DNA from: Erysipelotrichaceae bacterium
GTDB lineage: Bacteria; Bacillota_I; Bacilli_A; Erysipelotrichales; Erysipelotrichaceae
Reading direction: 5' to 3'
Length of the DNA: 64,000 nucleotides
Assembly (NCBI GenBank): GCA_017404205.1
Contig: JAFRCV010000008.1
Coordinates: forward strand, 1 to 64,000
The notes below the pieces were generated by a model. The model was not told the DNA's origin and ran no database searches. It saw only the letters and a list, made by a program, of their open reading frames with translations. The position numbers and the translations under genes were made by a program. Shown here one piece after another: positions 1 to 64,000 of this stretch. Each line of letters starts with the position of its first letter. Position 1 is the first letter of the stretch.

Positions 1-61
1 AGCGATAAATCGAAATTTTATTGTTATAAAACAAAAAACTATATTGATGGAGGATTAAAAT

Positions 62-2974
62 ATGTCAACATTTAACGAAGATAACACAATTGAACAAATG
101 ACGATTACTACGTTGTCAAATAATGGATGGAAGTATGTTGATAGGGACCATTTGCAACGTGAATTATCTGATGTAATGGTAGAGCCTATGGTAAAAGAAG
201 CTTTAATTAGGCTTAATCCGGAAATTAGAGAGGAACCATCACGAGCAGATGAGGTTATTTATAAATTAAGAACATTAATTAATTCTGTCCAACCGCATAA
301 TTTGGTAACACAAAACGAAACTTTTAAAAAATGGATATTTGAAGAAAATTCATATCCTTTTGGTAAAGATGGAAGAATGATTCCAATTAAGTTTTTTGGT
401 ACATTAACAAATGAAGAATTAAACAAGAATGAGTATGTTGTAACCAATCAATGGAGCTATCCGTGTGAAGAAGGTGGCAAAAGACTTGATTTAGTATTAT
501 TGGTAAATGGTTTTCCTCTTGTAATTGGAGAATTTAAAACGCCAGTAAGAAGTTCTATTACATGGGCAGATGGTGCTTCAGATATTTTAGATTATGAAAA
601 GAGTATCCCTCAAATGTTTGTAACAAACGTTTTCAATTTCGCTACAGAAGGAAAGTGTTATAGATACGGTTCAGTAAATACTCCAATCAATCTATGGGGA
701 CCATGGCATACTCGAGATCACAAAAAGGAAGGTAGTCTTGCAGATGTAAAAATCAGTATGGAAGACATGCTTACTCCTGAAAAAGTAATGGATATCTTTG
801 AATTCTTTACAGTGTTTGCTACAGATAAGCATTATAGAAAATATAAGATTATTTGCCGTTACCAACAATATGAGGGTGCTAATGCAATTGTTCAAAGAGT
901 TGTTGCTGGGTATCCAAAGAAAGGCTTGATATGGCATTTCCAAGGTTCTGGCAAATCATTACTTATGGTTTTTGCTGCACAAAAGTTAAGAATGATTCCT
1001 GAACTAAAGAATCCCACTGTGGTAATTGTTGATGACAGAATAGATCTGGAAACACAAATCACAGCTACTTTTAACGCCTCCGATATTCCAAATTTAGAAA
1101 GTGCAAAATCCAAAGAAGAATTAATTAAGTTCTTTAAAGGTGACATGAGAAAGATTTTAATTACAACAATCTTTAAATTTGGTGAGGTTGATTGCGAATT
1201 AAATCCTAGAGACAATATTATTCTTATGGTCGACGAAGCTCATAGAACACAAGAAGGAAACTTAGGCGAAAAGATGAGGCTAGCACTTCCTAACGCTTTC
1301 TTCTTTGGTTTGACTGGGACACCTATAAATAAAGTTGATCACAACACATTTAATACATTTGGTGCTATTGAAGATAAAACTGGTTATATGAGTAAGTATT
1401 CTTTCTCAGATTCTATTAGAGATGGGGCTACATTGCCTTTAAGATTTGAACCAGTCCCAATCGATTTGCATATCGATCAAGATACACTGGATAAAGAATT
1501 TGACGCATTAACAGAGAATTTAACAGAGGCTCAAAGAGCTGAATTATCATCAAGAGTAAATATAAAAGCTTTATTCTATGATCCAGCTAGAATTCAAAAA
1601 GTATGTGAACACATTGTTAAACATTACAGAGAAAAAATTGAACCAAATGGTTATAAAGGCCAAATAGTTTGTTATGACAGAGAATGTTGTATTAGATATA
1701 AAGAAGTTCTTGATACTTTAATGGATCCTGAAGAAACAACTGTTGTAATTGATACTAATAACGATAAAGAAGATAGATACAAAAAATATCGTAGATCTAG
1801 AGATGAAGAAGGTAAAGTGCTTGATGAGTTTAGAGATCCAAAGAACCCATTAAAATTAGTAATTGTTACTGCCAAATTATTAACTGGTTTTGATGCTCCA
1901 ATATTGCAAGCAATGTATCTTGACAAACCTATGAAAGACCATACATTATTGCAAGCTATTTGTAGAACAAATAGAACTTATGAAGATAAGGATTATGGTT
2001 TGATTGTAGATTATACTGGAATTTTCGATAACGTTGCTAGAGCTCTTGATTTCGATGAGACTTCAATGAGAAGAATAATTACTAATATTCAAGAAATTAA
2101 AAAACAATTTCCAGCATTATTAAAGAAATGTTTAAGCTATTTTATGGGAGTAGATAGAACTATAGAAGGTTGGGAAGGCTTAATGATGGCTCAAGAATGT
2201 CTTCCTACCAACAAAGAAAAAGATGCTTTTGCTGCAGACTATAGAGTGTTAAATAGAGCATGGAGCGCTTTATCACCCGACAATTTCTTAAGACCATATA
2301 CAGAAGACTATAAGTGGTTATCAAAAGTATATGAATCTATCAAACCTGTTGATGGTTCTGGAAAACTAATATGGAGTGCACTAGGACCTAAAACGATTGA
2401 ACTTGTTCATAAAAATATATATGTTGGTGAAGTTCATGAAGACGAAGAAATTCTTAACCTTGATGCAACAATGATAGATGAATTCATTAGTAAAGGCGGA
2501 GACACAAAGAAAAAGGCAAAACAAATAGAAATAAATTTGGTCGCTAAGATTCTCGCTCATACTAATGAGCCAAGATTTGTTAAACTTGGTGAAAAACTTG
2601 AAGAGTTAAGGCAAAAACACGAACAGGGTTTAATTACAAGCATAGAATTCTTAAAACTTTTATTAGAACTTGCTAAAGAGGCAGCTCAAGCTGAAAAAGA
2701 AGTTGTTCCTGAAGATGAGGTTGATAAGGGCAAAGCTGCACTAACAGAATTATTTAATTCAGTAAAAAATCAAGCAACTCCTATCATTGTTGAAAGAATT
2801 GTTAATGACATTGATGATATCGTTAGGATCGTAAGATTCGATGGATGGCAAAGTACTACTGCTGGAAAGCAAGAAATCAAAAAAGCATTAAGAAGTGTAG
2901 TATGGATTAAATATAAAATAAAAGATACTGAAGTTTTTGAAAAAGCTTATAAATATATTGAACAATATTACTAA
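62..2974 (+). CDS. hsdR: Type I restriction enzyme R subunit (HsdR)
   Basis: ATP-dependent motor and nuclease subunit of a type I restriction-modification system; it translocates and cuts DNA lacking host methylation, in complex with HsdM and HsdS. The 970-aa length fits the family. An N-terminal PD-(D/E)xK-type nuclease is seen as D143 then E157-F-K159. The helicase motor has Walker A GSGKS at 295-299, DEAH at 391-394, then GLTGTP and, near residue 610, TAKLLTGFDAP followed by QAICRTNR. The start is supported by GGAGG seven bases upstream. hsdM and hsdS are not in the window and presumably lie upstream. The next gene follows after 18 bases, so the downstream membrane protein is probably co-transcribed. 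Family assignment is firm; whether the system is active cannot be judged without M and S. Confidence 0.95.
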   Translation: MSTFNEDNTIEQMTITTLSNNGWKYVDRDHLQRELSDVMVEPMVKEALIRLNPEIREEPSRADEVIYKLRTLINSVQPHNLVTQNETFKKWIFEENSYPFGKDGRMIPIKFFGTLTNEELNKNEYVVTNQWSYPCEEGGKRLDLVLLVNGFPLVIGEFKTPVRSSITWADGASDILDYEKSIPQMFVTNVFNFATEGKCYRYGSVNTPINLWGPWHTRDHKKEGSLADVKISMEDMLTPEKVMDIFEFFTVFATDKHYRKYKIICRYQQYEGANAIVQRVVAGYPKKGLIWHFQGSGKSLLMVFAAQKLRMIPELKNPTVVIVDDRIDLETQITATFNASDIPNLESAKSKEELIKFFKGDMRKILITTIFKFGEVDCELNPRDNIILMVDEAHRTQEGNLGEKMRLALPNAFFFGLTGTPINKVDHNTFNTFGAIEDKTGYMSKYSFSDSIRDGATLPLRFEPVPIDLHIDQDTLDKEFDALTENLTEAQRAELSSRVNIKALFYDPARIQKVCEHIVKHYREKIEPNGYKGQIVCYDRECCIRYKEVLDTLMDPEETTVVIDTNNDKEDRYKKYRRSRDEEGKVLDEFRDPKNPLKLVIVTAKLLTGFDAPILQAMYLDKPMKDHTLLQAICRTNRTYEDKDYGLIVDYTGIFDNVARALDFDETSMRRIITNIQEIKKQFPALLKKCLSYFMGVDRTIEGWEGLMMAQECLPTNKEKDAFAADYRVLNRAWSALSPDNFLRPYTEDYKWLSKVYESIKPVDGSGKLIWSALGPKTIELVHKNIYVGEVHEDEEILNLDATMIDEFISKGGDTKKKAKQIEINLVAKILAHTNEPRFVKLGEKLEELRQKHEQGLITSIEFLKLLLELAKEAAQAEKEVVPEDEVDKGKAALTELFNSVKNQATPIIVERIVNDIDDIVRIVRFDGWQSTTAGKQEIKKALRSVVWIKYKIKDTEVFEKAYKYIEQYY

Positions 2975-2992
2975 ATGTGGCGGAGGTAATTT

Positions 2993-4933
2993 ATGGAAAA
3001 TAGTAATCTATTAATTAGTGTGGCAGTATTGCAAAAATACTGGGAAAGCGGAAATAAAGATACTCTTGATTTATTAATGCCATTTCTTAAAACAACAATT
3101 TCAAAAACAGTAAAACTTAACGAGCAGATTGATGTTGAACTATTATCTATGAAATTTAAAGAAGATTATGGCTATGAGAGCATGCCTATAAATATTTTAT
3201 ATTCAATGCTTAAGAGATTATCTCCAGAGTTTTTGACAATTAATCATAAACAATACTATTTAACAAGTTCATTAGATAATGATGTCATTAAATTTGAAAA
3301 AAGAAAAAAAGAAAGTAAAGAACATTATGAACTAGTAATACACACGCTTAAGAGTTATTTGAACGAAGAATTACAAAAAAACGAATTGTCTGATAGTGAT
3401 GTATCAAAACATTTATATAACTTTTTTGTTCAACACGGATTATGTTTTACTAAAAACATTGATGATTTAATAGCAATTTCAAAAAAGAATAATAAAATAG
3501 CATATCATATAGCGGAGTTTATTTATAACGAATATAAAAAAGATTCATGCATATTCAGTTATATATTAGAAATGGTTCAGGGTTTCTTTGTTTCTACTGC
3601 ATTATCTATAGATGAAGCAAACACATCAACAAATGCAAAACTCAATGGCTTATCTTGTTATATAGATACAAGAATTATTATTGATGCACTCGGATATCAT
3701 TTGCCTAAAATCACAATGGATAGCGCACGCGAATTTTTGAATATGTTAAAGGAATCAGGCGCAAAATTAATATGCTTCGAGCACAACTTTGAAGAAATAA
3801 AAAACGTACTATATGCATATAAGAACAGTTTCTCTAATATGAGTGCTAATTATGTTAATACTCTTGAAGCGTTAGATGAATCCGGATATACCGTTTCGGA
3901 TGTTGAAAGAATCATATCGCGATTACAATTTCTGATTGAAGATCTTGGAATAGAAATTGTAAAAACACCAGTTTATGAAAAGGGAGAAATTGATTTATCT
4001 GATTTAGAAAGACAATTAAAAGAAGAAGTAATTTATAAAAAAACTAATTCTGTATTTGTTGATATCGCAAGTATAAAGTCAATTCTGTCTTTGAGAAAAG
4101 ATAAAGTAGCAGACAGCTTAGAAAAATCAAAACATGTATTTATTAGTTCAAATTATAGATATTGTTTAGCAGCACAACACTTTATTTTAGAAAATACAAA
4201 AGAAAAAGTTCCAGCAATATACTATGAAAAAGAATTTGCATCATTAATGTGGTTAAGAAACTATTCCACTCACAAAGACTATCCGAAGAGTAAACTAATA
4301 GAAAATGCGATGGCAGTATTAGAAGTACCAACTCAATCGTTTATGAATGACTTGTTTTCCATTATAGACAAAATCGAACAAGAAGGAGGAATAACAAACG
4401 AAGAAGCTGCCGTAATAAGAACAGATTACTTTTCAAAGAAGACTATTTATATGCAGTGTAAGGGCGATCCTTCTGATATTTCTGATCAAACAGTATTAAG
4501 CATAAAAGAAGATCTTAAAAAAAGATATAGTAAAGAAGCAACAGAAAAGAGTACTATAAATTATCAAAAATTCGTTGAACAACGTTCTATAAATAACGAA
4601 AGAAAATCAAAGGCGATAAGAATCATTCTAGAAACTGGTGAGAAAACAAAAAATAAAGTATCAAAAACTTTAACAGTTTGTTTTGCTGTTATTGCATTAC
4701 TTATTTTGATATTAGGTTTATATTCAATAATAAAATCAGCAACTAAAAACGAGATTGATTATCTAGTGGTTACAATATGTGTGATTGATGTGGTGGGATA
4801 TATTAGTCAAATAAGAAGTTACGAGTCTTTAGTAAATAAAACGATTCGTAAAGTGTCAAAAAATATGTCAGATAAAGCGATGGATAGAAAAAGAGAAGAA
4901 TACAAAGAAATATTTGGAGATTTGCAAAATTAG
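2993..4933 (+). CDS. PIN-like domain protein with C-terminal membrane hairpin, hsdR-linked
   Basis: Not a family I can name; 646 aa. Residues 1-110 look helical and could be a winged-helix region. Around residues 215-300 a segment starting CYIDTRIIIDALG resembles the first strand and Asp of PIN-domain nucleases (usual form IDTNIL), and a later VFVDIASI segment near 360 could supply a second acidic residue. Residues about 560-620 hold two hydrophobic segments forming a membrane hairpin, followed by a basic tail. GGAGG precedes the ATG. It sits 18 bases after hsdR and 9 bases before a small broken gene, so the three look like one operon. A membrane-tethered nuclease acting in defence is inference from context; the PIN call rests on motif resemblance only. 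Confidence 0.7.
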   Translation: MENSNLLISVAVLQKYWESGNKDTLDLLMPFLKTTISKTVKLNEQIDVELLSMKFKEDYGYESMPINILYSMLKRLSPEFLTINHKQYYLTSSLDNDVIKFEKRKKESKEHYELVIHTLKSYLNEELQKNELSDSDVSKHLYNFFVQHGLCFTKNIDDLIAISKKNNKIAYHIAEFIYNEYKKDSCIFSYILEMVQGFFVSTALSIDEANTSTNAKLNGLSCYIDTRIIIDALGYHLPKITMDSAREFLNMLKESGAKLICFEHNFEEIKNVLYAYKNSFSNMSANYVNTLEALDESGYTVSDVERIISRLQFLIEDLGIEIVKTPVYEKGEIDLSDLERQLKEEVIYKKTNSVFVDIASIKSILSLRKDKVADSLEKSKHVFISSNYRYCLAAQHFILENTKEKVPAIYYEKEFASLMWLRNYSTHKDYPKSKLIENAMAVLEVPTQSFMNDLFSIIDKIEQEGGITNEEAAVIRTDYFSKKTIYMQCKGDPSDISDQTVLSIKEDLKKRYSKEATEKSTINYQKFVEQRSINNERKSKAIRIILETGEKTKNKVSKTLTVCFAVIALLILILGLYSIIKSATKNEIDYLVVTICVIDVVGYISQIRSYESLVNKTIRKVSKNMSDKAMDRKREEYKEIFGDLQN

Positions 4934-4942
4934 GAGAAAATT

Positions 4943-5414
4943 ATGTTGACAAAATCTCATTATGTATGGACTGAACTTAAGTTGGAAGGCACATCAGAAA
5001 ATTCGTTAAGTTTATTTAAATAACATTGTTTTTGAATGGTTAATTCAAGCAATACATGGTCTTGAAACATTAAAACCATTCTGCCTGGAAGGCTCTTTAG
5101 AGCCAAATCGTTTTTTATATATTGTAAGTTATTGGAATTGTCACATTATAACCGAATACGATGAGAAAGAGTCGCTTGAAGATGGAAATATAACTAATGA
5201 ATATTCTCATATAAATATGATTCAATTTTGCCAAGCTCTATATGATGATATAAGTCAAAATATTGATGAATGGGTTACATTTGTAAATTATGACGAAAAA
5301 TTTTCGGACGACGTATCACAATGTGGAAATAATCTTGAGCAAAAGCCTAGAAAACTAAAGAAATTGATCAGGAATAGAAAAGAGCATTTCAGTGATAATC
5401 GTTGCCTCTTTTAA
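4943..5414 (+). pseudogene. Frameshifted third gene of the hsdR operon
   Basis: Translation starts at ATG 4943 behind AGGAGA and runs 26 codons to TAA at 5021. The +1-shifted frame continues without a stop from about 5020 to TAA at 5412 (130 codons), through NNIVFEWLIQAIHGLE and a lysine/arginine-rich end. The break is at TTTAAATAAC, where one extra A in the A-run would restore a single frame of about 157 aa. It is therefore a one-base deletion, an assembly error in an A-run, or less likely a programmed shift. The protein is not recognised. Its place directly after the PIN-like gene suggests a third component of the same defence-like operon. Confidence 0.6.
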
Positions 5415-5628
5415 AGGTTCTATTTTTGTTCACTATAATGAGTAAAAAATATTAGAAAAACAAAATAATACTGAAAATAGTGTTAAAAAGGCACATGAAT
5501 TACCATAATTTATCATCAAATATAGCATTAATAAGAATAGATTATTGAGTGGGAATAGTTAGATTGTTATACTACACCCAAATATATTCTGTAGAATAAC
5601 CAAACTAAACAGAAACAATTTTAAACAT

Positions 5629-5645
5629 AAAAACTTCGCAAAATA
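5629..5645 (+). terminator. Left arm and loop of a terminator split by the IS element
   Basis: AAAAACTTCGC (5629-5639) followed by AAAATA (5640-5645) pairs with GCGGAGTTTTT (7003-7013) beyond the IS. Removing the IS and one copy of AAAATA rebuilds a classic hairpin: an 11-bp stem with one G-T pair, a 6-base loop, and a T-run. The hairpin would have terminated the upstream hsdR operon or whatever lay between. The stretch 5415-5628 shows no other recognisable feature. Confidence 0.7.
5640..5645. repeat. Left target-site duplication of the IS3 element
   Basis: AAAATA, identical to 6997-7002 on the other side. Six bases is slightly longer than the usual 3-5 bp for IS3-family elements; a 5-bp duplication plus one chance base is possible. 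Confidence 0.7.
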
Positions 5646-5670
5646 TGAACTTGTCAAACGAAAGTAGACA
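5646..5670. repeat. Left terminal inverted repeat of the IS
   Basis: Twenty-five bases starting TGAACTTGT and ending AAAGTAGACA. It matches the reverse complement of 6972-6996 at 21 of 25 positions by eye. Confidence 0.85.
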
Positions 5671-5673
5671 GTT

Positions 5674-6486
5674 CTAAAAAATCAGATGGAAGCCCTGTGA
5701 GAGTGTAAACTCTGCAGGGCTTTTGTATTTATGCTTATACATTGGTCTTTCATAGTTATAGTATTGGATATATTGGTTAATGAATTTTTCCACACTTTCA
5801 TAATCATTAATTTTATAATCTGCCCATATCTGAGCTTTAATCCATCCATTCATTGATTCAATTATTGGATTATCTGTAGGAATTCCTACTCGAGACATAG
5901 AGCGAATAATGTTATTATTAAGTAAAGCTTGGTTAAAGCTTGCGGAAGAGAATACTGAACCTTGGTCCGTGTGGAAATAGACTGATTCAGTTATTCCTTC
6001 CTTTTTTAGTAGTTTTAGTAATTGATCTCTACAGTTAAAGTATGGTTTTGGATCTCCGTGTTTAGAAGATATGTCAGAAGCTATTATTGCGTTATTATAC
6101 ACATCTAAGAAGAATGTCCACTCATATTGTTTTCCTTTATGTCTAATAATTGTCATATCACTTACGATCTTTTGAAGAGGTCTAGTAGTATTCCAATTGT
6201 TATTAATCTTATTTTCATATACAACGTGTTCTTCGCCTGGTTTTCTAAACTGATAATGTTTACACTTTGATTTTATATTTAGATATTTACACACTTTATG
6301 AGCTAGATTATCTGAGAATAGCCATCCTGTTTTATCTCTTATTACTTTAGCTAATGCGTGATAACCATATGATGGGTGAATTTTGTGTTCTTCTTTGATT
6401 AAGACAGCTAAATCATTTCTGTTTCTTTCGTGATTATTAATATCTCTATTAAGCCATTTATAGTATCCAGATCGATTAATAGACAT
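5674..6486 (-). CDS. IS3-family transposase OrfB (DDE integrase core)
   Basis: Catalytic half of the IS3 transposase. The integrase fold is clear: an HTH_21-like start (LAVLIKEEHKIHPSYGYHAL), then D in IVSDMT, D in HTDQGSVF and E in NPIIESMNGWIK, the D-D-E triad, and a C-terminal YNYERP region. The coordinates start at an internal ATG. The natural product is made by -1 slippage at the A7 run (6609-6603), and the orfB frame is open from there through CEYQIIKELSKDYP into this ORF, so the fusion would begin at orfA. The orfB frame looks intact, but the paired orfA is broken. Trp codons here are TGG. Confidence 0.9.
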   Translation of the reverse strand: MSINRSGYYKWLNRDINNHERNRNDLAVLIKEEHKIHPSYGYHALAKVIRDKTGWLFSDNLAHKVCKYLNIKSKCKHYQFRKPGEEHVVYENKINNNWNTTRPLQKIVSDMTIIRHKGKQYEWTFFLDVYNNAIIASDISSKHGDPKPYFNCRDQLLKLLKKEGITESVYFHTDQGSVFSSASFNQALLNNNIIRSMSRVGIPTDNPIIESMNGWIKAQIWADYKINDYESVEKFINQYIQYYNYERPMYKHKYKSPAEFTLSQGFHLIF

Positions 6487-6521
6487 TAGCTCACATAAGC
6501 ATTTAACTGGATAATCCTTGC

Positions 6522-6908
6522 TTAATTCTTTGATGATTTGATATTCACATCTAAGATAGAAACGTATTCCTTGTTTACACCACCTCCTTTTACTATGTAC
6601 CCTTTTTTTAATCGTTCATTCTCTATCTTTAATTTAAGATTCTCAAGTTCAAGTCTTTCTTCTTTAGATAATGATTTAGAAGTGTATAAAACTGCGAACT
6701 TATTTCCTCTTTTATGTGCTTTCCCTGTTTCTAATAGGCCTTCGTTAAATAGCTTTGTCCAAGCGAACACTCGTGTTTGACCGATCCCATATTCTTTAGC
6801 GACTTGTCAAGTTGATTTATGATTATTGAGATAATCATTAACTACTTTTAGCTTAAACTCATAATCATATTTTCTGTTTTTACCACCTTTAGGTCTTCCA
6901 ATTATCAT
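6522..6908 (-). pseudogene. IS3-family OrfA (HTH) with in-frame TGA
   Basis: DNA-binding half of the IS3 transposase. Starts at ATG 6908 behind AAAGGAGG and reads MIIGRPKGGKNRKYDYEFKL, then after HKST hits TGA at 6809-6807 (codon 34). The frame continues with QVAKEYGIGQTRVFAW and a leucine-zipper-like KLKIENERLKK to the stop at 6522. CGA to TGA or TGG to TGA would each explain the stop. The rest of the element encodes Trp with TGG, so recoding is unlikely and a point nonsense mutation is the simplest reading. Confidence 0.8.
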
Positions 6909-6971
6909 TCCTCCTTTATTCCATCATAAGAAAAAGTAGACTTCAGATTAAGTCTTTATGACTTTTTCTTG

Positions 6972-6996
6972 TGTCTACTTTTATCTTACAAGTTCA
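6972..6996. repeat. Right terminal inverted repeat of the IS
   Basis: Reverse complement begins TGAACTTGT and ends AAAGTAGACA, pairing with the left end. Just inside it, at about 6931-6980, AAAAAGTAGAC and GTCTACTTTT form an additional inverted repeat that could fold as a hairpin upstream of orfA and limit read-in transcription. Confidence 0.85.
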
Positions 6997-7013
6997 AAAA
7001 TAGCGGAGTTTTT
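6997..7013 (+). terminator. Right TSD and right arm of the split terminator
   Basis: AAAATA (6997-7002, the second target-site copy), then GCGGAGTTTTT (7003-7013), the complement of the arm at 5629-5639. The region 7015-7169 leading to the next gene is AT-rich. No promoter there stands out. Confidence 0.65.
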
Positions 7014-7169
7014 TGAATTTTAATTATATAGAAAATTGAATAGGAATAAAGAATATACAAAAGTTCTTTTATATAGTGAACTAAATGGGATCCACTGTCT
7101 ACCAAAGTGAAGTTTTAATTGGATATAGGTATTGGACTTGCAAATATATAAATAATTAGTAATATATTT

Positions 7170-9062
7170 ATGATGAATAATGATTATCTTATAGCAAAAA
7201 AACTAGGTGATAAAGATTTTCACCGTTTAATAAATGAAAAGAAAGATCCTTTCTTAAAATCTTTGGAAGATGAGGTTAAAAATCTTTCTATTTTGAGTAA
7301 ACAATATGTCGGAACTTTTGATATACCTTTGCATATGATAGTCGGCACCGTAAATAACTTAAGAAAAAGATCTTTTGCGGAAAACTTCATGCCTATTATG
7401 AATGAAAATAGTGAATTTGCTTATAAATGGAATAATCTATTTGAAAGTCAAGTTAATGAAGGCATCAATGAGCCTATAAAGGTTTATGAATATCTACAAA
7501 ACTTTTATGTAATAGAAGGCAATAAAAGAGTTTCGGTTATGAAATTTCTTAATAATTTTGCGATTCGAGCAGAAGTTATTAGAGTTTTACCAGAAAGAAA
7601 CAGCGATAATGAATTGTATTATGAGTTTTTAGATTTTTATTCAGTAGCACCTATCTATGAAATTGTTTTTTCTAAAAAAGGTGGTTATAAAGAATTAGCT
7701 AAATATTTAAATAAAGATCTAAATTCACCTTGGCCAATTGAATTAGTTAGAGAATTAGAAGCCTCATTTTTAAGATTTTATTCCATTTTTATGGAAAAAG
7801 GTGGATATCAATTGTCAATGACAGCTGCCGATGGACTCCTTTTATATTTAAAAACATATTCAATTGATTCTTTACTAGACAAATCGAGAAACATCTTAGA
7901 GAATCGTATGAATTTAATGTGGAATGAGTTTTTAAGTAGTGATAACAATGAGTTTCTTTTAAAAAGCACTTCATATAATCAAAAAAATTGGGATATACTA
8001 CATTTATTTAACAAACCATCTTATGATGAAAAGCATCCTTTGAAAGTAGCTTTTATTCATAATGATGACGAAAAAGCCTTATGGATAAAAGAACATGTTA
8101 AGGGTGTGAATTATATAAATAATGTTTTTGAAAATATTGTATTATGTAAGAATTATTTTAATTGTGATAGCGATAATGCTGTAAAAAAAGCAGTAGATGA
8201 AGCGATTTCTTGGGGTGCTAAAGTTATTTTTGGAACTTCTTCAACAATTGTATACAGCTTATTAAATAAGGCGCTTGAACATAAAGATATAAAGTTTTTT
8301 GATTGTGCCTTAAATATTAAAAGTAATGCTATTGCGACATACTATGGAAGAATGTTTGAAGCAAAGTTTTTGATGGGCATTTTAGCTGCTCAATTAGCTG
8401 ATAATCATAAAATTGCCTATATAGCTGATGCACCAGTTTATGGAACTATAGCAAATTTAAATGCTTTTGCTCTTGGCGTATCAACAATTGATCCTAAAGC
8501 TTCAGTTTATGTTGATTGGAGTGGCAAAAAAGATTTTGACTACAACAACTTTATATTAAAAAACGATATTAAAGTCATATCTGGAAAAGATAGCGAAGAA
8601 GAAAATGCGACCTATGGGGTATATAAGATAAATGAGGATGGAACATATTCAAATTATGGAAGTGCTTATTTTAAGTGGGGCAAATATTATGAGTTAATTC
8701 TCAAACCAATTATTTATGGCAATAATGAGATTAATGAAAATGATATAGCATCATTATATTGGTGGGGAATTAAAGAAGGTGTTTTAGATATAAGGCTATC
8801 AAAAGAATTATCATATTATTCTTTAAAGACTATCAATGGATTTAAAAACGAAATTATATCTGGAAATTATTCAATCTTTGAGGGTAAGCTAATTAGTCAA
8901 GAAGGAATAATCGCAAGAGAATTTGAAACATTAGACTATAAACAAATAATTGGCATGGATTGGTTAAACGACAATATTGTCGGTGTAATACCAAAAATAA
9001 GTGAACTTAATGATGGAAGTCAAAAGCTATTTGAAGTAAGTGGAATAAGAGTTAAAAAATAA
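7170..9062 (+). CDS. Cytoplasmic BMP-family sensor with ParB-like N-terminal domain
   Basis: 630 aa without signal peptide or lipobox. Residues about 90-140 contain IKVYEYLQNFYVIEGNKRVS, which resembles the ParB/sulfiredoxin-type nucleotide-binding fold (the GNKR site). From about residue 290 to the end is a BMP/PnrA-like periplasmic-binding fold (HPLKVAFIHNDDEKALWIKE, GAKVIFGTSSTIV, ATYYGRMFEAKFLMGILAA, IAYIADAPVYGTIANLNAFALG), the family that binds nucleosides in PnrA/Med proteins. Lacking an export signal, it should sense its ligand in the cytoplasm rather than deliver it to a transporter. The ATG at 7170 has a weak ribosome site. It is followed after one base by a metallophosphoesterase, so the two are surely co-translated. 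Fold calls are good; function is inference. Confidence 0.8.
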   Translation: MMNNDYLIAKKLGDKDFHRLINEKKDPFLKSLEDEVKNLSILSKQYVGTFDIPLHMIVGTVNNLRKRSFAENFMPIMNENSEFAYKWNNLFESQVNEGINEPIKVYEYLQNFYVIEGNKRVSVMKFLNNFAIRAEVIRVLPERNSDNELYYEFLDFYSVAPIYEIVFSKKGGYKELAKYLNKDLNSPWPIELVRELEASFLRFYSIFMEKGGYQLSMTAADGLLLYLKTYSIDSLLDKSRNILENRMNLMWNEFLSSDNNEFLLKSTSYNQKNWDILHLFNKPSYDEKHPLKVAFIHNDDEKALWIKEHVKGVNYINNVFENIVLCKNYFNCDSDNAVKKAVDEAISWGAKVIFGTSSTIVYSLLNKALEHKDIKFFDCALNIKSNAIATYYGRMFEAKFLMGILAAQLADNHKIAYIADAPVYGTIANLNAFALGVSTIDPKASVYVDWSGKKDFDYNNFILKNDIKVISGKDSEEENATYGVYKINEDGTYSNYGSAYFKWGKYYELILKPIIYGNNEINENDIASLYWWGIKEGVLDIRLSKELSYYSLKTINGFKNEIISGNYSIFEGKLISQEGIIAREFETLDYKQIIGMDWLNDNIVGVIPKISELNDGSQKLFEVSGIRVKK

Positions 9063-9063
9063 A

Positions 9064-9699
9064 ATGAGGATATTGGCCTTATCTGACAAAGAAGATCTTG
9101 GATTGTGGAATTATTATGCACCCGAAAAAGTTGAAGGTGTTGATTTAATAATTGCCTGTGGTGATTTAAAAAAAGACTATCTAGAATTTCTTGTGACAAT
9201 GATAAACAAGCCTCTTTTATATGTAAATGGTAATCATGATAGATTTAATGATAATTATTATCCAGAAGGCTGTGAAAATATTGATGGTAAATTATTCCTA
9301 TTGAATGATCTTAGAGTTTTAGGACTTGGAGGATCAAACAAATATAGTGATGAAGCAATAAATATGTATAGTCAAAAACAAATGAAAAAAAGAGTAAATA
9401 GAATTAAAAAGAACATTAAAAGAAATAATGGTTTTGACATACTTGTAGCTCATGCGCCAATTAAAGGATATGGCGATCAAGAAGATATTGCTCATCAAGG
9501 ATTTGAAGTGTTTGAAGATTTAATAAATCAATATAAACCAAAAATAATGCTACATGGTCATATCCATAGAGAATATGGAAATTTTCAAAGAATTATTAAT
9601 CATCCAAGTGGTACTACTTTGATCAATTGTTTTGAATCAGTAATATTTGATATTGACTTTAAAAAAGATAAAAACAATATTGTTTTTCATCGCTTTTAA
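9064..9699 (+). CDS. Calcineurin-like metallophosphoesterase
   Basis: 211-aa cytoplasmic phosphoesterase of the YfcE/Icc-like fold. Metal-binding motifs are present in order: an ACGDLKKDYLEF block (GD), VNGNHDRF (GNHD), VAHAPIKGYGD (second His), and MLHGHIHREYG (GHxH). The usual first DxH is replaced by LALSDKEDLG, which keeps the Asp but lacks the His. The start lies one base past the stop of the BMP/ParB-like gene, so translation is coupled and the pair likely works together, perhaps with the phosphoesterase acting on a nucleotide or second messenger linked to the sensed ligand (inference). It converges tail-to-tail with the FtsX-type permease gene, leaving a single base between stops and no terminator. 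Confidence 0.85.
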   Translation: MRILALSDKEDLGLWNYYAPEKVEGVDLIIACGDLKKDYLEFLVTMINKPLLYVNGNHDRFNDNYYPEGCENIDGKLFLLNDLRVLGLGGSNKYSDEAINMYSQKQMKKRVNRIKKNIKRNNGFDILVAHAPIKGYGDQEDIAHQGFEVFEDLINQYKPKIMLHGHIHREYGNFQRIINHPSGTTLINCFESVIFDIDFKKDKNNIVFHRF

Positions 9700-9700
9700 A

Positions 9701-12700
9701 CTATTTGTTCATATCTCTAAAACTTAAATCTTTAACTTTTTTAAAAACTGAATAATTGATTAAGAAAGAGAATGTTCCTTCTAAAACTAGTGCAATTATC
9801 CAAGCGATAGGTTTATATGTACGATCAAATTGTATTTCAACTGGTTCAATTGCCTTTAAAGCAATATTAGCAATAAAATAGCCAATTATAAGACCAATTA
9901 TTAAACCGATTGTTGTGGTAACAATTGTTTCTTTAGCTAAATAATTAATCGTTTCTTTTATTGTAAAACCATTGATTCTCATGACAATTAACTCTTTTTG
10001 CTTACGGGCAACATAAATACTTGCTAGATTTGTGAGTATCATAAAAGACATTATAATTGCCATTGCAACCAAAACAAGCAGAATAACTGTAAATAACTGT
10101 TTTAAAGGGCCATATTGAATTGAAAAATCATCGCTTGGAATTATTGCGATATCCGATGAAATTGATGAAATTGCCTTTTTTATAGCATCTTTATTTGTGT
10201 TATTGTATTTAATTAATAAGCAATTAAATTTAGGTTTTTCGGTAAAAGTGTTGCGATAACTTTCAATAGACATTATCGTTAGTCTTCCTTGATAATTATT
10301 AAAGCCGTTGATGATTTTTGTGTCGTGATAAGCCAAACTATTATCCAACAATCTAATATCATCGCCAATATTCATTCCTTTTTCTATGGATTTCTTTTGA
10401 ATAACAACACCGTTATCAGGCAATGATATTTTTTGATTTGTGTGAATATCAATAATATTTAAATAATCATGAATTAATTCTCTATCAGCAGCTAAGATAT
10501 AGAAAGCATCAACACTATTGTTATAACAATACAAATGTGGTGCATAATATACATTTAAATAATCAACATTGTTTTCTTCTAAAACATTGATTAATGATGA
10601 AAGCTCTTCATCGTTGACATCTTTTGTATATTCTATTCGAGCATCATATCTAATAACATCATTCAATTGTCTTTCAAACATACCATCAAATGCCATCTTT
10701 ATAGATATACCAGTTCCAATGATTGTACAACTTACAGCAATAATAACGATTGTTATTAATACTCTTGGCATTTCATCTAACATATTTTTAAAAATCAGAC
10801 GGGAATATAATGTTCCAGATTTTATATTAATTTTATTTTTTTGTTTATTATCTCTTGATGAAATTGTTTCTCCTTTCATCAATAATGATGCTGGTGTTTT
10901 CATTAAACTTAAGCATGACAAAATAGTAGCAACAGCACATATGACAATTGAAAAGATAACAACAAGAATTGTCGGTTTAATATTAATCATCATTTCTAAA
11001 TTTGTAACAGCATAATTGTGAGTGCTATTCAAAAGTGCGGCTACAAACCTTGAAATTAGGCATGCTAAACCAATTCCAAATAAAGAACCGATAAGCGCAG
11101 CGGATATACCAAATATTAAGTATTTCATTAATATTTCATTGTTAAAGAACCCAAAAGCTTTAGTCGTTCCAACAGTCTTTTTATCTTCTTCAACCATAAT
11201 AGCAATGGTTGAAAAGCAAACTAAAGAAGTTATCAAGATAAATAAAACACCAAAAACTTTACCACTTGAACCAATTCCCTTACAGTTAGCGTATATATCA
11301 AGGAAGCCAAAATTATTTTTTCTTGATTGAACAATTATATTGACATCAAGATTATCGGCTTCTTTTTTAGCAAGCTCCACTTTCTTAATGGCATCTTCTT
11401 TTTCTTCATTTAATTTATCTTTTGCTTTATTTAATTCAGAAACTGCTTCGGCTTCTTTTTGATTTAATAAAGCTTCTTGTCTATTTATTTCTTTAATGCC
11501 TTCATTATATTTGTTCCATGCATCTTGAATTTCTTGTTTTCCATCAGCTAATTGTTTTTCTAATGAAGGAAGTTGATCTTTAAAAGTAATGAAGTCATTA
11601 ATTGAATTAATAGCACTATCTAGCAATTCATTTATATTATTTAATAAAGTGCCATCAACTGCTTTTTGTAAGTAATCATTTAAAGGAAGAGAAGTGGCTT
11701 CTTGAGCAATTGAAATAGCATTTTTAACATCTTCTCGATTGATGAAATTATTAATGTTATCTCTAATTTCTTGTGTTAATTCTTGATTAGAAGAACTTAT
11801 CGCATCATTTAATCTATTACATAATGATTTTGCCTCATTTAATATATTAATTATTTGATTTGGCTCAATCACATTTAAATAATTTTCCCAAGTGCTTATC
11901 GCTTCTTTTCCGCGTTTTATTTGCTCTTCACCATATGAAATTTGTGCTTCACCAGCCATTATTTCCTTATATGCATCATCAAGCTTTGCTTTACCATCAC
12001 TAATCTGCTTTCTTGCATCAGCAAGCATCGTGTTTAATTGTGCTTCATTTTCATCAATTTGCTTTTGGGCATCTTCAAATAATGATTGAGCTTTTTCCCA
12101 CTCGTTATCTATTTTTTCATATGCTAAATCTCTATAATAAACAAGGTCATCTTTTTGTAAATCATAGCTTAGCTTCCATAGTTTTTCTTCCATACAAGTA
12201 TCTTCAAAAGCTTTTGAATCAAACATGGATGCATCAATTACTTTGTCTTCTTTAATATAAGCAGATGTATATAATCCTTGAGTTATTTCTTCATTTATGG
12301 CTTCAGTTGATACTAAAGCTAAATAAGTTGTGTTCAAACGCATGTGATATGGCTGATAGAAAGAGCCAACAACTGTAAATGTTCGATTTTTTAAGATTTC
12401 TTCGTTATTAAATGTTGCACTTAAATTAATTTTGTCACCAATTTTAATGCTTTCACGATCAACTAAATCTTTACTAATAATTACTTCATTAACTTTATTA
12501 GGAAAGTTTCCTTCGATTAAATCGGGCGTGTTAATTCTTTCTGTTTTTGTAATAACTTTAACATCTTGCAATGAATTATTAAATATAAGTTTTCCATCAA
12601 CACTTATCGTTCCTTCAACATCACTAATTCCTTGAAGATTTTTGATGGCATTTATGTCATTTTCATTAATTCCAAAAGAAGAGATGATTTCATAATCCAT

Positions 12701-12880
12701 AAAATTATGAGCTTTGTAATAGTTTGCTACTGTATTATTAAAACCATATTCTAAATATTGTGTAGAAAAACTTCCGCCAATGCCAAACATGACAATAATA
12801 CATATTGAAATATATGATACAAAGCGCTTTTTTATATTCTTGATGGCATCAACAAACTGCATTTTTTTCATATTTACCAC
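9701..12880 (-). CDS. FtsX-like ABC permease with long extracellular coiled coil
   Basis: 1059-aa membrane subunit of a MacB/LolCDE-type ABC system. TM1 is at about 17-40; a large outer domain follows, whose second half (about 240-515) is coiled coil rich in E, K, Q and A (stretches such as LEDAQKQIDENEAQL, LADGKQEIQDAW). Three further TM segments lie at about 540-660, one at about 700-725, then a second outer domain, and a final TM bundle from about 925 to 1045. Two FtsX domains in one chain are typical of large Gram-positive permeases, and the coiled coil recalls YhgE-like proteins. Its start overlaps the ATPase gene by 7 bases. The substrate is unknown; lipid, peptide or stress-linked mechanotransmission are all possible. 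Confidence 0.88.
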   Translation of the reverse strand: MVNMKKMQFVDAIKNIKKRFVSYISICIIVMFGIGGSFSTQYLEYGFNNTVANYYKAHNFMDYEIISSFGINENDINAIKNLQGISDVEGTISVDGKLIFNNSLQDVKVITKTERINTPDLIEGNFPNKVNEVIISKDLVDRESIKIGDKINLSATFNNEEILKNRTFTVVGSFYQPYHMRLNTTYLALVSTEAINEEITQGLYTSAYIKEDKVIDASMFDSKAFEDTCMEEKLWKLSYDLQKDDLVYYRDLAYEKIDNEWEKAQSLFEDAQKQIDENEAQLNTMLADARKQISDGKAKLDDAYKEIMAGEAQISYGEEQIKRGKEAISTWENYLNVIEPNQIINILNEAKSLCNRLNDAISSSNQELTQEIRDNINNFINREDVKNAISIAQEATSLPLNDYLQKAVDGTLLNNINELLDSAINSINDFITFKDQLPSLEKQLADGKQEIQDAWNKYNEGIKEINRQEALLNQKEAEAVSELNKAKDKLNEEKEDAIKKVELAKKEADNLDVNIIVQSRKNNFGFLDIYANCKGIGSSGKVFGVLFILITSLVCFSTIAIMVEEDKKTVGTTKAFGFFNNEILMKYLIFGISAALIGSLFGIGLACLISRFVAALLNSTHNYAVTNLEMMINIKPTILVVIFSIVICAVATILSCLSLMKTPASLLMKGETISSRDNKQKNKINIKSGTLYSRLIFKNMLDEMPRVLITIVIIAVSCTIIGTGISIKMAFDGMFERQLNDVIRYDARIEYTKDVNDEELSSLINVLEENNVDYLNVYYAPHLYCYNNSVDAFYILAADRELIHDYLNIIDIHTNQKISLPDNGVVIQKKSIEKGMNIGDDIRLLDNSLAYHDTKIINGFNNYQGRLTIMSIESYRNTFTEKPKFNCLLIKYNNTNKDAIKKAISSISSDIAIIPSDDFSIQYGPLKQLFTVILLVLVAMAIIMSFMILTNLASIYVARKQKELIVMRINGFTIKETINYLAKETIVTTTIGLIIGLIIGYFIANIALKAIEPVEIQFDRTYKPIAWIIALVLEGTFSFLINYSVFKKVKDLSFRDMNK

Positions 12881-14070
12881 ACCAAATCACTTGCTTTTAG
12901 AGGATTCATATTTACTCTAATGCTTGAAATCTTGCCGTTTTTAAGCTTAATTACTCTATTTGCCATTTTAGCTATTTCGACATTGTGAGTAACCATAATA
13001 ACCGTTGTGCCATGTTCTTTTACAATTTTTTCAATTACTTTCAAAACACCTTGACCAGTCTCAAAATCAAGGGCAGCTGTTGGTTCATCGGCAAGTATTA
13101 ATTTTGGGTTTTTAACAATAGCTCTTGCGATACAAACTCTTTGTTGCTGGCCACCAGACATAGCAGATGGATATCTATCTGCTCTATCGCCTAAGCCAAC
13201 CATTTCTAATGCTTCTTTTGAATTCATTGGATTTTTACTAACTTCAGCGATGAACTCAATGTTTTCCAAAGCTGTTAGGTTAGGCATAAGATTATATGCT
13301 TGAAAGATAAAGCCTATATAATCTCTACGATATTCAGTTAAGTCTTTTTCATTTGGATGAGAAAAATCTTTTCCTTCAATTAATAATTGGCCACTACTAG
13401 CTTGATCCATTCCACCAATAATATTAAGTAATGTTGACTTACCGCAACCACTTTCACCAAGTATAACTAACAATTCTCCTTGATAGATATCTAAATCAAC
13501 ATCATTTAAGATTCTTCTTATTTCTTCTCCTGTTGGAAACTCTTTAATGATATTTCTAACCGATATAAGTGGAGTTTTATTCTTATTTGGGTTGAATGAT
13601 AAACCCTTATCTTGAATATCTAAAGCAAGTAAGGCCTGGCAATTATTCACAAGCTTAACATCTTCTTCATCAAAGCCATCTAAACAATCATTAAATTGAA
13701 TATAGCCAAGTCTTCCATATGGCGTAGTTAAAGGAGAAATTAATGAATTCTTCTTAAAAATCTTTTGTAGATCTTTATCACTTGCGATGATTTGGTTTTT
13801 TGCACAATCTTCAATTATTTGCGTTTTATTTGTCGAAATTATGCTTTTGAACAATTCGTGGTCAATAGCGACACTATAACCTGTGAAATCATGGCTTCCT
13901 TTACAAGAGACAATATATGTTCTTTTTTCATTGTCATTGTTCATCCAAATATAAGCTTCTTTGCATCTAAGTTCTTTACATAAGATCTCTAGAACATTAG
14001 ATAAAACATCTTCTAATTGATTATAGTCATGCAAGGCTTCCATTATTTTCCATGTAACTGCAGTATTCAT
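12874..14070 (-). CDS. ABC ATPase (MacB/LolD type) with N-terminal GAF domain
   Basis: 398 aa. Residues about 15-155 look like a GAF domain (LEDVLSNVLEILCKELRCKE, then GYIQFNDCLDGFDEEDVKLV). Residues about 168-390 are a complete ABC ATPase: Walker A GESGCGKST at 205-213, signature MSGGQQQR, Walker B LILADEPTAALD, and the switch His in VTHN. This powers the permease encoded downstream, whose start overlaps this stop. A GAF sensor on a MacB/LolD-type ATPase is not the usual layout and suggests transport gated by a small ligand or redox state (inference). GGAGAA lies nine bases upstream of the ATG. Confidence 0.9.
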   Translation of the reverse strand: MNTAVTWKIMEALHDYNQLEDVLSNVLEILCKELRCKEAYIWMNNDNEKRTYIVSCKGSHDFTGYSVAIDHELFKSIISTNKTQIIEDCAKNQIIASDKDLQKIFKKNSLISPLTTPYGRLGYIQFNDCLDGFDEEDVKLVNNCQALLALDIQDKGLSFNPNKNKTPLISVRNIIKEFPTGEEIRRILNDVDLDIYQGELLVILGESGCGKSTLLNIIGGMDQASSGQLLIEGKDFSHPNEKDLTEYRRDYIGFIFQAYNLMPNLTALENIEFIAEVSKNPMNSKEALEMVGLGDRADRYPSAMSGGQQQRVCIARAIVKNPKLILADEPTAALDFETGQGVLKVIEKIVKEHGTTVIMVTHNVEIAKMANRVIKLKNGKISSIRVNMNPLKASDLVW

Positions 14071-14156
14071 TTAAACAATTCTCCATTTTAATTAACTGAT
14101 ATCTATTATATTATATTTGTAAGTAATAGTTGTTCTTTAAAAGTTGGTAAAAGCTT

Positions 14157-14984
14157 ATGTATTATTTTAATTTAATAAAGATTTATAAAGATTCATTTAT
14201 TAGTGACATTTTAAATTCTACTGCATGGACTATGGAACCGATAAAGCCGTATGGATTATTTCATATTGGCTTTGTGCTTATATGTGGAACATTATCTGTT
14301 GTTTTAGCTTTAAAGTGTTCAAAACTATCTGATAAAAAATTTAGAAAAGTATTATTTGGCTGTGGGCTTTTTCTAATTATTACTGAGATATATAAGATTT
14401 TATTCTATACATATGTAATTGATGAACCAGTTCCAGTAGGACAATTTAAATGGTGGGTATTTCCGTTCCAATTATGTTCAATTCCGATGTATTTTTCTAT
14501 CTTAGGAGCATTTTTGCCAAACGGCAAACTAAGAAGATCTATATTAGATTTTATGGCGATATTTAATTTAATGAGTGGAGCTATTGCTTTTACTGAACCA
14601 TCAGGCTTAATTCATCCATATTGGACACTTACACTTCACGCATTTATTTGGCATATGCTACTTGTGTTCATTGGATTAATGATTGCTTTTTCAAAAGATA
14701 TGGATTGGAATATAAAAACATATAAACGTTCAGTGTTGGTTTTTTTAGGATTAGCATTAGTCGCTTTTTGTATTAATCTAATATTTTGGAATGTTTCAAA
14801 TGGTGATATAAACATGTTTTATGTTGGCCCTAAAAATAATCCAATATTTTTCTTTAAAGATATCGCAAAGAACTACGGCTGGTATATTTGTACACCAATT
14901 TATTTATTTGCCTTATGTTTAGGCGCATATATATTTTATTTTTTAATGAAATTTATCAACTCTAAAAGAAAAATAAATAATTAA
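14157..14984 (+). CDS. YwaF/TMEM164-type integral membrane protein
   Basis: 275 aa with about seven hydrophobic segments. The layout matches the YwaF (TIGR02206-like) family, including the charged/aromatic stretch GQFKWWVFPFQLCSIPMYFS and the conserved HAFIWHMLL region. No reaction is established for bacterial members. The start at 14157 has only a weak ribosome site (GGTAAAAGC); ATG at 14232, just before EPIKPYGLF, is an alternative. It is divergent from the GAF-ABC gene and convergent with another member of the same family at 15104. Confidence 0.75.
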   Translation: MYYFNLIKIYKDSFISDILNSTAWTMEPIKPYGLFHIGFVLICGTLSVVLALKCSKLSDKKFRKVLFGCGLFLIITEIYKILFYTYVIDEPVPVGQFKWWVFPFQLCSIPMYFSILGAFLPNGKLRRSILDFMAIFNLMSGAIAFTEPSGLIHPYWTLTLHAFIWHMLLVFIGLMIAFSKDMDWNIKTYKRSVLVFLGLALVAFCINLIFWNVSNGDINMFYVGPKNNPIFFFKDIAKNYGWYICTPIYLFALCLGAYIFYFLMKFINSKRKINN

Positions 14985-15103
14985 TCTTAGTTTGAATTGT
15001 TTTTTATAAGAAACATTAAAAGAGTTAAAAGAAATAACCATCAACAATGATTTTTAATTATATAGAGAAATATTTTTGTTAAGATTTAGAGAATATATTA
15101 CCT

Positions 15104-15871
15104 TTAAATCCGTTTATTATTTGATAAATCAAAAGGGAATGTAACTATCAACATATAGATGCCAAGAATAATTACACACGGTGATAAATATAGAAACGGA
15201 ATAGGAATAAACTTGTAAAAAATATCTAATAAGAAGTTTTGTTCAGTTTCAACTGTATAGAAATAATTAGCTCGATCATATAAATGAGAATATCTCATAG
15301 CTAAATTAATGAGATGAATTCCAAGTGTCAAAAACCAAGTTGAAATGATTGTTCTTGGGATTTCTTTTATTGTTGGTTTAAAAAAGTCATAAGTTACAAG
15401 AGCTATGCCTTCAATCATTATCATAAAATGTGTTCCATAATAGCCAATCATTCTTGGTTCAAATATTGAAGCATTTATAAAACCTGAGCCTGGCATAATT
15501 AATGCCATAAATGCTCCTAATGGCGCTAAATAAAAACTAATGTTCATAAGCTTTTTATTATTAAATAGCACAGCTATCGGCATTAAGATCATATTTACAT
15601 TGCACATATGAAGAGGCAATTCACCAAACCAATTAAAGCCACCAATGAAACTTCTTAATTTATCATATTCAGCATCAATTGATAAAAAATACTTATAGAT
15701 AAAAAAGCCTATTAATGTCAATATACAAGCGGATACAAAAATTATTTTTCTTATTTTAATATCTTTATTTTTTAGAATTAAGGTAGAAAGAATTAACAGC
15801 ATGGCAAAAAATATAAAACATAGCCAAAAAGTGCTGTTAAAAGGTCTCATTATAAAGTTTGTATGGTTCAT
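15104..15871 (-). CDS. YwaF/TMEM164-type integral membrane protein
   Basis: 255 aa, about seven transmembrane segments, same family as the neighbour at 14157: FNWFGELPLHMCNVNMILMP corresponds to the family's polar LPxxxC helix, and GTHFMIMIEGIALV to its conserved His helix. Starts at ATG 15871 behind AAGGAG, 13 bases after the AraC regulator stop, so regulator and membrane protein share an operon. The two paralogs point at each other across a 119-base gap with no convincing hairpin. Function unknown; link to sugar sensing through the AraC gene is inference. Confidence 0.75.
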   Translation of the reverse strand: MNHTNFIMRPFNSTFWLCFIFFAMLLILSTLILKNKDIKIRKIIFVSACILTLIGFFIYKYFLSIDAEYDKLRSFIGGFNWFGELPLHMCNVNMILMPIAVLFNNKKLMNISFYLAPLGAFMALIMPGSGFINASIFEPRMIGYYGTHFMIMIEGIALVTYDFFKPTIKEIPRTIISTWFLTLGIHLINLAMRYSHLYDRANYFYTVETEQNFLLDIFYKFIPIPFLYLSPCVIILGIYMLIVTFPFDLSNNKRI

Positions 15872-15884
15872 GGTGACTCCTTAA

Positions 15885-16769
15885 TCAATGCTTCTTGATA
15901 TTTGTGGTATCTTCACGATATTGAGTTGGTGTTTTAGATGTCTTACTCTTAAATACATTAGAAAAATAATGCTCATCCGCAAAATTTAAGCGATCAGAAA
16001 TTGATTTGATTGGATAATTGGTATTTCTTAATAATGTTTTTGCGTAGGAAATTTTACGGTTTAATAAATATTGATGAGGTGTTTGTTTATAATATTTTTT
16101 AAATTCTCTCATCAGCTTAGATTTAGAAATATATAAATCAGCACAAATGCTTTCTATCGAAACATTTGAAGTAATGGCATCATCTAATTTGTTTTGAATT
16201 TCAATTGCTAATGAAGATTCTTTTGGTTTTTTGTTAACCGTTTCCGCCAATTTCATTATCATTTTGAAAATGATGGCGCTTGCTTGTTTATAAATGCGAT
16301 CATTTTTTGTGCTCTGTTTTTCTAAATGAAATAATTCACTAAATTCATCAGATAAATCAACATTTTTAAAGACGTCTATTTCATCTAACCCATATTCATT
16401 AATGATTTGATTAAAAATATCACTTGAAAAATTGATCCAATATTTTTTATATGGATTATTTGCATCAGAATAATAATAGTGTGAAGAGCGGGGCTTTAAA
16501 AGAATAGCATTTCCTTTTGTAAGAACATATTGATGGTTTTTGGTTTTTAAGTGTCCAATGCCATCAACAATATATTCGATTATAAAATAGTTAGAAGATG
16601 CTCTTTTTATCGAATAGTTTTTATCAGGGAAAGTAATGCCAAAACATTCAATTATAAGTGGGGCGCTTTTATCTCCTCGATCGATGTAGGTTAAAACTTC
16701 ATTTTCTAGACCAGAATAATTTGTGACATCTTTTTCGTTAATAAATTCAAAAGTTTTATATTTTTCCAT
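15885..16769 (-). CDS. AraC-family transcriptional regulator
   Basis: About 294 aa with an N-terminal cupin-like sensing domain (residues about 20-150: SNYFIIEYIVDGIGHLKT, GNAILLKPRSSHYYY) and a C-terminal double HTH (SIESICADLYISKSKLMREF, then INFADEHYF-like second helix and SKTPTQYRED). It is a ligand-responsive activator or repressor. I chose ATG at 16769; a GTG at 16787 would add six residues, and neither has a strong ribosome site. It is divergent from the GH43/ABC sugar operon, with the two starts about 100 bases apart, which is the classic arrangement of a local regulator of that operon. Co-directional with the YwaF-like gene downstream. Confidence 0.9.
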   Translation of the reverse strand: MEKYKTFEFINEKDVTNYSGLENEVLTYIDRGDKSAPLIIECFGITFPDKNYSIKRASSNYFIIEYIVDGIGHLKTKNHQYVLTKGNAILLKPRSSHYYYSDANNPYKKYWINFSSDIFNQIINEYGLDEIDVFKNVDLSDEFSELFHLEKQSTKNDRIYKQASAIIFKMIMKLAETVNKKPKESSLAIEIQNKLDDAITSNVSIESICADLYISKSKLMREFKKYYKQTPHQYLLNRKISYAKTLLRNTNYPIKSISDRLNFADEHYFSNVFKSKTSKTPTQYREDTTNIKKH

Positions 16770-16812
16770 AATGACACTTTTACTCACTTATATGATACAT
16801 TTTTATATTTAA

Positions 16813-16841
16813 TTGCGTCAATATTAACAATAAAATATATA
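16813..16841 (+). promoter_or_regulatory. Candidate sigma-A promoter of the polysaccharide operon
   Basis: TTGCGT (16813-16818), 17-base spacer, TATATA (16836-16841), 30 bases before the GH43 ATG and in the divergent gap next to the AraC regulator. The weak -35 is consistent with an activator-dependent promoter. No operator repeat is obvious. Confidence 0.4.
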
Positions 16842-16871
16842 TGTAAGTACTTTTACACACGGAGTTTAATT

Positions 16872-17774
16872 ATGCTAATACGAACTAATGTTACTAACAT
16901 TGGGGATCCATTTATTGTTTTGGAAAACAATGTTTTTTACATGTATGCAACAGATTTTGATGTCCAAGGTTTTAAAGTAAGAAAATCAACTAATTTAAAA
17001 GATTGGGAAGAAATTGGCACTTGTTTAGATTTAAGTGATTCATGGGCATATAAAGATTTTTGGGCACCAGAAGTTATTAAAAATGAAGGAAAATTTTATA
17101 TGCACTATACTGCACGTAGAAAAAAAGATTCTTCACTTAGAATGGGTGTTGCCATTGCCGATAATCCTGCTGGCCCATTTAAAGATGTTTATAATGGCCC
17201 ATTTATTGATTACAATTATGCATCAATTGATGGTCATGTATTTATTGATGACGATGGTAAACATTATTTTTACTATTCAAGAGATTGTAGTGAAAACATT
17301 AATTATAAAGGCGAACATATTTCGGAAATATGTGTAACTTTATTGAATAACGATTTAACAGAAGTAGTTAGCGAACCAATTATTCTTTTTGGTCCAGATC
17401 GTCCATATGACTCGATTGTTTTTGAAAATGAAAAATGGAATGAGGGACCATTTGTAATGAAGAAGGGTGGCGTTTACTATTTAACTTATTCAGCTAATTT
17501 CTTTGGTAGCAGAGATTATTGCATTTGTTTAGCAAAAGCTAATAACCCTCTTGGACCATTTGAGAAATGTGATAATGTAAATCCAATTTTGAAATGTAAA
17601 GAACTTGGAGAAGATTTTGCTGGTCCAGGTCACAACATGTTCTTTAAAGACCAAAATGGAAATTTGAAGATGGCTTGTCATATACAAACCGATGAATATC
17701 ATCCATCTGGAAATAGAAAAGCAATTATCTTGGATGCAAAGATTGCTGATGGAACAATTAAATTTGAATTTTAA
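16872..17774 (+). CDS. GH43-family glycoside hydrolase, cytoplasmic
   Basis: 300-aa five-bladed beta-propeller of the GH43 arabinofuranosidase/xylosidase type. Visible marks: NIGDPFIVLENNVFYMY (N-terminal catalytic Asp region), WAPEV in the second blade, SIDGHVFIDDDGKHYFYY, the acid EGPFVMKKGGVYYLTYSAN, and GPGHN near the end. It has no signal peptide, so it should trim oligosaccharides after import. GGAG precedes the ATG. It is the first gene of the long operon, 10 bases before the binding-protein gene. Exact specificity (arabinose versus xylose) cannot be read from the sequence. Confidence 0.88.
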   Translation: MLIRTNVTNIGDPFIVLENNVFYMYATDFDVQGFKVRKSTNLKDWEEIGTCLDLSDSWAYKDFWAPEVIKNEGKFYMHYTARRKKDSSLRMGVAIADNPAGPFKDVYNGPFIDYNYASIDGHVFIDDDGKHYFYYSRDCSENINYKGEHISEICVTLLNNDLTEVVSEPIILFGPDRPYDSIVFENEKWNEGPFVMKKGGVYYLTYSANFFGSRDYCICLAKANNPLGPFEKCDNVNPILKCKELGEDFAGPGHNMFFKDQNGNLKMACHIQTDEYHPSGNRKAIILDAKIADGTIKFEF

Positions 17775-17784
17775 GGAGTTTAAC

Positions 17785-19455
17785 ATGAAGAAATTACTAT
17801 TAACAATATTATGTTTGTCAATGACTTTATGCTTAAGTGCTTGTGGTGGTGATAATTCTGATGCAAACTACAAGCCAAAAAACAATACAACTACATTACA
17901 ATTCTGGGGCTGGGGAAATGATATAGAATGTTCAGTTTTCCAAGAAATCACTAATGAATTTAATGAAACAGTTGGCAAAGAAAACAACATCACTGTTCGT
18001 TATGTTCAAAAAGCATCAAGTTCATATTCGAGTGATACAGCTTTAGCTTTATCAGGAAATAATACCCCTGATGTAATCTATGTTGAAGATAAATTTATTA
18101 AATCTTGGGCTGCTGCAGAATATTTAACACAGCTTGATGATGGCTCATTTGATGGCTTTGATTTCACAAATTCTAAAAAAGACATGTGGGATAGTTCTGT
18201 TTCAAGATATAGATATAATCCAGAAACTACCACTTCAAACCAAGATGATCCTCTATGGGCACTTCCTAAAGATATTGGTCCAACAGTTCTTTTCTATAAT
18301 ACAAATTATTTAAAAGAATTGAATATTGAAGAAATATCAATACCAGAGGATAAAATTGATGAATATAATTCTTCAAATGGCACTAACTATTCTAAAAAAG
18401 GTTATGATTCTATGAATCGTATATTCAATAATCGTATTGCAATGAATTGGGATGAAATTATTGAATTAGCAAAAGAAATGCAAAAAGTTGATGGCTGTGA
18501 TTTTGGCTATTATAACGAATGGTGGTTTGCGTATGGCTGGTCAGTAGGTGGCGATGTTGTTGAATTTGTTGAAGATGAAAACGGAAAACCATATTATAAA
18601 TTCACTTTAAATGATAAGAGCGCTAATTACATTGTGAAGGATGATGTTAATAGCATTATTATCAATGGTCATGAATATAAAAGTGGAGAGATTATTTCAT
18701 ATAACGATAAAAACTTTATAACAGCAAGTGACAAAGAAAAATTAAATGAACTTCCAAGCATGTATGATGCATTTTTAGAATTTGTGGCGCTAACCGCAAA
18801 AGAAGGATCTGTTGTTGGAAAGAAAGTTGATGGGACAGATAAACTTGGCTATGGCGTTTCGATGGGTGCCAATTCTTTAGGTACTGCAGATGCTGAAGAC
18901 TATTTCGCTTCTGGCAAATTCGGCATGTTTGTTGATGGCAGATGGGAAGTTGCTGATTTAAGAAAGACTATGGAAGAAGGTACATGGAATGTTGCACCAC
19001 TTCCTGTTTATAAAGAATATGATGCAAATGGCAATGTGACAGTACATGGCATAGCTGCTGGTCATTCTGGATCGATGGGCTTAGCAATCGCTGATGGATC
19101 AAAGAATAAAGATGCTGCTTGGCTATTCTTAAAATATGTTGCTGGTGAGCCAGGACAAAGAAGCCAATCAATTGCTGGCTTTGCAATTCCAAATCAAAAG
19201 TCATTAGCGAATGATGAAGAAGTCTTCTTGCAGAGTTCTAAAGATCCTAAAAATTCGATTGTTTTTGTTGAAGCAGCAGAATTTGAAAGACCAGGTGACT
19301 GGTGGAGTATTTATGACAGCTCATGGATTGATGATTGGGCTAACTTCTTAAACTATACAGTTAGAGAGAATAAAGCAACTGTTGAAGAAATGTTTGATCG
19401 TTATTACGATGCTACACAAGAAAAACTATATAAATTTACTAATTATTCTAAATAA
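17785..19455 (+). CDS. Extracellular sugar-binding lipoprotein of an ABC transporter
   Basis: 556-aa family-1 solute-binding protein for oligosaccharide uptake. The start at 17785 follows AAGGAG and gives a signal MKKLLLTILCLSMTLCLSAC with lipobox LSAC. An upstream in-frame extension into the GH43 gene is rejected. Typical fold blocks: LQFWGWGN, ALALSGNNTPDVIYVEDKF, GPTVLFYNTNYLKEL, FGMFVDGRWEV, DAAWLFLKYVAGEPGQ. It is longer than the usual 420-450 aa, with an inserted segment around 250-350. It precedes two permease genes. The substrate is probably an arabinose- or xylose-containing oligosaccharide, judged from the flanking GH43 genes. Confidence 0.92.
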   Translation: MKKLLLTILCLSMTLCLSACGGDNSDANYKPKNNTTTLQFWGWGNDIECSVFQEITNEFNETVGKENNITVRYVQKASSSYSSDTALALSGNNTPDVIYVEDKFIKSWAAAEYLTQLDDGSFDGFDFTNSKKDMWDSSVSRYRYNPETTTSNQDDPLWALPKDIGPTVLFYNTNYLKELNIEEISIPEDKIDEYNSSNGTNYSKKGYDSMNRIFNNRIAMNWDEIIELAKEMQKVDGCDFGYYNEWWFAYGWSVGGDVVEFVEDENGKPYYKFTLNDKSANYIVKDDVNSIIINGHEYKSGEIISYNDKNFITASDKEKLNELPSMYDAFLEFVALTAKEGSVVGKKVDGTDKLGYGVSMGANSLGTADAEDYFASGKFGMFVDGRWEVADLRKTMEEGTWNVAPLPVYKEYDANGNVTVHGIAAGHSGSMGLAIADGSKNKDAAWLFLKYVAGEPGQRSQSIAGFAIPNQKSLANDEEVFLQSSKDPKNSIVFVEAAEFERPGDWWSIYDSSWIDDWANFLNYTVRENKATVEEMFDRYYDATQEKLYKFTNYSK

Positions 19456-19457
19456 AC

Positions 19458-20366
19458 ATGAAAACTAAACCAGGATACAAAAAAAGAGAAGAGAGGATAG
19501 GTTGGATATTTGCCAATATACCGTTTTTTGGTTTTGCCATTTTTGGTTTAATTCCATTAATTCTATCTGTATTCTTGTCTTTTAATCATTTCAAAGGATT
19601 GCGTTTAAATAGCGCAACTTTTGTTGGCTTTGATAATTTTAAAACAATCTTTGAAGATGAATTATTCTGGCAGTCAATTAATAACACTTTATTTGTTGTT
19701 GTTGCAACAATCATATCATTAATCCTTTCTATCATTATCAGTGCATTATTAGCTACTGAAGTTAAAGGATCTAAAGGATTTAAAGTTATTTATTTTGTTC
19801 CATATGTTTGTTCATTAGTTGCGATAACTTTCATGTGGAAATGGATATATGATTACAATTATGGTGTTTTAAATGCCACACTAATTGAATGGGGCTTAAT
19901 TAAAGAAAAAATAAATTGGTTGGGTAGTGAAGAATATTTTAGAACTGCTATGATGATTTTGCTAATTTGGTCATCAATGGGCTTTAATATTATCTTGCTT
20001 ACTGCTTCATTGACATCAATTGATCGCAATCTATATGAAGCATCATCTATTGATGGTGCAAACGGAATAAGACAATTTTTCACAATAACCTTGCCAATGG
20101 TGTCACCAACGATTTTCTATTTATTAATAACTGGTTTAATTGGATCTTTACAATCTTTCACTATTTTCCAAGTAATGGCCAAAGATGGTGGTCCAGGTCA
20201 AAAAGGTCTAACGGTTGTTTTCTATTTATATAAGAAATTGTTTAATGCTTCAGGTGGCTCTGATTTAGGAGTTGCGAGCGCTATTGGTTGGATTGTTGCT
20301 TTATTAATTGCGATTGTGACAATTATTAACTTTATTGGACAAAAGAAGTGGGTAAATTATGATTAA
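19458..20366 (+). CDS. ABC sugar transporter permease (MalF/UgpA type)
   Basis: 302 aa, six TM segments. The cytoplasmic EAA loop that contacts the ATPase is seen as LYEASSIDGANGIRQFFTIT followed by LPMVSP. The ATG lies two bases after the binding-protein stop with no separate ribosome site, so translation is coupled. It overlaps the next permease gene by 8 bases. No ATPase gene is found in the operon; a shared MsmX/UgpC-type ATPase elsewhere is expected from knowledge of such importers in Bacillota. Confidence 0.93.
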   Translation: MKTKPGYKKREERIGWIFANIPFFGFAIFGLIPLILSVFLSFNHFKGLRLNSATFVGFDNFKTIFEDELFWQSINNTLFVVVATIISLILSIIISALLATEVKGSKGFKVIYFVPYVCSLVAITFMWKWIYDYNYGVLNATLIEWGLIKEKINWLGSEEYFRTAMMILLIWSSMGFNIILLTASLTSIDRNLYEASSIDGANGIRQFFTITLPMVSPTIFYLLITGLIGSLQSFTIFQVMAKDGGPGQKGLTVVFYLYKKLFNASGGSDLGVASAIGWIVALLIAIVTIINFIGQKKWVNYD

Positions 20367-21207
20367 GAAAAGGAAATTATCTAAAAAATTAATCATTTAT
20401 GTGAGCCTGGGAATCTATGCACTTTTTGTGTTGACTCCTTTCTTTATCATGCTTATTTCTTCATTTAAACACCGTTATGAAACAATAGGCGATTTTAAGT
20501 GGCTTCCACAAGAAGGCATAAGCCTTGAAGGATATAAATCGGTATTTGAAAAAGTTAATTCTAGTACATCAATAATTGAAGGCTTCTTTAATACTTTATG
20601 GATTATTATTCCACCAACAATAATTGGTTTACTTACTTCAAGTTTAAGTGCTTATGCTTTTACTAAATTAAGATTTAGAGGGAAGAAAGTGATGTTTGGG
20701 CTTCTAATTGCGACAATGATGATTCCTGGTATTGTTACACTTGTTCCTTCATATATTATTTGGGATTACTTAGGTGTTACCGCAAATGCTCCATTTATTC
20801 CTTTGATGATACCGGGTATGTTTGGTGCTGCAGCTTGTGTATTCTTTATGCGTCAATCATTCTTTGCGATACCTGATGAAATAATTGAAGCTGCTAAACT
20901 TGATGGTCTAAATGAAATTCAAGTATTCTTTAGAATTGTTTTGCCATTATCAAAACCAGCATTATTGGCTCAAGGCATTTTAGGATTTGTTGCTGGATAT
21001 AATGATTACTTTGGACCACTAATTTATTTAAAGACCGATTATCAAACATTACAAATTGCCTTAGCGACTTTCTCTGATCGTTTTTCAGGAGATTGGCCAG
21101 CTATTTTAGCAGCAAATGTTATTGCGATATTACCAACGATTGTTATTTATATTTTTGCACAAAAATACTTTATTGAAGGAATTGCCCATTCAGGAGTTAA
21201 AGGATGA
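20359..21207 (+). CDS. ABC sugar transporter permease (MalG/UgpE type)
   Basis: 282 aa, six TM segments, second permease of the importer. The EAA loop reads IIEAAKLDGLNEIQVFFRIV followed by LPLSKPAL. Starts inside the end of the first permease gene and ends in TGA overlapping the ATG of the GH43 lipoprotein (ATGA). The TGA stop here shows that TGA is not Trp in this genome. Confidence 0.93.
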   Translation: MIKKRKLSKKLIIYVSLGIYALFVLTPFFIMLISSFKHRYETIGDFKWLPQEGISLEGYKSVFEKVNSSTSIIEGFFNTLWIIIPPTIIGLLTSSLSAYAFTKLRFRGKKVMFGLLIATMMIPGIVTLVPSYIIWDYLGVTANAPFIPLMIPGMFGAAACVFFMRQSFFAIPDEIIEAAKLDGLNEIQVFFRIVLPLSKPALLAQGILGFVAGYNDYFGPLIYLKTDYQTLQIALATFSDRFSGDWPAILAANVIAILPTIVIYIFAQKYFIEGIAHSGVKG

Positions 21208-24200
21208 TGAAAAGATTTTTATCTTTAACACTTATATTCACTTTTGTATTTATTTTGTCCGCATGCCAAAATAATTCAAAAGGTATTAATATCGCTGAAT
21301 ATAATCACGATGCTTTTTATCGTAATGATTTATTAACTGTCGGTGCTGATCCAAGTGTTATTTATATTAATGAAGGCAAAGATGCTGGATATTATTATAT
21401 GTATGCTACATCAAATGAGATGTATGGAACAGGTTTTTTGGCATACAAATCCAATGATTTAATTAATTGGGAATGCCAAGGCGTTGCCTTAAGATCTAAG
21501 GGCGAATACATTGAAAATGAAAATAAGACAATTATTTCTTTTGGCTTTTCAAATTATTGGGCTCCAGAGGTTATCTATGATGCTAATAGTAAACTTTATT
21601 ATATGTTCTATAGTGCTAATAGATATGACACGGCATTTAATAATGGCTTATATTTTTTTGGTGATATTGCCATAAGTGAAGATCCTGCTGGACCTTTTGT
21701 CCAATATAATGAATATTACAATCAAAATCTTGTTCTAGTTGATAAGACTAATAACGTTTATGCTTATGAACCAGTATTTGATTTTTCTAAAATGAATAAT
21801 AATCATCCATTATATGAAATAAATAGTGATGGCTATATGAAGATTATTGACTTAAGTCCATTTATTGATCCTAAGACTGGCAATAAATATGTATATTTTT
21901 GTCATGATTTAAGTTCGGCTTTAGCAATATCTAAATCACAAATTTATGTAATGGCTCTTGATGATAACTGGATGCCTAAATATGATGAAGTATATGCTTT
22001 GACTATGCCTAATCGCTATACACTAGATGGCGATGACAATATCGAATTAAATGAAGGTAAAGTAAATGAAGCACCATTTATGGTTTATCGTGATGGCAAA
22101 TATTATCTACTTTATTCGGCCAATTCTTATATGCAAAAAACATATTCAGTAAGAGTTGCGATATCTGATTCGCCAGTTGGACCTTTCAGAAAGCTTACAA
22201 AAGAAGAGGGTGGCTATCTATTGTATGCAGATAGTTATTGGACTTGGTCTTCTGGCACCGGACATTGTAGTGTTGTGAATAAAGATGGGCAAGACTATAT
22301 TGTTTATCATGAACATCAAGATAGAACATTAGGCAATTCTTCACGTTCAATCGCTGTTGATGAAATAGTATGGACAAAAAATAATGATGGTCTAAATGTC
22401 ATGGTAGCAAATGGCCCTAGTTATGCTGTATTGCCTAAAACAAGTTCAAAATATATGAATATTGCAAAAGATGCAATAATTGAAGCAAACAAAGCTTTAA
22501 ATAGTACTTCGCTTTTAAATGATGGCATTGTTAAATATCATGATGATTTAGACTTTATTAATGAATGCCGTTTTGAAGACGGAAGTGGAACTATTAGCTT
22601 AAAATTTGATGATTATAAAAATGTTTATGGCATTACAATATATAATTCATGTAATTATGACTATATGTTTTCTAAGATTGAAAACATTACTTTAAAAACT
22701 GATAAAGGTGATAAGAAACTTGGACCTCTTACTTATAATTGGGATGATTATTATACAGAAGAAGGTTTTGTTATTCCTGGCGGTAATTTTTCAATTGATT
22801 TTAAGCAAACAAAAGTCAATGAAATAATTATTGAATTAAAAGATATTGATTTTAATTATGCGATATCAGAAATAGCTGTTCTTGGTGATAATCCAAATTA
22901 TATAGAAGTTGAAGATACTCAAATATCTAATGATTTCTCAATTGATGTTCCAAATGATAACACAGTTGTATTTGATGGAACGGTTAATAAAGAAGAATAT
23001 AATGGTCAACAAATTAAATTCTCTGATACAAACGGTGTTGTATTAACTATGTATTCAAAGATGACTGATAATGGCTTGTTTGTTGGTTTTAAATCAAATG
23101 ACAAGAATGTCTATTATAACGAAGACGATTCAATATTTAATAACACATCTGTTGAACTACAATTGGCATTAGGTGGAACTAGTAAGATTAATGCCAATGT
23201 TTTACAACTTCGTTATGGAGTAAACGGCAATATTGAAAGTTGGATAGGACTTCAGTCAGCCAAGACATATGGCTATATGCTTGCTTATGTTGAAACAGCA
23301 TCTAAAGTAAAAATCTATGGTGATTTAAATTCATCAAACTGTGATGGTTATGATATTGAAGCATACATTCCATATTCATCTTTAGGACTTGATCATAAAC
23401 CTGATTCATTAATATGCGCTCCATCTTTTAATACAAGAAAAGATAAAGATGCTTCAGGAAGAACAACATGGACAATATTGGTTGGTTCTAGTTTATCTGA
23501 TCCAACAAGCTGGTATCGAATTGATTCAGATGGCCAAACAGTAATGACTGATGGCTTTAGTGTTTCAAACAACAAAATTATTCAAAGAGGTGGATCTAAT
23601 CAATTTTATTATTTTGGTGATGAACTACTAGATGCCTATTATTTAAATATTGATGTTAAGATTGGCGATATTTTGAATAATGATTTATATCCAAAATTTG
23701 GTGTTGTCAATAAATCATATAATTCATTGCTTGGCTATTATTTTGATATTGCAGGTCGTCATTATAATAATGCCGGTAGGATATATGCGTCAGCAACAGA
23801 ATTCATGGGTACTAATTGGGCATGGGAAGATGGCTCTAGTAAAACATTTGGCCTTGTTAATAATATTTCTAATTTATCTATTAATAGAAGTATTAATATT
23901 GAATTAATTAAATATTATGATCAATATGCAATGCTAGTTGATGGTAAATATGTTTTAGGTGATGTTGGCATTAAAGGACTAGAAGATGGTTCAATTCCAG
24001 GATTATTCTTCTTTAACAATGAAGCCGATATTATTGTCAATGTATATGAAAATGAAGCAGATGTTGTTAAAAACTATCTTGAAACATATATTCCAAATCT
24101 AGTTATTGATGCTGATTTAAGCGATTGGGATTTAGACAAGACACTTATAAATACGGAAAAAGATAATTCTAATGGAAATCAAATGACAACATATGCATTT

Positions 24201-24626
24201 GAAGATAATAAAGGTATCTATGTAGCATATGAAGTAATACATAAATATAATCCAAAAGTTTACATGTGGAATTTAGACAAAGATGAAAGAGGCGTTTGGT
24301 ATTACAACACCAATGTTGAATTCTTCATCAATAATGAACATTTTGCTGCTACAACGTTTGGCGATAGTGGCTTTATGCTCAAATCAATGAAAACTAATGA
24401 AGACATGATTAATGGTACATATACTACTATTTTTGAAGGTTTTATTCCTAAAGATTGTTTAATGGAAAAACCTTACAATATCGGTTTTGCTTTTAAGACC
24501 TGTGATAAAGATTATGAGCATCCTGATGAAATTAAAGATAATGATATGAAATTTAATAATGATCCATGGTGGTTCTTTACTGGCCATTTTCCTACTGATG
24601 TATCAAAGAGATGGGCAATAAATTAG
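21204..24626 (+). CDS. Surface GH43 lipoprotein with discoidin-, CBM9- and LamG-like modules
   Basis: 1140 aa anchored by an N-terminal lipobox (FILSAC, Cys near residue 21). Residues about 30-410 form a GH43 propeller: GADPSVIYINEG, NYWAPEVIYDA, VNEAPFMVYRDGKYYLLYSA, GTGHCSVV. About 415-565 is a discoidin-like domain (ISLKFDDYKNVYGITIYNS). About 575-760 is a CBM9/DOMON-like domain. About 775-960 is one copy of the LamG-like module (PKFG at 830-833) that recurs six times in the next protein. About 965-1140 is a second CBM9-like domain starting LVIDADLSDWDLD. It should cut and hold side-chain arabinan/xylan at the cell surface, feeding the adjacent importer. It overlaps the permease stop by 4 bases. 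Confidence 0.87.
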   Translation: MMKRFLSLTLIFTFVFILSACQNNSKGINIAEYNHDAFYRNDLLTVGADPSVIYINEGKDAGYYYMYATSNEMYGTGFLAYKSNDLINWECQGVALRSKGEYIENENKTIISFGFSNYWAPEVIYDANSKLYYMFYSANRYDTAFNNGLYFFGDIAISEDPAGPFVQYNEYYNQNLVLVDKTNNVYAYEPVFDFSKMNNNHPLYEINSDGYMKIIDLSPFIDPKTGNKYVYFCHDLSSALAISKSQIYVMALDDNWMPKYDEVYALTMPNRYTLDGDDNIELNEGKVNEAPFMVYRDGKYYLLYSANSYMQKTYSVRVAISDSPVGPFRKLTKEEGGYLLYADSYWTWSSGTGHCSVVNKDGQDYIVYHEHQDRTLGNSSRSIAVDEIVWTKNNDGLNVMVANGPSYAVLPKTSSKYMNIAKDAIIEANKALNSTSLLNDGIVKYHDDLDFINECRFEDGSGTISLKFDDYKNVYGITIYNSCNYDYMFSKIENITLKTDKGDKKLGPLTYNWDDYYTEEGFVIPGGNFSIDFKQTKVNEIIIELKDIDFNYAISEIAVLGDNPNYIEVEDTQISNDFSIDVPNDNTVVFDGTVNKEEYNGQQIKFSDTNGVVLTMYSKMTDNGLFVGFKSNDKNVYYNEDDSIFNNTSVELQLALGGTSKINANVLQLRYGVNGNIESWIGLQSAKTYGYMLAYVETASKVKIYGDLNSSNCDGYDIEAYIPYSSLGLDHKPDSLICAPSFNTRKDKDASGRTTWTILVGSSLSDPTSWYRIDSDGQTVMTDGFSVSNNKIIQRGGSNQFYYFGDELLDAYYLNIDVKIGDILNNDLYPKFGVVNKSYNSLLGYYFDIAGRHYNNAGRIYASATEFMGTNWAWEDGSSKTFGLVNNISNLSINRSINIELIKYYDQYAMLVDGKYVLGDVGIKGLEDGSIPGLFFFNNEADIIVNVYENEADVVKNYLETYIPNLVIDADLSDWDLDKTLINTEKDNSNGNQMTTYAFEDNKGIYVAYEVIHKYNPKVYMWNLDKDERGVWYYNTNVEFFINNEHFAATTFGDSGFMLKSMKTNEDMINGTYTTIFEGFIPKDCLMEKPYNIGFAFKTCDKDYEHPDEIKDNDMKFNNDPWWFFTGHFPTDVSKRWAIN

Positions 24627-24638
24627 GGGGTATTTATT

Positions 24639-27600
24639 ATGGAAAACGAGAATAATTCTAAGAAAAAAAGAGGCTTAATTATTTTGATTGTTATGTTGCT
24701 GTTGTTAGCATCAGCTTTTGCTGTTACAAAACTTCTTTCAAAGAAACAATTTGAAATTACAGTTTTAGAAAGCGCACATGGAAAAGTTGAGGTTGATAAA
24801 TTAAAAGCTTATGAAGGCGATACAGTAACAATTAAAGCTATCCCTGATGAAGGATATGAAGTTTCAAGCGTCCTTGTTAATGGAAAAGAAAGCGAAATGA
24901 TTTTTACAATGCCTTATGAAAATGTAACAATCTTAGTTAAGTTTTCTTTAAAAGACAGTACCCCAGAAGAAATAATTGGTGATACTTTCGGTGGCGTAGA
25001 AGGCTATATGTCATCTGAAGGTGTTGATTTAAGCCATGATAATGGTAATAACCCCTATGTTACTATAATCGGTGGTGGTGAACAATTTGCTTATTTAAAT
25101 GATGTATTTGATACAAAATTCTATTTTGAAACATCTATAAATGTAAAAGAAATATATAACAATGATAAGTATCCAAAATTTGGAATCATTATTGATGATG
25201 AACTTGGATCAACGCTTTTCTATGTTGATATGAATACTAAAATGACATCTAACAAAGTTGGTGTCGTTCATCAACAAGAAGGAAAAGATTATGATTGGAA
25301 AAATGCATTTGAAAAAGAAGTGTCTGGTATGAAATTCTCTGATAGTGATTCAGTTAAATTAGGAATTGCTAGAAACAATAATAATTATTATTTCTATGTT
25401 AATGACAAACTTGTTTTAATGGATAAAGATTTAAATACAAAAAATGCAGCTTGTGGTGTATTTACTTTTAATACTGCATTAAAACTAGATAGATATTCAA
25501 AAGCTGTTGGCGATGATGCTAATAGCAAGATTAATAAAGCTGTAAATGATGGCTTATATTTAAGAGGCGACTTCTTTGGCTGGTATAAGAATTATCGTTC
25601 AAGTAAGGAAGTTAAGATGATATATGATCATGGACAAAATAGAAAATTAGTAGTTGATGGTAATTCGCCTCAATATGCATATGTTAATGATATCTTTACT
25701 GATAAATTCTCATTTACAACAACGATTGATGTTAATGATATCTTAGCTAATGATAAGGCACCTAAATTTGGTCTAATGATCAATAATGACAAACAAATGG
25801 TTAAATTCTATGTTGATATGAATGATAAAAAAGAGGCATCACAAATTGGTGTTGTATGGCAAAAAAACGGTGCCAATGATGATTGGGCACATGCACTAAC
25901 TGAAAGAATAGCAAATCATAATTTTACTAATAAAAAACAAATAGAACTAAAAGTAGTAAGAGATAAAGATCAATTCTATTTCTTTGTTGATGGAGTTTTA
26001 TTTATTGCTGATAAAGGCTTAACAAATAATAATGCTGCAGTTGGTGTTTTCTCATTTAATACAAATATGACTCTTAGCAATTATTCAATTAAAGTAGGTG
26101 ATAACGCTAATGAAGATATAGCTAATGCAAAAGATCAAACTAAGCGTTTAAAAGGTGATTTCTTTGGAAAAGCAAATATTTATAAAACAACTATTTCGGG
26201 AGTTGATTTATATAACGATCATGGAACAAATCCATATACTACTTTCTTTGGGACTGCTCCACAATATGCATATGTAAATGATTTATATACAAATAAATTT
26301 GTTTTTGAAAGTGATATTGAAGTTAAAAAAGTTTTAAATAATGATGCTGCACCTAAATTTGGCATCATGATTAATGGAAATAGTGAGATGCTTAAATTCT
26401 TTGTTGATTTAAAAACTGACTTAACTGCAAATGAAGTGGGCGTTGTTAGACAAAAGACAAATCAAGATGATGAATGGAATAGTGTTCTTACAAATATTGT
26501 TAAATTGAGTTTCAATGAAAATGACACAATTAAATTAAAAATTATTAGAAATAATTTAGATTATTATTTCTTTGTAAATGATAGACTAGTTATTTTTGAA
26601 AAGAATGCTATCACAAATGAAAAGAGTGTTGTTGGGCTGTTCTCATTTAATACAGAATTTAAAGCTTTGAATTATTCTATTAAAAAAGGAAATGAAGCAA
26701 ATAATGAGATAAATGCAGCTAAAACAATAGCTAATAATATTGGCGATTTTACAATTGGCACAAATAATTTTGTTGATAATGGCGATGGTTCATACACATT
26801 TGAATCAAATGATCAAAGCTTACACAAAGTAGATGATATTAGATATCAATATAAAACATTAAATGATAAATATAAATTGGTTCATTTAAAATTGGAATTA
26901 GTTGCTGCGGATGATTGGGGACAAGCTAGAGTCCTTGTTTCTAAAGATCCACAAAATGAAATGTTTGTTGCTTTAGAAAAGAAAAATAATGGCAAATACC
27001 AAGTATTTACGATGTCGAAGAATAATCAAAATGATTTTGATAATTGGGAATTAATTATTCCTGAACTAGATGAGAATTATATTGATTTAGATATTGTTAC
27101 AATTGGAAATGAAATATTCTTCTTAAATGATAATCAAATAATTTATAAGAAAACTAATTTAGATGCAAATAATGCAATTATTAAGGTTACAGGATACAAC
27201 AATGCGAGAGTTATTGTATCTGACATTAGTGGAAAGATATTTAATGACGAATTAGAAGCAAGAGAATACATCAATGATTTATCTGTTATTGTAAATTATT
27301 ATGATGGAAATATTTTAATTGATAATGAAACATTAAATATTAATGAAAAGATTACTAAAACAGATCCAAGTAAAGAAGGATATAAATTTGTATCTTGGTA
27401 TAAAGATGAAAGCCTTACTGTTGCATTTGATAAAAATGAAGCAGTAATAAGCGAACTAAATCTATATGCTAAATGGAATAAACTAGAGATTGTTGATGGT
27501 AATGAAATTGAAATTGAAATCAATAATTTATTAGATAATGAAATAAAACTTGATATAGATAAAGATACTATTTTATATGAAACAGTAGATAAGGCATTAT

Positions 27601-30600
27601 TACAATTAATTCAAGGTCATCTTGTTGATAATATAGATATTAATGCTGAAACTGCAAATCAAATAAAAGAGGCATTAGATAATGAACAAGCTTTATTTGT
27701 CCAAATTGCTGTTGATGCTCATAAAGCCGAGCTTAATGATGATGAAAATAATATTATTCTGTTATATGATGAAAATTCAATTGTAATTGCTTCTTATGAA
27801 ATTAATATTTATATGACAATTAAAGCCGATAATAACACACTTGTTGATAAAGCTAAGATTAATGAATTAGATGGCGAAATTAGTATTAATTTAAATTATC
27901 CACAAGCTTATGATAGAAATATTTTAACTGCTCTTGATATACATAATAATCAAGTTAAAGAATTAAGTATTATATCTAAGAACACTGATAATCATTCTAT
28001 ACTTGTCAAATCAAAAGAATTTTCTAAATATGTTATTACTACAGGCGTTAGCAACTTTAGTTTGACAACTAATTATTTTGAGAAAACAGGTTCAACCTAT
28101 GCTTTAACAACAAATTCAAAAGAAGAGACAACTTTAGATGAAATTAAATATTTTGATGAAGTAGTAAGAGGAAAATATTATCGCATAAATGGTTCTATAA
28201 GTTTAGATACGGAAGAAAATTGGAATCAAGCAAGAATAATTATTTCTAAAGATACAAATAATGAATATGTAATTGCTTTAGAAAAAGTTGCTGATAATGC
28301 TTATCAAATCTTTACTATGTCAAAAGATAATGAAACACTTTGGAATGATTGGCGTTTAATATCTCATTATGAAGTAAACGGCAATCGTCATAGTATTGAT
28401 TTTGAAGTAGTCGTTATTGAAGATAAGGTCTATTTCTTAATTGATAATGAGATAGCTTATGTAACAAAGAATCGCGTTGATTTATCCGAAAGTACTCCAA
28501 AGATTGGCTCTTATGGAACATGTACTACTACTTTAACTAATTTAGATGGACAAATCTTTAACAATAAAGATGAAGCCGAATCATATATTAATTCTATAAA
28601 TGTTAAACCTTATGAAAGCCGTTTTGAAAATAGAATTAATTCTTTATATCAAGAATATATAGTTGATCATAATTGTGCTAATAATGGTGGAACGTTACTA
28701 TTTGGTGATTCAAATATTGATTTCTGGGATAATTGGCAAGTTCAAGCTGGTTTAACTGACTATATAAATGGATATAACGTAGGTATCGGCGGTTCAACTA
28801 CTACAGATTGGTTATATGCATATGAAAAATTAATTAAGCCTTTTAATGCAGATAGAATAGTCTTCATGCTTGGATTTAACGATGTATTTGTATGGGGTGA
28901 AGATGGCGATGATACAGTAAATCGTTTATATGAATTGATGAATAAGATTCATACAGATAATCCAGACGCAAAGATTTATTGTATCTATCAAACACCATGT
29001 CCAGCAGGCCATAATGGCATTGAATATACAAATCAAAAATATGAACAATTAGTAACTTTAACTGAAGAAATGTGCGATTCTTTAGATTATGTTACAGGAA
29101 TAAGTGTCTTTGATTTATTAAAAGGAAAAACAAATTTATTCCGTTTAGATAATGTTCATTTAAATGATGAAGGTTATCTAGTATTTTCAGATTATTTATA
29201 TGATTTGATATTTAAGGGTGAAACATTTGGTGTAAGTAAAGCCAATAATAATTCTTATCGTTATAAAACAACTAATGGTGTAGAGATTTCTAATGATAAT
29301 GGATCAAATCCTAATATTGAATTTTTTGGCGGCTCTCCTCAATATGCATTTGTAAATGATACATATACTGATAAATTATATTTTGAAGCTCAATTTAATG
29401 TATCAGAAGTATTAAATAATGATGCATGGCCTAAGTTTGGTTTACTATTAGATGGACAAAGTGAAATGCTAAAACTATTTGTTGATATGACACCTAGCTT
29501 GACAGCGAATAATGTTGGCCTTGTTCATCAATTAACTGGCAAGGGCGATGATTGGGCTAACGCAATAAATAAAGCTGTTAATAATATGAAATTTACTGGT
29601 GATGATAATATTAAACTTTCTATTATTAAAAATGGCAAAGATGTTTATGCTTATGTAAATGATGAATTAGTAATTTTTGAAGAAAATTGTTCATTAAATA
29701 ATTTAGAAACTGTTGGTGCTTTCTCGTTTAATACAAGAGTTACATTATCTAATTATTTATTGTTCAAAGACGATGCTGCTTTAACTTATATTCAAAAAGC
29801 TATTGATGATCATGAATTGTTGATGAATAGAAATGTTACTTTTAAAGATGGTGAAAATGTATTGAATTCATTGAGTATTAAAGTTGGTAACAAGATTAAT
29901 TATCAACCTGAAAAAGATGGCTATACATTTGTTGGCTGGTATAAAGATTCACAATTTACTGATGCATGGGATATAAACAATGATGTAGTAACAGACAATA
30001 TCACTTTATATGCTAAATTTGTAATAAAGAATTATATAGTTAATTATTATTATGATAATCAATTAATCGATAGTGAATCTGTAGAACATGGCTCATCTAT
30101 AACTAAGTTATCTTATGTCAAAGAAGGTTATAGTTTTGATGCTTGGTATAAAGAGGCTACATTTGTTAATAAGTGGAGTAACGATGATCCAATAGATAAA
30201 AACTTAGATTTATATGCTAAGATGAACATCAATTCATACAGTGTCACTTATATGGATGGAAATGATTTATTAAAAGAAGAATCATTAGATTATGGTTCTA
30301 AGATTTCCTATTTGCCTAATAAGGATGGTGCTGTTTTCTCTACTTGGTACAAAGATAAAGATTTAACACAAATTTGGTCTTTAGATGATGATAAAGTTGT
30401 TGGAAATATAACTCTTTATGCTAAATTTGTTATTAATCAATATCAGGTTAAATATTATTATGACGGAAATTTAATTGATAACGAAACTGTTGATTATGAT
30501 TCATTAATCACAAAGTCATCTTATTCAAAAGAAGGATATAGCTTTGTATCGTGGTATAAAGAAGCTTCATTAATTAATAAATGGGACAATACAGAAGATA

Positions 30601-33600
30601 GAATCACAGCAGATACAAGTTTATATGCGAAGATGGATATCAATAAATATACAGTTTCTTATTACAATGGAACAACATTACTATTTAGCGAAGAAGTTGA
30701 ATACGATAATTTAATTAGTCATGAAGATCCTTCATCCCTAGGCTATAATTTTGTGTCATGGTATAAGGACAGCGCTTTAACTATTCCTTTTGATAAAACA
30801 AATGAAACTATCAAAAACGACACAAATCTATATGCGAAATTTACTAACGAAGGTAAATTCTTTGGAAATGTTGGCGAAAATATAGCAAGTGGAGCAAACT
30901 TTATTCATGATGATAATAGTGATAATGCTTATGTAGAGATGATAGGCAATAATAATGAAGCTTATTATCCTGTTGCTTATGTTAAAGACACACTTGCAAA
31001 TAAGTATATCTTTGAAATAGAGATTGAAGCTTTAGATATCTACAATAATGATAATTATCCTAAATTTGGAGTTTATTTTGGTGGATTAAAAAATTCTAAT
31101 TATCGTTTCTATGTTGATGTTAATAAGGAAATTAGATCAAATATTGTTGGCTTATATAAAGAATCAACTGATGATTATAACTTTGCTAAAGCAAATGTTT
31201 TAATGTCATTTAAGGATGGCGATACTGTCAAATTAAAAGCAATAAGAAACATCAATGATTTATATATTTATGTTAATGATTCATTAGTTATTTATCAAAA
31301 TGATCTTTTAGGAAATGAAGATAATTATTTAGGAGTTTATTCATTTAATATGGGATTAAAACTAAGCAATTATTCATTTAAATCTAGTGGCATTGATGAA
31401 GATATTTCAAAAGCAATAAACGATGCTGAAACACTTGAATCACTAAGAACTATTAGCCAAGTAGTAAGTGGAAAGACGATTTCATATGATGTTGAACATT
31501 TAAGCGATAGAATAATTGTCAATGCAAGAGCAAACGATTTATCAAACTTCAATCTTGATTTATACTTTACAGCAAACGGAAGAGAAGAACTTCAAGAAAA
31601 TAATGGCTATATGGCAGTTATTTATAGAGATGGCAATATTAATAAAACTTCATATAGCGAAAACAATAAAAACTTTACAAATGCTTCTAATATCGATATA
31701 AGCGTTGAAAGAAGCCAAAATGTTATTTCGGTTTCTATACCTTATTCAAGTCTTGGCATAAGTGAAAAAGAGGCATTTGATAAATTCGCATTTATGCCTG
31801 CAATTTATAACAATTCTGATGCAACATATCATTTATTTACAGAATCTAATCCATGGGTATCAAAGGCTTATTCTGAAACTTGGTACCAATGTAATTTAAA
31901 TGGAGCTTTAGCAATTGACCCAATATTTGAGCAAAGAGCTAATGGTAGCTTAACTGATTGGACAAAACCAGACTTTATGCAAGCTACTGTTTTCTATGAG
32001 GCTGCAATTAAAGAACAGACATGGCAACAATGTGTAGTTGCGATTGTATGTAATGAAAAACATGGAGCTAATATGTTTGATTTACATATCCAGGAATTAA
32101 ATGAAGAAGATAGAAGTGAAGAAAATCTAAGAAAGATTATTCATTCAACATATAAACCAGTACTTGCAATTTTCTATAATTCAAACGATTTACAATATCA
32201 AGGAGAAATATTAAAGACTGCATGTAAAGCTGGTGCATCAGCAATAGATCTTCCTGGCTATTATTACAGTGCAGAAGCAAGAACGCAAGGATATGATGAT
32301 AGCGATAGACAACAATGGATAGATGAAGGCTATAGCATGAGTTTTGCGAGTGCTGCTCCTTCTGAATCAACTATCTTACATGAAAATGTTAAAAAGCAAA
32401 ATGATTATATCGCTGAAATACACGCTTTAGGATCAAAAGTATTATTATCAGAACATGTTTATACTGTATTTGATAAACAACAAGCAATTGATTATGTAAC
32501 TTTCATGCTTAAAACAAAAGATATTGATGTATGTAAACTGGTAGGAAGAGGTTCAAGTAAGGAAGATGCATATAATTGCGTAGAGGCAACAAAATATTTA
32601 ACTACTCTTGTCGATAATAATGAATTCCCTGGAAAACGTTTCTCATATCATTTAACACCTTTAGCAGGTGGTGAAAGTGGTTGGTTAACTAGAATTATTA
32701 ATCCCGCTTTCTTTAAATCATATGTAGCATTCTGTTATGGAGATTTAGGAAGAGGCAATCTTGACTATAACCAAATTGATATTGATATGGGTATTGAGAC
32801 ACATGGATATGCTCAAACATTCTTACAAGCATATTTACAAAACACATCTCATTCATTAACTGATTTAAGTATTGAAGATTGTATCAGTATATTGGATTCA
32901 TATGGCGAAAACCATCATCAATATTTACGCTATCGTAATTATTATCTAAATAGTAATTCATTATCTGGAAGAGCTTATGCTAAGACAGGGCAACATAACG
33001 ATTATTGGAGATTAAATGGATCTAGCTTCGTATTTAATGCTAAATCGCCATCTACAACAAACGGTTATCCTGTAAGAGGCTTTGCGTATGATTTTGATAA
33101 TCGTGTTAAGCTGGGCGAAGATATAACTATTTTTGCAGATATTACGTCTGATTTAGGAACAAGCGCTTATACAAGTTCAACAAGAAACACAAGAACCGGT
33201 CTATATCTTGGAAACAACGAATCGCTATTAGCTTATGTATATAACACGAACACAAGGAAACTTGAGCTTGTATATAATAATCGTGAATTTGTTGTTGGTG
33301 ACGCTGATGCTTTAAGCACAATAAGCGGTATTGACATTAATAACGAAACTTATAATGCCGATATTATTAATGGCGATACTATTTCAATGTCACTTTCATT
33401 ACAAGGACGTACCTTAACATTAGGATTTAAGGATTCTACTTCTGAGGCATTAACACAAGTTGCTTGTATAGAATTAAGCGATGAATTATATGCTTTAATA
33501 GGTGAATCTGATGGCTTTATTAAAGGTGGCGTTATAGCTGAAACATATGTAAGAAGTGGGGCTATTAGCGAAGACAAAAATATCTATTTCTCTAATGTTT

Positions 33601-36398
33601 CTTATAACGATGTTGAATATTCATCTTTCTTTGGTGATGCTGGAAATAGCTATTCTTTAGGTGCTGACTTTAGTCATGATGATGGCAGCAATGAAAGATA
33701 TGTAACTATTGCTGGTGATGGCACAAATCAAACATATGTAAAGAGTGGACTTTCTAATAAATTTGTCTTTGAAACAGAAATAGAAGCTACATCACTAAAT
33801 AATGGGGAACTATATCCTAAATTTGGTATTTGTTTAGATGAATTTAATTCTAGAATGAAATTCTATGTTGATATGAAAACTGACATGACAGGTAATACTG
33901 TCGCATTATGGAAAGACAACACATATAATGTCAGCGCTAAAAATGTCACAATGAATTTTGTGGATGGAAATAAAGTTAAATTAAAAATTATTAGAGATGT
34001 TAATGATTATTATTGTTATGTAAATGATCAATTAGTTATTTATGAATATGATAATCTAGTTTCAGAAAATAGTAGCGTAGGTATCTTTACATATAACACA
34101 GGTTTAACATTAACTAATTATTCATATCTTGAAAATGGTGCTGCTAATAACGCAATAAATCAAGCTAAAGAAGATGTATATAATATTGAAGCTAATTATG
34201 AAGAGATAAATGCTGAAAATATTATCTCTAATGCATACAAAGCTTACAATTATTTCTTGAATAATAGTGATAATGGCAATGCTTATCAAGAAGTATACAG
34301 AACAAGTACAGCTTCTAATATCTATGCAGGTGAATGGATTGATGCAACTTTCCAAATGGGTGCACTAGACTTATATGATTATGATAAAGAAAAATACAAC
34401 GATATATATACATATGTTAAAGGCCTAGCAGATGCTCGTAATGGTTTATTAAATGGTGGAACCAATACAGGCTATCTTGATGCTCTTGCATATGCACAGG
34501 TATTTGCGAAATTAAATAGCTATGATTCTTATGATTTAGAAAATGTAAAAGCTCAATTAAACTTTGCAATGAACAAGATTGATAATCAATATTATGATTA
34601 TTCATGGATTGATGAAGATTATATGGTTGGTTGGGTTAATACTTACTTATCATTTATTCTAAATGATTCTTCATATACTGATGCCGATTATAGATCTTAT
34701 ATGAAATATCGTGCTGAATATTTTGATGAAAGCACAGGCTTATGGTTTAGAGATGCTAATTATATTTATGGTTTAGGCGAAAAGGGTACAACAAATGATG
34801 GCAAGAAGGTTCTTTGGTCAAGAGGTAATGCTTGGGTATATGTTTCTCTTGCTAGACATTTAAGCTTCATGGAAGAAAATGGACTAACCGATAGTGCAAT
34901 CTATAGCCAATACAAGAACGACTTTATTACAATGTCAAATTCTCTTGTAAATATTCAAAGAAAAGATGGCTTCTGGAATGTTAATTTATCTGATTCTAAA
35001 TTAAATACAGGTAAAGAAACAACTGGTACTTCAGGATTCTTATATGGCTTATCTAAAGGTATTAAACTTGGCTATTTAGATAATGAAAAATATATGAATG
35101 CAGCAATTAATGCTTATCTTGGCTTAAGTAATAAAGCATTAACAAGTCAAGGCAAATTAGTATATTGCCAACCAATAGGCTGGGATCCATTTACATATAG
35201 CTCTGCTGTTTGTCAAAATAACACAACAGCCTTTGGCGTAGGCTTATATATTTCAGGATGTAAAGCATTTGCTGAGGTTTATGAAGAACCATATTCATTA
35301 CAAGGAAACGGTAGTGAAGCTAATCCATATCTAATAACAAGTTTAGATGACTATAACTATATTGCAGAAAAAATTACTGCTGGTGAAAATTATCAAGATA
35401 AATATATTAAATTAACTTCTGATTTAGGAAACATTGATAATCCTATAACTAAATCATTAGGTGATTATGATAATTTCTTTGCGGGTAATTTCGATGGTGA
35501 TAATCACACACTTTACATAAATTTAACTAACGATAGGGGCTTATTTAACAAAATAGACAATGGCAGTGTAATAAGAAACGTCGTTGTTGATGGAAGTGTT
35601 AATTTCTCTGGAAACGAGAATTATGTTGGCGGCATTGCAGCTGTAGCATATTCTGGAAGCGTTATAGATAATTGTGAAAATAAAGCATCTATTAATGGCA
35701 ATGTTGCTGGTGGAATAGTTGGCTTTTCATATGGAGCAACTATAACAAATTGTACAAATTATGGAGACGTAACAGGCAATGTCGCATACAGTACTGCAGT
35801 TAATTCTGGTAATGGTGCAGGTGGCATTGTTGGTACACTTGGAAATACTAATCCTTCTATAGTCTCAAATTGTATAAATCTAGGAAATGTTACTTCAAAC
35901 AATCAAGCAGGTGGCATTGTTGGCAAAGCTAGAACTAATGCTGAAACAAGAATTACTAATTGTATAAACAATGGAACAATCACTGTTAGTGATGACAGTG
36001 GAAATCACGGCATCGTTGGTGGCATTGTTGGTATGGCTGGATGCAAGGTTGATAATTGTATAAATAATGGCGAAATAAATGGAACCTCACAAGTTGGCGG
36101 TATTGCTGGAGCTTTAATTAGTGAAGGCAAGACCGATGCTTGTCACAACTATGGCCAAGTAAATGCTTCAAAGAATTATGTTGGTGGTATTGTTGGTTGG
36201 GCATATCAAGCAGTAACAGCAAATAGTATTACAAATTCTGTTCAACATGGAAATAGTGTTACTAAAACAAATACCACTTATCCTACTGGACTTGTAAGAA
36301 AACCTAACTATATTGGTTGGATAACTGGCCAAGAGTCTACAAGTGGAGCAACAGCAGTCAGTGGTGAAAATGCTTGTGCTCATGAAAGTGGGGAATAG
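24639..36398 (+). CDS. Giant signal-anchored multi-enzyme polysaccharide-degrading protein
   Basis: 3919 aa. Residues 11-31 form a single N-terminal TM segment after a basic start, best read as a signal anchor. In order: InlB-like domain (37-106); LamG-like modules 1-3 (about 113-690, PKFG at 179, 375, 572); a beta domain (701-880); an InlB repeat (885-948); a second beta-domain copy (about 1145-1325); an SGNH esterase with GDSN 1356-1359 and catalytic D1504-x-x-H1507; LamG 4 (PKFG 1598); five InlB repeats (about 1732-2070); LamG 5 (2141); a CBM9-like domain (about 2265-2420); a type I dehydroquinase-like barrel (about 2428-2710, H2606, K2633); LamG 6 (3060); a GH105/GH88-like domain (about 3175-3550, WIDED from 3323, WSRGN from 3393); and a GLUG block (3555-3919). 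Esterase and unsaturated-uronyl hydrolase point to acetylated pectin. No LPXTG or dockerin is seen. Confidence 0.88.
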   Translation: MENENNSKKKRGLIILIVMLLLLASAFAVTKLLSKKQFEITVLESAHGKVEVDKLKAYEGDTVTIKAIPDEGYEVSSVLVNGKESEMIFTMPYENVTILVKFSLKDSTPEEIIGDTFGGVEGYMSSEGVDLSHDNGNNPYVTIIGGGEQFAYLNDVFDTKFYFETSINVKEIYNNDKYPKFGIIIDDELGSTLFYVDMNTKMTSNKVGVVHQQEGKDYDWKNAFEKEVSGMKFSDSDSVKLGIARNNNNYYFYVNDKLVLMDKDLNTKNAACGVFTFNTALKLDRYSKAVGDDANSKINKAVNDGLYLRGDFFGWYKNYRSSKEVKMIYDHGQNRKLVVDGNSPQYAYVNDIFTDKFSFTTTIDVNDILANDKAPKFGLMINNDKQMVKFYVDMNDKKEASQIGVVWQKNGANDDWAHALTERIANHNFTNKKQIELKVVRDKDQFYFFVDGVLFIADKGLTNNNAAVGVFSFNTNMTLSNYSIKVGDNANEDIANAKDQTKRLKGDFFGKANIYKTTISGVDLYNDHGTNPYTTFFGTAPQYAYVNDLYTNKFVFESDIEVKKVLNNDAAPKFGIMINGNSEMLKFFVDLKTDLTANEVGVVRQKTNQDDEWNSVLTNIVKLSFNENDTIKLKIIRNNLDYYFFVNDRLVIFEKNAITNEKSVVGLFSFNTEFKALNYSIKKGNEANNEINAAKTIANNIGDFTIGTNNFVDNGDGSYTFESNDQSLHKVDDIRYQYKTLNDKYKLVHLKLELVAADDWGQARVLVSKDPQNEMFVALEKKNNGKYQVFTMSKNNQNDFDNWELIIPELDENYIDLDIVTIGNEIFFLNDNQIIYKKTNLDANNAIIKVTGYNNARVIVSDISGKIFNDELEAREYINDLSVIVNYYDGNILIDNETLNINEKITKTDPSKEGYKFVSWYKDESLTVAFDKNEAVISELNLYAKWNKLEIVDGNEIEIEINNLLDNEIKLDIDKDTILYETVDKALLQLIQGHLVDNIDINAETANQIKEALDNEQALFVQIAVDAHKAELNDDENNIILLYDENSIVIASYEINIYMTIKADNNTLVDKAKINELDGEISINLNYPQAYDRNILTALDIHNNQVKELSIISKNTDNHSILVKSKEFSKYVITTGVSNFSLTTNYFEKTGSTYALTTNSKEETTLDEIKYFDEVVRGKYYRINGSISLDTEENWNQARIIISKDTNNEYVIALEKVADNAYQIFTMSKDNETLWNDWRLISHYEVNGNRHSIDFEVVVIEDKVYFLIDNEIAYVTKNRVDLSESTPKIGSYGTCTTTLTNLDGQIFNNKDEAESYINSINVKPYESRFENRINSLYQEYIVDHNCANNGGTLLFGDSNIDFWDNWQVQAGLTDYINGYNVGIGGSTTTDWLYAYEKLIKPFNADRIVFMLGFNDVFVWGEDGDDTVNRLYELMNKIHTDNPDAKIYCIYQTPCPAGHNGIEYTNQKYEQLVTLTEEMCDSLDYVTGISVFDLLKGKTNLFRLDNVHLNDEGYLVFSDYLYDLIFKGETFGVSKANNNSYRYKTTNGVEISNDNGSNPNIEFFGGSPQYAFVNDTYTDKLYFEAQFNVSEVLNNDAWPKFGLLLDGQSEMLKLFVDMTPSLTANNVGLVHQLTGKGDDWANAINKAVNNMKFTGDDNIKLSIIKNGKDVYAYVNDELVIFEENCSLNNLETVGAFSFNTRVTLSNYLLFKDDAALTYIQKAIDDHELLMNRNVTFKDGENVLNSLSIKVGNKINYQPEKDGYTFVGWYKDSQFTDAWDINNDVVTDNITLYAKFVIKNYIVNYYYDNQLIDSESVEHGSSITKLSYVKEGYSFDAWYKEATFVNKWSNDDPIDKNLDLYAKMNINSYSVTYMDGNDLLKEESLDYGSKISYLPNKDGAVFSTWYKDKDLTQIWSLDDDKVVGNITLYAKFVINQYQVKYYYDGNLIDNETVDYDSLITKSSYSKEGYSFVSWYKEASLINKWDNTEDRITADTSLYAKMDINKYTVSYYNGTTLLFSEEVEYDNLISHEDPSSLGYNFVSWYKDSALTIPFDKTNETIKNDTNLYAKFTNEGKFFGNVGENIASGANFIHDDNSDNAYVEMIGNNNEAYYPVAYVKDTLANKYIFEIEIEALDIYNNDNYPKFGVYFGGLKNSNYRFYVDVNKEIRSNIVGLYKESTDDYNFAKANVLMSFKDGDTVKLKAIRNINDLYIYVNDSLVIYQNDLLGNEDNYLGVYSFNMGLKLSNYSFKSSGIDEDISKAINDAETLESLRTISQVVSGKTISYDVEHLSDRIIVNARANDLSNFNLDLYFTANGREELQENNGYMAVIYRDGNINKTSYSENNKNFTNASNIDISVERSQNVISVSIPYSSLGISEKEAFDKFAFMPAIYNNSDATYHLFTESNPWVSKAYSETWYQCNLNGALAIDPIFEQRANGSLTDWTKPDFMQATVFYEAAIKEQTWQQCVVAIVCNEKHGANMFDLHIQELNEEDRSEENLRKIIHSTYKPVLAIFYNSNDLQYQGEILKTACKAGASAIDLPGYYYSAEARTQGYDDSDRQQWIDEGYSMSFASAAPSESTILHENVKKQNDYIAEIHALGSKVLLSEHVYTVFDKQQAIDYVTFMLKTKDIDVCKLVGRGSSKEDAYNCVEATKYLTTLVDNNEFPGKRFSYHLTPLAGGESGWLTRIINPAFFKSYVAFCYGDLGRGNLDYNQIDIDMGIETHGYAQTFLQAYLQNTSHSLTDLSIEDCISILDSYGENHHQYLRYRNYYLNSNSLSGRAYAKTGQHNDYWRLNGSSFVFNAKSPSTTNGYPVRGFAYDFDNRVKLGEDITIFADITSDLGTSAYTSSTRNTRTGLYLGNNESLLAYVYNTNTRKLELVYNNREFVVGDADALSTISGIDINNETYNADIINGDTISMSLSLQGRTLTLGFKDSTSEALTQVACIELSDELYALIGESDGFIKGGVIAETYVRSGAISEDKNIYFSNVSYNDVEYSSFFGDAGNSYSLGADFSHDDGSNERYVTIAGDGTNQTYVKSGLSNKFVFETEIEATSLNNGELYPKFGICLDEFNSRMKFYVDMKTDMTGNTVALWKDNTYNVSAKNVTMNFVDGNKVKLKIIRDVNDYYCYVNDQLVIYEYDNLVSENSSVGIFTYNTGLTLTNYSYLENGAANNAINQAKEDVYNIEANYEEINAENIISNAYKAYNYFLNNSDNGNAYQEVYRTSTASNIYAGEWIDATFQMGALDLYDYDKEKYNDIYTYVKGLADARNGLLNGGTNTGYLDALAYAQVFAKLNSYDSYDLENVKAQLNFAMNKIDNQYYDYSWIDEDYMVGWVNTYLSFILNDSSYTDADYRSYMKYRAEYFDESTGLWFRDANYIYGLGEKGTTNDGKKVLWSRGNAWVYVSLARHLSFMEENGLTDSAIYSQYKNDFITMSNSLVNIQRKDGFWNVNLSDSKLNTGKETTGTSGFLYGLSKGIKLGYLDNEKYMNAAINAYLGLSNKALTSQGKLVYCQPIGWDPFTYSSAVCQNNTTAFGVGLYISGCKAFAEVYEEPYSLQGNGSEANPYLITSLDDYNYIAEKITAGENYQDKYIKLTSDLGNIDNPITKSLGDYDNFFAGNFDGDNHTLYINLTNDRGLFNKIDNGSVIRNVVVDGSVNFSGNENYVGGIAAVAYSGSVIDNCENKASINGNVAGGIVGFSYGATITNCTNYGDVTGNVAYSTAVNSGNGAGGIVGTLGNTNPSIVSNCINLGNVTSNNQAGGIVGKARTNAETRITNCINNGTITVSDDSGNHGIVGGIVGMAGCKVDNCINNGEINGTSQVGGIAGALISEGKTDACHNYGQVNASKNYVGGIVGWAYQAVTANSITNSVQHGNSVTKTNTTYPTGLVRKPNYIGWITGQESTSGATAVSGENACAHESGE
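24976..26700 (+). repeat. Three tandem LamG-like modules
   Basis: Three protein modules spaced 588 and 591 bases apart (196 and 197 codons), each with the order DHGxNPYxT, YAYVNDxxTxKF, NDxxPKFG, KFYVD or KFFVD, and VGVFSFNT. Three diverged copies recur singly in the same gene (PKFG codons at 29430, 31059, 33816) and one in the lipoprotein gene upstream (23691). Each is probably a carbohydrate-binding sandwich. Confidence 0.8.
29830..30850 (+). repeat. Five tandem InlB-like (Listeria-Bacteroides) repeats
   Basis: Five units of about 65 codons with the family signature GYxFxxWYKDxxxxxxW followed by TLYAKF or LYAKM. A single further copy lies at about 27290-27480 (WYK at 920). Such repeats are rigid surface spacers. 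Confidence 0.85.
35300..36395 (+). repeat. GLUG repeat block ending the giant protein
   Basis: About 365 codons of GLUG-type repeats (VGGIVG, NCxNxGxVT pattern, predicted right-handed beta-helix), opened by GNGSEANPYLITSLDDYNYI and closed by WITGQ..SGENACA. It is highly similar to the three blocks at 39990-43100, both in protein and over shorter DNA stretches such as around 35907 and 40602. Confidence 0.8.
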
Positions 36399-36401
36399 AA
36401 A

Positions 36402-38000
36402 ATGAAGAAAAGAAAGATAATTAAAACTTCTATTATTTCCTTATTGCTGATATCAACCATTTTAATTGGATTTAATGGCAATGTAATTGTTAACGCTTTA
36501 AATGGAGTAATACAAAAAATAATAAAGCCTATTACAACAAGTTCAAACATTAATGACTCTTTTATAGAAAACGATTTAATTAATGATAATGATTTTGAGG
36601 AAATTCAAGAAATGAATAGAGGCAACGGTAGTCAAGAAGATCCATTTATGATTTATACATCTGATGATTTGATTAATTTAAGTAAATTAATATTTGAAGA
36701 TGAAAAATCAGTTAAGGATATTTATTTTAAACAAGCTAATGATATTTCTTTAAAAGGTATTGAATTTGAACCAATAGGTACACTAGGATATCCATTTGAA
36801 GGAATATATGATGGAAATGGTTTTACTATTAATGATTTAAACATTAATACAACTAATTCATTTCAAGGAATATTTGGCTTTGTAACGGGAACTGTTAAGA
36901 ATTTAACAGTTAAAGGAGATATTAAAGTTACAAAAAGAGCGGATCACAGTTATTCATATTCATATGTTGGTGGTATTGTAGGTGCCATTAATAATGGAGC
37001 AAGTATTGAAAATTGTATTAATTATGTAAATGTCAAAGGTGATATTTATACAGGTGGAGTAGTTGGCGTAATTTTAGCTAATGATAATATGAAAGCTAAA
37101 GGCGCAATCAATACTATTAAAAATTGTATAAATTATGGAAATATAATTACACCAAATGACTACAACAATTATGTTGGTGGAATTGTATCTTATAGTGCTG
37201 GTGATAGCCAAATAGAAAACTGTATAAACTATGGTGAAATTACGGGAAATTATTGTTCTGGCGGAATTATTGGTGCCAATTATATAGCTCCTATCACTAA
37301 CTGCATCAATGTAGGAAATATTGTTGAAAATAAACAATTTGCTGGAGGAATAGCTGGCTATTCTAGTGGCTTAATTGATGCTTGTGTTAATTCAGGTGAA
37401 ATAACTGGCTTAAATGATACAGGTGGTATTGTTGGCAAAAGCATCAGTACAATTATGAATTGTATTAATGAAGGTCAAGTTACAGGCTTAATGCGTGTTG
37501 GTGGAGTTGCTGGCTATATTGAATCTAGCGAATTTATTAATAATGGAAGTATTGATATTAAGAAATATACAGCTATTAATTCATTTGACAACATATCTAT
37601 TAATTTAGCTACTTCAAAAGCAACTATTATCAATTGCAATAATATAGGCGAGATTATATCTACTAATTCAGATAGTAGAGTAGGTGGAATTGTTGGTGCC
37701 TTTACTTCTTATGGCAACTCAACAAGTTCACCAGGGCCAATAATGATAGGCTGCTATAACAATGGAAAAGTATCTGGCTTAAGTAATGTTGGTGGAATTA
37801 TTGGTTGGGCATACGATAAATGCTTAAATAATAACGCTTCTTATTCATTTCAATTAGGCAATGAAGTATATGTTAATGGTGATGCTTTATCGACAAACAA
37901 TTTAAATGGAACAGGTTCTAGTGGCTATTGGATTGGTCGTTTTTCAAAAAATGCAGCAATTGTTAAATCAGGCGATAGTGCCTGTGGACATTTTGAATAG
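36402..38000 (+). CDS. Secreted GLUG-repeat protein
   Basis: 532 aa. Residues 1-35 are a signal peptide or anchor (KIIKTSIISLLLISTILIGF). Then GNGSQEDPFMIYTSDDLINL opens a GLUG-repeat beta-helix of at least eight coils with VGGIVG, NCINYGNI and SGGIIG motifs. It ends with the cap seen in the neighbouring proteins: WIGRFSKNAAIVKSGDSACG. No enzyme active site is recognisable. It starts three bases after the giant gene and ends 11 bases before the next, so it is clearly in the operon. Likely a surface adhesin or glycan-binding scaffold (inference). Confidence 0.82.
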   Translation: MKKRKIIKTSIISLLLISTILIGFNGNVIVNALNGVIQKIIKPITTSSNINDSFIENDLINDNDFEEIQEMNRGNGSQEDPFMIYTSDDLINLSKLIFEDEKSVKDIYFKQANDISLKGIEFEPIGTLGYPFEGIYDGNGFTINDLNINTTNSFQGIFGFVTGTVKNLTVKGDIKVTKRADHSYSYSYVGGIVGAINNGASIENCINYVNVKGDIYTGGVVGVILANDNMKAKGAINTIKNCINYGNIITPNDYNNYVGGIVSYSAGDSQIENCINYGEITGNYCSGGIIGANYIAPITNCINVGNIVENKQFAGGIAGYSSGLIDACVNSGEITGLNDTGGIVGKSISTIMNCINEGQVTGLMRVGGVAGYIESSEFINNGSIDIKKYTAINSFDNISINLATSKATIINCNNIGEIISTNSDSRVGGIVGAFTSYGNSTSSPGPIMIGCYNNGKVSGLSNVGGIIGWAYDKCLNNNASYSFQLGNEVYVNGDALSTNNLNGTGSSGYWIGRFSKNAAIVKSGDSACGHFE

Positions 38001-38011
38001 GGAGGTTTTAT

Positions 38012-39808
38012 ATGAAAAAGATTTTAATATCAGTCTTAATTATCTTATTATTCCTTCCTACTTATGTTTTAGAAGCGAAGGAAACTTTTATGGATCATTT
38101 CATTCCTAAATTTACTCCAAATAATAAAGAATACGATGTTATTGATGAAATAACTTTTGATGAAGATGACGTTTTTTCTAATACAGTTAAATGGGTATAT
38201 AACGATGACTGGAGCAATGACACAAGAGCTTTAGCATACGGTTATGAAAATAATCAATACTTTATACAAGGAACTGGCGCAAATTATTCATTATTATGGA
38301 AAGGCTATTTGACATTTAATGAAACAATAGATGAAAGTGATGGCTTTATTATCTATTTTGATAGTAGAGATATAAAAACAAGCACAAATAATGTTGATGT
38401 AGGATTTAACTTCTATATGTCTAGAATTAATGAACCAGGATTTTTCGCTAGCGGTATATATGATGGAACAAATGCTGATAGTCAAACAATTGCTTATTAT
38501 AATTTAGTTAATAATTGCTATCGCTTTAATGAAAATAATAATTCTTGGGAAGAAGTTACAGTTAATAATAATTATTTAAATCTTCCTAAAAATGATGCTT
38601 CATATATTTATATACCTTTATCTAGTTTAGGAAGATTTGGAGATATAAATAATCTTTTAAGTAACGAAAACTCTTTCTACTTTTTAAGTGGTTTAAAAAT
38701 ATCTACAAAGAATCTTGGCGATATTGATTCGCAAGGAAGACTATATATTGATGATTTAACATTGATTAAAGAAAAGAATTCTATTTGTGAACATGATTAT
38801 CATCAAAGTGTAGTAGAAGCAAATAGATTGCATTCTGGTTATACCATCAACACATGCACAAAGTGTGGACATGTTCAAATTATTTCAAGGGAAAGCATTG
38901 ATTTAAGTGAACCTGTTGATGATTATTACACATATACTTTCCACTATGGATTAAATCAAGAATTAAGCACTTCAATTAAAGTTAAAAATGGTGAAACTTG
39001 TTTAAATGCTCCTTGGATGGAAGAAATAATTTCTAATAATGATAAATATACATTTATGGGTTGGAGCAATAATTCTAAACATTTAGATCCTTTAAACCCA
39101 AAAACAACTGTAGCGAACAGTAATAAAGATTTTTATGCATTTTATGTTTTAAGTTCTTTTGAGTATAGTATGTCTTATCCAAAATATACAGCTATGGCAT
39201 CGGTTTTAAGCTTTAGTGGTGGTATTTATAATACATTAAAGAATAAATGCATATTCATGGGAAATTCAAACAATTCTTTATATCACAATTTAGAAGAATT
39301 GATGTCTTTAGAAATACCTACTATAAATAATTCTTTAAATGGTGGATATACATATTCTTATTTACAATTTTATGAAGAATTAATCGTAGCTTTTAAACCT
39401 AAAATTGCGGTTATCTGTTTAACTTCAAATGACTTTGCGTATTTCAATATGTCTGTTAATGACATTATGGAGTTAACTGCTAAATTATGTGACAACATTC
39501 ATGATGCTTTGCCAGATACGCTTATATGCATATTGCATGCTAATGTATTACCGGGTAGAGTTGCTCAAACTAGAGCTATTGAGAAATTGAATAATAGAGC
39601 TAAAAAATATTGTGATAAATATGATTATTTGGAGTTTATAGATGAATATGATGTTGTAAAAGGAATCCTAGATAAATATGATCTCAATGATAATACATAT
39701 TGGGAAACATGGACTCATATGCAACAATCTTCTTTAACTACTTGGTATAAGGAGATTAGAAAAGATTTGGTTGAAATAAAAAGAAAACACAACATTGTGT
39801 TTAACTAG
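38012..39808 (+). CDS. Secreted SGNH-hydrolase-like protein with variant active site
   Basis: 598 aa with a signal peptide (residues 1-23, cleavage near VLEA). Residues about 45-250 are a beta-sandwich resembling a carbohydrate-binding module. About 255-290 has a zinc-ribbon-like cluster (CEHDYH, then CTKCGH). About 305-370 is an InlB-like domain (YTFMGWSNNS). From about 405 an SGNH fold follows: nucleophile Ser419 in GNSN, TSND for block III, and H569 in WETWTH where families have DxxH. The missing Asp and GNS instead of GDS make activity uncertain. GGAGG precedes the ATG, 11 bases after the previous stop. It would be a second deacetylase, or a binding-only relative, beside the SGNH domain of the giant protein. 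Confidence 0.75.
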   Translation: MKKILISVLIILLFLPTYVLEAKETFMDHFIPKFTPNNKEYDVIDEITFDEDDVFSNTVKWVYNDDWSNDTRALAYGYENNQYFIQGTGANYSLLWKGYLTFNETIDESDGFIIYFDSRDIKTSTNNVDVGFNFYMSRINEPGFFASGIYDGTNADSQTIAYYNLVNNCYRFNENNNSWEEVTVNNNYLNLPKNDASYIYIPLSSLGRFGDINNLLSNENSFYFLSGLKISTKNLGDIDSQGRLYIDDLTLIKEKNSICEHDYHQSVVEANRLHSGYTINTCTKCGHVQIISRESIDLSEPVDDYYTYTFHYGLNQELSTSIKVKNGETCLNAPWMEEIISNNDKYTFMGWSNNSKHLDPLNPKTTVANSNKDFYAFYVLSSFEYSMSYPKYTAMASVLSFSGGIYNTLKNKCIFMGNSNNSLYHNLEELMSLEIPTINNSLNGGYTYSYLQFYEELIVAFKPKIAVICLTSNDFAYFNMSVNDIMELTAKLCDNIHDALPDTLICILHANVLPGRVAQTRAIEKLNNRAKKYCDKYDYLEFIDEYDVVKGILDKYDLNDNTYWETWTHMQQSSLTTWYKEIRKDLVEIKRKHNIVFN

Positions 39809-39865
39809 AAAGGAGAAAAGCAAAAATATTGATTATTTATTAAGTATGCAAAGGAGAAAAGAACG

Positions 39866-42800
39866 ATGAATTTAAAAAACTTTACAAAATGTGGACTTGT
39901 ATTTATGTTAGTTGTATCTTTAATCACTTGTCAATCAATTAATAGCATATATGCATTAGCAAGTGATAGTTCAATTAATGTAATTAACAAGCTTGAAGGT
40001 GATGGGTTAGAAGATAGCCCTTATCTAATTACTTCACTAGAAGACTATAATGAACTTGCAGATGCTGTAATAGCTGGAGATAGTTTTGCAGGTAAAACTA
40101 TTAAATTGACTGCTGATATTGGTAGCCAAGAAAATCCTGTTACTAAAGCTTTAGGTACATATACAAATGCCTTTGGTGGTAATTTAGATGGTGATGGTCA
40201 TACAATTTATTTAAACTTAACAGATGATCGTGGATTAATTAATAAGTTAGCACAAAACGCCACAATCAAAAATGTAATTGTTGATGGTAGTGTTACATTT
40301 AGTGGAAGTGATAAATATGTTGGTGGCATCGCTGGTATAGCAAATCCAAATTGTATTATAGAAAATTGTATTAATAAAGCTACAATCAATAGTACTGGTG
40401 TTTCTGGTGGTATAGTTGGTTATATTTATAATTCAACATTAACTAATAATGTAAACTATGGAAATGTTACTGGTGTAGTTGCATATTCAACAGTAACTAC
40501 TGCTGGTAATGGTGTAGGTGGTATTGTTGGAACAATTGATGCTGCAAATCCATCTAGCATTATTAATTGCTCAAATTTCGGTACTGTTACAAGTAATAAC
40601 CAAGCTGGTGGTATTGTCGGTAAAGCAAGAACTAATGCAGAAACAACAATTTCAAATTGTATAAATAACGGTACTATTACGGTAACTGATAATACTAGTA
40701 ATAATGGTGTTGTTGGTGGTATTGTTGGTATGGCTGGATGCTATATTAATAACTGTCTTAATAAAGGTAATGTCAACGGCACATCACAAGTTGGTGGTAT
40801 TGTTGGTGCTTTGATTAGTGGCGCTAGAGTTGATGCTTGTCGAAATGCTGGTCAAGTTAGCGGTTCTTTAAACTATGTAGGTGGTATTGTAGGTTGGGCG
40901 TATAAAGCAGTAACTGCAAACAGTATTACTAATTGTATTCAACAAAGAGATGGTGTTATTAAAGCTGATACAATTCCAACAACTTTAGTTGGAACAACTT
41001 CTGAAAGTTTGGGTTGGATAACGGGCGTAAATTCTACAGCAAGTGCTACAACTGTAAGTGGAGACAGTGCTTGTGCTAAAGTAGATTTACTTGGTAGTGG
41101 AAGCGAAAACGATCCATATTTAATTCAAGATGAAATTGATTATGATTTAGTTGCTGACAATGTAATTAGTGGAAGCAACAATTATAACGATAAATATCTT
41201 AAAATTACTGCTGATTTAGGTAGCGCAAATTCCCCAATCACTAAAGCCCTAGGAACATATAATAACGCTTTCTCAGGAAACTTAGATGGTGGTAATCATA
41301 CAGTTTATATAAATCTAACAAGTGATAGAGGCTTAATGAATAAAGCTAATAATAATGTTACAATTAAAAATCTAGTTATTGATGGTTCAGTAAACTTTAG
41401 TGGTAGCAATAGTTTTGTTGGCGGATTAGCTGGACTTGTTTATTCTGGAAGTGTTATAGAAAACATTACAAACAAAGCTACAATAAACGGTAATTATGCA
41501 GGTGGTGTTATTGGATATGTATATGGCTCAACTATTAGAAATTGTTCAAATTATGGAACGGTTAATGGAGTAGCCGCTTATTCTACAGCAACAAATTCTG
41601 GTTATGGTGTTGGTGGTATTATTGGAACGTTAGACCATAATAGCCCTTCAGTTGTAGATTCATGTGTAAATTATGGAGATGTTACATCAAATAACCAGGC
41701 CGGTGGTATTGTTGGTAAGGCTAGAGCTAATGCTGAATCATTAATTTCTAATTGTGAAAATAAGGGAACAATAACAGTAACTGATGATACAGAAAATAAT
41801 GGTGTTGCAGGCGGTATTGCTGGTATGTCTGCGATTGCTATTGATTCTTCAATCAACAATGGAACAATTAATGGTACATCACAAGTTGGCGGCATTGTTG
41901 GAGCTTTCATTTATGGTGGCACAACTGTAGATGCTTGTCATAATTTCGGTAGTGTAAATGCTTCAAAATCAATTGTTGGTGGAATTGTTGGTTATTCATA
42001 TAATGCTGTAGATGATGGAAGCATTATTAACTGCATACAACACTTTGATAATGTTAAAAAAGCAAGTGTAAGCCCTACTGACTTAGTTTATCCATCAAGT
42101 TCTAATTACTCTGGTTGGATTCTAGGAAGAGGAACAAAAGCAGATGTTGTTATAAGTGGCGATGATGCATGTACAAAAGTTGATTTATATGGATATGGTA
42201 CAGAAACTAATCCATTTACAATCTCTAACTTAACTGATTGGAATAATTTCGCTAATAACGTAACAAATGATGGCTATGACTTTGCTGGAACATATGTTTC
42301 ATTAAATGAAAATATAGGGGACAGTACAAACCCAGTAACAACAATAGTTGGAAATAATGATAATCGTTTTGCAGGAACTTTTGATGGCTTAAATAATATA
42401 ATTTATTTAAATATTAATTTGAACAGTGGTGTTGATACTGGTGCTTTCTCAGGCATTGCTGGTATCGTCAAAAACTTAGTAATTGACGGCTCAATTGTTA
42501 ATCAAGCTAATAACTCAAGAGTTGGCGGTGTTGCTGGAAGAATTATAAGTGGCCACATTGAAAATTGTGTTAATAAAGCAAATGTATTAGGCAATTACTA
42601 TGTAGGTGGTATTGTTGGTTTATCTGATGTAGAACCATCTTATATATTAAATTGTTCTAATTATGGCGATATTTCAGGTGCTAAGTTTGTTGGTGGTATC
42701 ACTGGCTACTATCAAGCTATTGGTGACCAAATCAATACTTATACAGTTAAAGAATTTATAAATAGTGATGAATATAATGAAGTTTTATATGATTGCACAG

Positions 42801-44047
42801 AAAAAAATGCATCAATAATTAATTGTGTTAACTATGGAACAATAATGGCTGATGGTGAAGCATATGTAGGCGGTATTGCAGGTATCATTACAAAAACAAC
42901 AGATGCTAGCACTGATTCTGGTTCAACTGTAATAGGTTGTTTAAATTATGGCGAAGTTCAAGGAACAAACAATGTTGCCGGTATAGTTGGCTGGGCATAT
43001 AAAAATACACCTGAAGCTGGTGTTGATTATTGTTACAACTTTACTCCTGATATTAAGATTGGTGAAACTGTTGCAAGCAAAATTAAAGTTGCTGCTTCTA
43101 CAACAGTTAGTGATAGCCACTTGGCATATATTGCATGTTTTAGCGAAACTGATGATATTGGAAGCAATGTTAACAATTTTGTTAATTATGAAATATCAAT
43201 TAATAGCGCAAGCGCAACTATTGCAGCTGATGGAAGTTTGATTTTGAATGTTTATTCTATTCCTAAAGATAATATCGATACTGCAACAGCATATGTAAAA
43301 GTAAATGATGTTAGTACTTTAGTTAAAGATTTAGAAGTTGATAATAAAGGCAGATTCGTTGTTTCTACTCCTGATCTTGAACCAGCTTATATGACTAATG
43401 ATTTCTCAATTCAATATTTTGATGCAAATGATAATCCTCTTTCAAGAGAAGTAACAATGAGCATTCAAGATTATCTAATGAATTTCTACAATGGTAGTGA
43501 TGCTGGATTGAAATCATTAGCTAAATCAATGTTGAATTATGGAAGCTATTGTCAATTGTTATTTAATATAAATACTGATAGTTTAGCAAACAACACATTA
43601 GTTGAAACAGATAAAGATGTTTCTTCAGTTGTAGCTAATATCGATGATATTAAAACTAATGGTGGACAAACAGAAGGTGTTACACCTCTTGGCTTCTCAC
43701 TTGTCTTAAATAATAAAACTGATTTAAAACTTTATTTAAACATTGATGGTGATGTTAATGAATATAAAGCTTATATTGATGATGAGGAAGTTGAATTAGT
43801 TCGTGATTCAGGCAGTCGATATTTTGTAAGAATCAACAACGTTGCTGCACCTAAGCTTAATGAAAAACACAATATAACATTAACTCATAATGAAACAGGT
43901 GATTTATATATTAACTGTTCATTACTATCATATGCATATTCTGTTATTAATAAAGCAGAAACTACTTATGCAAATAATCAAAATCTTGTGAATGCTATGA
44001 GAGCTATGTATGCATATCATAATAGCGCAAAAGATCTATTAAATTAA
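39866..44047 (+). CDS. Secreted protein with three GLUG blocks and a conserved C-terminal domain
   Basis: 1393 aa. Signal peptide 1-33 (cleavage near YALAS). Three tandem GLUG blocks of about 365 residues follow (about 45-405, 406-775, 776-1110). The blocks open with GxGxxxxPYLI or PFTI, and the first two close with W-I-x-G..SGD-x-AC. Residues about 1125-1393 form a separate domain with SLAKSMLNYGSYCQLLFNIN and a final AMRAMYAYHNSAKDLLN; similar segments occur at the ends of other large clostridial surface proteins, of unknown role. No LPXTG, SLH or transmembrane anchor is visible. AAAGGAGAAAAG precedes the ATG. A 34-aa peptide gene follows after 14 bases. Confidence 0.82.
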   Translation: MNLKNFTKCGLVFMLVVSLITCQSINSIYALASDSSINVINKLEGDGLEDSPYLITSLEDYNELADAVIAGDSFAGKTIKLTADIGSQENPVTKALGTYTNAFGGNLDGDGHTIYLNLTDDRGLINKLAQNATIKNVIVDGSVTFSGSDKYVGGIAGIANPNCIIENCINKATINSTGVSGGIVGYIYNSTLTNNVNYGNVTGVVAYSTVTTAGNGVGGIVGTIDAANPSSIINCSNFGTVTSNNQAGGIVGKARTNAETTISNCINNGTITVTDNTSNNGVVGGIVGMAGCYINNCLNKGNVNGTSQVGGIVGALISGARVDACRNAGQVSGSLNYVGGIVGWAYKAVTANSITNCIQQRDGVIKADTIPTTLVGTTSESLGWITGVNSTASATTVSGDSACAKVDLLGSGSENDPYLIQDEIDYDLVADNVISGSNNYNDKYLKITADLGSANSPITKALGTYNNAFSGNLDGGNHTVYINLTSDRGLMNKANNNVTIKNLVIDGSVNFSGSNSFVGGLAGLVYSGSVIENITNKATINGNYAGGVIGYVYGSTIRNCSNYGTVNGVAAYSTATNSGYGVGGIIGTLDHNSPSVVDSCVNYGDVTSNNQAGGIVGKARANAESLISNCENKGTITVTDDTENNGVAGGIAGMSAIAIDSSINNGTINGTSQVGGIVGAFIYGGTTVDACHNFGSVNASKSIVGGIVGYSYNAVDDGSIINCIQHFDNVKKASVSPTDLVYPSSSNYSGWILGRGTKADVVISGDDACTKVDLYGYGTETNPFTISNLTDWNNFANNVTNDGYDFAGTYVSLNENIGDSTNPVTTIVGNNDNRFAGTFDGLNNIIYLNINLNSGVDTGAFSGIAGIVKNLVIDGSIVNQANNSRVGGVAGRIISGHIENCVNKANVLGNYYVGGIVGLSDVEPSYILNCSNYGDISGAKFVGGITGYYQAIGDQINTYTVKEFINSDEYNEVLYDCTEKNASIINCVNYGTIMADGEAYVGGIAGIITKTTDASTDSGSTVIGCLNYGEVQGTNNVAGIVGWAYKNTPEAGVDYCYNFTPDIKIGETVASKIKVAASTTVSDSHLAYIACFSETDDIGSNVNNFVNYEISINSASATIAADGSLILNVYSIPKDNIDTATAYVKVNDVSTLVKDLEVDNKGRFVVSTPDLEPAYMTNDFSIQYFDANDNPLSREVTMSIQDYLMNFYNGSDAGLKSLAKSMLNYGSYCQLLFNINTDSLANNTLVETDKDVSSVVANIDDIKTNGGQTEGVTPLGFSLVLNNKTDLKLYLNIDGDVNEYKAYIDDEEVELVRDSGSRYFVRINNVAAPKLNEKHNITLTHNETGDLYINCSLLSYAYSVINKAETTYANNQNLVNAMRAMYAYHNSAKDLLN
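39990..43100 (+). repeat. Three GLUG beta-helix blocks
   Basis: Three consecutive units, about 1.1 kb each, sharing SNNQAGGIVGKARxNAE, GTITVTD, NGTSQVGGIVGA in blocks 1 and 2. Block 3 is more diverged. The same unit ends the giant protein gene, indicating duplication within the operon. Confidence 0.8.
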
Positions 44048-44061
44048 GGAGGCCGGATAAT

Positions 44062-44166
44062 ATGAAAGAGACTTATATTAAACCAAGCATTATTGTGATT
44101 AAATTGTCTTCGGAAGATGTTTTAGTAACATCTGATGAGTTTGAAACACCGATGGACGGCTTTTAA
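44062..44166 (+). CDS. 34-aa peptide closing the surface-protein operon
   Basis: Short ORF with a strong ribosome site (AAGGAGG, nine bases upstream), 14 bases after the 1393-aa gene and ahead of a strong terminator. It begins MKETYIKPSIIVIKLSSED, then VLVTS, and ends ETPMDGF; 34 residues, acidic in the second half, no Cys, no signal peptide. Short peptides beginning MKKxYxxPxIxVIxxxxEDVxxTS are, to my knowledge, frequent next to surface-protein genes in gut Firmicutes but uncharacterised. The leader-like amphipathic start followed by a small tail could be a modified-peptide precursor, but no modifying enzyme is adjacent apart from the convergent DUF1848 gene. Function unknown. Confidence 0.7.
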   Translation: MKETYIKPSIIVIKLSSEDVLVTSDEFETPMDGF

Positions 44167-44202
44167 TAGATAAATAAATCATTCTTTGCTTAACATAAAT
44201 AT

Positions 44203-44229
44203 AAAGGTCATCGCTTTGCGATGGCCTTT
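44203..44229 (+). terminator. Bidirectional terminator after the polysaccharide operon
   Basis: AAAGGTCATCG, short loop, CGATGGCCTTT, an 11-bp stem with one G-T pair. It lies between the 34-aa peptide gene and the convergent DUF1848 gene and is the first clear terminator after 16872. Confidence 0.8.
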
Positions 44230-44231
44230 AC

Positions 44232-45158
44232 TTATATTAAACTAATTTGCCTTTCTAACCACGATTCTTGTTTTACATAATGAATTTTATCGCCATCTTG
44301 ATAATTGCCAATCAAAAATGGTGAATCAGGATTATGCAGTTTAGCGTTTTCTATTACTTTTTTATTTTCAGCATTTGCATAACAATATTTGCATAGATGT
44401 TTGCATGTGTTATATGCACCAATATCACAAGATAAATAACATGCACATTGTGTTCTAGCTCCTTTAGGGTTTTTAACAATTAATTTATTGCCAATAGCTT
44501 TTTCATAATCACTAATCTTCATACAGCCACTACAATCAGCACCATAAATTTCTAAATCTTTTCCTTCAGCACAAGGCTTTAGTATCATGTTATGTTTTTT
44601 CGCTATTTCAATTAATTGCTTGCCTAAATAAATCTTTTCTTGTTCGCTTACTTCTCTTGCTTCAGGAAAATTTCTTTTGACCTTTGGATATAAATCAATA
44701 AAACTTATAACAACTGTATTGGTATAAGAATCAAGTGCAGAGATGATTTGTTTAAAAGCTTTAAGATGATATTCGATACTATATTTATTATTTATAAATA
44801 TCGGGTCATAACGCAAACCAATTGAATTAATACCGACTATTCTTGATAATTTCTTAAAATCTTCAATTAATTGATGTTTATCTTTAACATTTGGCTCAAT
44901 ATCTTTGCCATAAGGTGTTATTGTAACAAACCAATATTGACCATAATTCTTTAAAAGATCCATATATTTAAACATTGGCTCAGGATTTTTTGTACAAAAG
45001 CCAATACAATCAACAAGATTTGGGTCTAGCTTATAAACAGATACTAGGGAAGGGTTATATGGATTTCTAACACATACAAAACCTTCTTTTAAGCGTTTCG
45101 CAAACCAATCAGCATAAAATGCAGGTATATCTGTTCTTTGTCCTGTGTTAATAATCAT
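44232..45158 (-). CDS. DUF1848 family protein
   Basis: 308 aa. The start MIINTGQRTDIPAFYADW and the block VRNPYNPSLVSVYKLDP are characteristic of DUF1848, cytoplasmic proteins thought to be related to spore photoproduct lyase/radical-SAM barrels. A C-terminal cysteine cluster is clear: CSGCMKI, then CACYLSC, CKHLCKYCYANA, fitting an iron-sulfur site. The molecular function is not established. It shares its strand with rlmA, 45 bases upstream, and ends against the shared terminator. Confidence 0.88.
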   Translation of the reverse strand: MIINTGQRTDIPAFYADWFAKRLKEGFVCVRNPYNPSLVSVYKLDPNLVDCIGFCTKNPEPMFKYMDLLKNYGQYWFVTITPYGKDIEPNVKDKHQLIEDFKKLSRIVGINSIGLRYDPIFINNKYSIEYHLKAFKQIISALDSYTNTVVISFIDLYPKVKRNFPEAREVSEQEKIYLGKQLIEIAKKHNMILKPCAEGKDLEIYGADCSGCMKISDYEKAIGNKLIVKNPKGARTQCACYLSCDIGAYNTCKHLCKYCYANAENKKVIENAKLHNPDSPFLIGNYQDGDKIHYVKQESWLERQISLI

Positions 45159-45203
45159 ATTTTTATTTTATGTTTAAAAATTATTATTTCAATTATTTAG
45201 CAC

Positions 45204-45980
45204 TTAGCTTTTTTTGTAAATAGAAATAATAAAGTCAAAGGTGATATCTAATTGATTTACTTCTAATAATTTATTCATATCATTCATAGAAGTCTTGTGA
45301 TAATAAGGAGTCATTTTAAATAAATTTAAGATATCTTGTTTATCTAATATGGAGTGATTAGAAATAGAATATTCATTTATTATTTCAAAATTATTTAATT
45401 TTATTTCTTCTAATTCATTGTCATATGGATTTGTATAAACAACTTCTTTTAATTCATAAAGATGTTTAACATTTGGTCTAACTAGAATAAAGTAGCCATC
45501 TTTCTTACATATTCTATTGATTTCTTCATATGCAATTGGTGCAAAACAAGTTAAAATAGCATCTATAGAATTTGTAGCTATTGGATTATTAAATATAGAA
45601 GATAAAATATAAAAACTTTTTGGGTCCTTTTTAGATGCTTTTTTCAAAGCTTCTTTTGATAAATCGATACCTATTTTTTCTTCAATATTAAAATATGAAG
45701 TATAATATCCTTCACCACATCCTAAATCTAATAAAGAATTGATTTTTAATTCCTTTAATATTCTATTTAATTCTTCTTTTAAGAATAAATAATAATCCTT
45801 ATTAAGAAAGTCTTCTCTTGCTTGAATCATTTCTTTTTCATCACCAGATTTCTTTGCTGATTTTAAATAAAGATTTAAGTATCCTTCTTTGGCAATATCG
45901 AAACAATGATTATTAATACAATAATATGAATTAAACTTTTTAAATAGTTTATTCTTACAAATAGGACAAATAATTTCCAT
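45204..45980 (-). CDS. rlmA: 23S rRNA (guanine-N1)-methyltransferase RlmA
   Basis: 258-aa SAM-dependent methyltransferase. The N-terminal zinc finger is CPICKNKL..YYCINNHCFD (four ligands), typical of RlmA, followed by FDIAKEGYLNLYL. The SAM motif I is SLLDLGCGEGYYTSYF, and the catalytic region has FAPIAYEEINRICKKDGYF. Family members methylate G745 or G748 of 23S rRNA; which position cannot be told here. Divergent from the MFS gene at 46070. Confidence 0.92.
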   Translation of the reverse strand: MEIICPICKNKLFKKFNSYYCINNHCFDIAKEGYLNLYLKSAKKSGDEKEMIQAREDFLNKDYYLFLKEELNRILKELKINSLLDLGCGEGYYTSYFNIEEKIGIDLSKEALKKASKKDPKSFYILSSIFNNPIATNSIDAILTCFAPIAYEEINRICKKDGYFILVRPNVKHLYELKEVVYTNPYDNELEEIKLNNFEIINEYSISNHSILDKQDILNLFKMTPYYHKTSMNDMNKLLEVNQLDITFDFIISIYKKS

Positions 45981-46069
45981 AAACCAATTATATCAAGATA
46001 GTACTTTAATGATTGTTGTTTAATAAATGTAAGTATTCTTGTTAAAATATAAATAAGGAGAATTATTCT

Positions 46070-47404
46070 ATGAAACTCAATTATAAAAGAACAATAGTAG
46101 TTGGACTTGCTTTCTTGTCGATATGTGCCTTTTGGCAAATGTATGACAATATTGTCCCACTAATATTGACAAACACCTTTCATTTAAATGAAACTTATTC
46201 TGGCGCTATTATGGCAGCCGACAATGTGTTGGCATTATTCTTGTTGCCTTTGTTTGGTGGCTTATCGGATAGAAAAGACACTAAGATCGGAAAAAGAATG
46301 CCGTTTATTTTATTTGGTACAGGATGCGCAATTATCTTAATGAATATCTTACCAATATTAGACAATTCTTATTATCAAAATCCTAGTCCATTTAAAGTTA
46401 TATCTTTTATCGTTGTTCTTGGCTTATTACTTATTGCGATGGGAACATATAGATCGCCAGCGGTTGCTTTAATGCCTGATGTTACACCTAAACCACTACG
46501 TTCAAAAGCGAATGCCATAATTAATTTAATGGGCGCTGTAGGTGGTATTATCTATCTTGGTTTAGCTGCTGTTTTATATCCTAATAGTAAAATACTTGGC
46601 CTTGAACATGTTAATTATCAAATTTTATTTATCTTTGTATCAGCGATTATGTTTATAGCTGTAGCGCTTTTATTTATCATTATTAAAGAACCTAAGCTTG
46701 TTAAAGAAAATAAAGAATTAGAAGAACAACATCCTGAATGGAATTTAGCAGAAAATGATGAATCAGGAAATGAAAAATTGCCAATTGAAGTTAAAAAATC
46801 ATTAGGATTCTTGCTTGCATCTATTGCTCTATGGTTTATAGGCTATAATGCAGTCACAACATGGTTTACAACATATGTAGCAAATGTAATGGGTGAGGGG
46901 CTTGGTGGAGCCAGCAAATGTTTGCTTGTTGCTACCGGCGGAGCAATTATTTCTTATATCCCAATTGGCATTGTTGCATCTAAAATTGGCAGAAAGAAAA
47001 CCATACTTGCTGGGACAGTATTATTAGCTTCAATGTTTGCACTAGGCTTTATATTGACTAATGCATTTAAGACTATCAATCTAATTATGTATGTTTGCTT
47101 TGCTGTTGTTGGTCTTGCGTGGGCAGCAATCAATGTCAATTCCTTACCGATGGTTGTTGAAATGTGCAAGGGATCTGATATAGGAAAATTTACAGGCTAT
47201 TACTATACGGCAAGTATGGCAGCTCAAATAGTAACGCCTGTTTTAGCCGGTACACTAATGAGACTTATTTCTTATAAAGTATTATTTATTTATGCTGCTA
47301 TTTTTGTATTGCTATCATTTATAACAATGACACAAGTAAAACATGGTGACCAAAAAGTAGAAGCTAAAAAAGGCCTAGCAGCTTATGAAGATATGGAAGA
47401 TTAA
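46070..47404 (+). CDS. MFS transporter, sugar:cation symporter-like
   Basis: 444 aa with 12 predicted TM segments. The loop after TM2, GGLSDRKDTKIGKRMPFIL, matches the SLC45/GPH-type sugar symporters (DRxxSxxGRRxPYI pattern). The second half has the equivalent ASKIGRKKTILAG. AAGGAG precedes the ATG. It probably imports a disaccharide or oligosaccharide by cation symport; it is separate from the polysaccharide operon by two minus-strand genes, so a shared role is only a guess. It converges with the Fic-like gene. Confidence 0.85.
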   Translation: MKLNYKRTIVVGLAFLSICAFWQMYDNIVPLILTNTFHLNETYSGAIMAADNVLALFLLPLFGGLSDRKDTKIGKRMPFILFGTGCAIILMNILPILDNSYYQNPSPFKVISFIVVLGLLLIAMGTYRSPAVALMPDVTPKPLRSKANAIINLMGAVGGIIYLGLAAVLYPNSKILGLEHVNYQILFIFVSAIMFIAVALLFIIIKEPKLVKENKELEEQHPEWNLAENDESGNEKLPIEVKKSLGFLLASIALWFIGYNAVTTWFTTYVANVMGEGLGGASKCLLVATGGAIISYIPIGIVASKIGRKKTILAGTVLLASMFALGFILTNAFKTINLIMYVCFAVVGLAWAAINVNSLPMVVEMCKGSDIGKFTGYYYTASMAAQIVTPVLAGTLMRLISYKVLFIYAAIFVLLSFITMTQVKHGDQKVEAKKGLAAYEDMED

Positions 47405-47418
47405 TTGATTATTATTTA

Positions 47419-47982
47419 TTAATAATTATATTGTTTTCCACAAATACAATATTTATATATCCATTCTTTAAAATCATTCTCATTATTATTTTTAAAATCA
47501 TTTAGTTTATTTCTAAATGTATCAATGTTATATGGTGGAATAATAATAAAACCACAACCGTTCTCAACCATTATTTTATTCGCAAATAATAGTGCTGTTC
47601 TTACATCACCATCAACGAATAATCGTTTATCTAATATATATAAAAGCACATCAATAGCTGTTTCAGTATTAGATTTCATAGGTTTGTTGATCATTGATTC
47701 TAATTCTATTATTTGTGAAGGGTTAAGTTCAGTTTTAACATTTTCTTCTAAGCCTTTCATTAAAACTGAATGAAGCTGCAATAAACATTGATAATCATTC
47801 AAAAGATTGCTTCTTGTAAGAATGAATTCATATCCGTTCTTAAAATTATCTAGGGCAATTAAATATTGAGGATGATTTTTATTATATTTTGATAGCGATA
47901 ATGAATAGTCAATAAAAGTATCTAAGCGCGATTTTACATAATCAATATTTTGAGTTTTAGACATTAAATATTTGTTATTCAT
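47419..47982 (-). CDS. Degenerate Fic-like protein
   Basis: 187 aa. The helix LLQLHSVLMKGLEENVKTEL resembles the conserved LHxxLxxGL helix of Fic/DOC proteins. The later RLFVDGDVRTALLFANKIMV aligns with the Fic loop HPFxDGNGRTAR: at residues 120-128 the catalytic His is Arg120, Asn is Asp126 and the second Gly is Val127, while F122, D124, G125 and R128 remain. The following FIIIPPYNIDTFRNKLNDF fits the Fic C-terminal segment. It may thus be a Fic fold without AMP-transfer activity, or with altered chemistry. It follows the GDPD gene after 13 bases. Confidence 0.6.
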   Translation of the reverse strand: MNNKYLMSKTQNIDYVKSRLDTFIDYSLSLSKYNKNHPQYLIALDNFKNGYEFILTRSNLLNDYQCLLQLHSVLMKGLEENVKTELNPSQIIELESMINKPMKSNTETAIDVLLYILDKRLFVDGDVRTALLFANKIMVENGCGFIIIPPYNIDTFRNKLNDFKNNNENDFKEWIYKYCICGKQYNY

Positions 47983-47995
47983 TAAATTGCCTCAT

Positions 47996-48811
47996 TTATT
48001 TATTTTTATCAGGAATAAAAGAATCAAAGATAAATTGTTGATAATAATTTTTTGCGTTATTTAATTCATCTTGAGATTTAATAGTCCAGGCAACACATTC
48101 TGCTTTATATAGTTTTGAACAAATTCTAAATGATAAATTTGAACTGGCGTGATGTTCATAAGCTATATAATCTGGTTTTGTTAAAAAATTAAATAAAAGA
48201 TTTGTCAAAGATAATTTTAAAATAAAAGATATCTTACTATCACTAAAATAATTATAAGCAAGTTGTCCTCTTATAATATCAGGTTCATTCTTTTTTAAAT
48301 AATAAACAACTTTTGGATTAAATGATTCCATGTTATATAAGCCATCGTAATTTCTAATAATTTTTATTGTTTCTTTTGTGGCTTCAATACATCGACCTTC
48401 TGGTTTAACTTCGATAATTAAAGGCGTATTTTTATTAAGTATTTTTAATACTTCACTAAATAGAGGTATTTTTTCATTTGTGTTTAATAATTGATAATTC
48501 AATAATTCTTCATATGTACATTCACATAGTTTTTTATCAATTCCAGTCATTCTTTTTAATGAAACATCATGGAATACAACAAGTTTATCATCAAGAGTTA
48601 GTTGAACATCAAGTTCTATCCCATAATTGTTTTCTACTGCTTTTTTAAATGCAACTAATGAATTTTCAGGCACTTTATCATTATCATAAAAACCTCGATG
48701 GCAAATATAGACTTGTTCATAAGCCTTCAAAGCTTGTTTTCTTGATGTATTAGGCTTTATTGATAATAAATAAAATACTATTAAGACTACTAAGATAATA
48801 ATTACTAACAT
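47996..48811 (-). CDS. Glycerophosphodiester phosphodiesterase, membrane-anchored
   Basis: 271 aa. Residues 1-17 are a hydrophobic N-terminal anchor. The GDPD barrel has CHRGFYDNDKVPENSLVAF (catalytic HR and EN), IELDVQLTLDDKLVVFHD (metal-binding ExD and the second catalytic His), and LIIEVKPE. The family hydrolyses deacylated phospholipids to glycerol-3-phosphate and an alcohol. The anchor places the enzyme facing outward or at the membrane. Co-directional with the Fic-like gene. Confidence 0.9.
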   Translation of the reverse strand: MLVIIILVVLIVFYLLSIKPNTSRKQALKAYEQVYICHRGFYDNDKVPENSLVAFKKAVENNYGIELDVQLTLDDKLVVFHDVSLKRMTGIDKKLCECTYEELLNYQLLNTNEKIPLFSEVLKILNKNTPLIIEVKPEGRCIEATKETIKIIRNYDGLYNMESFNPKVVYYLKKNEPDIIRGQLAYNYFSDSKISFILKLSLTNLLFNFLTKPDYIAYEHHASSNLSFRICSKLYKAECVAWTIKSQDELNNAKNYYQQFIFDSFIPDKNK

Positions 48812-48952
48812 ACATTTATTATATTATTGATTGTATATAAATAAACAATTCTTTCTGTTTACAAATAATTTAGATATTTAATGTTTATTCGAGCTTTAAT
48901 CAAGGTTTCTCTATTTTATATGATAAAATAGAAAAGAAATAAGGAGGAATTT

Positions 48953-50230
48953 ATGGCGTTTTTAATTGGTCCAATGCAACACCATATTGAGGGTCATAAA
49001 GAAATCACTGAAGCTAATGAGATTATCAAGATTGGCACTGATGAAGTAGCTATTTCACTTTCTATAGGTGCCCATATAGCTACGCCAACTGTACAAGTTG
49101 GTGACAGAGTTAAAATTGGTGATCTTATAGGAAAAAGAGATGATCGTTTCTATGTTCCTATATTTTCAAGTGTTTCTGGCGAAGTTGTTGCAATTGAGAA
49201 AAGAATGTCAGCTAGTCTAAAACCAAGTGATCATGTGATCATTAAGAAAGATGATACTGATGAGTTTAAAGATTTTGAAAAATTAAGTCTTGATGCAAGC
49301 AAAGAGGAGATTATTGCTTACATGAAGACAATTGGCTTATTAGGGCAAGGTGGTGCTGGTTTTCCATCTTATATTAAATATGCAACTGATAAATGCGAAA
49401 CATTAATCATCAACGCAGTTGAATGTGAACCTTATATTACAGCTGATGTAAGAAATATTGAAGAACACCTTGATGAATTTAAATATGGTGTTATGTTAAT
49501 GTTAAAAGCATCTAATGCTTCAAAATGTTTTGTGGCAATGAAGTCTTTCCATAAAGAAACTATTGAAAAACTAATTAAACTTTTTGAAGATGAAGAAAAG
49601 ATAGTTGTAAAGCCTGTAAAAGATGTTTACCCAATGGGATGGGAAAGAACATTGACTTATGAAGTATTAAAGAAAAGATATGATAAGCTTCCAATAGAAG
49701 CTGGAGCAATCGTTTCTAATGCTACTTCAGCGATTACGCTAGGTTCAACAGCTTTAAGTGGAAGATATTGCTATGAAAGAATCGTAACTGTTTCTGGTGA
49801 CAACATTAATAATCCTCATAATGTGATTTGTCGTATAGGAACACCAATTTCTAAGCTTATAGAAGCTTGTGGTGGCGTTAAAGAAGATAGGGCAATTATT
49901 ATTATGGGTGGTCCAATGATGGGAACATGTGTGACAAAAGATATTGTTACAATTACGCCAATTAGTAATGCTGTAAATATCTTTAAAGAACAGCATTTTA
50001 AAGAATATGCATGTTTAAGATGTGGAAGATGTGTTGAACATTGTCCAAGTTCTTTAATGCCTGTCAGCATTATTGAGGCATACAAATTTAATGATATTGC
50101 TGAACTAGAAAAACTACATGTTAGCGATTGTGTTGAATGTGGTATGTGTACATTTATCTGTCCTTCAAAAATAGAAGTAACAGAATCTATAAGAAGAGCT
50201 AAAAAGTTATTAGCTGCTAGAAAGAGATAG
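48953..50230 (+). CDS. rnfC: Rnf complex subunit C (RnfC)
   Basis: 425-aa peripheral subunit carrying the NADH/FMN site and two [4Fe-4S] clusters. The N-terminal biotinyl-like hammerhead leads to GLLGQGGAGFPSYIKYA (FMN/NADH region), VNAVECEPYITADVR, and two ferredoxin motifs near the end: CLRCGRCVEHCPSSLMP and CVECGMCTFICPSKI. Length is at the short end of the family but complete. AAGGAGG precedes the ATG. First gene of rnfCDGEA-x-B. The complex couples ferredoxin oxidation to NAD reduction and ion pumping. Confidence 0.96.
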   Translation: MAFLIGPMQHHIEGHKEITEANEIIKIGTDEVAISLSIGAHIATPTVQVGDRVKIGDLIGKRDDRFYVPIFSSVSGEVVAIEKRMSASLKPSDHVIIKKDDTDEFKDFEKLSLDASKEEIIAYMKTIGLLGQGGAGFPSYIKYATDKCETLIINAVECEPYITADVRNIEEHLDEFKYGVMLMLKASNASKCFVAMKSFHKETIEKLIKLFEDEEKIVVKPVKDVYPMGWERTLTYEVLKKRYDKLPIEAGAIVSNATSAITLGSTALSGRYCYERIVTVSGDNINNPHNVICRIGTPISKLIEACGGVKEDRAIIIMGGPMMGTCVTKDIVTITPISNAVNIFKEQHFKEYACLRCGRCVEHCPSSLMPVSIIEAYKFNDIAELEKLHVSDCVECGMCTFICPSKIEVTESIRRAKKLLAARKR

Positions 50231-50239
50231 GAGGTAAGA

Positions 50240-51682
50240 ATGGAATTCATTTATAAAACAACGCCAATGCCAAGAAGACCTCTAACTACTTCTAAGATTA
50301 TGCTTAGACTTTTAGCCGGTTTACTTGTTGTTTATGCTTATGCTTTATATCAAGCGTACACTTTTGGAAGTGAATATTTAATTAATGGTATTTTATTACT
50401 AGTTGTTGCAGAAGTTGTTTCATATGCATGTGAAGCAGTTTATGCATTAATGACTAAGCAAAACATTCTTGAGATATTTAAAACATCTTTTCCATATATT
50501 ACACCACTAATTCTAGTTTTAACTGTTCCTGTAAATACTTCACTATATGTAATAGGTGTAGGAACATTTTTAGCTGTTGTATTTGGAAAATTAGTATTTG
50601 GTGGCTTTGGTCAAAATATTTTTAATCCTGCTGCTGTTGGTAGAGCAATTATTGCTACATCATTTGCTGGCGTAGTTGCACTTGATGCTATTACATCACC
50701 AACTCTTACAACAACACTTGCTAATGCTGGTTGGGTAAGTGATTCAGCATCTTTTTACTACATGTTAAAAGATTTTGGTGGTTTAGGAAGCGTATTAACT
50801 GGCGATTATTTTGCTGCCATGGGTGAAACCAACACATTATTAATTCTTGTTGTTGGCGTATTACTATCAATATTTGATGTTATTGACTTTAGGATTCCTC
50901 TAACTTATTTAGGCGTAATGTTTTTAGGCGCTACTGTAATTGCTTTAGTTTCAGGACTTGGTATTGATTATCCTATTACATTTATATCAACAGGCGGTGC
51001 AGCATTTGGTGCTGTATTCATGTTGACAGATCCAGTTACTAATCCTCAAACTAGACCTGGTAAGATTGTATTCTCAGCATTAGCTGCTTTATTTACTATC
51101 GCTATAAGATTTTTGGGAAATTTACCAGAAGGCGTTATTTTTTCAATCTTATTAGTAAATATGATTTCACCTGTAATTAATCGTATTTTTGCTAATAAAC
51201 AAGTTGATTCAATTAAAAGAAATATTATTATTACTTTTGCGACAATTATTGTTTCAATTTTAATTCTAGTTATTATTGGTACTTCTGTTGAAAAAGGAAC
51301 ATATAAAGAGAATACATTTAAGAAATTTGATCCTAATGCAGAAACGGGCTTAGCTGCTGATGATTATTCTAGCTGCAAGGCTAAAGTTACCGATTTAGGT
51401 GATGGTAAATATCATGTTACAGTCCGTGGCTTCCACGCTATAGAAGATGGTGGACCTGACAACGAATTTGATATCGTCGTTAAAGATGGCAAAGTAGTAA
51501 GTGTCGAATGTACTGTTTTCTCTGATACAAAAGGTATTGGTGATGCAGCAATTAGTGAAGATGCATTATCAGAACTTGTAGGTGTAGATTTAAGCAGTGA
51601 AGTTGATACAATGTCTGGATGTACGTATACATCAAGATCTGTTGTTGCAGCTATTCAAGCTGCTTTAAAGGAGGCTAGATAA
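50240..51682 (+). CDS. rnfD: Rnf subunit D fused to an FMN-binding domain
   Basis: 480 aa. Residues about 1-350 are RnfD: about ten TM segments and the conserved FGGFGQNIFNPAAVGRAII. The segment LDAITSPTLTT stands where RnfD/NqrB proteins carry their covalent-flavin motif (D-x-x-S-G-A-T), with the acceptor Thr kept but GA replaced. The last 120 residues form an extra FMN_bind (RnfG-like) domain with DTMSGCTYTS at 456-465, where the usual Ala is Cys461. A separate rnfG follows, so this is an additional flavin domain, not a relocated subunit. It starts nine bases after rnfC. Confidence 0.92.
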   Translation: MEFIYKTTPMPRRPLTTSKIMLRLLAGLLVVYAYALYQAYTFGSEYLINGILLLVVAEVVSYACEAVYALMTKQNILEIFKTSFPYITPLILVLTVPVNTSLYVIGVGTFLAVVFGKLVFGGFGQNIFNPAAVGRAIIATSFAGVVALDAITSPTLTTTLANAGWVSDSASFYYMLKDFGGLGSVLTGDYFAAMGETNTLLILVVGVLLSIFDVIDFRIPLTYLGVMFLGATVIALVSGLGIDYPITFISTGGAAFGAVFMLTDPVTNPQTRPGKIVFSALAALFTIAIRFLGNLPEGVIFSILLVNMISPVINRIFANKQVDSIKRNIIITFATIIVSILILVIIGTSVEKGTYKENTFKKFDPNAETGLAADDYSSCKAKVTDLGDGKYHVTVRGFHAIEDGGPDNEFDIVVKDGKVVSVECTVFSDTKGIGDAAISEDALSELVGVDLSSEVDTMSGCTYTSRSVVAAIQAALKEAR

Positions 51683-51684
51683 TA

Positions 51685-52194
51685 ATGAATAAAACTATTA
51701 AATTAGCATTATTTCTTGGTATAGTTGCAGCTATATCTGGTCTAGTTCTTGGAATTGTAAACTATATAACTGAACCAGTTATTAATCAAAACGCTGTTAA
51801 AGCTGAACAAAAAAATCTTGAATTAATGTATCCAAATGCTGAATTCAAAATTCTTGATTATAAAGATGATGATGGAATTATCATTGGTGCATATAAAGCT
51901 AATGATACCAATTATATCTTTAAGGGCACAGCCGTTGGTTATAATAGTTCAACACCAATCGTTGTTTTAGTTGGTCTTAATAAAGATGGAACAATAGAAA
52001 ATATGGTTGCCTTAGAACAACAAGAAACAAATGGTTTTGGTGCTCGTTGTTTTGAAAAAGAAAATATTGCAAATCTATATTTAAATAAAAAGAGTGTAGA
52101 TGAAATTGATATGTTATCAGGCGCTACATTTACTTCAACTGCTTTAAAAACTATAATGGGCGAAGTATTTGAAGCTTATGAGGCAGTAAAGTAG
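51685..52194 (+). CDS. rnfG: Rnf subunit G (RnfG), flavinylated
   Basis: 169 aa with one N-terminal TM segment (8-28) and an extracytoplasmic FMN-binding domain. The flavinylation motif DMLSGATFTS is at 142-151, with T148 the expected acceptor for ApbE. It is shorter than the common 190-210 aa. Starts two bases after rnfD. Confidence 0.93.
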   Translation: MNKTIKLALFLGIVAAISGLVLGIVNYITEPVINQNAVKAEQKNLELMYPNAEFKILDYKDDDGIIIGAYKANDTNYIFKGTAVGYNSSTPIVVLVGLNKDGTIENMVALEQQETNGFGARCFEKENIANLYLNKKSVDEIDMLSGATFTSTALKTIMGEVFEAYEAVK

Positions 52195-52204
52195 GAGGGA
52201 CCAT

Positions 52205-52837
52205 ATGAAGAATTTTAAAAACGGTTTTATTAAAGAAAACCCTGTATTCTGCCTATATTTAGGTATGTGTTCTACGTTAGCTTTATCTACTAACTTAAAT
52301 AATGCCTTAGGTATGGGTTTGTGTGTAACAATTGTTCTAATTTTCTCAAATTTAATTATTTCTTTAATCAGAAATATTACACCAGATGAAATTAGAATAC
52401 CTGTATATATTGTTGTTATTGCAACACTAGTTTCGGTAGTTGAATTATTAGTTCACGCTTATATTCCGGCTTTATTTGATGCTTTAGGCGCATTCTTATC
52501 ATTGATTGTTGTCAATTGCATTATTCTTGGTAGAGCTGAAGCCTTTGCTAAAAAGAATCCACCACTTGCTAGTATAATTGATGGACTAGGAATGGGACTT
52601 GGATATACATTTGCGATTGTTATCCTATCTGTTATTAGAGAATTCTTATCTACAGCTTGGGTATCATTCTATAATCCATTTGATATGTCACAATTGATTA
52701 TTAGAATTGGCATGCCACAACTTGAAAATTATACAATTTCTTTATTCTCATCAAGTGTTGGTGCTTTCTTAACATTTGCTGTTGTAGCTGCACTATTTGC
52801 ATTAATTAATCAAAAAGCTAAGGAGGGCAAAAAATAA
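52205..52837 (+). CDS. rnfE: Rnf subunit E (RnfE)
   Basis: 210-aa membrane subunit, six TM segments, homologous to RnfA and NqrD. ENPVFCLYLGMCSTLALSTN carries the conserved Cys that, together with that of RnfA, should hold the intramembrane iron centre; VNCIILGRAEAFAKKN is the second hallmark with its Cys. AGGAGG precedes the ATG. Confidence 0.95.
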   Translation: MKNFKNGFIKENPVFCLYLGMCSTLALSTNLNNALGMGLCVTIVLIFSNLIISLIRNITPDEIRIPVYIVVIATLVSVVELLVHAYIPALFDALGAFLSLIVVNCIILGRAEAFAKKNPPLASIIDGLGMGLGYTFAIVILSVIREFLSTAWVSFYNPFDMSQLIIRIGMPQLENYTISLFSSSVGAFLTFAVVAALFALINQKAKEGKK

Positions 52838-53409
52838 TGAAACTCTTAACATTAGCTCTTTCAGCAGTTCTTATCAATAATATTGTTTTAGCGAAATTCT
52901 TAGGAGTTTGTCCTTTTTTGGGCGTTTCTAAAAATACTAAATCAGCATTAGGAATGGGACTTGCTGTTGTCTTTGTAATATTCTCTTCATCAATGCTTAC
53001 TTATGCTTTACAATATTTGGTATTAATTCCACTACATATTGAATATATGCAATTAATCTCATTTATTTTAATTATTGCTGCCTTTGTCCAATTTGTAGAA
53101 ATGTTTATGAAGAAGAAAATGCCAGGTCTTTATAAATCATTAGGCGTTTATCTACCTTTGATTACTACAAACTGTACTGTATTATATGTTGCCCAAGAAA
53201 ATATTTCTAAAGGTTATAATTTTCTTGAAACTGTGGTCAATTCAATAGCAACACCTTTAGGCTTCTTACTTGTTATCTATTTATTCTCATGCATTAGAGA
53301 AAGATTAGATTATGCTCATACTCCAAAAGCATTTAAGGGTAATCCAATTGGCTTAGTTGTTGCTGGCCTTATGGCTTTAGCTTTTGCTGGACTTGTAGGA
53401 ATTGTCTAA
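52837..53409 (+). CDS. rnfA: Rnf subunit A (RnfA)
   Basis: 190-aa membrane subunit, six TM segments, homologous to NqrE. NNIVLAKFLGVCPFLGVSKN and TTNCTVLYVAQEN hold the two conserved cysteines for the Fe centre shared with RnfE. Its start overlaps the last base of rnfE's stop, and its own stop overlaps the ATG of the 56-aa gene (TAATGA). Confidence 0.95.
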   Translation: MKLLTLALSAVLINNIVLAKFLGVCPFLGVSKNTKSALGMGLAVVFVIFSSSMLTYALQYLVLIPLHIEYMQLISFILIIAAFVQFVEMFMKKKMPGLYKSLGVYLPLITTNCTVLYVAQENISKGYNFLETVVNSIATPLGFLLVIYLFSCIRERLDYAHTPKAFKGNPIGLVVAGLMALAFAGLVGIV

Positions 53410-53579
53410 TGATTTACGCTATTTGTTTATTTGTTATTCTTGGGGCAGTAGTTGCTGTTGGTTATTATTTAAATTCCAAAACAGCTAAGCCTGAAGGGTG
53501 TGAAGATATGAGTGAAAAATGTTCAGGATGTAAAATAACTAGTTGTATTCATCATCCTACTATTAAACAGGAGGTATAA
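53409..53579 (+). CDS. 56-aa NqrM-like cysteine membrane protein inside the rnf operon
   Basis: Start overlaps the rnfA stop (TAATGA) and the end carries the AGGAGG site for rnfB, so the gene is tightly embedded. Residues 3-21 form one TM segment. The soluble tail has Cys 31, 38, 41 and 46, spacing CX6CX2CX4C, with KPEGCEDMSEKCSGCKITSC. One N-terminal TM segment plus four Cys is the layout of NqrM (DUF539), which helps install the Fe centre held by NqrD/NqrE, the homologs of RnfE/RnfA. The CX2CX4C part also equals the spacing of RnfB's cluster motif. A maturation factor for the RnfA/E centre is inference; a small electron carrier is the alternative. Confidence 0.75.
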   Translation: MIYAICLFVILGAVVAVGYYLNSKTAKPEGCEDMSEKCSGCKITSCIHHPTIKQEV

Positions 53580-53580
53580 A

Positions 53581-53895
53581 ATGTTGTCATTTCTAATTGC
53601 CTTTGTCGTAATGCTCGTGATTGGTGCATTATTGGGTGTTTTGTTATCAATAGCTAAAGAAAAATTTCATGTTGAAGAAGAAGACAAGCGCCTTCAAGAA
53701 TTGATCGAAATGTTGCCAGGATATAATTGTGGTTCTTGTGGATATTCTGGATGTGGAGGCATGGCCGAAGCTATCGTATCAGGGGAGCTAGATATCATAC
53801 CTTGCAATCCTTTAAAACAAAAAGATCGTGAAAAGATTATTGAATATCTAAAGACAACACCTGGACCTGATGGTTCTACAATTGATATTAAATAA
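53581..53895 (+). CDS. rnfB: Short RnfB lacking the ferredoxin domain
   Basis: 104 aa where RnfB proteins usually have 190-330. Present: N-terminal TM segment (1-23), acidic linker, and the first cluster motif GYNCGSCGYSGC with the fourth Cys in DIIPCNPL (CX2CX4CX16C type). Missing: the two-cluster [4Fe-4S] ferredoxin domain that normally follows. The frame ends cleanly in TAA inside a strong terminator, and no ferredoxin-like coding follows in any frame, so it is not a local frameshift. Last gene of the rnf operon. Confidence 0.88.
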   Translation: MLSFLIAFVVMLVIGALLGVLLSIAKEKFHVEEEDKRLQELIEMLPGYNCGSCGYSGCGGMAEAIVSGELDIIPCNPLKQKDREKIIEYLKTTPGPDGSTIDIK

Positions 53896-53928
53896 AACAA
53901 AATGGGGTTTATCCCATTTTGTTTTATT
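53891..53928. terminator. Bidirectional terminator holding both stop codons
   Basis: A 16-bp perfect stem, AATAAAACAAAATGGG paired with CCCATTTTGTTTTATT, loop GTTTAT. The TAA of rnfB lies in the left arm and the TAA of the convergent rhodanese-like gene in the right arm. A- and T-runs on both sides serve both strands. Confidence 0.9.
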
Positions 53929-54595
53929 CTATAGGCGTTTCAAATGAATCATCATAAGGAGTTAATTCACCCCAGTTGTATTCTATTTTCATTTTATATG
54001 CATCAATACCATCAATTTTGTATCTTGGATTTTCTAAATCAAAATAAGCGATATTTTTAGCTAAAGAGTTTTCCATAGCACCTGCATTATATAAATTATT
54101 GCCATCATAACCATATTGTAATAATAAGTTTATTAAATAACTTGATTCAACTCCAGCAGTTGCAATTATTACTAGTTGTTTATCTTTTGGAAATACATGA
54201 TTTAAATATTCTTCAGATTCTTCATAATTTGGAATAAAGGATCCAACATCACCAACATTGGCAATTAGTTCGCCATTGTCGTTTCTTATTTTTTCCATCT
54301 TGAACAAAACATTGTCCTTTTTTTCAAAACTAGCAATTGTCTCATAAAATGGTATATTTATAAATCCGGCAATATGACCATTGATTAAAAATTGTTCACT
54401 TGACCTAGTATCTATATATAAAACATTATCAAGAAATAAATAATCATCAATATTATATGCGCCAATAGGAGATTCAGACATCAATGAAGAATCAGGATTT
54501 TCTTTAGCCGGTAAACTTTTTATTATTTCTTCTTTTGGAGAATTAGCGCATGAACATAAAATACAAAGCAACAATAGCGGAATTATTCTTTTCAT
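53924..54595 (-). CDS. Rhodanese-fold lipoprotein without catalytic Cys
   Basis: 223 aa with a lipoprotein signal (MKRIIPLLLLCILCSC). The rhodanese fold is visible: VLYIDTRSSEQFLINGHIAG (D-R block), IPFYETI, and the active-site loop position VIIATAGVESS. Aligned with the paralog at 56666, the loop CxxGxR is here A145-T-A-G148-V-E150, so the sulfur-carrying Cys and the Arg are both gone. It should bind rather than transfer sulfur. The ATG overlaps the ApbE stop by 4 bases (ATGA), so the two are made together. Confidence 0.82.
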   Translation of the reverse strand: MKRIIPLLLLCILCSCANSPKEEIIKSLPAKENPDSSLMSESPIGAYNIDDYLFLDNVLYIDTRSSEQFLINGHIAGFINIPFYETIASFEKKDNVLFKMEKIRNDNGELIANVGDVGSFIPNYEESEEYLNHVFPKDKQLVIIATAGVESSYLINLLLQYGYDGNNLYNAGAMENSLAKNIAYFDLENPRYKIDGIDAYKMKIEYNWGELTPYDDSFETPIE

Positions 54596-55743
54596 TCGAT
54601 TATAATCTCCTTTATTTTATTTGAAGAATAAGAATCAATTAAAATTTCTTTAAAGCCTTCACTCATTATTAGAGTATAATCATCTTTTTCTAGACAATAA
54701 TCTATTTTCATATCGTAATATAAAGAAACATCATCAATGATTGATTGAATTGTTTGAAGATCATCAATAGAGAATAAAGCGGTTGTTAGCGCATCAATAG
54801 CACTATCTTTTTTATCACTTTTTATTTCTACTACTCGATGATAGTTTTCACTATAGCCTGTAAATGGATTTATAATATGATGTCTTCTAATATTGTTTTC
54901 ATTGAAATAATATTGTTCATAGTCACCACTTGTTGAAATAAAACCATTATTTAATTGATAAGCATATAGAATGCTACTTTTATCATTTGGATCTTTTGAA
55001 CCAACTGACCATTTCACGTCTTCATTTTCATCAATATATGCACAAATTGAAGATGATCCCGCATTAATCATAAAAGAGGTATGATATTTAATTAATTCTT
55101 CATATATCTTATCAATAACATAGCCTTTAGAAAATGCGCCTAAATTTATTTCATATTCTAAATTGTTATAAGGAATTAAAGTGATTGAGGTATTTTTTTC
55201 ATTTAATACAATGTATTTATCTATTTCTTCATAAGGTACAACAGCTTCAAGCATTAATTTGATTTCTTCCTTACTAGGGTCAGTATTATTAGTATCATAT
55301 GGTAAAAATTTATCGTTATACAATGCAAATAGTTTACCTATTGTTGGGTTAAAATAGCCTTTAGTTAATTTAGACAATTCGATAGCTTCTTTTAAAGCAT
55401 CAAATAATTTTTCATCAATTACTATTTCTTCATTAAAATGTTGATTGATAACTTTTAAATTAGTGATTGTTTTATTGTCTTCATCTATATAGTAACGATA
55501 GCTATCTAATAATTTATGATATTCAAATAACAATTCTTGACATTTATTTAGTAAGACATCTTTTTTACTTTCTTTACAGTATGTTAAATAAACTTCCGTA
55601 TTTAAAGGCAAAACCATTTGACCTTCACTATCATTTAAAGTTCCTAAGAAGACACTTTCTTTTTTAATGGCTTCATTTTCTTCTTTTGTAGCACTACATG
55701 CCACAAGTAATAAGCTTAAAATAACTAATATAATTCTTTTCAT
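54592..55743 (-). CDS. apbE: FAD:protein FMN transferase ApbE, lipoprotein
   Basis: 383 aa with lipobox LVAC (Cys near 16). ApbE hallmarks: INLGAFSKGYVIDKI, the FAD-binding SFMINAGSSS, HHIINPFTGYSENYHR, and the Mg site DSAIDALTTALF. It attaches FMN from FAD to Thr/Ser in D-x-x-S-G-A-T type motifs outside the membrane. Likely targets in this window are RnfG, RnfD, and the lipoproteins at 55840 and 57550. It is divergent from the 55840 gene. Confidence 0.93.
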   Translation of the reverse strand: MKRIILVILSLLLVACSATKEENEAIKKESVFLGTLNDSEGQMVLPLNTEVYLTYCKESKKDVLLNKCQELLFEYHKLLDSYRYYIDEDNKTITNLKVINQHFNEEIVIDEKLFDALKEAIELSKLTKGYFNPTIGKLFALYNDKFLPYDTNNTDPSKEEIKLMLEAVVPYEEIDKYIVLNEKNTSITLIPYNNLEYEINLGAFSKGYVIDKIYEELIKYHTSFMINAGSSSICAYIDENEDVKWSVGSKDPNDKSSILYAYQLNNGFISTSGDYEQYYFNENNIRRHHIINPFTGYSENYHRVVEIKSDKKDSAIDALTTALFSIDDLQTIQSIIDDVSLYYDMKIDYCLEKDDYTLIMSEGFKEILIDSYSSNKIKEIIIE

Positions 55744-55839
55744 ATTATTAATTTTACTACATTTTAATAGCTCTTTTTTTATGGTAAATATTCAAAAAAC
55801 AAAAAATAAAAGTTATAATATAACAAGAGGTAATGAAAA

Positions 55840-56649
55840 ATGAAAACGATTATTAAGATTGCGCTTCTATTGGTCACAATTCTTTCAGTATGTGGCTGTA
55901 CAATACAAATTGGCAACATTTCAGAAAACGGTAGTGACGAAGCTTGTGCAATGATGGATTTAGATTCAGTTAATGAAGTTCTAAATTCAGGTGATTTAGC
56001 TACATCAGGTAGAGGAAATGCAGTAGCTGTAATTCCAATTACGCATATTAATGGTCCAAAAGATATTGATACCTTCTATGCGTTTATTGATTTTAAATAT
56101 GCATCGAAGAGATATATTAAATATCAAATAACTTATCTATCTTGTACATGTCGTTCAGCAAATGTTAACTATTGGCAAACCGCCTATGTAGAATTAACTA
56201 TTCCTGAAAGCGGTAATCCACTTGATAGTACAATTAGAACTTTATCATTTGATTATGATTCAAGTGCTAAAGGTGACGATTATTTGGCTGGTTTCTGGGG
56301 CGATACTGGTACTACGCATCCAATGCCAGGTACAAATGTAATGTATGACTATAATGAAAATGCTATTAAGGATGGTGAGCCATTCCCAGTTAGTAAGCAA
56401 ATATCAATCAAAGAGGAATACATTCCATTCTTTATTGGCAAAGACGGGAACTATATTAAATCTATAGCTGGTTGTTCAAGTACTGTTGGACCAGTTGATA
56501 ATATAAATCCTGAAGATTTCTCTAGTGGAGAAGGCAGAGAAAATTATTCTCTTGATCATTTCACTGGTGCTTCAGTTTCAACAAACAACATTATTTTAAT
56601 GCTAGATGCATTATATGATTACCATGCTACAGATAGTCATTTTAACTAA
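55840..56649 (+). CDS. Lipoprotein with FMN-attachment-like motif
   Basis: 269 aa, signal peptide with a Cys-rich end (SVCGCTIQIG; lipid Cys near 20). The middle is a soluble beta-rich domain with several Cys (ITYLSCTCRSANVNYWQ) that I do not recognise. Near the C-terminus DHFTGASVST at 239-248 matches the ApbE target pattern D-x-x-(S/T)-G-A-(S/T), with S245 as acceptor, followed by a helix NNIILMLDALYDYH as in FMN_bind domains. It neighbours ApbE and leads into the rhodanese lipoprotein gene, 16 bases away. Flavinylation is inference. The ATG at 55840 is preceded by AAGAGGTAATG. Confidence 0.78.
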   Translation: MKTIIKIALLLVTILSVCGCTIQIGNISENGSDEACAMMDLDSVNEVLNSGDLATSGRGNAVAVIPITHINGPKDIDTFYAFIDFKYASKRYIKYQITYLSCTCRSANVNYWQTAYVELTIPESGNPLDSTIRTLSFDYDSSAKGDDYLAGFWGDTGTTHPMPGTNVMYDYNENAIKDGEPFPVSKQISIKEEYIPFFIGKDGNYIKSIAGCSSTVGPVDNINPEDFSSGEGRENYSLDHFTGASVSTNNIILMLDALYDYHATDSHFN

Positions 56650-56665
56650 AAAGAAGGAGAAAAAA

Positions 56666-57316
56666 ATGAAAAAACTTTTAGTTGCTTTATTAGCACTTTT
56701 ACTTCTTGCTGGTTGTGCTTCATGTCCTGAATGTGAAGCTTGCGAAGTTGTAGAACCTGCTAAGACTGTTGCTGATTTACCAGCACCAAGAGATACATCT
56801 AAGTCTTATTCAGACAAAGATGGTAACTCAATTGCTTGTGCACTTGATGATTATTCATTAGACTGCTCAACAATCAATTCAAGTAATTTAACTGATTACT
56901 TAGGTATCGAAGGCGTTGTTTATATTGATGCTAGAGACTTTGGCGATTTCGCTAAAAAACACTTAAGAAATTTTGAATGCATTCCTTACTTTGCAGTAGT
57001 ATTTGATGCAGAAGCTAACGGTGCAGACAAACCACAATTATTCCATGGATCAGTAACTGAACCAGTTGCTACTTATGAAGAATCATTAGACATTCTTCAT
57101 GATTTAATTCCTGAAGATAAAGTTGTATTCTTAATGTGCCAATCTGGTGGTCGTATTAAAGCATTCATGACATTATTAGATTCTTTAGGCTATGATATGT
57201 CTAAGATTTATAATGTTGGTGGTATGGCTCAATATGGCGAATATGAAGGCATCTATGTTGCAGAAGATTTAGTTGTAACTGCTACTTATGCTTTCAATGG
57301 TTTAACTGTTAAATAA
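56666..57316 (+). CDS. Rhodanese-fold lipoprotein with intact active-site Cys
   Basis: 216 aa. Start at 56666 behind AAGGAG; an upstream in-frame ATG inside the previous gene is rejected because the chosen start opens a proper signal MKKLLVALLALLLLAGC with lipobox. After the lipid Cys come CASCPECEACE, three more Cys in CX2CX2C spacing. The rhodanese domain has VVYIDARDFGDFAKKHLRNF and the loop C158-Q-S-G161-G-R163 (CxxGxR), so sulfur or thiol chemistry outside the membrane is possible. Paralog of the Cys-less protein at 53924. Confidence 0.85.
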   Translation: MKKLLVALLALLLLAGCASCPECEACEVVEPAKTVADLPAPRDTSKSYSDKDGNSIACALDDYSLDCSTINSSNLTDYLGIEGVVYIDARDFGDFAKKHLRNFECIPYFAVVFDAEANGADKPQLFHGSVTEPVATYEESLDILHDLIPEDKVVFLMCQSGGRIKAFMTLLDSLGYDMSKIYNVGGMAQYGEYEGIYVAEDLVVTATYAFNGLTVK

Positions 57317-57352
57317 TTAATTATTCAGTTTTAAACTAGATAATATTTTTCT

Positions 57353-57388
57353 AAAAAGCGGGAAATTAATAATATTTCACGCTTTTTT
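57353..57388 (+). terminator. Terminator after the rhodanese lipoprotein gene
   Basis: AAAAAGCGGGAAAT and ATTTCACGCTTTTTT form a stem with one mismatch, ending in a T-run. The rest of 57317-57549 is AT-rich without other features except the -10 box below. Confidence 0.8.
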
Positions 57389-57462
57389 AATAAGTCTATT
57401 CGCACGATTGCTCTATAATCATCCTTTTTTATGAATATTTCAATAAATAAGGTTATTTGTCT

Positions 57463-57490
57463 TTTATATTATTAATAAAACATGTATAAT
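57463..57490 (+). promoter_or_regulatory. Candidate promoter of the tandem-repeat lipoprotein gene
   Basis: TATAAT at 57485-57490, with a weak -35 TTTATA at 57463-57468 (16-base spacer). The gene's AAGGAG site and ATG follow at 57535-57550. The upstream terminator makes a separate promoter necessary. Confidence 0.5.
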
Positions 57491-57549
57491 ATTTTGGTAT
57501 TTAATTAATATGATTTATTGATTAAATATTTATTAAGGAGAAGGAAAAA

Positions 57550-58248
57550 ATGAAAAAACTATTAGTCGTTTTATTTTCTTTATTAATTGCTTTAGCTTTA
57601 GTTGGTTGTACAAAAGCTCCAGAAGCAAATAATGAAGAAGAAGTTGCTGAGGAAGCAACAGGCAAATACACAGTTTACAATATGACTGGTCATGATGTAA
57701 CTGAATTGTATTTATATGAAGCAGGTTCTGCTGATAAAGGTGAAAACTATGCTGCTGAAAAAGCAATTGCACCCGAAAAAGTTGTTAAATTAGAATATAC
57801 AGCTGCTAGTGATGCAGTTCTTGTATTAGAATTCACAACAGAAGAAGGAACAAGATCATTTGATACATTGCATATTGAAGAAGCTCCAATTTCTTTATTA
57901 TCAGTTGATGCTGCTGCTGGTGCAACAAATATTTCTTTCACAGCTGGTACAGGCGTTGGTGTTTATAATGTAACTAATGCTACTGGCGGCACTGTTAGCG
58001 CTATCTATATGTATCCAGAAGGTTCTGAAGACAAGGGTACTAACTATGCTGGTGAAGCTGGTTTAGCTGATGGCGAATCAGTTACTATTGAAATCGAAGG
58101 TGTTCTTGGTCAAAACCACATATTTGAATTCGTAGATGCTACTGGTGAAGCTAGAACTTTCGATACATTACATATCGAAGTTGCATCATTTGATTTATTA
58201 TCAGTTGATGCTGCTGCTGGTGCAACAAACATTAAATTCGGTTATTAA
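57550..58248 (+). CDS. Lipoprotein with two 100-residue repeats, each with a DxxxGAT motif
   Basis: 232 aa, lipobox LVGC (Cys 20). Two repeats of exactly 100 residues follow, each beginning YTVYNMTG or VGVYNVTN, with YLYEAGSADKGENYA or YMYPEGSEDKGTNYA, then FDTLHIE. Each ends with LLSVDAAAGATN, so D120/T126 and D220/T226 repeat at 300 bases; the underlying DNA is identical over about 30 bases. DAAAGAT matches the ApbE target pattern D-x-x-x-G-A-T. The repeat itself resembles small beta domains of the form YNxTGxxIxxLY found in Gram-positive lipoproteins. It may be a two-flavin electron carrier (inference). GGAG precedes the ATG, and terminators lie on both sides. Confidence 0.82.
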   Translation: MKKLLVVLFSLLIALALVGCTKAPEANNEEEVAEEATGKYTVYNMTGHDVTELYLYEAGSADKGENYAAEKAIAPEKVVKLEYTAASDAVLVLEFTTEEGTRSFDTLHIEEAPISLLSVDAAAGATNISFTAGTGVGVYNVTNATGGTVSAIYMYPEGSEDKGTNYAGEAGLADGESVTIEIEGVLGQNHIFEFVDATGEARTFDTLHIEVASFDLLSVDAAAGATNIKFGY

Positions 58249-58273
58249 TTTAAATAATTTAATTTAAGGAAAC

Positions 58274-58300
58274 AAAAGGCTTGAAAATTCAAGCCTTTTT
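58274..58300 (+). terminator. Terminator after the tandem-repeat lipoprotein gene
   Basis: AAAAGGCTTGAA, two-base loop, TTCAAGCCTTTT, then T. A near-perfect palindrome with a T-run. Confidence 0.85.
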
Positions 58301-58310
58301 GCTTCTTAAT

Positions 58311-58319
58311 TGTTATAAT
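58311..58319 (+). promoter_or_regulatory. Extended -10 promoter directly before the NusG-II gene
   Basis: TGTTATAAT is a TGnTATAAT extended -10 box. No good -35 is present. Transcription would start about seven bases later, at or next to the ATG at 58327, giving a leaderless or nearly leaderless mRNA; no ribosome site is seen. Confidence 0.5.
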
Positions 58320-58326
58320 TATTTTG

Positions 58327-58662
58327 ATGAAAAGAATTGAAAAAATTATTATTTTATTAATTTTATTATTTTCCGTTGTTTTTATTGTTTTAAATAAAAT
58401 AAATATAACTGATAAAGTAATTGTTAGTGTAAAAGATGCAAATAATAATACGTTGATGTCTTTTGATATTAACGAAGATAATTATTATAGTTTTGATGTT
58501 AAATATGGAAAGTTTAATTTAGAAGTAAAGGATGGCAAATGTCGAGCAATAGATGTTGATTGTCCAAATCAAATCTGTGTACATACAGGATATATTTCTG
58601 CTGAAAATCCTGTACCGATAATTTGTCTGCCAAATGGAATAATGGTGACGATAAATGAATAA
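58327..58662 (+). CDS. NusG domain II-containing extracytoplasmic protein
   Basis: 111 aa with one N-terminal TM segment (4-22) and a NusG-II/KOW-like beta domain: VKYGKFNLEVKDGKCRAIDV, then DCPNQICVHTGYISAENPVP and ICLPNGIMVTI. The pattern DCPNxxCVxxGxI..ICLPN with two or three Cys is characteristic of this membrane-tethered family, which sits beside ApbE and Gx-transporter genes in flavin-based electron-transfer loci. The final bases overlap the next gene by 8. The ATG lacks a ribosome site (see the promoter at 58311). Confidence 0.88.
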   Translation: MKRIEKIIILLILLFSVVFIVLNKINITDKVIVSVKDANNNTLMSFDINEDNYYSFDVKYGKFNLEVKDGKCRAIDVDCPNQICVHTGYISAENPVPIICLPNGIMVTINE

Positions 58663-59167
58663 AACAAGAAAATATATATTGGTGACAATGCTTGCAGCTT
58701 TGGCTGTAGTTTTAAATGTTGTTGAAAATTTAATGATTCCACCACTTGCTTTTGGAATTAGGTTTGGAATTGCCAACATTATTTCATTATTAGCTATAAA
58801 ACTTTTTGGCAAAAAGGAATTATTGTTTATTGTAGTTTTAAGAATAGTTATAGCTAATTTAATAAAGGGAACTATATTTGGCACATCATTTTGGATATCA
58901 ACAAGCGGTGTTATTATATCAACAATCATAATTATCATTTTAGATAGTATAAAGGCTTCCTTGTTATTTACTTCAATGCTGTCTGCACTTGGACATTCTT
59001 TTGGACAATTAATGGCAGTCGTAATTTTATATAATCAAATTAATATATTTTCTTTGTTTCCGATGTTAATAATAGTTTCTATTGCGACAGGTGTTTTAAC
59101 CGGTCTATTAAGCAATTATGCAATCAAAAGAATAAAAACAAATCAAATCACTAATATAGGTACTTAA
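58655..59167 (+). CDS. Gx transporter family / heptaprenyl diphosphate synthase component I-like membrane protein
   Basis: 170 aa, about five TM segments. It starts with YILVTMLAALAVVLNVVENL and has PPLAFGIRFGIANIISLLAI, the hallmark of the ECF-like Gx transporter family (also named HepS component I). It is translationally coupled to the NusG-II gene. Such pairs occur with ApbE and flavinylated proteins, as in Listeria-type extracellular electron transfer loci, where a role in flavin or quinone handling is suspected. Confidence 0.87.
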   Translation: MNKTRKYILVTMLAALAVVLNVVENLMIPPLAFGIRFGIANIISLLAIKLFGKKELLFIVVLRIVIANLIKGTIFGTSFWISTSGVIISTIIIIILDSIKASLLFTSMLSALGHSFGQLMAVVILYNQINIFSLFPMLIIVSIATGVLTGLLSNYAIKRIKTNQITNIGT

Positions 59168-59175
59168 TTTGTTAG

Positions 59176-59343
59176 AAATTTAAACTTATTATTTTGTTCT
59201 TAACGAATTATCATCATGAAAGAATAAACAGCGATGCCTATTATAATAGGTTAAAGAAAAAAGATTTTTTTCAAAATTAAGATATTAAAAATATTTTGAG
59301 AAAACAATTAGATAAAGAATTAATCGATATATTATATAAATAA
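59176..59343 (+). pseudogene. Possible remnant of an HD-GYP domain gene
   Basis: In one frame after TAG 59173, 34 codons run to TAA 59278 and 20 more codons to TAA 59341. The translated pieces YHHERINSDAYYNRLKKKD and ILRKQLDKELIDILYK resemble the HHExxDGxGYPxxLKG block and the GTQFDPxLVxIF end of HD-GYP phosphodiesterases, with the middle deleted. Short length and AT-richness make chance resemblance quite possible. Nothing else is seen in 59168-59389. Confidence 0.25.
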
Positions 59344-59389
59344 CGAAAGAAGAGTTAGAATTTTGTATTCTTTAAAAGATTAAACATTA

Positions 59390-59419
59390 AAAAGCCGAGG
59401 TTATATTACCTTGGTTTTT
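59390..59419 (-). terminator. Terminator at the end of the MscS gene
   Basis: AAAAGCCGAGGT and ACCTTGGTTTTT form a 12-bp stem with two G-T pairs. It overlaps the last codons of the minus-strand MscS gene; flanking A- and T-runs could serve both strands. Confidence 0.7.
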
Positions 59420-60284
59420 CTTCTTCATTTACATTGTGGACAACAATTTGATTATATGGAATTGATATTCCATCTTGATCAAATCTTTTCTTAACTGCTA
59501 ATTTCAAATCTCTTTGTATTGTAATGTGATTACGGCCTTTCGCTTTTTGATAGATAGTCATTGTTATTGAACTAGAATCAAATGAGTTAATAGCGACAAC
59601 ATTTGGTTTTTCAAAACAAATATCCAAATGTTCATCATAATATTTATTTGCGATATCTTTTATAATATTTAATATTCTTTCACTATCCTCTTCATATGGG
59701 GTAGGTATGTCCACTATTGCCATATTAAATTCTCCAGAATAATTTGTTACTGTTTTGATTTGTCCGTTTGGAATAATAATCTTTTCGCCTTTCCATGTTT
59801 GAAGGTAAGTGCAACGCATTGCTAAAGACAATACAGTTCCTGTATATTCATTATTTATTTGTACATAATCACCAACTCGATATTGGTTTTCAAACAGGAT
59901 AAATGTACCAGCAATTACATCACTAATAACACTTTGGGCACCAAGTGATATTACTAATGCGCCTACACCAGCAGCCGTTACAATATTTGAAAGAAGCGAT
60001 CCATATCCTAATCCGTTAATTATTATACAAATAGCTATAAAATAAATCGCATATCTTCCAACACTTCTTATCGCTGTTAATAAAGTTATAGTGGTTTTAG
60101 CTCGAGGGTCATCAATTCTTTTTTCAGTTTTGTTTTTAATGCGAGTTGTAAAAAAAGATAAAAGTTTAACAGCTAAAGAGGCCAACAATAATACAACAAT
60201 TATCATAATCAAAGAGATAACAAGTTTGGTTGTATTAATCTTTAAAGATTCTAATATTTCTTTCCAATCAATATTTTCTAACAT
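59406..60284 (-). CDS. MscS-family mechanosensitive channel
   Basis: 292 aa. Three TM segments (about 19-45, 70-92, 96-120); the third is the pore helix GVGALVISLGAQSVISDVIA with the small-residue pattern of MscS. The beta domain follows: FENQYRVGDYVQINNEYTGT and LRCTYLQTWKGEKIIIPNGQ. It is a small-conductance channel of the YggB/YkuT type, opening on membrane tension during osmotic downshock. Confidence 0.93.
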   Translation of the reverse strand: MLENIDWKEILESLKINTTKLVISLIMIIVVLLLASLAVKLLSFFTTRIKNKTEKRIDDPRAKTTITLLTAIRSVGRYAIYFIAICIIINGLGYGSLLSNIVTAAGVGALVISLGAQSVISDVIAGTFILFENQYRVGDYVQINNEYTGTVLSLAMRCTYLQTWKGEKIIIPNGQIKTVTNYSGEFNMAIVDIPTPYEEDSERILNIIKDIANKYYDEHLDICFEKPNVVAINSFDSSSITMTIYQKAKGRNHITIQRDLKLAVKKRFDQDGISIPYNQIVVHNVNEEEKPR

Positions 60285-60368
60285 ACTATTAGTTTAAAAC
60301 ATTTTGATATAAAAGTAACTAAAATAATAATTATTTTAATTTTGTGATATATTATCAATGGAGAAAAT

Positions 60369-61145
60369 ATGATAACTTTTAACTACCACACACATACAAC
60401 TAGATGTGGGCACGCATTTGGAAGCGATGAAGAATATGTATTAGCCGCTATAAAAGCGGGATATAAAACTTTAGGCTTTTCAGATCATGCGCCATATAAA
60501 AATCTTCCTAGAAGGAAGATTAATATGCATTGGTCTGATTTAAAAGATTATTTAGATAGCTTGAATTATTTAAAAGAAAAGTATAAAGATATCATCAATA
60601 TTAAAATAGGATTAGAATCGGAATTTATTCCCAAAGAAGAAATAATAAAAGAAAAAGAAGAACTAAGATCAATGGTTGATTATATGATTTTGGGTCAGCA
60701 CTATGATGATGAATTATTAAATGGCTTTTTTGCGTTTGATCATAATAGTGAAGAAGAGATTTTAAGATATGCTTATACATTGTGTGAGGCTGTTGATACA
60801 GGCTTGTTTTCAATAATTGCTCATCCTGATGTGATTATGACAAACCAATTAGAGTTCTCTAAATCTTGTGAGATTGCAGCACATATGATTGGCAAAAAAG
60901 CTCAAGAAAAAAACATTCCCTTAGAATTAAATGTCCATGGCGTATATCGTGGAAGAACATACAATAATCGTTTTAATTATCCTAATTATGATTTTTGGAA
61001 AATTTTATCAAACTATGATGTAAAAGCAGTTGTTGGAGTCGATGCCCATAAACCTGAACATATATTAGATTTTGAGATAATTAATGAAGGCATTGACGCA
61101 CTAAAAGATTTGCCTATCAAGATTATTGATGAACCATTTATTTAA
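60369..61145 (+). CDS. PHP-domain phosphatase, histidinol-phosphatase-like (HisJ/HisK)
   Basis: 258-aa metal-dependent PHP phosphoesterase. Motifs: NYHTHTTRCGHAFGSDEEYV (motif I HxH), LGFSDHAPYKN, LESEFIPKEE, ILGQHYDDE (metal His), IIAHPDVI, and VGVDAHKPEH near the end. No other histidine biosynthesis gene is near, so the substrate could be histidinol phosphate or another phosphomonoester. GGAG lies four bases before the ATG. It ends overlapping the convergent LtrA-like gene by 8 bases. Confidence 0.85.
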   Translation: MITFNYHTHTTRCGHAFGSDEEYVLAAIKAGYKTLGFSDHAPYKNLPRRKINMHWSDLKDYLDSLNYLKEKYKDIINIKIGLESEFIPKEEIIKEKEELRSMVDYMILGQHYDDELLNGFFAFDHNSEEEILRYAYTLCEAVDTGLFSIIAHPDVIMTNQLEFSKSCEIAAHMIGKKAQEKNIPLELNVHGVYRGRTYNNRFNYPNYDFWKILSNYDVKAVVGVDAHKPEHILDFEIINEGIDALKDLPIKIIDEPFI

Positions 61146-62250
61146 ATGGCTTTTTACTAACAATAGACAACAGACAATAATTGGAATATATAAAAATAAC
61201 AGTAATTAAAATGTTTATATACATGTTATCTTCAAATATCAGCATTAGCATTACAAAGATCACTAATGATAATATTGAAAATAAGATAATTCTTTTTGTA
61301 ATAATTATTTCTTCTCTTTTATATTTTAGCAATAGTAACATGCAAATAAAGTAAATCACAAAAGATGCAATTAAGAATATAATCTTTGGTTCAAGAGAAA
61401 TGCTTTCAATTCGCATAAAACCTAAAGAAGTAGTTATGTTATTTAATGCAAATATTATTAAGATATGAATGAACATATAATACTTAACTAAGTTATTTCC
61501 TGTTCTATTAATTATTTTATTGTATAGCTTTTCATAAGCTAAAAATAAGCCACAGGTTATAAGGAAGGCCATTAGTGCGAAATAAATATCGTTTAAGTTA
61601 AAACCATCAATAAAATAATTAGAAATGGCAATAATCATTTCCCCAAATGTGAATACCACAAAAAGCATAGCTCTTTCGCTAAGATGATTAAAATCAAAAG
61701 AAATATTCTTATTCTTTTTTGTGACAATAAAACTAGATATTATCGCAAATAAAACCGGAATATAATTTAGGGCAATTAAGAAAAATCTGTATATTAAAAT
61801 ATTTAAAACTATCAACATTATTTCAATAGATAAACAAATCAGAGTATCTTTAATGTAATTAAGTTCATTGATGTTGTTTTGATGATTCTTTATTTCTAAA
61901 TAATATTGAATACTAGTGTTAATCATTATAAATAGCCACGCAATATTATATTCAAAAAAATAGTCTTGCCAGTAAACTTTTGTACCATTGGCCATAAAAT
62001 ACAAAAGAAACATATTTATAAATATAAAGATGTGATCTTTGATACTGTTTCTTCCATATTTATTAATGTAGAATGTTGAATAATTCCAAACTTGAATAAT
62101 TATAAGTAAACTCATTAAGTAGGTAAAGAAAACACTCTTTTGAATAAATCCGTTTTCAATAAATTGTAAGAGTTCATTATTTCGACCTAGAATATAAACG
62201 AATATTAGATCATAAATAAGTTCAATATATTCGACTTTTCTTTCTTCCAT
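61138..62250 (-). CDS. LtrA-like (low temperature requirement A) membrane protein
   Basis: 370 aa with about ten TM segments. The start VEYIELIYDLIFVYIL and the helix SERAMLFVVFTFGEMIIAIS match the LtrA family signature (ELFFDLVFV; ER..LFTIIVLGEsi). Function is unknown in most bacteria. Monocistronic on the minus strand; the start lies just upstream of the CIRCE-like promoter region of the heat-shock gene, pointing away. Confidence 0.85.
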   Translation of the reverse strand: MEERKVEYIELIYDLIFVYILGRNNELLQFIENGFIQKSVFFTYLMSLLIIIQVWNYSTFYINKYGRNSIKDHIFIFINMFLLYFMANGTKVYWQDYFFEYNIAWLFIMINTSIQYYLEIKNHQNNINELNYIKDTLICLSIEIMLIVLNILIYRFFLIALNYIPVLFAIISSFIVTKKNKNISFDFNHLSERAMLFVVFTFGEMIIAISNYFIDGFNLNDIYFALMAFLITCGLFLAYEKLYNKIINRTGNNLVKYYMFIHILIIFALNNITTSLGFMRIESISLEPKIIFLIASFVIYFICMLLLLKYKREEIIITKRIILFSILSLVIFVMLMLIFEDNMYINILITVIFIYSNYCLLSIVSKKPFK

Positions 62251-62276
62251 AATAAAAATATTCTAACATATATAAA

Positions 62277-62303
62277 TTAGCACTCTACACTTGACATTGC
62301 TAA
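62277..62303 (+). promoter_or_regulatory. CIRCE-like operator (HrcA site)
   Basis: TTAGCACTC, nine-base spacer, CATTGCTAA. The left half is a perfect CIRCE arm; the right half matches GAGTGCTAA at 7 of 9. It overlaps the -35 region of the hsp20 promoter, so HrcA binding would block transcription until heat stress. Confidence 0.75.
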
Positions 62304-62319
62304 AATGTGGGTGTATAAC
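62291..62319 (+). promoter_or_regulatory. Sigma-A promoter of the small heat-shock gene
   Basis: TTGACA (62291-62296), 17-base spacer, TATAAC (62314-62319); nearly consensus. The leader of about 100 bases includes a small palindrome GTTCATTATGAAC at 62384-62396 and a possible hairpin between AAGCA and TGCTT. Confidence 0.8.
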
Positions 62320-62427
62320 ATAATTGAACAAGGAAATAAGCAGGCTAAATGCCTTCTACTTACTGACTTGCTTGGAATACATAGTTCATTATGAACAATG
62401 AAAGAAAAGTAAAGGAGGTAAATGACT

Positions 62428-62877
62428 ATGTTTGTACCAAAACTATTTACAGAGAATTTCTTAGATGATTGGATGGATGATTTTAGCTGGCCAAAAGGCT
62501 TTGATCAAGTTGACCATAAGCTTTATGGTAAACATGCTAATAGGGTAATGCTAACAGATATTCGTGAACATGATGACCATTATGAAGTAGAAATTGATTT
62601 GCCAGGATTTAAGAAAGAAGATATTAAAATTGAACTTAATGGTGGTTATTTGAATGTTAGTGTTTCTAAAGGCTTAGATGAAAGTCAAAAGAATAATGAA
62701 GGCCATATTGTTAGACAAGAAAGATATCAAGGCACAATGTCTAGAAGCTTCTTTGTTGGTAACGAAATTACTAATGAAGATATCAAAGCTAAATTTGAAA
62801 ATGGCGTATTGTCACTTAATATCTTGAAGAAAGACAAAAAAGAAATCATCAATAATAGTCAAATCATGATTGACTAA
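62428..62877 (+). CDS. Hsp20/alpha-crystallin small heat-shock protein
   Basis: 149-aa ATP-independent holdase chaperone. The alpha-crystallin domain spans about 40-145: TDIREHDDHYEVEIDLPGFK, EDIKIELNGGYLNV, the loop GTMSRSFFVGNEI, and FENGVLSLNILKK (the G-x-L motif). I place the start at 62428 because the AAAGGAGG core is nine bases away; the ATG two codons earlier is too close. Controlled by the CIRCE-like site upstream. Confidence 0.93.
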   Translation: MFVPKLFTENFLDDWMDDFSWPKGFDQVDHKLYGKHANRVMLTDIREHDDHYEVEIDLPGFKKEDIKIELNGGYLNVSVSKGLDESQKNNEGHIVRQERYQGTMSRSFFVGNEITNEDIKAKFENGVLSLNILKKDKKEIINNSQIMID

Positions 62878-62904
62878 AAAGGATAGCTTAGGCTATCCTT
62901 TTTT
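62876..62904 (+). terminator. Terminator after hsp20
   Basis: AAAAAGGATAGC, loop TTAG, GCTATCCTTTTTT; a perfect stem starting in the stop codon. Confidence 0.9.
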
Positions 62905-63018
62905 AATGATGATAATGATTATAAAATAGGCAATATAGCTTAAAGGTGAGAATAATAATTTGATACTATCTTTATCTGAGTCTCTCATCGCAAAGATATG
63001 ATAGATGCCAATAAAATA
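62893..63018 (-). pseudogene. Possible C-terminal remnant or small membrane ORF
   Basis: A 41-codon open stretch reads GIYHIFAMRDSDKDSIKLLF and then a hydrophobic segment SYIAYFIIIIII before KKG and stop. No ribosome site is present; the only ATG gives 31 aa. It ends inside the hsp20 terminator. It could be the tail of a decayed membrane-protein gene, or chance. The rest of 63019-63072 shows nothing. Confidence 0.2.
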
Positions 63019-63072
63019 TTAAATTTTATGGAAAAATTATAACAAATTAAAAAAATAATAAAAAGCATTTTA

Positions 63073-63101
63073 TTGAAGCGCAAATGATTATAAAATAAAC
63101 T
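63073..63101 (+). promoter_or_regulatory. Candidate promoter of fruK
   Basis: TTGAAG (63073-63078), 17-base spacer, TAAACT (63096-63101), 32 bases before the ATG. Confidence 0.4.
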
Positions 63102-63133
63102 CATAAGAGCTTATATACAATAAGGGGCGAGTT

Positions 63134-64000
63134 ATGATTTATACACTGACGTTTAATCCATCATTGGATTATATAATTCATGTCAATGATTTTCGAATTG
63201 GTGAAATCAATAGAACGACATATGAAAAAATATTCGCTGGTGGTAAAGGAATCAATGTTTCTTTAGTATTGAAAAACTTAGGACATGATAGTATACCACT
63301 TGGATTTGTGGCCGGATTTACAGGAAAAGAAATAGTCAAGAGAATTGAAGATGAAGGCATCAAGACAGCATTTATTGAAGTAAAAGAAGGACATTCAAGA
63401 ATAAATGTTAAGATGCGTAGTAATGAAGAAACCGAAATCAATGGACAAGGTCCAAAAATTAGTGATGAAAATATCTTAGAATTATTTAATCGTTTAGATC
63501 AATTACAAGATGAAGATATTTTAGTTATTTCAGGAAGTGTACCTAATACATTGCCTAGTGACATGTATGAACAAATTCTTAATCGTTTAAAAAATAAAAA
63601 ATTAAATATTGTCGTGGATGCCGAAAAAGATTTATTAATGAAATCTTTAGCTTTTCATCCATTTTTAATTAAACCTAATAATAAAGAATTAGGTGAAATA
63701 TATGGTGTTGAATTAAAAACAAGAGAAGATGTGATTCCTTATGCAATGAAACTGCAAGAGCTTGGTGCTAGAAATGTCTTAATATCTCTAGCGGGCCAAG
63801 GGGCAGTATTAGTAAGCGAAAATAAAGAAATTTATCAGAGTCCAGCACCAAAAGGTGTTTTAGTAAATTCAATTGGTGCAGGTGATTCAATGGTTGCTGG
63901 TTTTATTAGTGGTTATCTTGAAAGTGGCAAATACCATTATGCCTTTATTAAAGGATTGTGCACTGGATCTGCAAGTGCCTTTTCTATTGAATTAGCGAAA
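63134..64000 (+). CDS. fruK: 1-phosphofructokinase (PfkB family), partial at window end
   Basis: 289 codons to the window edge with no stop; nearly complete, since the family is about 305 aa. It phosphorylates fructose-1-phosphate (or tagatose-6-phosphate in LacC relatives) with ATP. Motifs: TLTFNPSLDYIIHV (N-terminal), FAGGKGINVSLVLKNLG (PfkB signature 1), ISGSVPNTLP, IKPNNKELGEIYG, LISLAGQGAVLV, and the active-site VNSIGAGDSMVAGF with catalytic Asp. GGGGCGAG lies upstream of the ATG. A fructose PTS gene may follow outside the window. Confidence 0.92.
   Translation, partial: MIYTLTFNPSLDYIIHVNDFRIGEINRTTYEKIFAGGKGINVSLVLKNLGHDSIPLGFVAGFTGKEIVKRIEDEGIKTAFIEVKEGHSRINVKMRSNEETEINGQGPKISDENILELFNRLDQLQDEDILVISGSVPNTLPSDMYEQILNRLKNKKLNIVVDAEKDLLMKSLAFHPFLIKPNNKELGEIYGVELKTREDVIPYAMKLQELGARNVLISLAGQGAVLVSENKEIYQSPAPKGVLVNSIGAGDSMVAGFISGYLESGKYHYAFIKGLCTGSASAFSIELAK

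Follow-up and report, generated by a model that had tools for sequence, protein, structure and literature searches.

A predicted class I dehydroquinase barrel within a glycan-degrading giant protein of an Erysipelotrichaceae bacterium

Background

The type I 3-dehydroquinate dehydratase AroD (EC 4.2.1.10; DHQ1 of S. Typhi, PDB 1qfe and 4uio) is a (beta/alpha)8 barrel with a catalytic His143 on beta5 and Lys170 on beta6. Crystal structures show K170 as the Schiff-base residue and H143 as the acid/base; the substrate carboxylate is held by R213 and Q236, whereas E46, R48, R82 and, via a water, D114 contact the C4 and C5 hydroxyls (PMC9902378). Another type of beta-elimination, on oxidised sugars, is carried out by the Mn-dependent 3-keto-glycoside beta-eliminases (OGE/CGE and LgdB1); OGE is a TIM barrel and the partners of these eliminases are dehydrogenases (PMC7676230, PMC10628242). 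The third group of interest here is formed by the GH105 unsaturated uronyl hydrolases (5noa, 4ce7, YteR). We know of no dehydroquinase (DHQase) domain in the characterised GH105 enzymes, and in a search of the open-access literature we found no paper describing a class I DHQase that is secreted or linked to sugars.

Here we analyse a stretch of 64,000 nucleotides of an Erysipelotrichaceae genome (hereafter the window), in which a DHQase-like domain and a GH105-like module are encoded in the same giant gene.

Results and discussion

The giant protein and its location

The giant gene and the modules needed for the argument are the following:

24639..36398, + strand: giant multidomain glycan-degrading protein, 3,919 aa, predicted extracytoplasmic (single open frame and Pfam domains)
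24672..24737, + strand: hydrophobic N-terminal segment after KKKR, signal anchor or signal peptide (sequence and hydropathy)
28701..29177, + strand: GDSL esterase-like domain, residues 1355-1513 (Pfam Lipase_GDSL_2, 58 bits)
30846..31439, + strand: repeat module upstream of the DHQase domain, sharing 44% identity with the module on its other side (own-genome matches)
31422..31913, + strand: beta-rich module just before the barrel (mostly strands, pLDDT about 40-80)
31956..32810, + strand: predicted class I dehydroquinase-fold domain, residues about 2440-2724, core match 2440-2717 (profiles, model and alignment)
34326..35252, + strand: GH88/GH105 unsaturated-uronyl hydrolase-like domain, residues 3230-3538 (Pfam Glyco_hydro_88 and PDB matches)

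The Pfam domains found across the protein are Flg_new_2, GDSL, Flg_new repeats, DHquinase_I, GH88/105 and Glug. From the N- to the C-terminus they run from an InlB-type repeat (residues 39-104) through the GDSL esterase and Listeria-Bacteroides repeats (best stretch 1733-1793) to the class I dehydroquinase match (2584-2702), the GH88/105 domain and finally GLUG. An artefactual reading frame was considered and rejected, as the frame is open over 3,919 codons and copies of the protein's own repeat, of around 190 residues and 44% identical to each other, flank the DHQase domain on both sides; at least four further copies occur in the protein. These flanking repeats indicate that the domain is an integral module of the giant.

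Regarding the location, the single membrane segment comprises residues 12-30, directly after KKKR. The hydropathy maximum is at residue 12, and beyond residue 40 no other stretch scored exceeds 1.6. By the positive-inside rule the basic side of a membrane segment stays inside, so the remainder of the protein, including the DHQase-like domain, is predicted to be outside the cell. The proposal that this is an extracytoplasmic glycan-degrading polypeptide is thus borne out by this single N-terminal segment and by the GH88/105 module.

The original prediction had located the barrel between a CBM9-like and a GH105-like domain, and this was right only in part. The GH88/105 module is certain (125 bits against a cut-off of 26.6, with solved relatives), but around 500 residues of other modules separate it from the DHQase domain, so the two are not adjacent. 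The module that precedes the barrel is mostly beta in a low-confidence model and gave no match in a sequence search of the PDB, while the fold-match list of a longer model containing barrel and module was filled by matches to the barrel; the CBM9-like assignment was therefore not recovered.

The DHQase domain also carries 6 of the 29 cysteines of the giant (residues 2465-2699), a density several-fold higher than elsewhere in the protein. Such a density would be expected if the module had been acquired recently from a protein of the cytoplasm, and it hints at this origin.

Evidence for the dehydroquinase fold

Positions 31920..32770 of the + strand translate to residues 2428-2711, and the motifs and residue numbers originally reported for the domain are exact. 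The isolated segment reached 26.2 bits with Pfam PF01487 (DHquinase_I, gathering cut-off 22.2) and the six-frame scan 23.2 bits, whereas within the whole giant of 3,919 aa the score was 19.1 bits, slightly below the cut-off. Single-sequence searches with the domain found no relative in the PDB or among the genome contigs; both kinds of relatives were recovered by profile searches only. Searches of phages and of viral contigs gave no relatives.

An HMM of the other subfamily members (see below) gave 120 bits for the window domain, against at most 5.1 for 2,000 shuffled sequences, and an HMM made of AroDs only gave 20.8 bits against at most 6.1. When the profile of the 13 subfamily members was compared with that of 16 AroDs, the E-value was 5.7e-23.

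The AlphaFold2 model, made from a four-sequence alignment, has eight strands and a barrel mostly with pLDDT 70-96, the insertion between beta4 and alpha4 and the C-terminus being poorly predicted. The top 50 Foldseek matches of the predicted barrel were all DHQases. With VIA-align, 225 residues were aligned to the S. Typhi DHQase (4uio) with Z 21.9 and rmsd 2.6, whereas the best non-DHQase had Z 15.2, and a second model of a longer stretch was concordant (Z 19.5). In the model, H2606 is at the end of beta5 and K2633 within beta6. Profiles and model thus agree in predicting a class I dehydroquinase (beta/alpha)8 barrel for residues about 2440-2724.

Active-site residues

The alignment with E. 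coli AroD assigns three residues of the window domain to the chemistry and to the binding of the acid:

32454..32456, + strand: H2606, equivalent to AroD His143, catalytic general acid/base
32535..32537, + strand: K2633, equivalent to AroD Lys170, Schiff-base lysine
32691..32693, + strand: R2685, equivalent to AroD Arg213, salt bridge to the substrate carboxylate (role from PMC9902378)

The catalytic His and the Schiff-base Lys are therefore kept, as had been claimed, and so is D114, as D2537. The counterpart of Q236 is either Q2712 or Q2730 depending on the alignment. The changed residues are E46 (D2481), R48 (H2483), D50 (Q2485), R82 (Y2513), M203 (L2675) and M205 (G2677). Judged by the alignment, the domain retains the chemistry residues and the acid clamp, and the part that reads the polyol end of the substrate is replaced. 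The retained Arg213-type carboxylate binding would fit an acidic sugar.

A divergent subfamily

Profile searches recovered relatives of full length on megaplasmids of haloarchaea (Halobellus limi, WP_240728570, a species with a pair of paralogues; Natrinema, WP_254525716; Halomarina), in a Paenibacillaceae MAG, in a Planctomycetota MAG and in Mesorhizobium (WP_140758421). Five more relatives are in genomes of the taxonomic family of the window, two of these in its genus. They are standalone proteins of around 260-300 aa, with 20-30% identity to the window domain over most of its length. The single-sequence genome matches, with E-values of about 1e-3, were too weak to be used alone, although the profile confirmed two of them (G030 and G419) as genuine members. 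Most of the profile matches with E-values of 1e-7 to 1e-13 were housekeeping AroDs.

In the tree, the subfamily (13 rows, including the window domain) and the AroDs (16 rows) form separate clades, each with support 100/100. In the subfamily E46, R48 and R82 are replaced, while the Lys/His pair and the carboxylate-binding Arg are kept. The combination of an invariant Arg and a replaced polyol reader predicts an acid with a different polyol end as the substrate. NCBI labels several of the relatives as type I 3-dehydroquinate dehydratase and, given the loss of E46, R48 and R82, this label is doubtful for most of them.

The simplest alternative is that the window domain is an ordinary 3-dehydroquinate dehydratase, working in shikimate synthesis or in the salvage of plant quinate. 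The fold, the equivalents of K170, H143 and R213, the names of the Pfam and TIGR models and the annotation of the relatives would all agree with it. Nevertheless, E46, R48, D50 and R82 are all replaced, the score with TIGR01093 (aroD) is 24.5 bits when the equivalog cut-off is 139.3, and the domain falls outside the AroD clade. Furthermore, no chorismate synthase was found in the host genome (1.62 Mb, 99.7% complete; the control was positive in 14 of 14 genomes), nor any second PF01487 besides the window domain, which leaves no classical shikimate role for it, as originally proposed. Unlike AroD, the domain is predicted to be secreted and fused to glycan modules, in a host without a shikimate pathway. 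We therefore regard an ordinary AroD function as very improbable, and the sequence data place the domain in a divergent DHQase-like subfamily and not in AroD. We see in it a variant of a familiar fold at a location new for it, and one member of a family that is misannotated.

The standalone catabolic paralogues belong to the same subfamily as the window domain and share its invariants, but they are apparently cytosolic and mostly encoded in sugar-catabolism operons, whereas the window copy is a module of an extracytoplasmic giant. The search for other proteins with this fusion, suggested in the original prediction, returned nothing further: the fused form was seen only in this genome. The search covered 272 genomes of the family and 395 of the class, for which the subfamily profile was used, as well as 392 of the phylum, for which an earlier profile was used, these sets being partly overlapping.

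Genomic context of the standalone relatives

An NAD(P) dehydrogenase was found within a few genes of the DHQase-like gene at 10 of the 11 loci, several of which share one operon type; the exception was the Natrinema locus, with none among the near genes. The other loci can be described as follows:

i) Haloarchaea. In Halobellus limi (L012) two divergent paralogues (10273..11136 and 12013..12903), both annotated as type I 3-dehydroquinate dehydratase, lie on either side of an SDR; the plasmid that carries them also has DgoD, MaoC and GH88 genes. DgoD and GH88 are in the neighbourhood, the GH88 gene around 10 kb away. In Halomarina an SDR-like ORF is two genes from the DHQase-like gene.

ii) Planctomycetota (L016, 5822..11699). 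The order is LacI, two Gfo/Idh/MocA genes, the DHQase-like gene and a Zn-ADH, with a DHDPS-family aldolase gene nearby. From its gene content, this cluster appears to encode a route of sugar oxidation and elimination that has not been described before.

iii) Paenibacillaceae and Mesorhizobium. The former has the order AraC, Zn-ADH, epimerase and DHQase-like gene; in the latter, where the subfamily gene is FJ970_RS33225, a D-lactate dehydrogenase and SDRs are near it.

iv) PTS operons. In four genomes (G030, G026, G419 and G740) an AraC gene, a PTS IIBC similar to the sucrose and MurNAc types and an SDR accompany the DHQase-like gene, the SDR being immediately before it; a further protein at these loci is, from our reading of the sequence, presumably DUF871/MupG-like. 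The standalone genes that immediately follow an SDR in PTS operons, in the taxonomic family of the window, are at 5627..6451 (L048), 6631..7419 on the - strand (L049), 6183..6977 on the - strand (L050) and 7094..7879 (L067). In G419 and G026 an N-acetylmuramic acid 6-phosphate etherase exceeded its equivalog cut-off; the loci at which this etherase is confirmed are L049 and L050. This context suggests that the DHQase-like proteins of the PTS operons might perform a novel step in the catabolism of muramic acid or a similar ether sugar.

v) G640, where the SDR comes directly after the DHQase-like gene.

The theme common to these loci is acidic or oxidisable sugars together with ketone formation, and the dehydrogenase neighbours would suit a scheme in which a ketone is made and a group is then eliminated. 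The window copy departs from this norm, as it is predicted to be extracytoplasmic and its operon has no dehydrogenase.

Two further alternatives have to be weighed against this context. One is a Schiff-base retro-aldolase, in which K2633 would form an imine with a keto-uronate and a C-C bond would be cleaved instead of water being lost. A lysine within a barrel supports both reactions and the L016 relative has the DHDPS-family gene near it; however, the His on beta5 and Lys on beta6 are the DHQase arrangement, the nearest solved folds are all DHQases, and we know of no aldolase from this DHQase-like subfamily. Accordingly, a retro-aldolase seems improbable to us. The other is an imine counterpart of the Mn-dependent 3-keto-glycoside beta-eliminases, which would split oxidised sugars at their glycosidic bonds. 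Genes for Gfo/Idh/MocA and SDR dehydrogenases lie next to those of standalone relatives, as in the described oxidation-elimination pathways (PMC7676230, PMC10628242). Nevertheless, the known eliminases are Mn-binding TIM barrels with His/Asp ligands and no Schiff-base lysine, they act through metal enolate chemistry and belong to families unrelated to the window domain, and no extracellular oxidase domain was found in the window operon, so we give this reading an equally low chance. The resemblance to those enzymes would lie in beta-elimination on oxidised sugars, if the function proposed below holds.

Proposed function

Our preferred reading, held tentatively and with somewhat less than even confidence, is that the window domain would be an extracytoplasmic, cofactor-free Schiff-base beta-eliminase (a dehydratase or, in reverse, a hydratase) with a carboxylated keto-sugar as its substrate, which might be a uronate from the fused GH105 module. 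K2633 would react with the carboxylated sugar, at its ketone or at the aldehyde of its open-chain form, to give an imine, H2606 would shuttle the proton, R2685 would grip the carboxylate and the beta-oxygen would depart as the leaving group. The fold, the place in the subfamily, the conserved residues, the location outside the cell and the lack of a shikimate pathway come directly from the data above, while we infer the catalytic activity, the elimination rather than aldol chemistry, and the substrate. Class I DHQases need no cofactor, which makes this chemistry feasible outside the cell.

Within the giant, the most natural source of the substrate would be the uronate series handled by the GH105 module. 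Its product, 4-deoxy-hex-4-enopyranuronate, would on chemical reasoning be a ring-oxygen analogue of shikimate and, therefore, a barrel evolved around 3-dehydroquinate and 3-dehydroshikimate would be a plausible starting point. Besides the divergence of the domain, described below, two observations count against this proposal. Where dehydroquinate has its carbonyl, the GH105 product carries an OH instead of a ketone, and there is no NAD(P)-dependent, ketone-making partner outside the cell, so the link of the relatives with dehydrogenases cannot apply in the same way to the window copy. Moreover, as the fusion occurs in one searched genome, its co-occurrence with GH105 counts as a single event.

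The window domain could also be an inactive relic or a binding module, that is, the giant would have taken up a gene of cytoplasmic sugar catabolism, whose product would today act as a spacer or bind carboxylated sugars. It is the most divergent member of the subfamily and has the longest branch of the tree (end branch 2.41). Of the 16 columns that do not vary among the other 12 members it has lost 4. It has also gained an insertion of 10 residues, is missing the beta3-alpha3 loop, which holds a subfamily-invariant Asp, and has a Lys in place of an invariant Gly at 2693. The fusion in one genome only and the cysteine content, with its hint of a recent cytoplasmic origin, also point to a relic. 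However, the 12 columns that are kept include the equivalents of H143, K170, R213 and D114, and E2576 and Q2587 are kept as well, although the identity to any subfamily member is at most 30%; neutral decay at such a low identity would not favour these residues. The conservation pattern thus argues that the catalytic residues outlast the rest of the domain during divergence, and we consider a relic rather unlikely, though worth serious weight.

Were the beta-eliminase proposal right and the domain active, the subfamily would add a new type of reaction to carbohydrate catabolism, in which sugar acids undergo imine-based elimination, and the window copy would be its first extracellular example. 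The subfamily is labelled as dehydroquinate dehydratase, yet it lacks three of the substrate-reading residues and occurs in organisms or operons unrelated to aromatic synthesis; it is linked to sugar dehydrogenases, to MurNAc-type PTS operons and, here, to a polysaccharide-degrading giant. In its broadest version, the proposal would make the window domain the first eliminase of sugar acids to work outside the cell through a Lys-imine, with neither metal nor cofactor, a dehydroquinase fold having been recruited into a machinery for polysaccharide degradation. The domain would then represent a wider, misannotated catabolic family of bacteria and haloarchaea that would eliminate water or ether and glycosidic groups from the keto-forms of acidic sugars such as uronates and muramic acid. 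We consider this reading as a whole rather unlikely.

The operon and its candidate glycans

The giant gene belongs to an operon with the following features:

15885..16787, - strand: AraC-type regulator, divergent from the operon (Pfam)
16872..17774, + strand: cytoplasmic GH43 (Pfam, 181 bits)
17692..21207, + strand: sugar ABC importer, lipoprotein solute-binding protein and two permeases (Pfam/NCBIfam)
21204..24626, + strand: GH43 lipoprotein of 1,140 aa, immediately upstream of the giant (Pfam, 120.6 bits, N-terminus)
36402..44047, + strand: three more secreted proteins (GLUG, GDSL, GLUG), downstream of the giant

The ORF of the solute-binding protein (17692..19455) overlaps the end of the GH43 gene. 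Its lipoprotein signal, MKKLLLTILCLSMTLCLSAC, shows that the true start is around 30 codons downstream.

The GH105 module of the giant is the same kind of enzyme module as the characterised GH105 hydrolases. It has the W-x-D catalytic motif, with D3325 in WIDEDYM aligned to WADGLYM of 5noa, and its best solved matches were 5noa, 4q88 and the rhamnoglycuronyl hydrolase 4ce7, well above the rhamnogalacturonidase YteR. The host genome has a cluster with GH43, UxuA, an SDR, UxaC, a KDPG-type aldolase and L-rhamnose isomerase (RhaA). KduI (PF04962) is absent from the host genome and, since other isomerases exist, this is neutral regarding the catabolism of unsaturated uronates. The target glycan possibly combines uronate, rhamnose and arabinose, for which both pectin RG-I and arabinogalactan are candidates; the GH105 relatives and the UxaC-UxuA-RhaA cluster make arabinogalactan or another glucuronan as likely as pectin.

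Some other genes were noticed. Upstream of the operon, positions 62..6486 of the window carry a type I restriction R subunit, a 646-aa protein with no Pfam match and an IS integrase. Two convergent TMEM164-family genes (PF14808; 14157..14984 and 15104..15871) are neighbours, with an ABC transporter on one side of the pair and the AraC regulator on the other. Finally, an oxamate carbamoyltransferase (AllG/AllH) cluster with a CoA-ligase, an acetate-kinase-family protein and a PfkB (L082, G000:C9:21000-37000) adjoins a KDPG-aldolase-like gene.

Follow-up and report, generated by a model that had tools for sequence, protein, structure and literature searches.

The Listeria EET locus holds ndh2 and demethylmenaquinone genes, and its lipoprotein PplA has two domains. 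As described in the available text of one study, ApbE/FmnB flavinylates PplA, the FAD leaving the cell through EetB, an FAD-binding ECF-S subunit needed for this flavinylation, and deletion of eetA in Listeria gave no phenotype; eetB genes are often found near apbE and rnf (PMC9973259). Another study, in its available part, portrays multi-FMN-bind proteins as carriers joined in strings and also presents Flavodoxin_4 and FMN_red as ApbE substrates found by co-localisation together with the tag, the FMN_red tags being located on a C-terminal extension (PMC11334425). Two further domains outside FMN_bind, DUF2271 and DUF3570, are modified by ApbE at [S/T]GA[S/T], according to the accessible sections of a mining study (PMC8238504). 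The consensus for ApbE is D-x-x-[S/T]-G-A-[S/T], as given in the available part of a review (PMC12052999). The substrates named in the accessible main text of the flavinylation papers are FMN-bind, NqrB/RnfD, DUF2271, DUF3570, Flavodoxin_4 and FMN_red; the domain described here is absent from them.

A locus with features of a Gram-positive EET locus is present in the window, by which we mean the whole 64,000-nucleotide stretch of DNA that was analysed: genes for NusG_II, PF07456 and PF02424 proteins surround a gene whose lipoprotein product is a predicted flavin carrier (the focus gene; Table 1). The focus gene lies near ApbE and Rnf, as the original prediction had stated, with the rnf cluster, apbE, two rhodanese lipoproteins and a lipoprotein bearing the tag DHFTGASVST to its left and the EetA-like and EetB-like genes to its right. 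The focus protein resembles PplA, an ApbE/FmnB-flavinylated lipoprotein, in having eetA-eetB nearby and two flavin sites, its own flavinylation being predicted. It differs from PplA in having all-beta repeats instead of an FMN_bind domain, and the locus differs in having rnf beside the focus gene where Listeria has ndh2 and the demethylmenaquinone genes. The focus gene is present as a single copy in the 1.62-Mb draft genome, which belongs to an uncultured gut bacterium, and the apbE gene of the window is the only ApbE match in that genome. Given the terminator-like hairpin downstream, the focus gene probably ends its own transcript; an operon with eetAB was considered and is unlikely, because the hairpin lies between them.

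Table 1. Features of the focus gene and its locus in the window.
Feature	Position	Strand	Basis
Focus gene, two-repeat lipoprotein, 232 aa, candidate double-flavinylated carrier	57550-58248	+	ORF, ATG start
Signal peptide, lipobox LVGC, lipid-anchor Cys20 (codon 57607-57609)	57550-57609	+	read from translation
Beta-domain repeat 1, aa 38-130	57661-57939	+	profile match E 8.3e-36; AlphaFold mean pLDDT 95.3
Tag DAAAGAT, aa 120-126, predicted FMN acceptor Thr126	57907-57927	+	sequence
Beta-domain repeat 2, aa 137-230	57958-58239	+	profile match E 2.8e-34; full-length model
Tag DAAAGAT, aa 220-226, predicted FMN acceptor Thr226, near C-terminus	58207-58227	+	sequence
ApbE, FAD:protein FMN transferase, lipoprotein form, proposed modifying enzyme	54592-55743	-	PF02424 E 1.3e-40
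EetA-like NusG_II protein	58324-58662	+	PF07009 E 1.5e-19
EetB-like protein, same family as the ECF-S subunit for FAD export in Listeria	58655-59167	+	PF07456 E 9.8e-29
rnf cluster, gene order RnfC, D, G, E, A, B, proposed membrane electron donor	48953-53895	+	RnfG: FMN_bind and rnfG family; RnfD: PF03116 and FMN_bind; others named from translations and gene order
Second candidate substrate, lipoprotein with FMN_bind-like C-terminal tag DHFTGASVST	55840-56649	+	no Pfam family over cut-off
Terminator-like hairpin 3' of focus gene	58274-58299	+	
Two rhodanese-domain lipoproteins flanking apbE	53924-54595 and 56651-57316		Pfam

Several other features of the window were also recorded. RnfD (50240-51682) has a C-terminal FMN_bind domain (PF04205, E 4.1e-10) with the tag VDTMSGCTYTS, and the usual RnfD loop tag, which is DVLTGAT in the RnfD of locus L061, is replaced by DAITSPT in the window; relative L104 is similar. 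A ferredoxin-like part is usual in RnfB; the RnfB of the window (53581-53895) has only 104 aa and apparently lacks this part, and its L104 relative (8551-8862) is equally short. The lipoprotein carrying DHFTGASVST was found in 2 of the 36 genomes of the genus, both of which also have the focus gene. Within a run of large genes, an open frame at 24639-36398 extends over 3,919 aa.

The focus protein contains two repeats of ~95 aa, both of which end in LLSVDAAAGATNI, and its lipobox-like LVGC with Cys20, in a signal peptide read by eye, marks it as extracytosolic. The two DAAAGAT tags first noticed in the protein were confirmed to be 100 residues apart, and the DNA encoding them, originally described as near-identical, consists of the same 21 bases. 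The longest identical run at a 300-nt offset within the gene is 36 nt and spans the tag DNA. DNA of the flanking repeat is far more diverged than this stretch; the tag match therefore does not reflect a recent duplication of the whole unit. Motifs of the form D..[STA]GA[TS] seldom arise by chance: of 200,000 residue-shuffled versions of the focus protein, 0.6% had one or more and 0.003% had two. Across the window proteins (42 predicted proteins entered, 20,083 aa), four such motifs were observed versus 0.14 expected, and the maximum in 2,000 shuffles was two. All four lie within the rnf/apbE locus, one in RnfG, one in the lipoprotein at 55840-56649 and two in the focus protein. Both tags of the focus protein agree with the ApbE consensus at every position except 4, which is Ala rather than Ser/Thr. 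The second tag, close to the C-terminus, resembles the terminal placement with which flavin-tag labelling works best, as stated in the available part of a review (PMC12052999).

The domain that carries the tags was compared with families of known substrates. The focus protein matched no Pfam family at E<=1, including the DUF2271, DUF3570, Flavodoxin_4, FMN_red and NqrB/RnfD profiles, so at the sequence level the original prediction was right that the host domain is not FMN_bind. NCBIfam held no fitting model, the only matches being to signal peptides and far below cut-off, and none of 14 members of the focus family matched Pfam at E<=0.01. Alignment of the family with FMN_bind using hhalign covered little beyond the tag (probability 6.5%). 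FMN_bind proteins, including FMN-bind2 and multi-flavinylated proteins, share with the focus protein an extracytosolic location, repeated domains and a tag of the D-x-x-[S/T]-G-A-[S/T] type. The focus protein, on the other hand, has no PF04205 match, and its domain is a ~95-aa beta-sandwich, compared with ~120/160-aa domains that have a helix after the third strand (PMC11334425, available text); its tag is followed by x-I-x-F, that of FMN_bind by x-[S/T]. DUF2271 and DUF3570 provide a precedent for ApbE-modified domains outside FMN_bind, but the focus family has no Pfam match to either. Flavodoxin_4 and FMN_red descend from flavin-binding folds, whereas the focus sandwich has no flavoprotein relative among the matches listed.

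Structure prediction gave a confident all-beta sandwich of seven strands for repeat 1 (42 domain copies). In this model, a four-residue helix (82-85) overlaps the tag (83-89), which lies on a short turn and loop ahead of the final strand (91-93). In the full-length model (pLDDT 86.7), strands 211-217 and 228-230 bracket the second tag, which belongs to the C-terminal segment and falls within the last 13 residues of the protein. Burial of the tag in the domain core, which would have spoken against the original prediction, is not what the model suggests. The last element of the modelled domain is the strand that directly follows the tag; the FMN_bind fold, compared by its published description only, has a helix between strands and after the tag. 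Foldseek returned nothing at E<=0.001, and its best match was 2mca, a Eubacterium rectale protein that is uncharacterised. With VIA-align, the extracellular domain of PepT2 scored up to Z 9.3, but this is a generic sandwich and no function follows from the match. Neither an FMN_bind structure nor a flavoprotein was among the matches listed in the fold searches, and searches by sequence gave no convincing solved relative.

To define the family, we used a profile search of the order, in which 51 of 315 genomes had a match and the loci of these 51 were retrieved, and a scan of one genome per species (84,980 species), seeded with two stretches outside the tag, which yielded 25 loci. The two sets share some contigs, and 78 loci entered the neighbourhood counts. 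In the first family search, signal-peptide matches to unrelated lipoproteins were dropped by eye and 16 of 21 genomes were kept. From both sets we cut 109 distinct domain copies, which are distinct sequences and not independent events. All but one (108/109) end in D-x-x-[T/A/S/G]-[G/S/A]-[A/S/P]-[T/S]; the sole copy without the tag, L108 (G022), is a weak profile match. Among the 108 tags, D is invariant, position 4 is T in 73, A in 19, S in 14 and G in 2, position 5 is G in 100, S in 6 and A in 2, position 6 is A in 89, S in 13 and P in 6, and the acceptor is T in 106 and S in 2. D and the T/S acceptor are also kept in 41/41 copies from loci found with seeds outside the tag. The strict published consensus is matched by 60 of the 108 tags, and the other 48 depart from it, with either A or G at position 4 or changes in the G-A core, including TGPT/TGPS (6) and TSAT (5). 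According to a mutational study summarized in the available part of the review, mutating the G or A of the tag lowers flavinylation to about half (PMC12052999). The search for DxxxGAT in other members of the beta-repeat family, proposed as a check of the original prediction, thus had a favourable outcome, with the tag, strict or relaxed, in nearly every copy. Judged by these sequences, the tag is a family-wide feature and not a quirk of one protein.

Genomes that carry the family also tend to encode ApbE. We counted 50 carriers in the order, with G022, the source of the tagless copy, placed among the 265 other genomes. ApbE is common in the order (236/315 genomes) and was found in 48/50 carriers versus 188/265 non-carriers (p 5.6e-5, without correction for shared ancestry). 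In the genus of the window, where ApbE is rare (7/36 genomes), it was found in 4/4 carriers versus 3/32 non-carriers (p 6e-4, likewise uncorrected for shared ancestry). No ApbE was detected in two carriers, G184 and G273; as either genome has 10 FMN_bind matches, the apbE gene may be absent from the assembly.

Gene neighbourhoods were compared among relatives. A same-genus genome retains the arrangement rnf-apbE-focus-eetA-eetB; in it, apbE and the focus gene are divergent and separated by a 190-bp gap. On a Lachnospiraceae contig, the focus gene is directly upstream of apbE on the same strand, with a 181-bp gap (ApbE Pfam E 1.3e-65), and in two further close genomes it lies ~2.6 kb from apbE, with rnfC beyond. 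Overall, apbE is within 6 kb of the focus gene in 6 of 78 loci, of which two represent a single contig; most relatives of the focus gene are not beside apbE but elsewhere in the genome. A regulator named as AraC-like from its sequence adjoins the focus gene, mostly divergently, in 17 of the 78 loci (L064, L068, L070 and 14 others) and may control the carrier gene. Locus L028 (G186:C52), from the same genus, encodes a lipoprotein in which several CxxCH heme motifs and an apparent molybdopterin-type oxidoreductase domain were recognized by eye; it is a possible further envelope redox partner.

Family members vary in the number of domains and in what these are joined to. One-domain versions with DAAAGAT occur in Faecalibacterium prausnitzii ATCC 27768 and F. 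hattorii as well as in one complete Faecalibacterium genome, and a Lachnospiraceae MAG encodes four domains, all with DAAAGAT. Two proteins are fusions: a 545-aa protein in G284 has two beta-domains, with the tags DAMTGAT and DDMTGAT, and after them two domains of ~145 aa that end in DEVTGST, and a 450-aa protein in G256 has one beta-domain and two ~145-aa tag-bearing domains, the partner tags over both fusions being D[EA]VTGST. Of 315 genomes, 6 have the ~145-aa partner domain, which occurs there in pairs; most copies contain D.[VI][ST]G[AS]T. Neither Pfam nor hhalign confirmed homology of this domain to FMN_bind. Its size and pairing fit FMN-bind2, compared by published description only; FMN-bind2 was described, in the available text, from an Erysipelotrichaceae protein as a domain of ~160 aa present in even number (PMC11334425). 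Among 391 sampled Clostridia genomes the family was found in one, and this was the centre F. prausnitzii genome itself; the family is thus patchy there.

The tag could instead be explained as a merely structural D-x-x-T-G-A-T turn in an ordinary surface or ligand-binding lipoprotein, its likeness to ApbE substrates being coincidental. Other positions of the domain are equally conserved (Leu70 and Glu73 in 91/91 copies), most loci have no adjacent apbE, and no link to flavoproteins came from Pfam, Foldseek or VIA-align, all of which would fit such a turn. However, the variable positions of the tag obey ApbE rules (an S/T acceptor, mostly S/T/A at position 4, and a G-A core), as a structural turn need not. 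Together with the co-occurrence of ApbE, the divergent and adjacent apbE genes and the tag-bearing fusions, this makes a purely structural role improbable. It is also conceivable, at rather low probability, that the protein is flavinylated but acts as an enzyme subunit or redox sensor, for example as a donor to the rhodanese-domain lipoproteins, rather than as a general electron carrier. Consistent with this, apbE is flanked by two rhodanese-domain lipoproteins in the window, and a block of apbE, rhodanese and TGAS lipoprotein genes is kept in a second genome, G186 (L185). In that genome, however, the focus gene is on a different contig from the block, no rhodanese-protein match was found in the fetched loci of relatives elsewhere, and the focus protein has no attached enzymatic domain.

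A further alternative is that only canonical [S/T]GAT members are flavinylated, while AGAT proteins, including that of the window, bear little flavin, if any, on a tag that has decayed. The consensus indeed has S/T at position 4 (PMC12052999, available part), and among 14 FMN_bind tags in loci of carrier genomes, collected with a pattern requiring D and G, position 4 is S in 13 (SGAT in 12, SGAS in 1) and A in one (DSVAGAT). On the other hand, three proteins from the same genus have AGAT in both of their repeats and L119 has it in all four, and D, G, A and T show no drift; such uniformity would not be expected of decay. Ala at position 4 is not confined to the focus family either, since a relative of the neighbouring lipoprotein has DDFAGASVST and the one exception above comes from a canonical FMN_bind protein. 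Furthermore, ApbE was present in 12/12 carriers tested from beyond the order, and AGAT tags are found in many of these. Together with the C-terminal FMN_bind tag of RnfD, which is SGCT in the window versus TSAT in L061, and the DAITSPT of the RnfD loop in the window, these examples indicate that relaxed tags occur here in known substrate families too, as putative modification sites. We consider loss of flavinylation in the AGAT proteins distinctly improbable.

We therefore favour the interpretation, which we regard as likely, that the focus protein is a substrate of ApbE built on a new scaffold; it would function as PplA or the FMN_bind strings do but fall outside FMN_bind. The protein is probably a previously unrecognised kind of electron carrier, as predicted here. 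The earlier suggestion of a new class of multi-flavin carrier outside FMN_bind is supported by conservation of the tag, genomic context, co-occurrence with ApbE and the fusions, the flavins themselves being predicted from sequence. The carrier would be membrane-anchored and extracytosolic, with two all-beta domains that each end in an ApbE flavinylation tag. By analogy with Listeria, EetB-type export would bring FAD outside, where ApbE, encoded 1.8 kb away, would transfer FMN to the two tag threonines. The lipid-anchored protein would then take electrons from a membrane complex, most simply Rnf with its own FMN sites, and hand them on, either to an acceptor outside the cell or to a further redox protein of the envelope. 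The relatives, which have one to four domains, would be versions of this carrier with a flavin on each domain.

More tentatively, and with considerable doubt, the family may form a new structural class of ApbE substrate, a beta-sandwich with a C-terminal flavin tag that is strung one to four times into an extracellular flavin wire unrelated to FMN_bind, with the one-domain version of F. prausnitzii as a surface partner for flavin-mediated extracellular shuttling. F. prausnitzii is described, in the available text of one study, as using flavins and thiols as electron shuttles to oxygen (PMC4010535); our literature search returned no paper joining 'flavinylation' with 'Faecalibacterium'. According to the accessible sections of the mining study, some genomes with apbE have no known substrate, and less prevalent substrates are still to be identified (PMC8238504). 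The focus family is a candidate for these missing substrates. If so, flavin tags would not be confined to domains that have a flavin pocket but could also be placed on a simple beta-sandwich, and repetition of the unit could lengthen the carrier. The proposal is directly testable, as cultured strains of Faecalibacterium have relatives, among them ATCC 27768 of F. prausnitzii, an abundant gut anaerobe.
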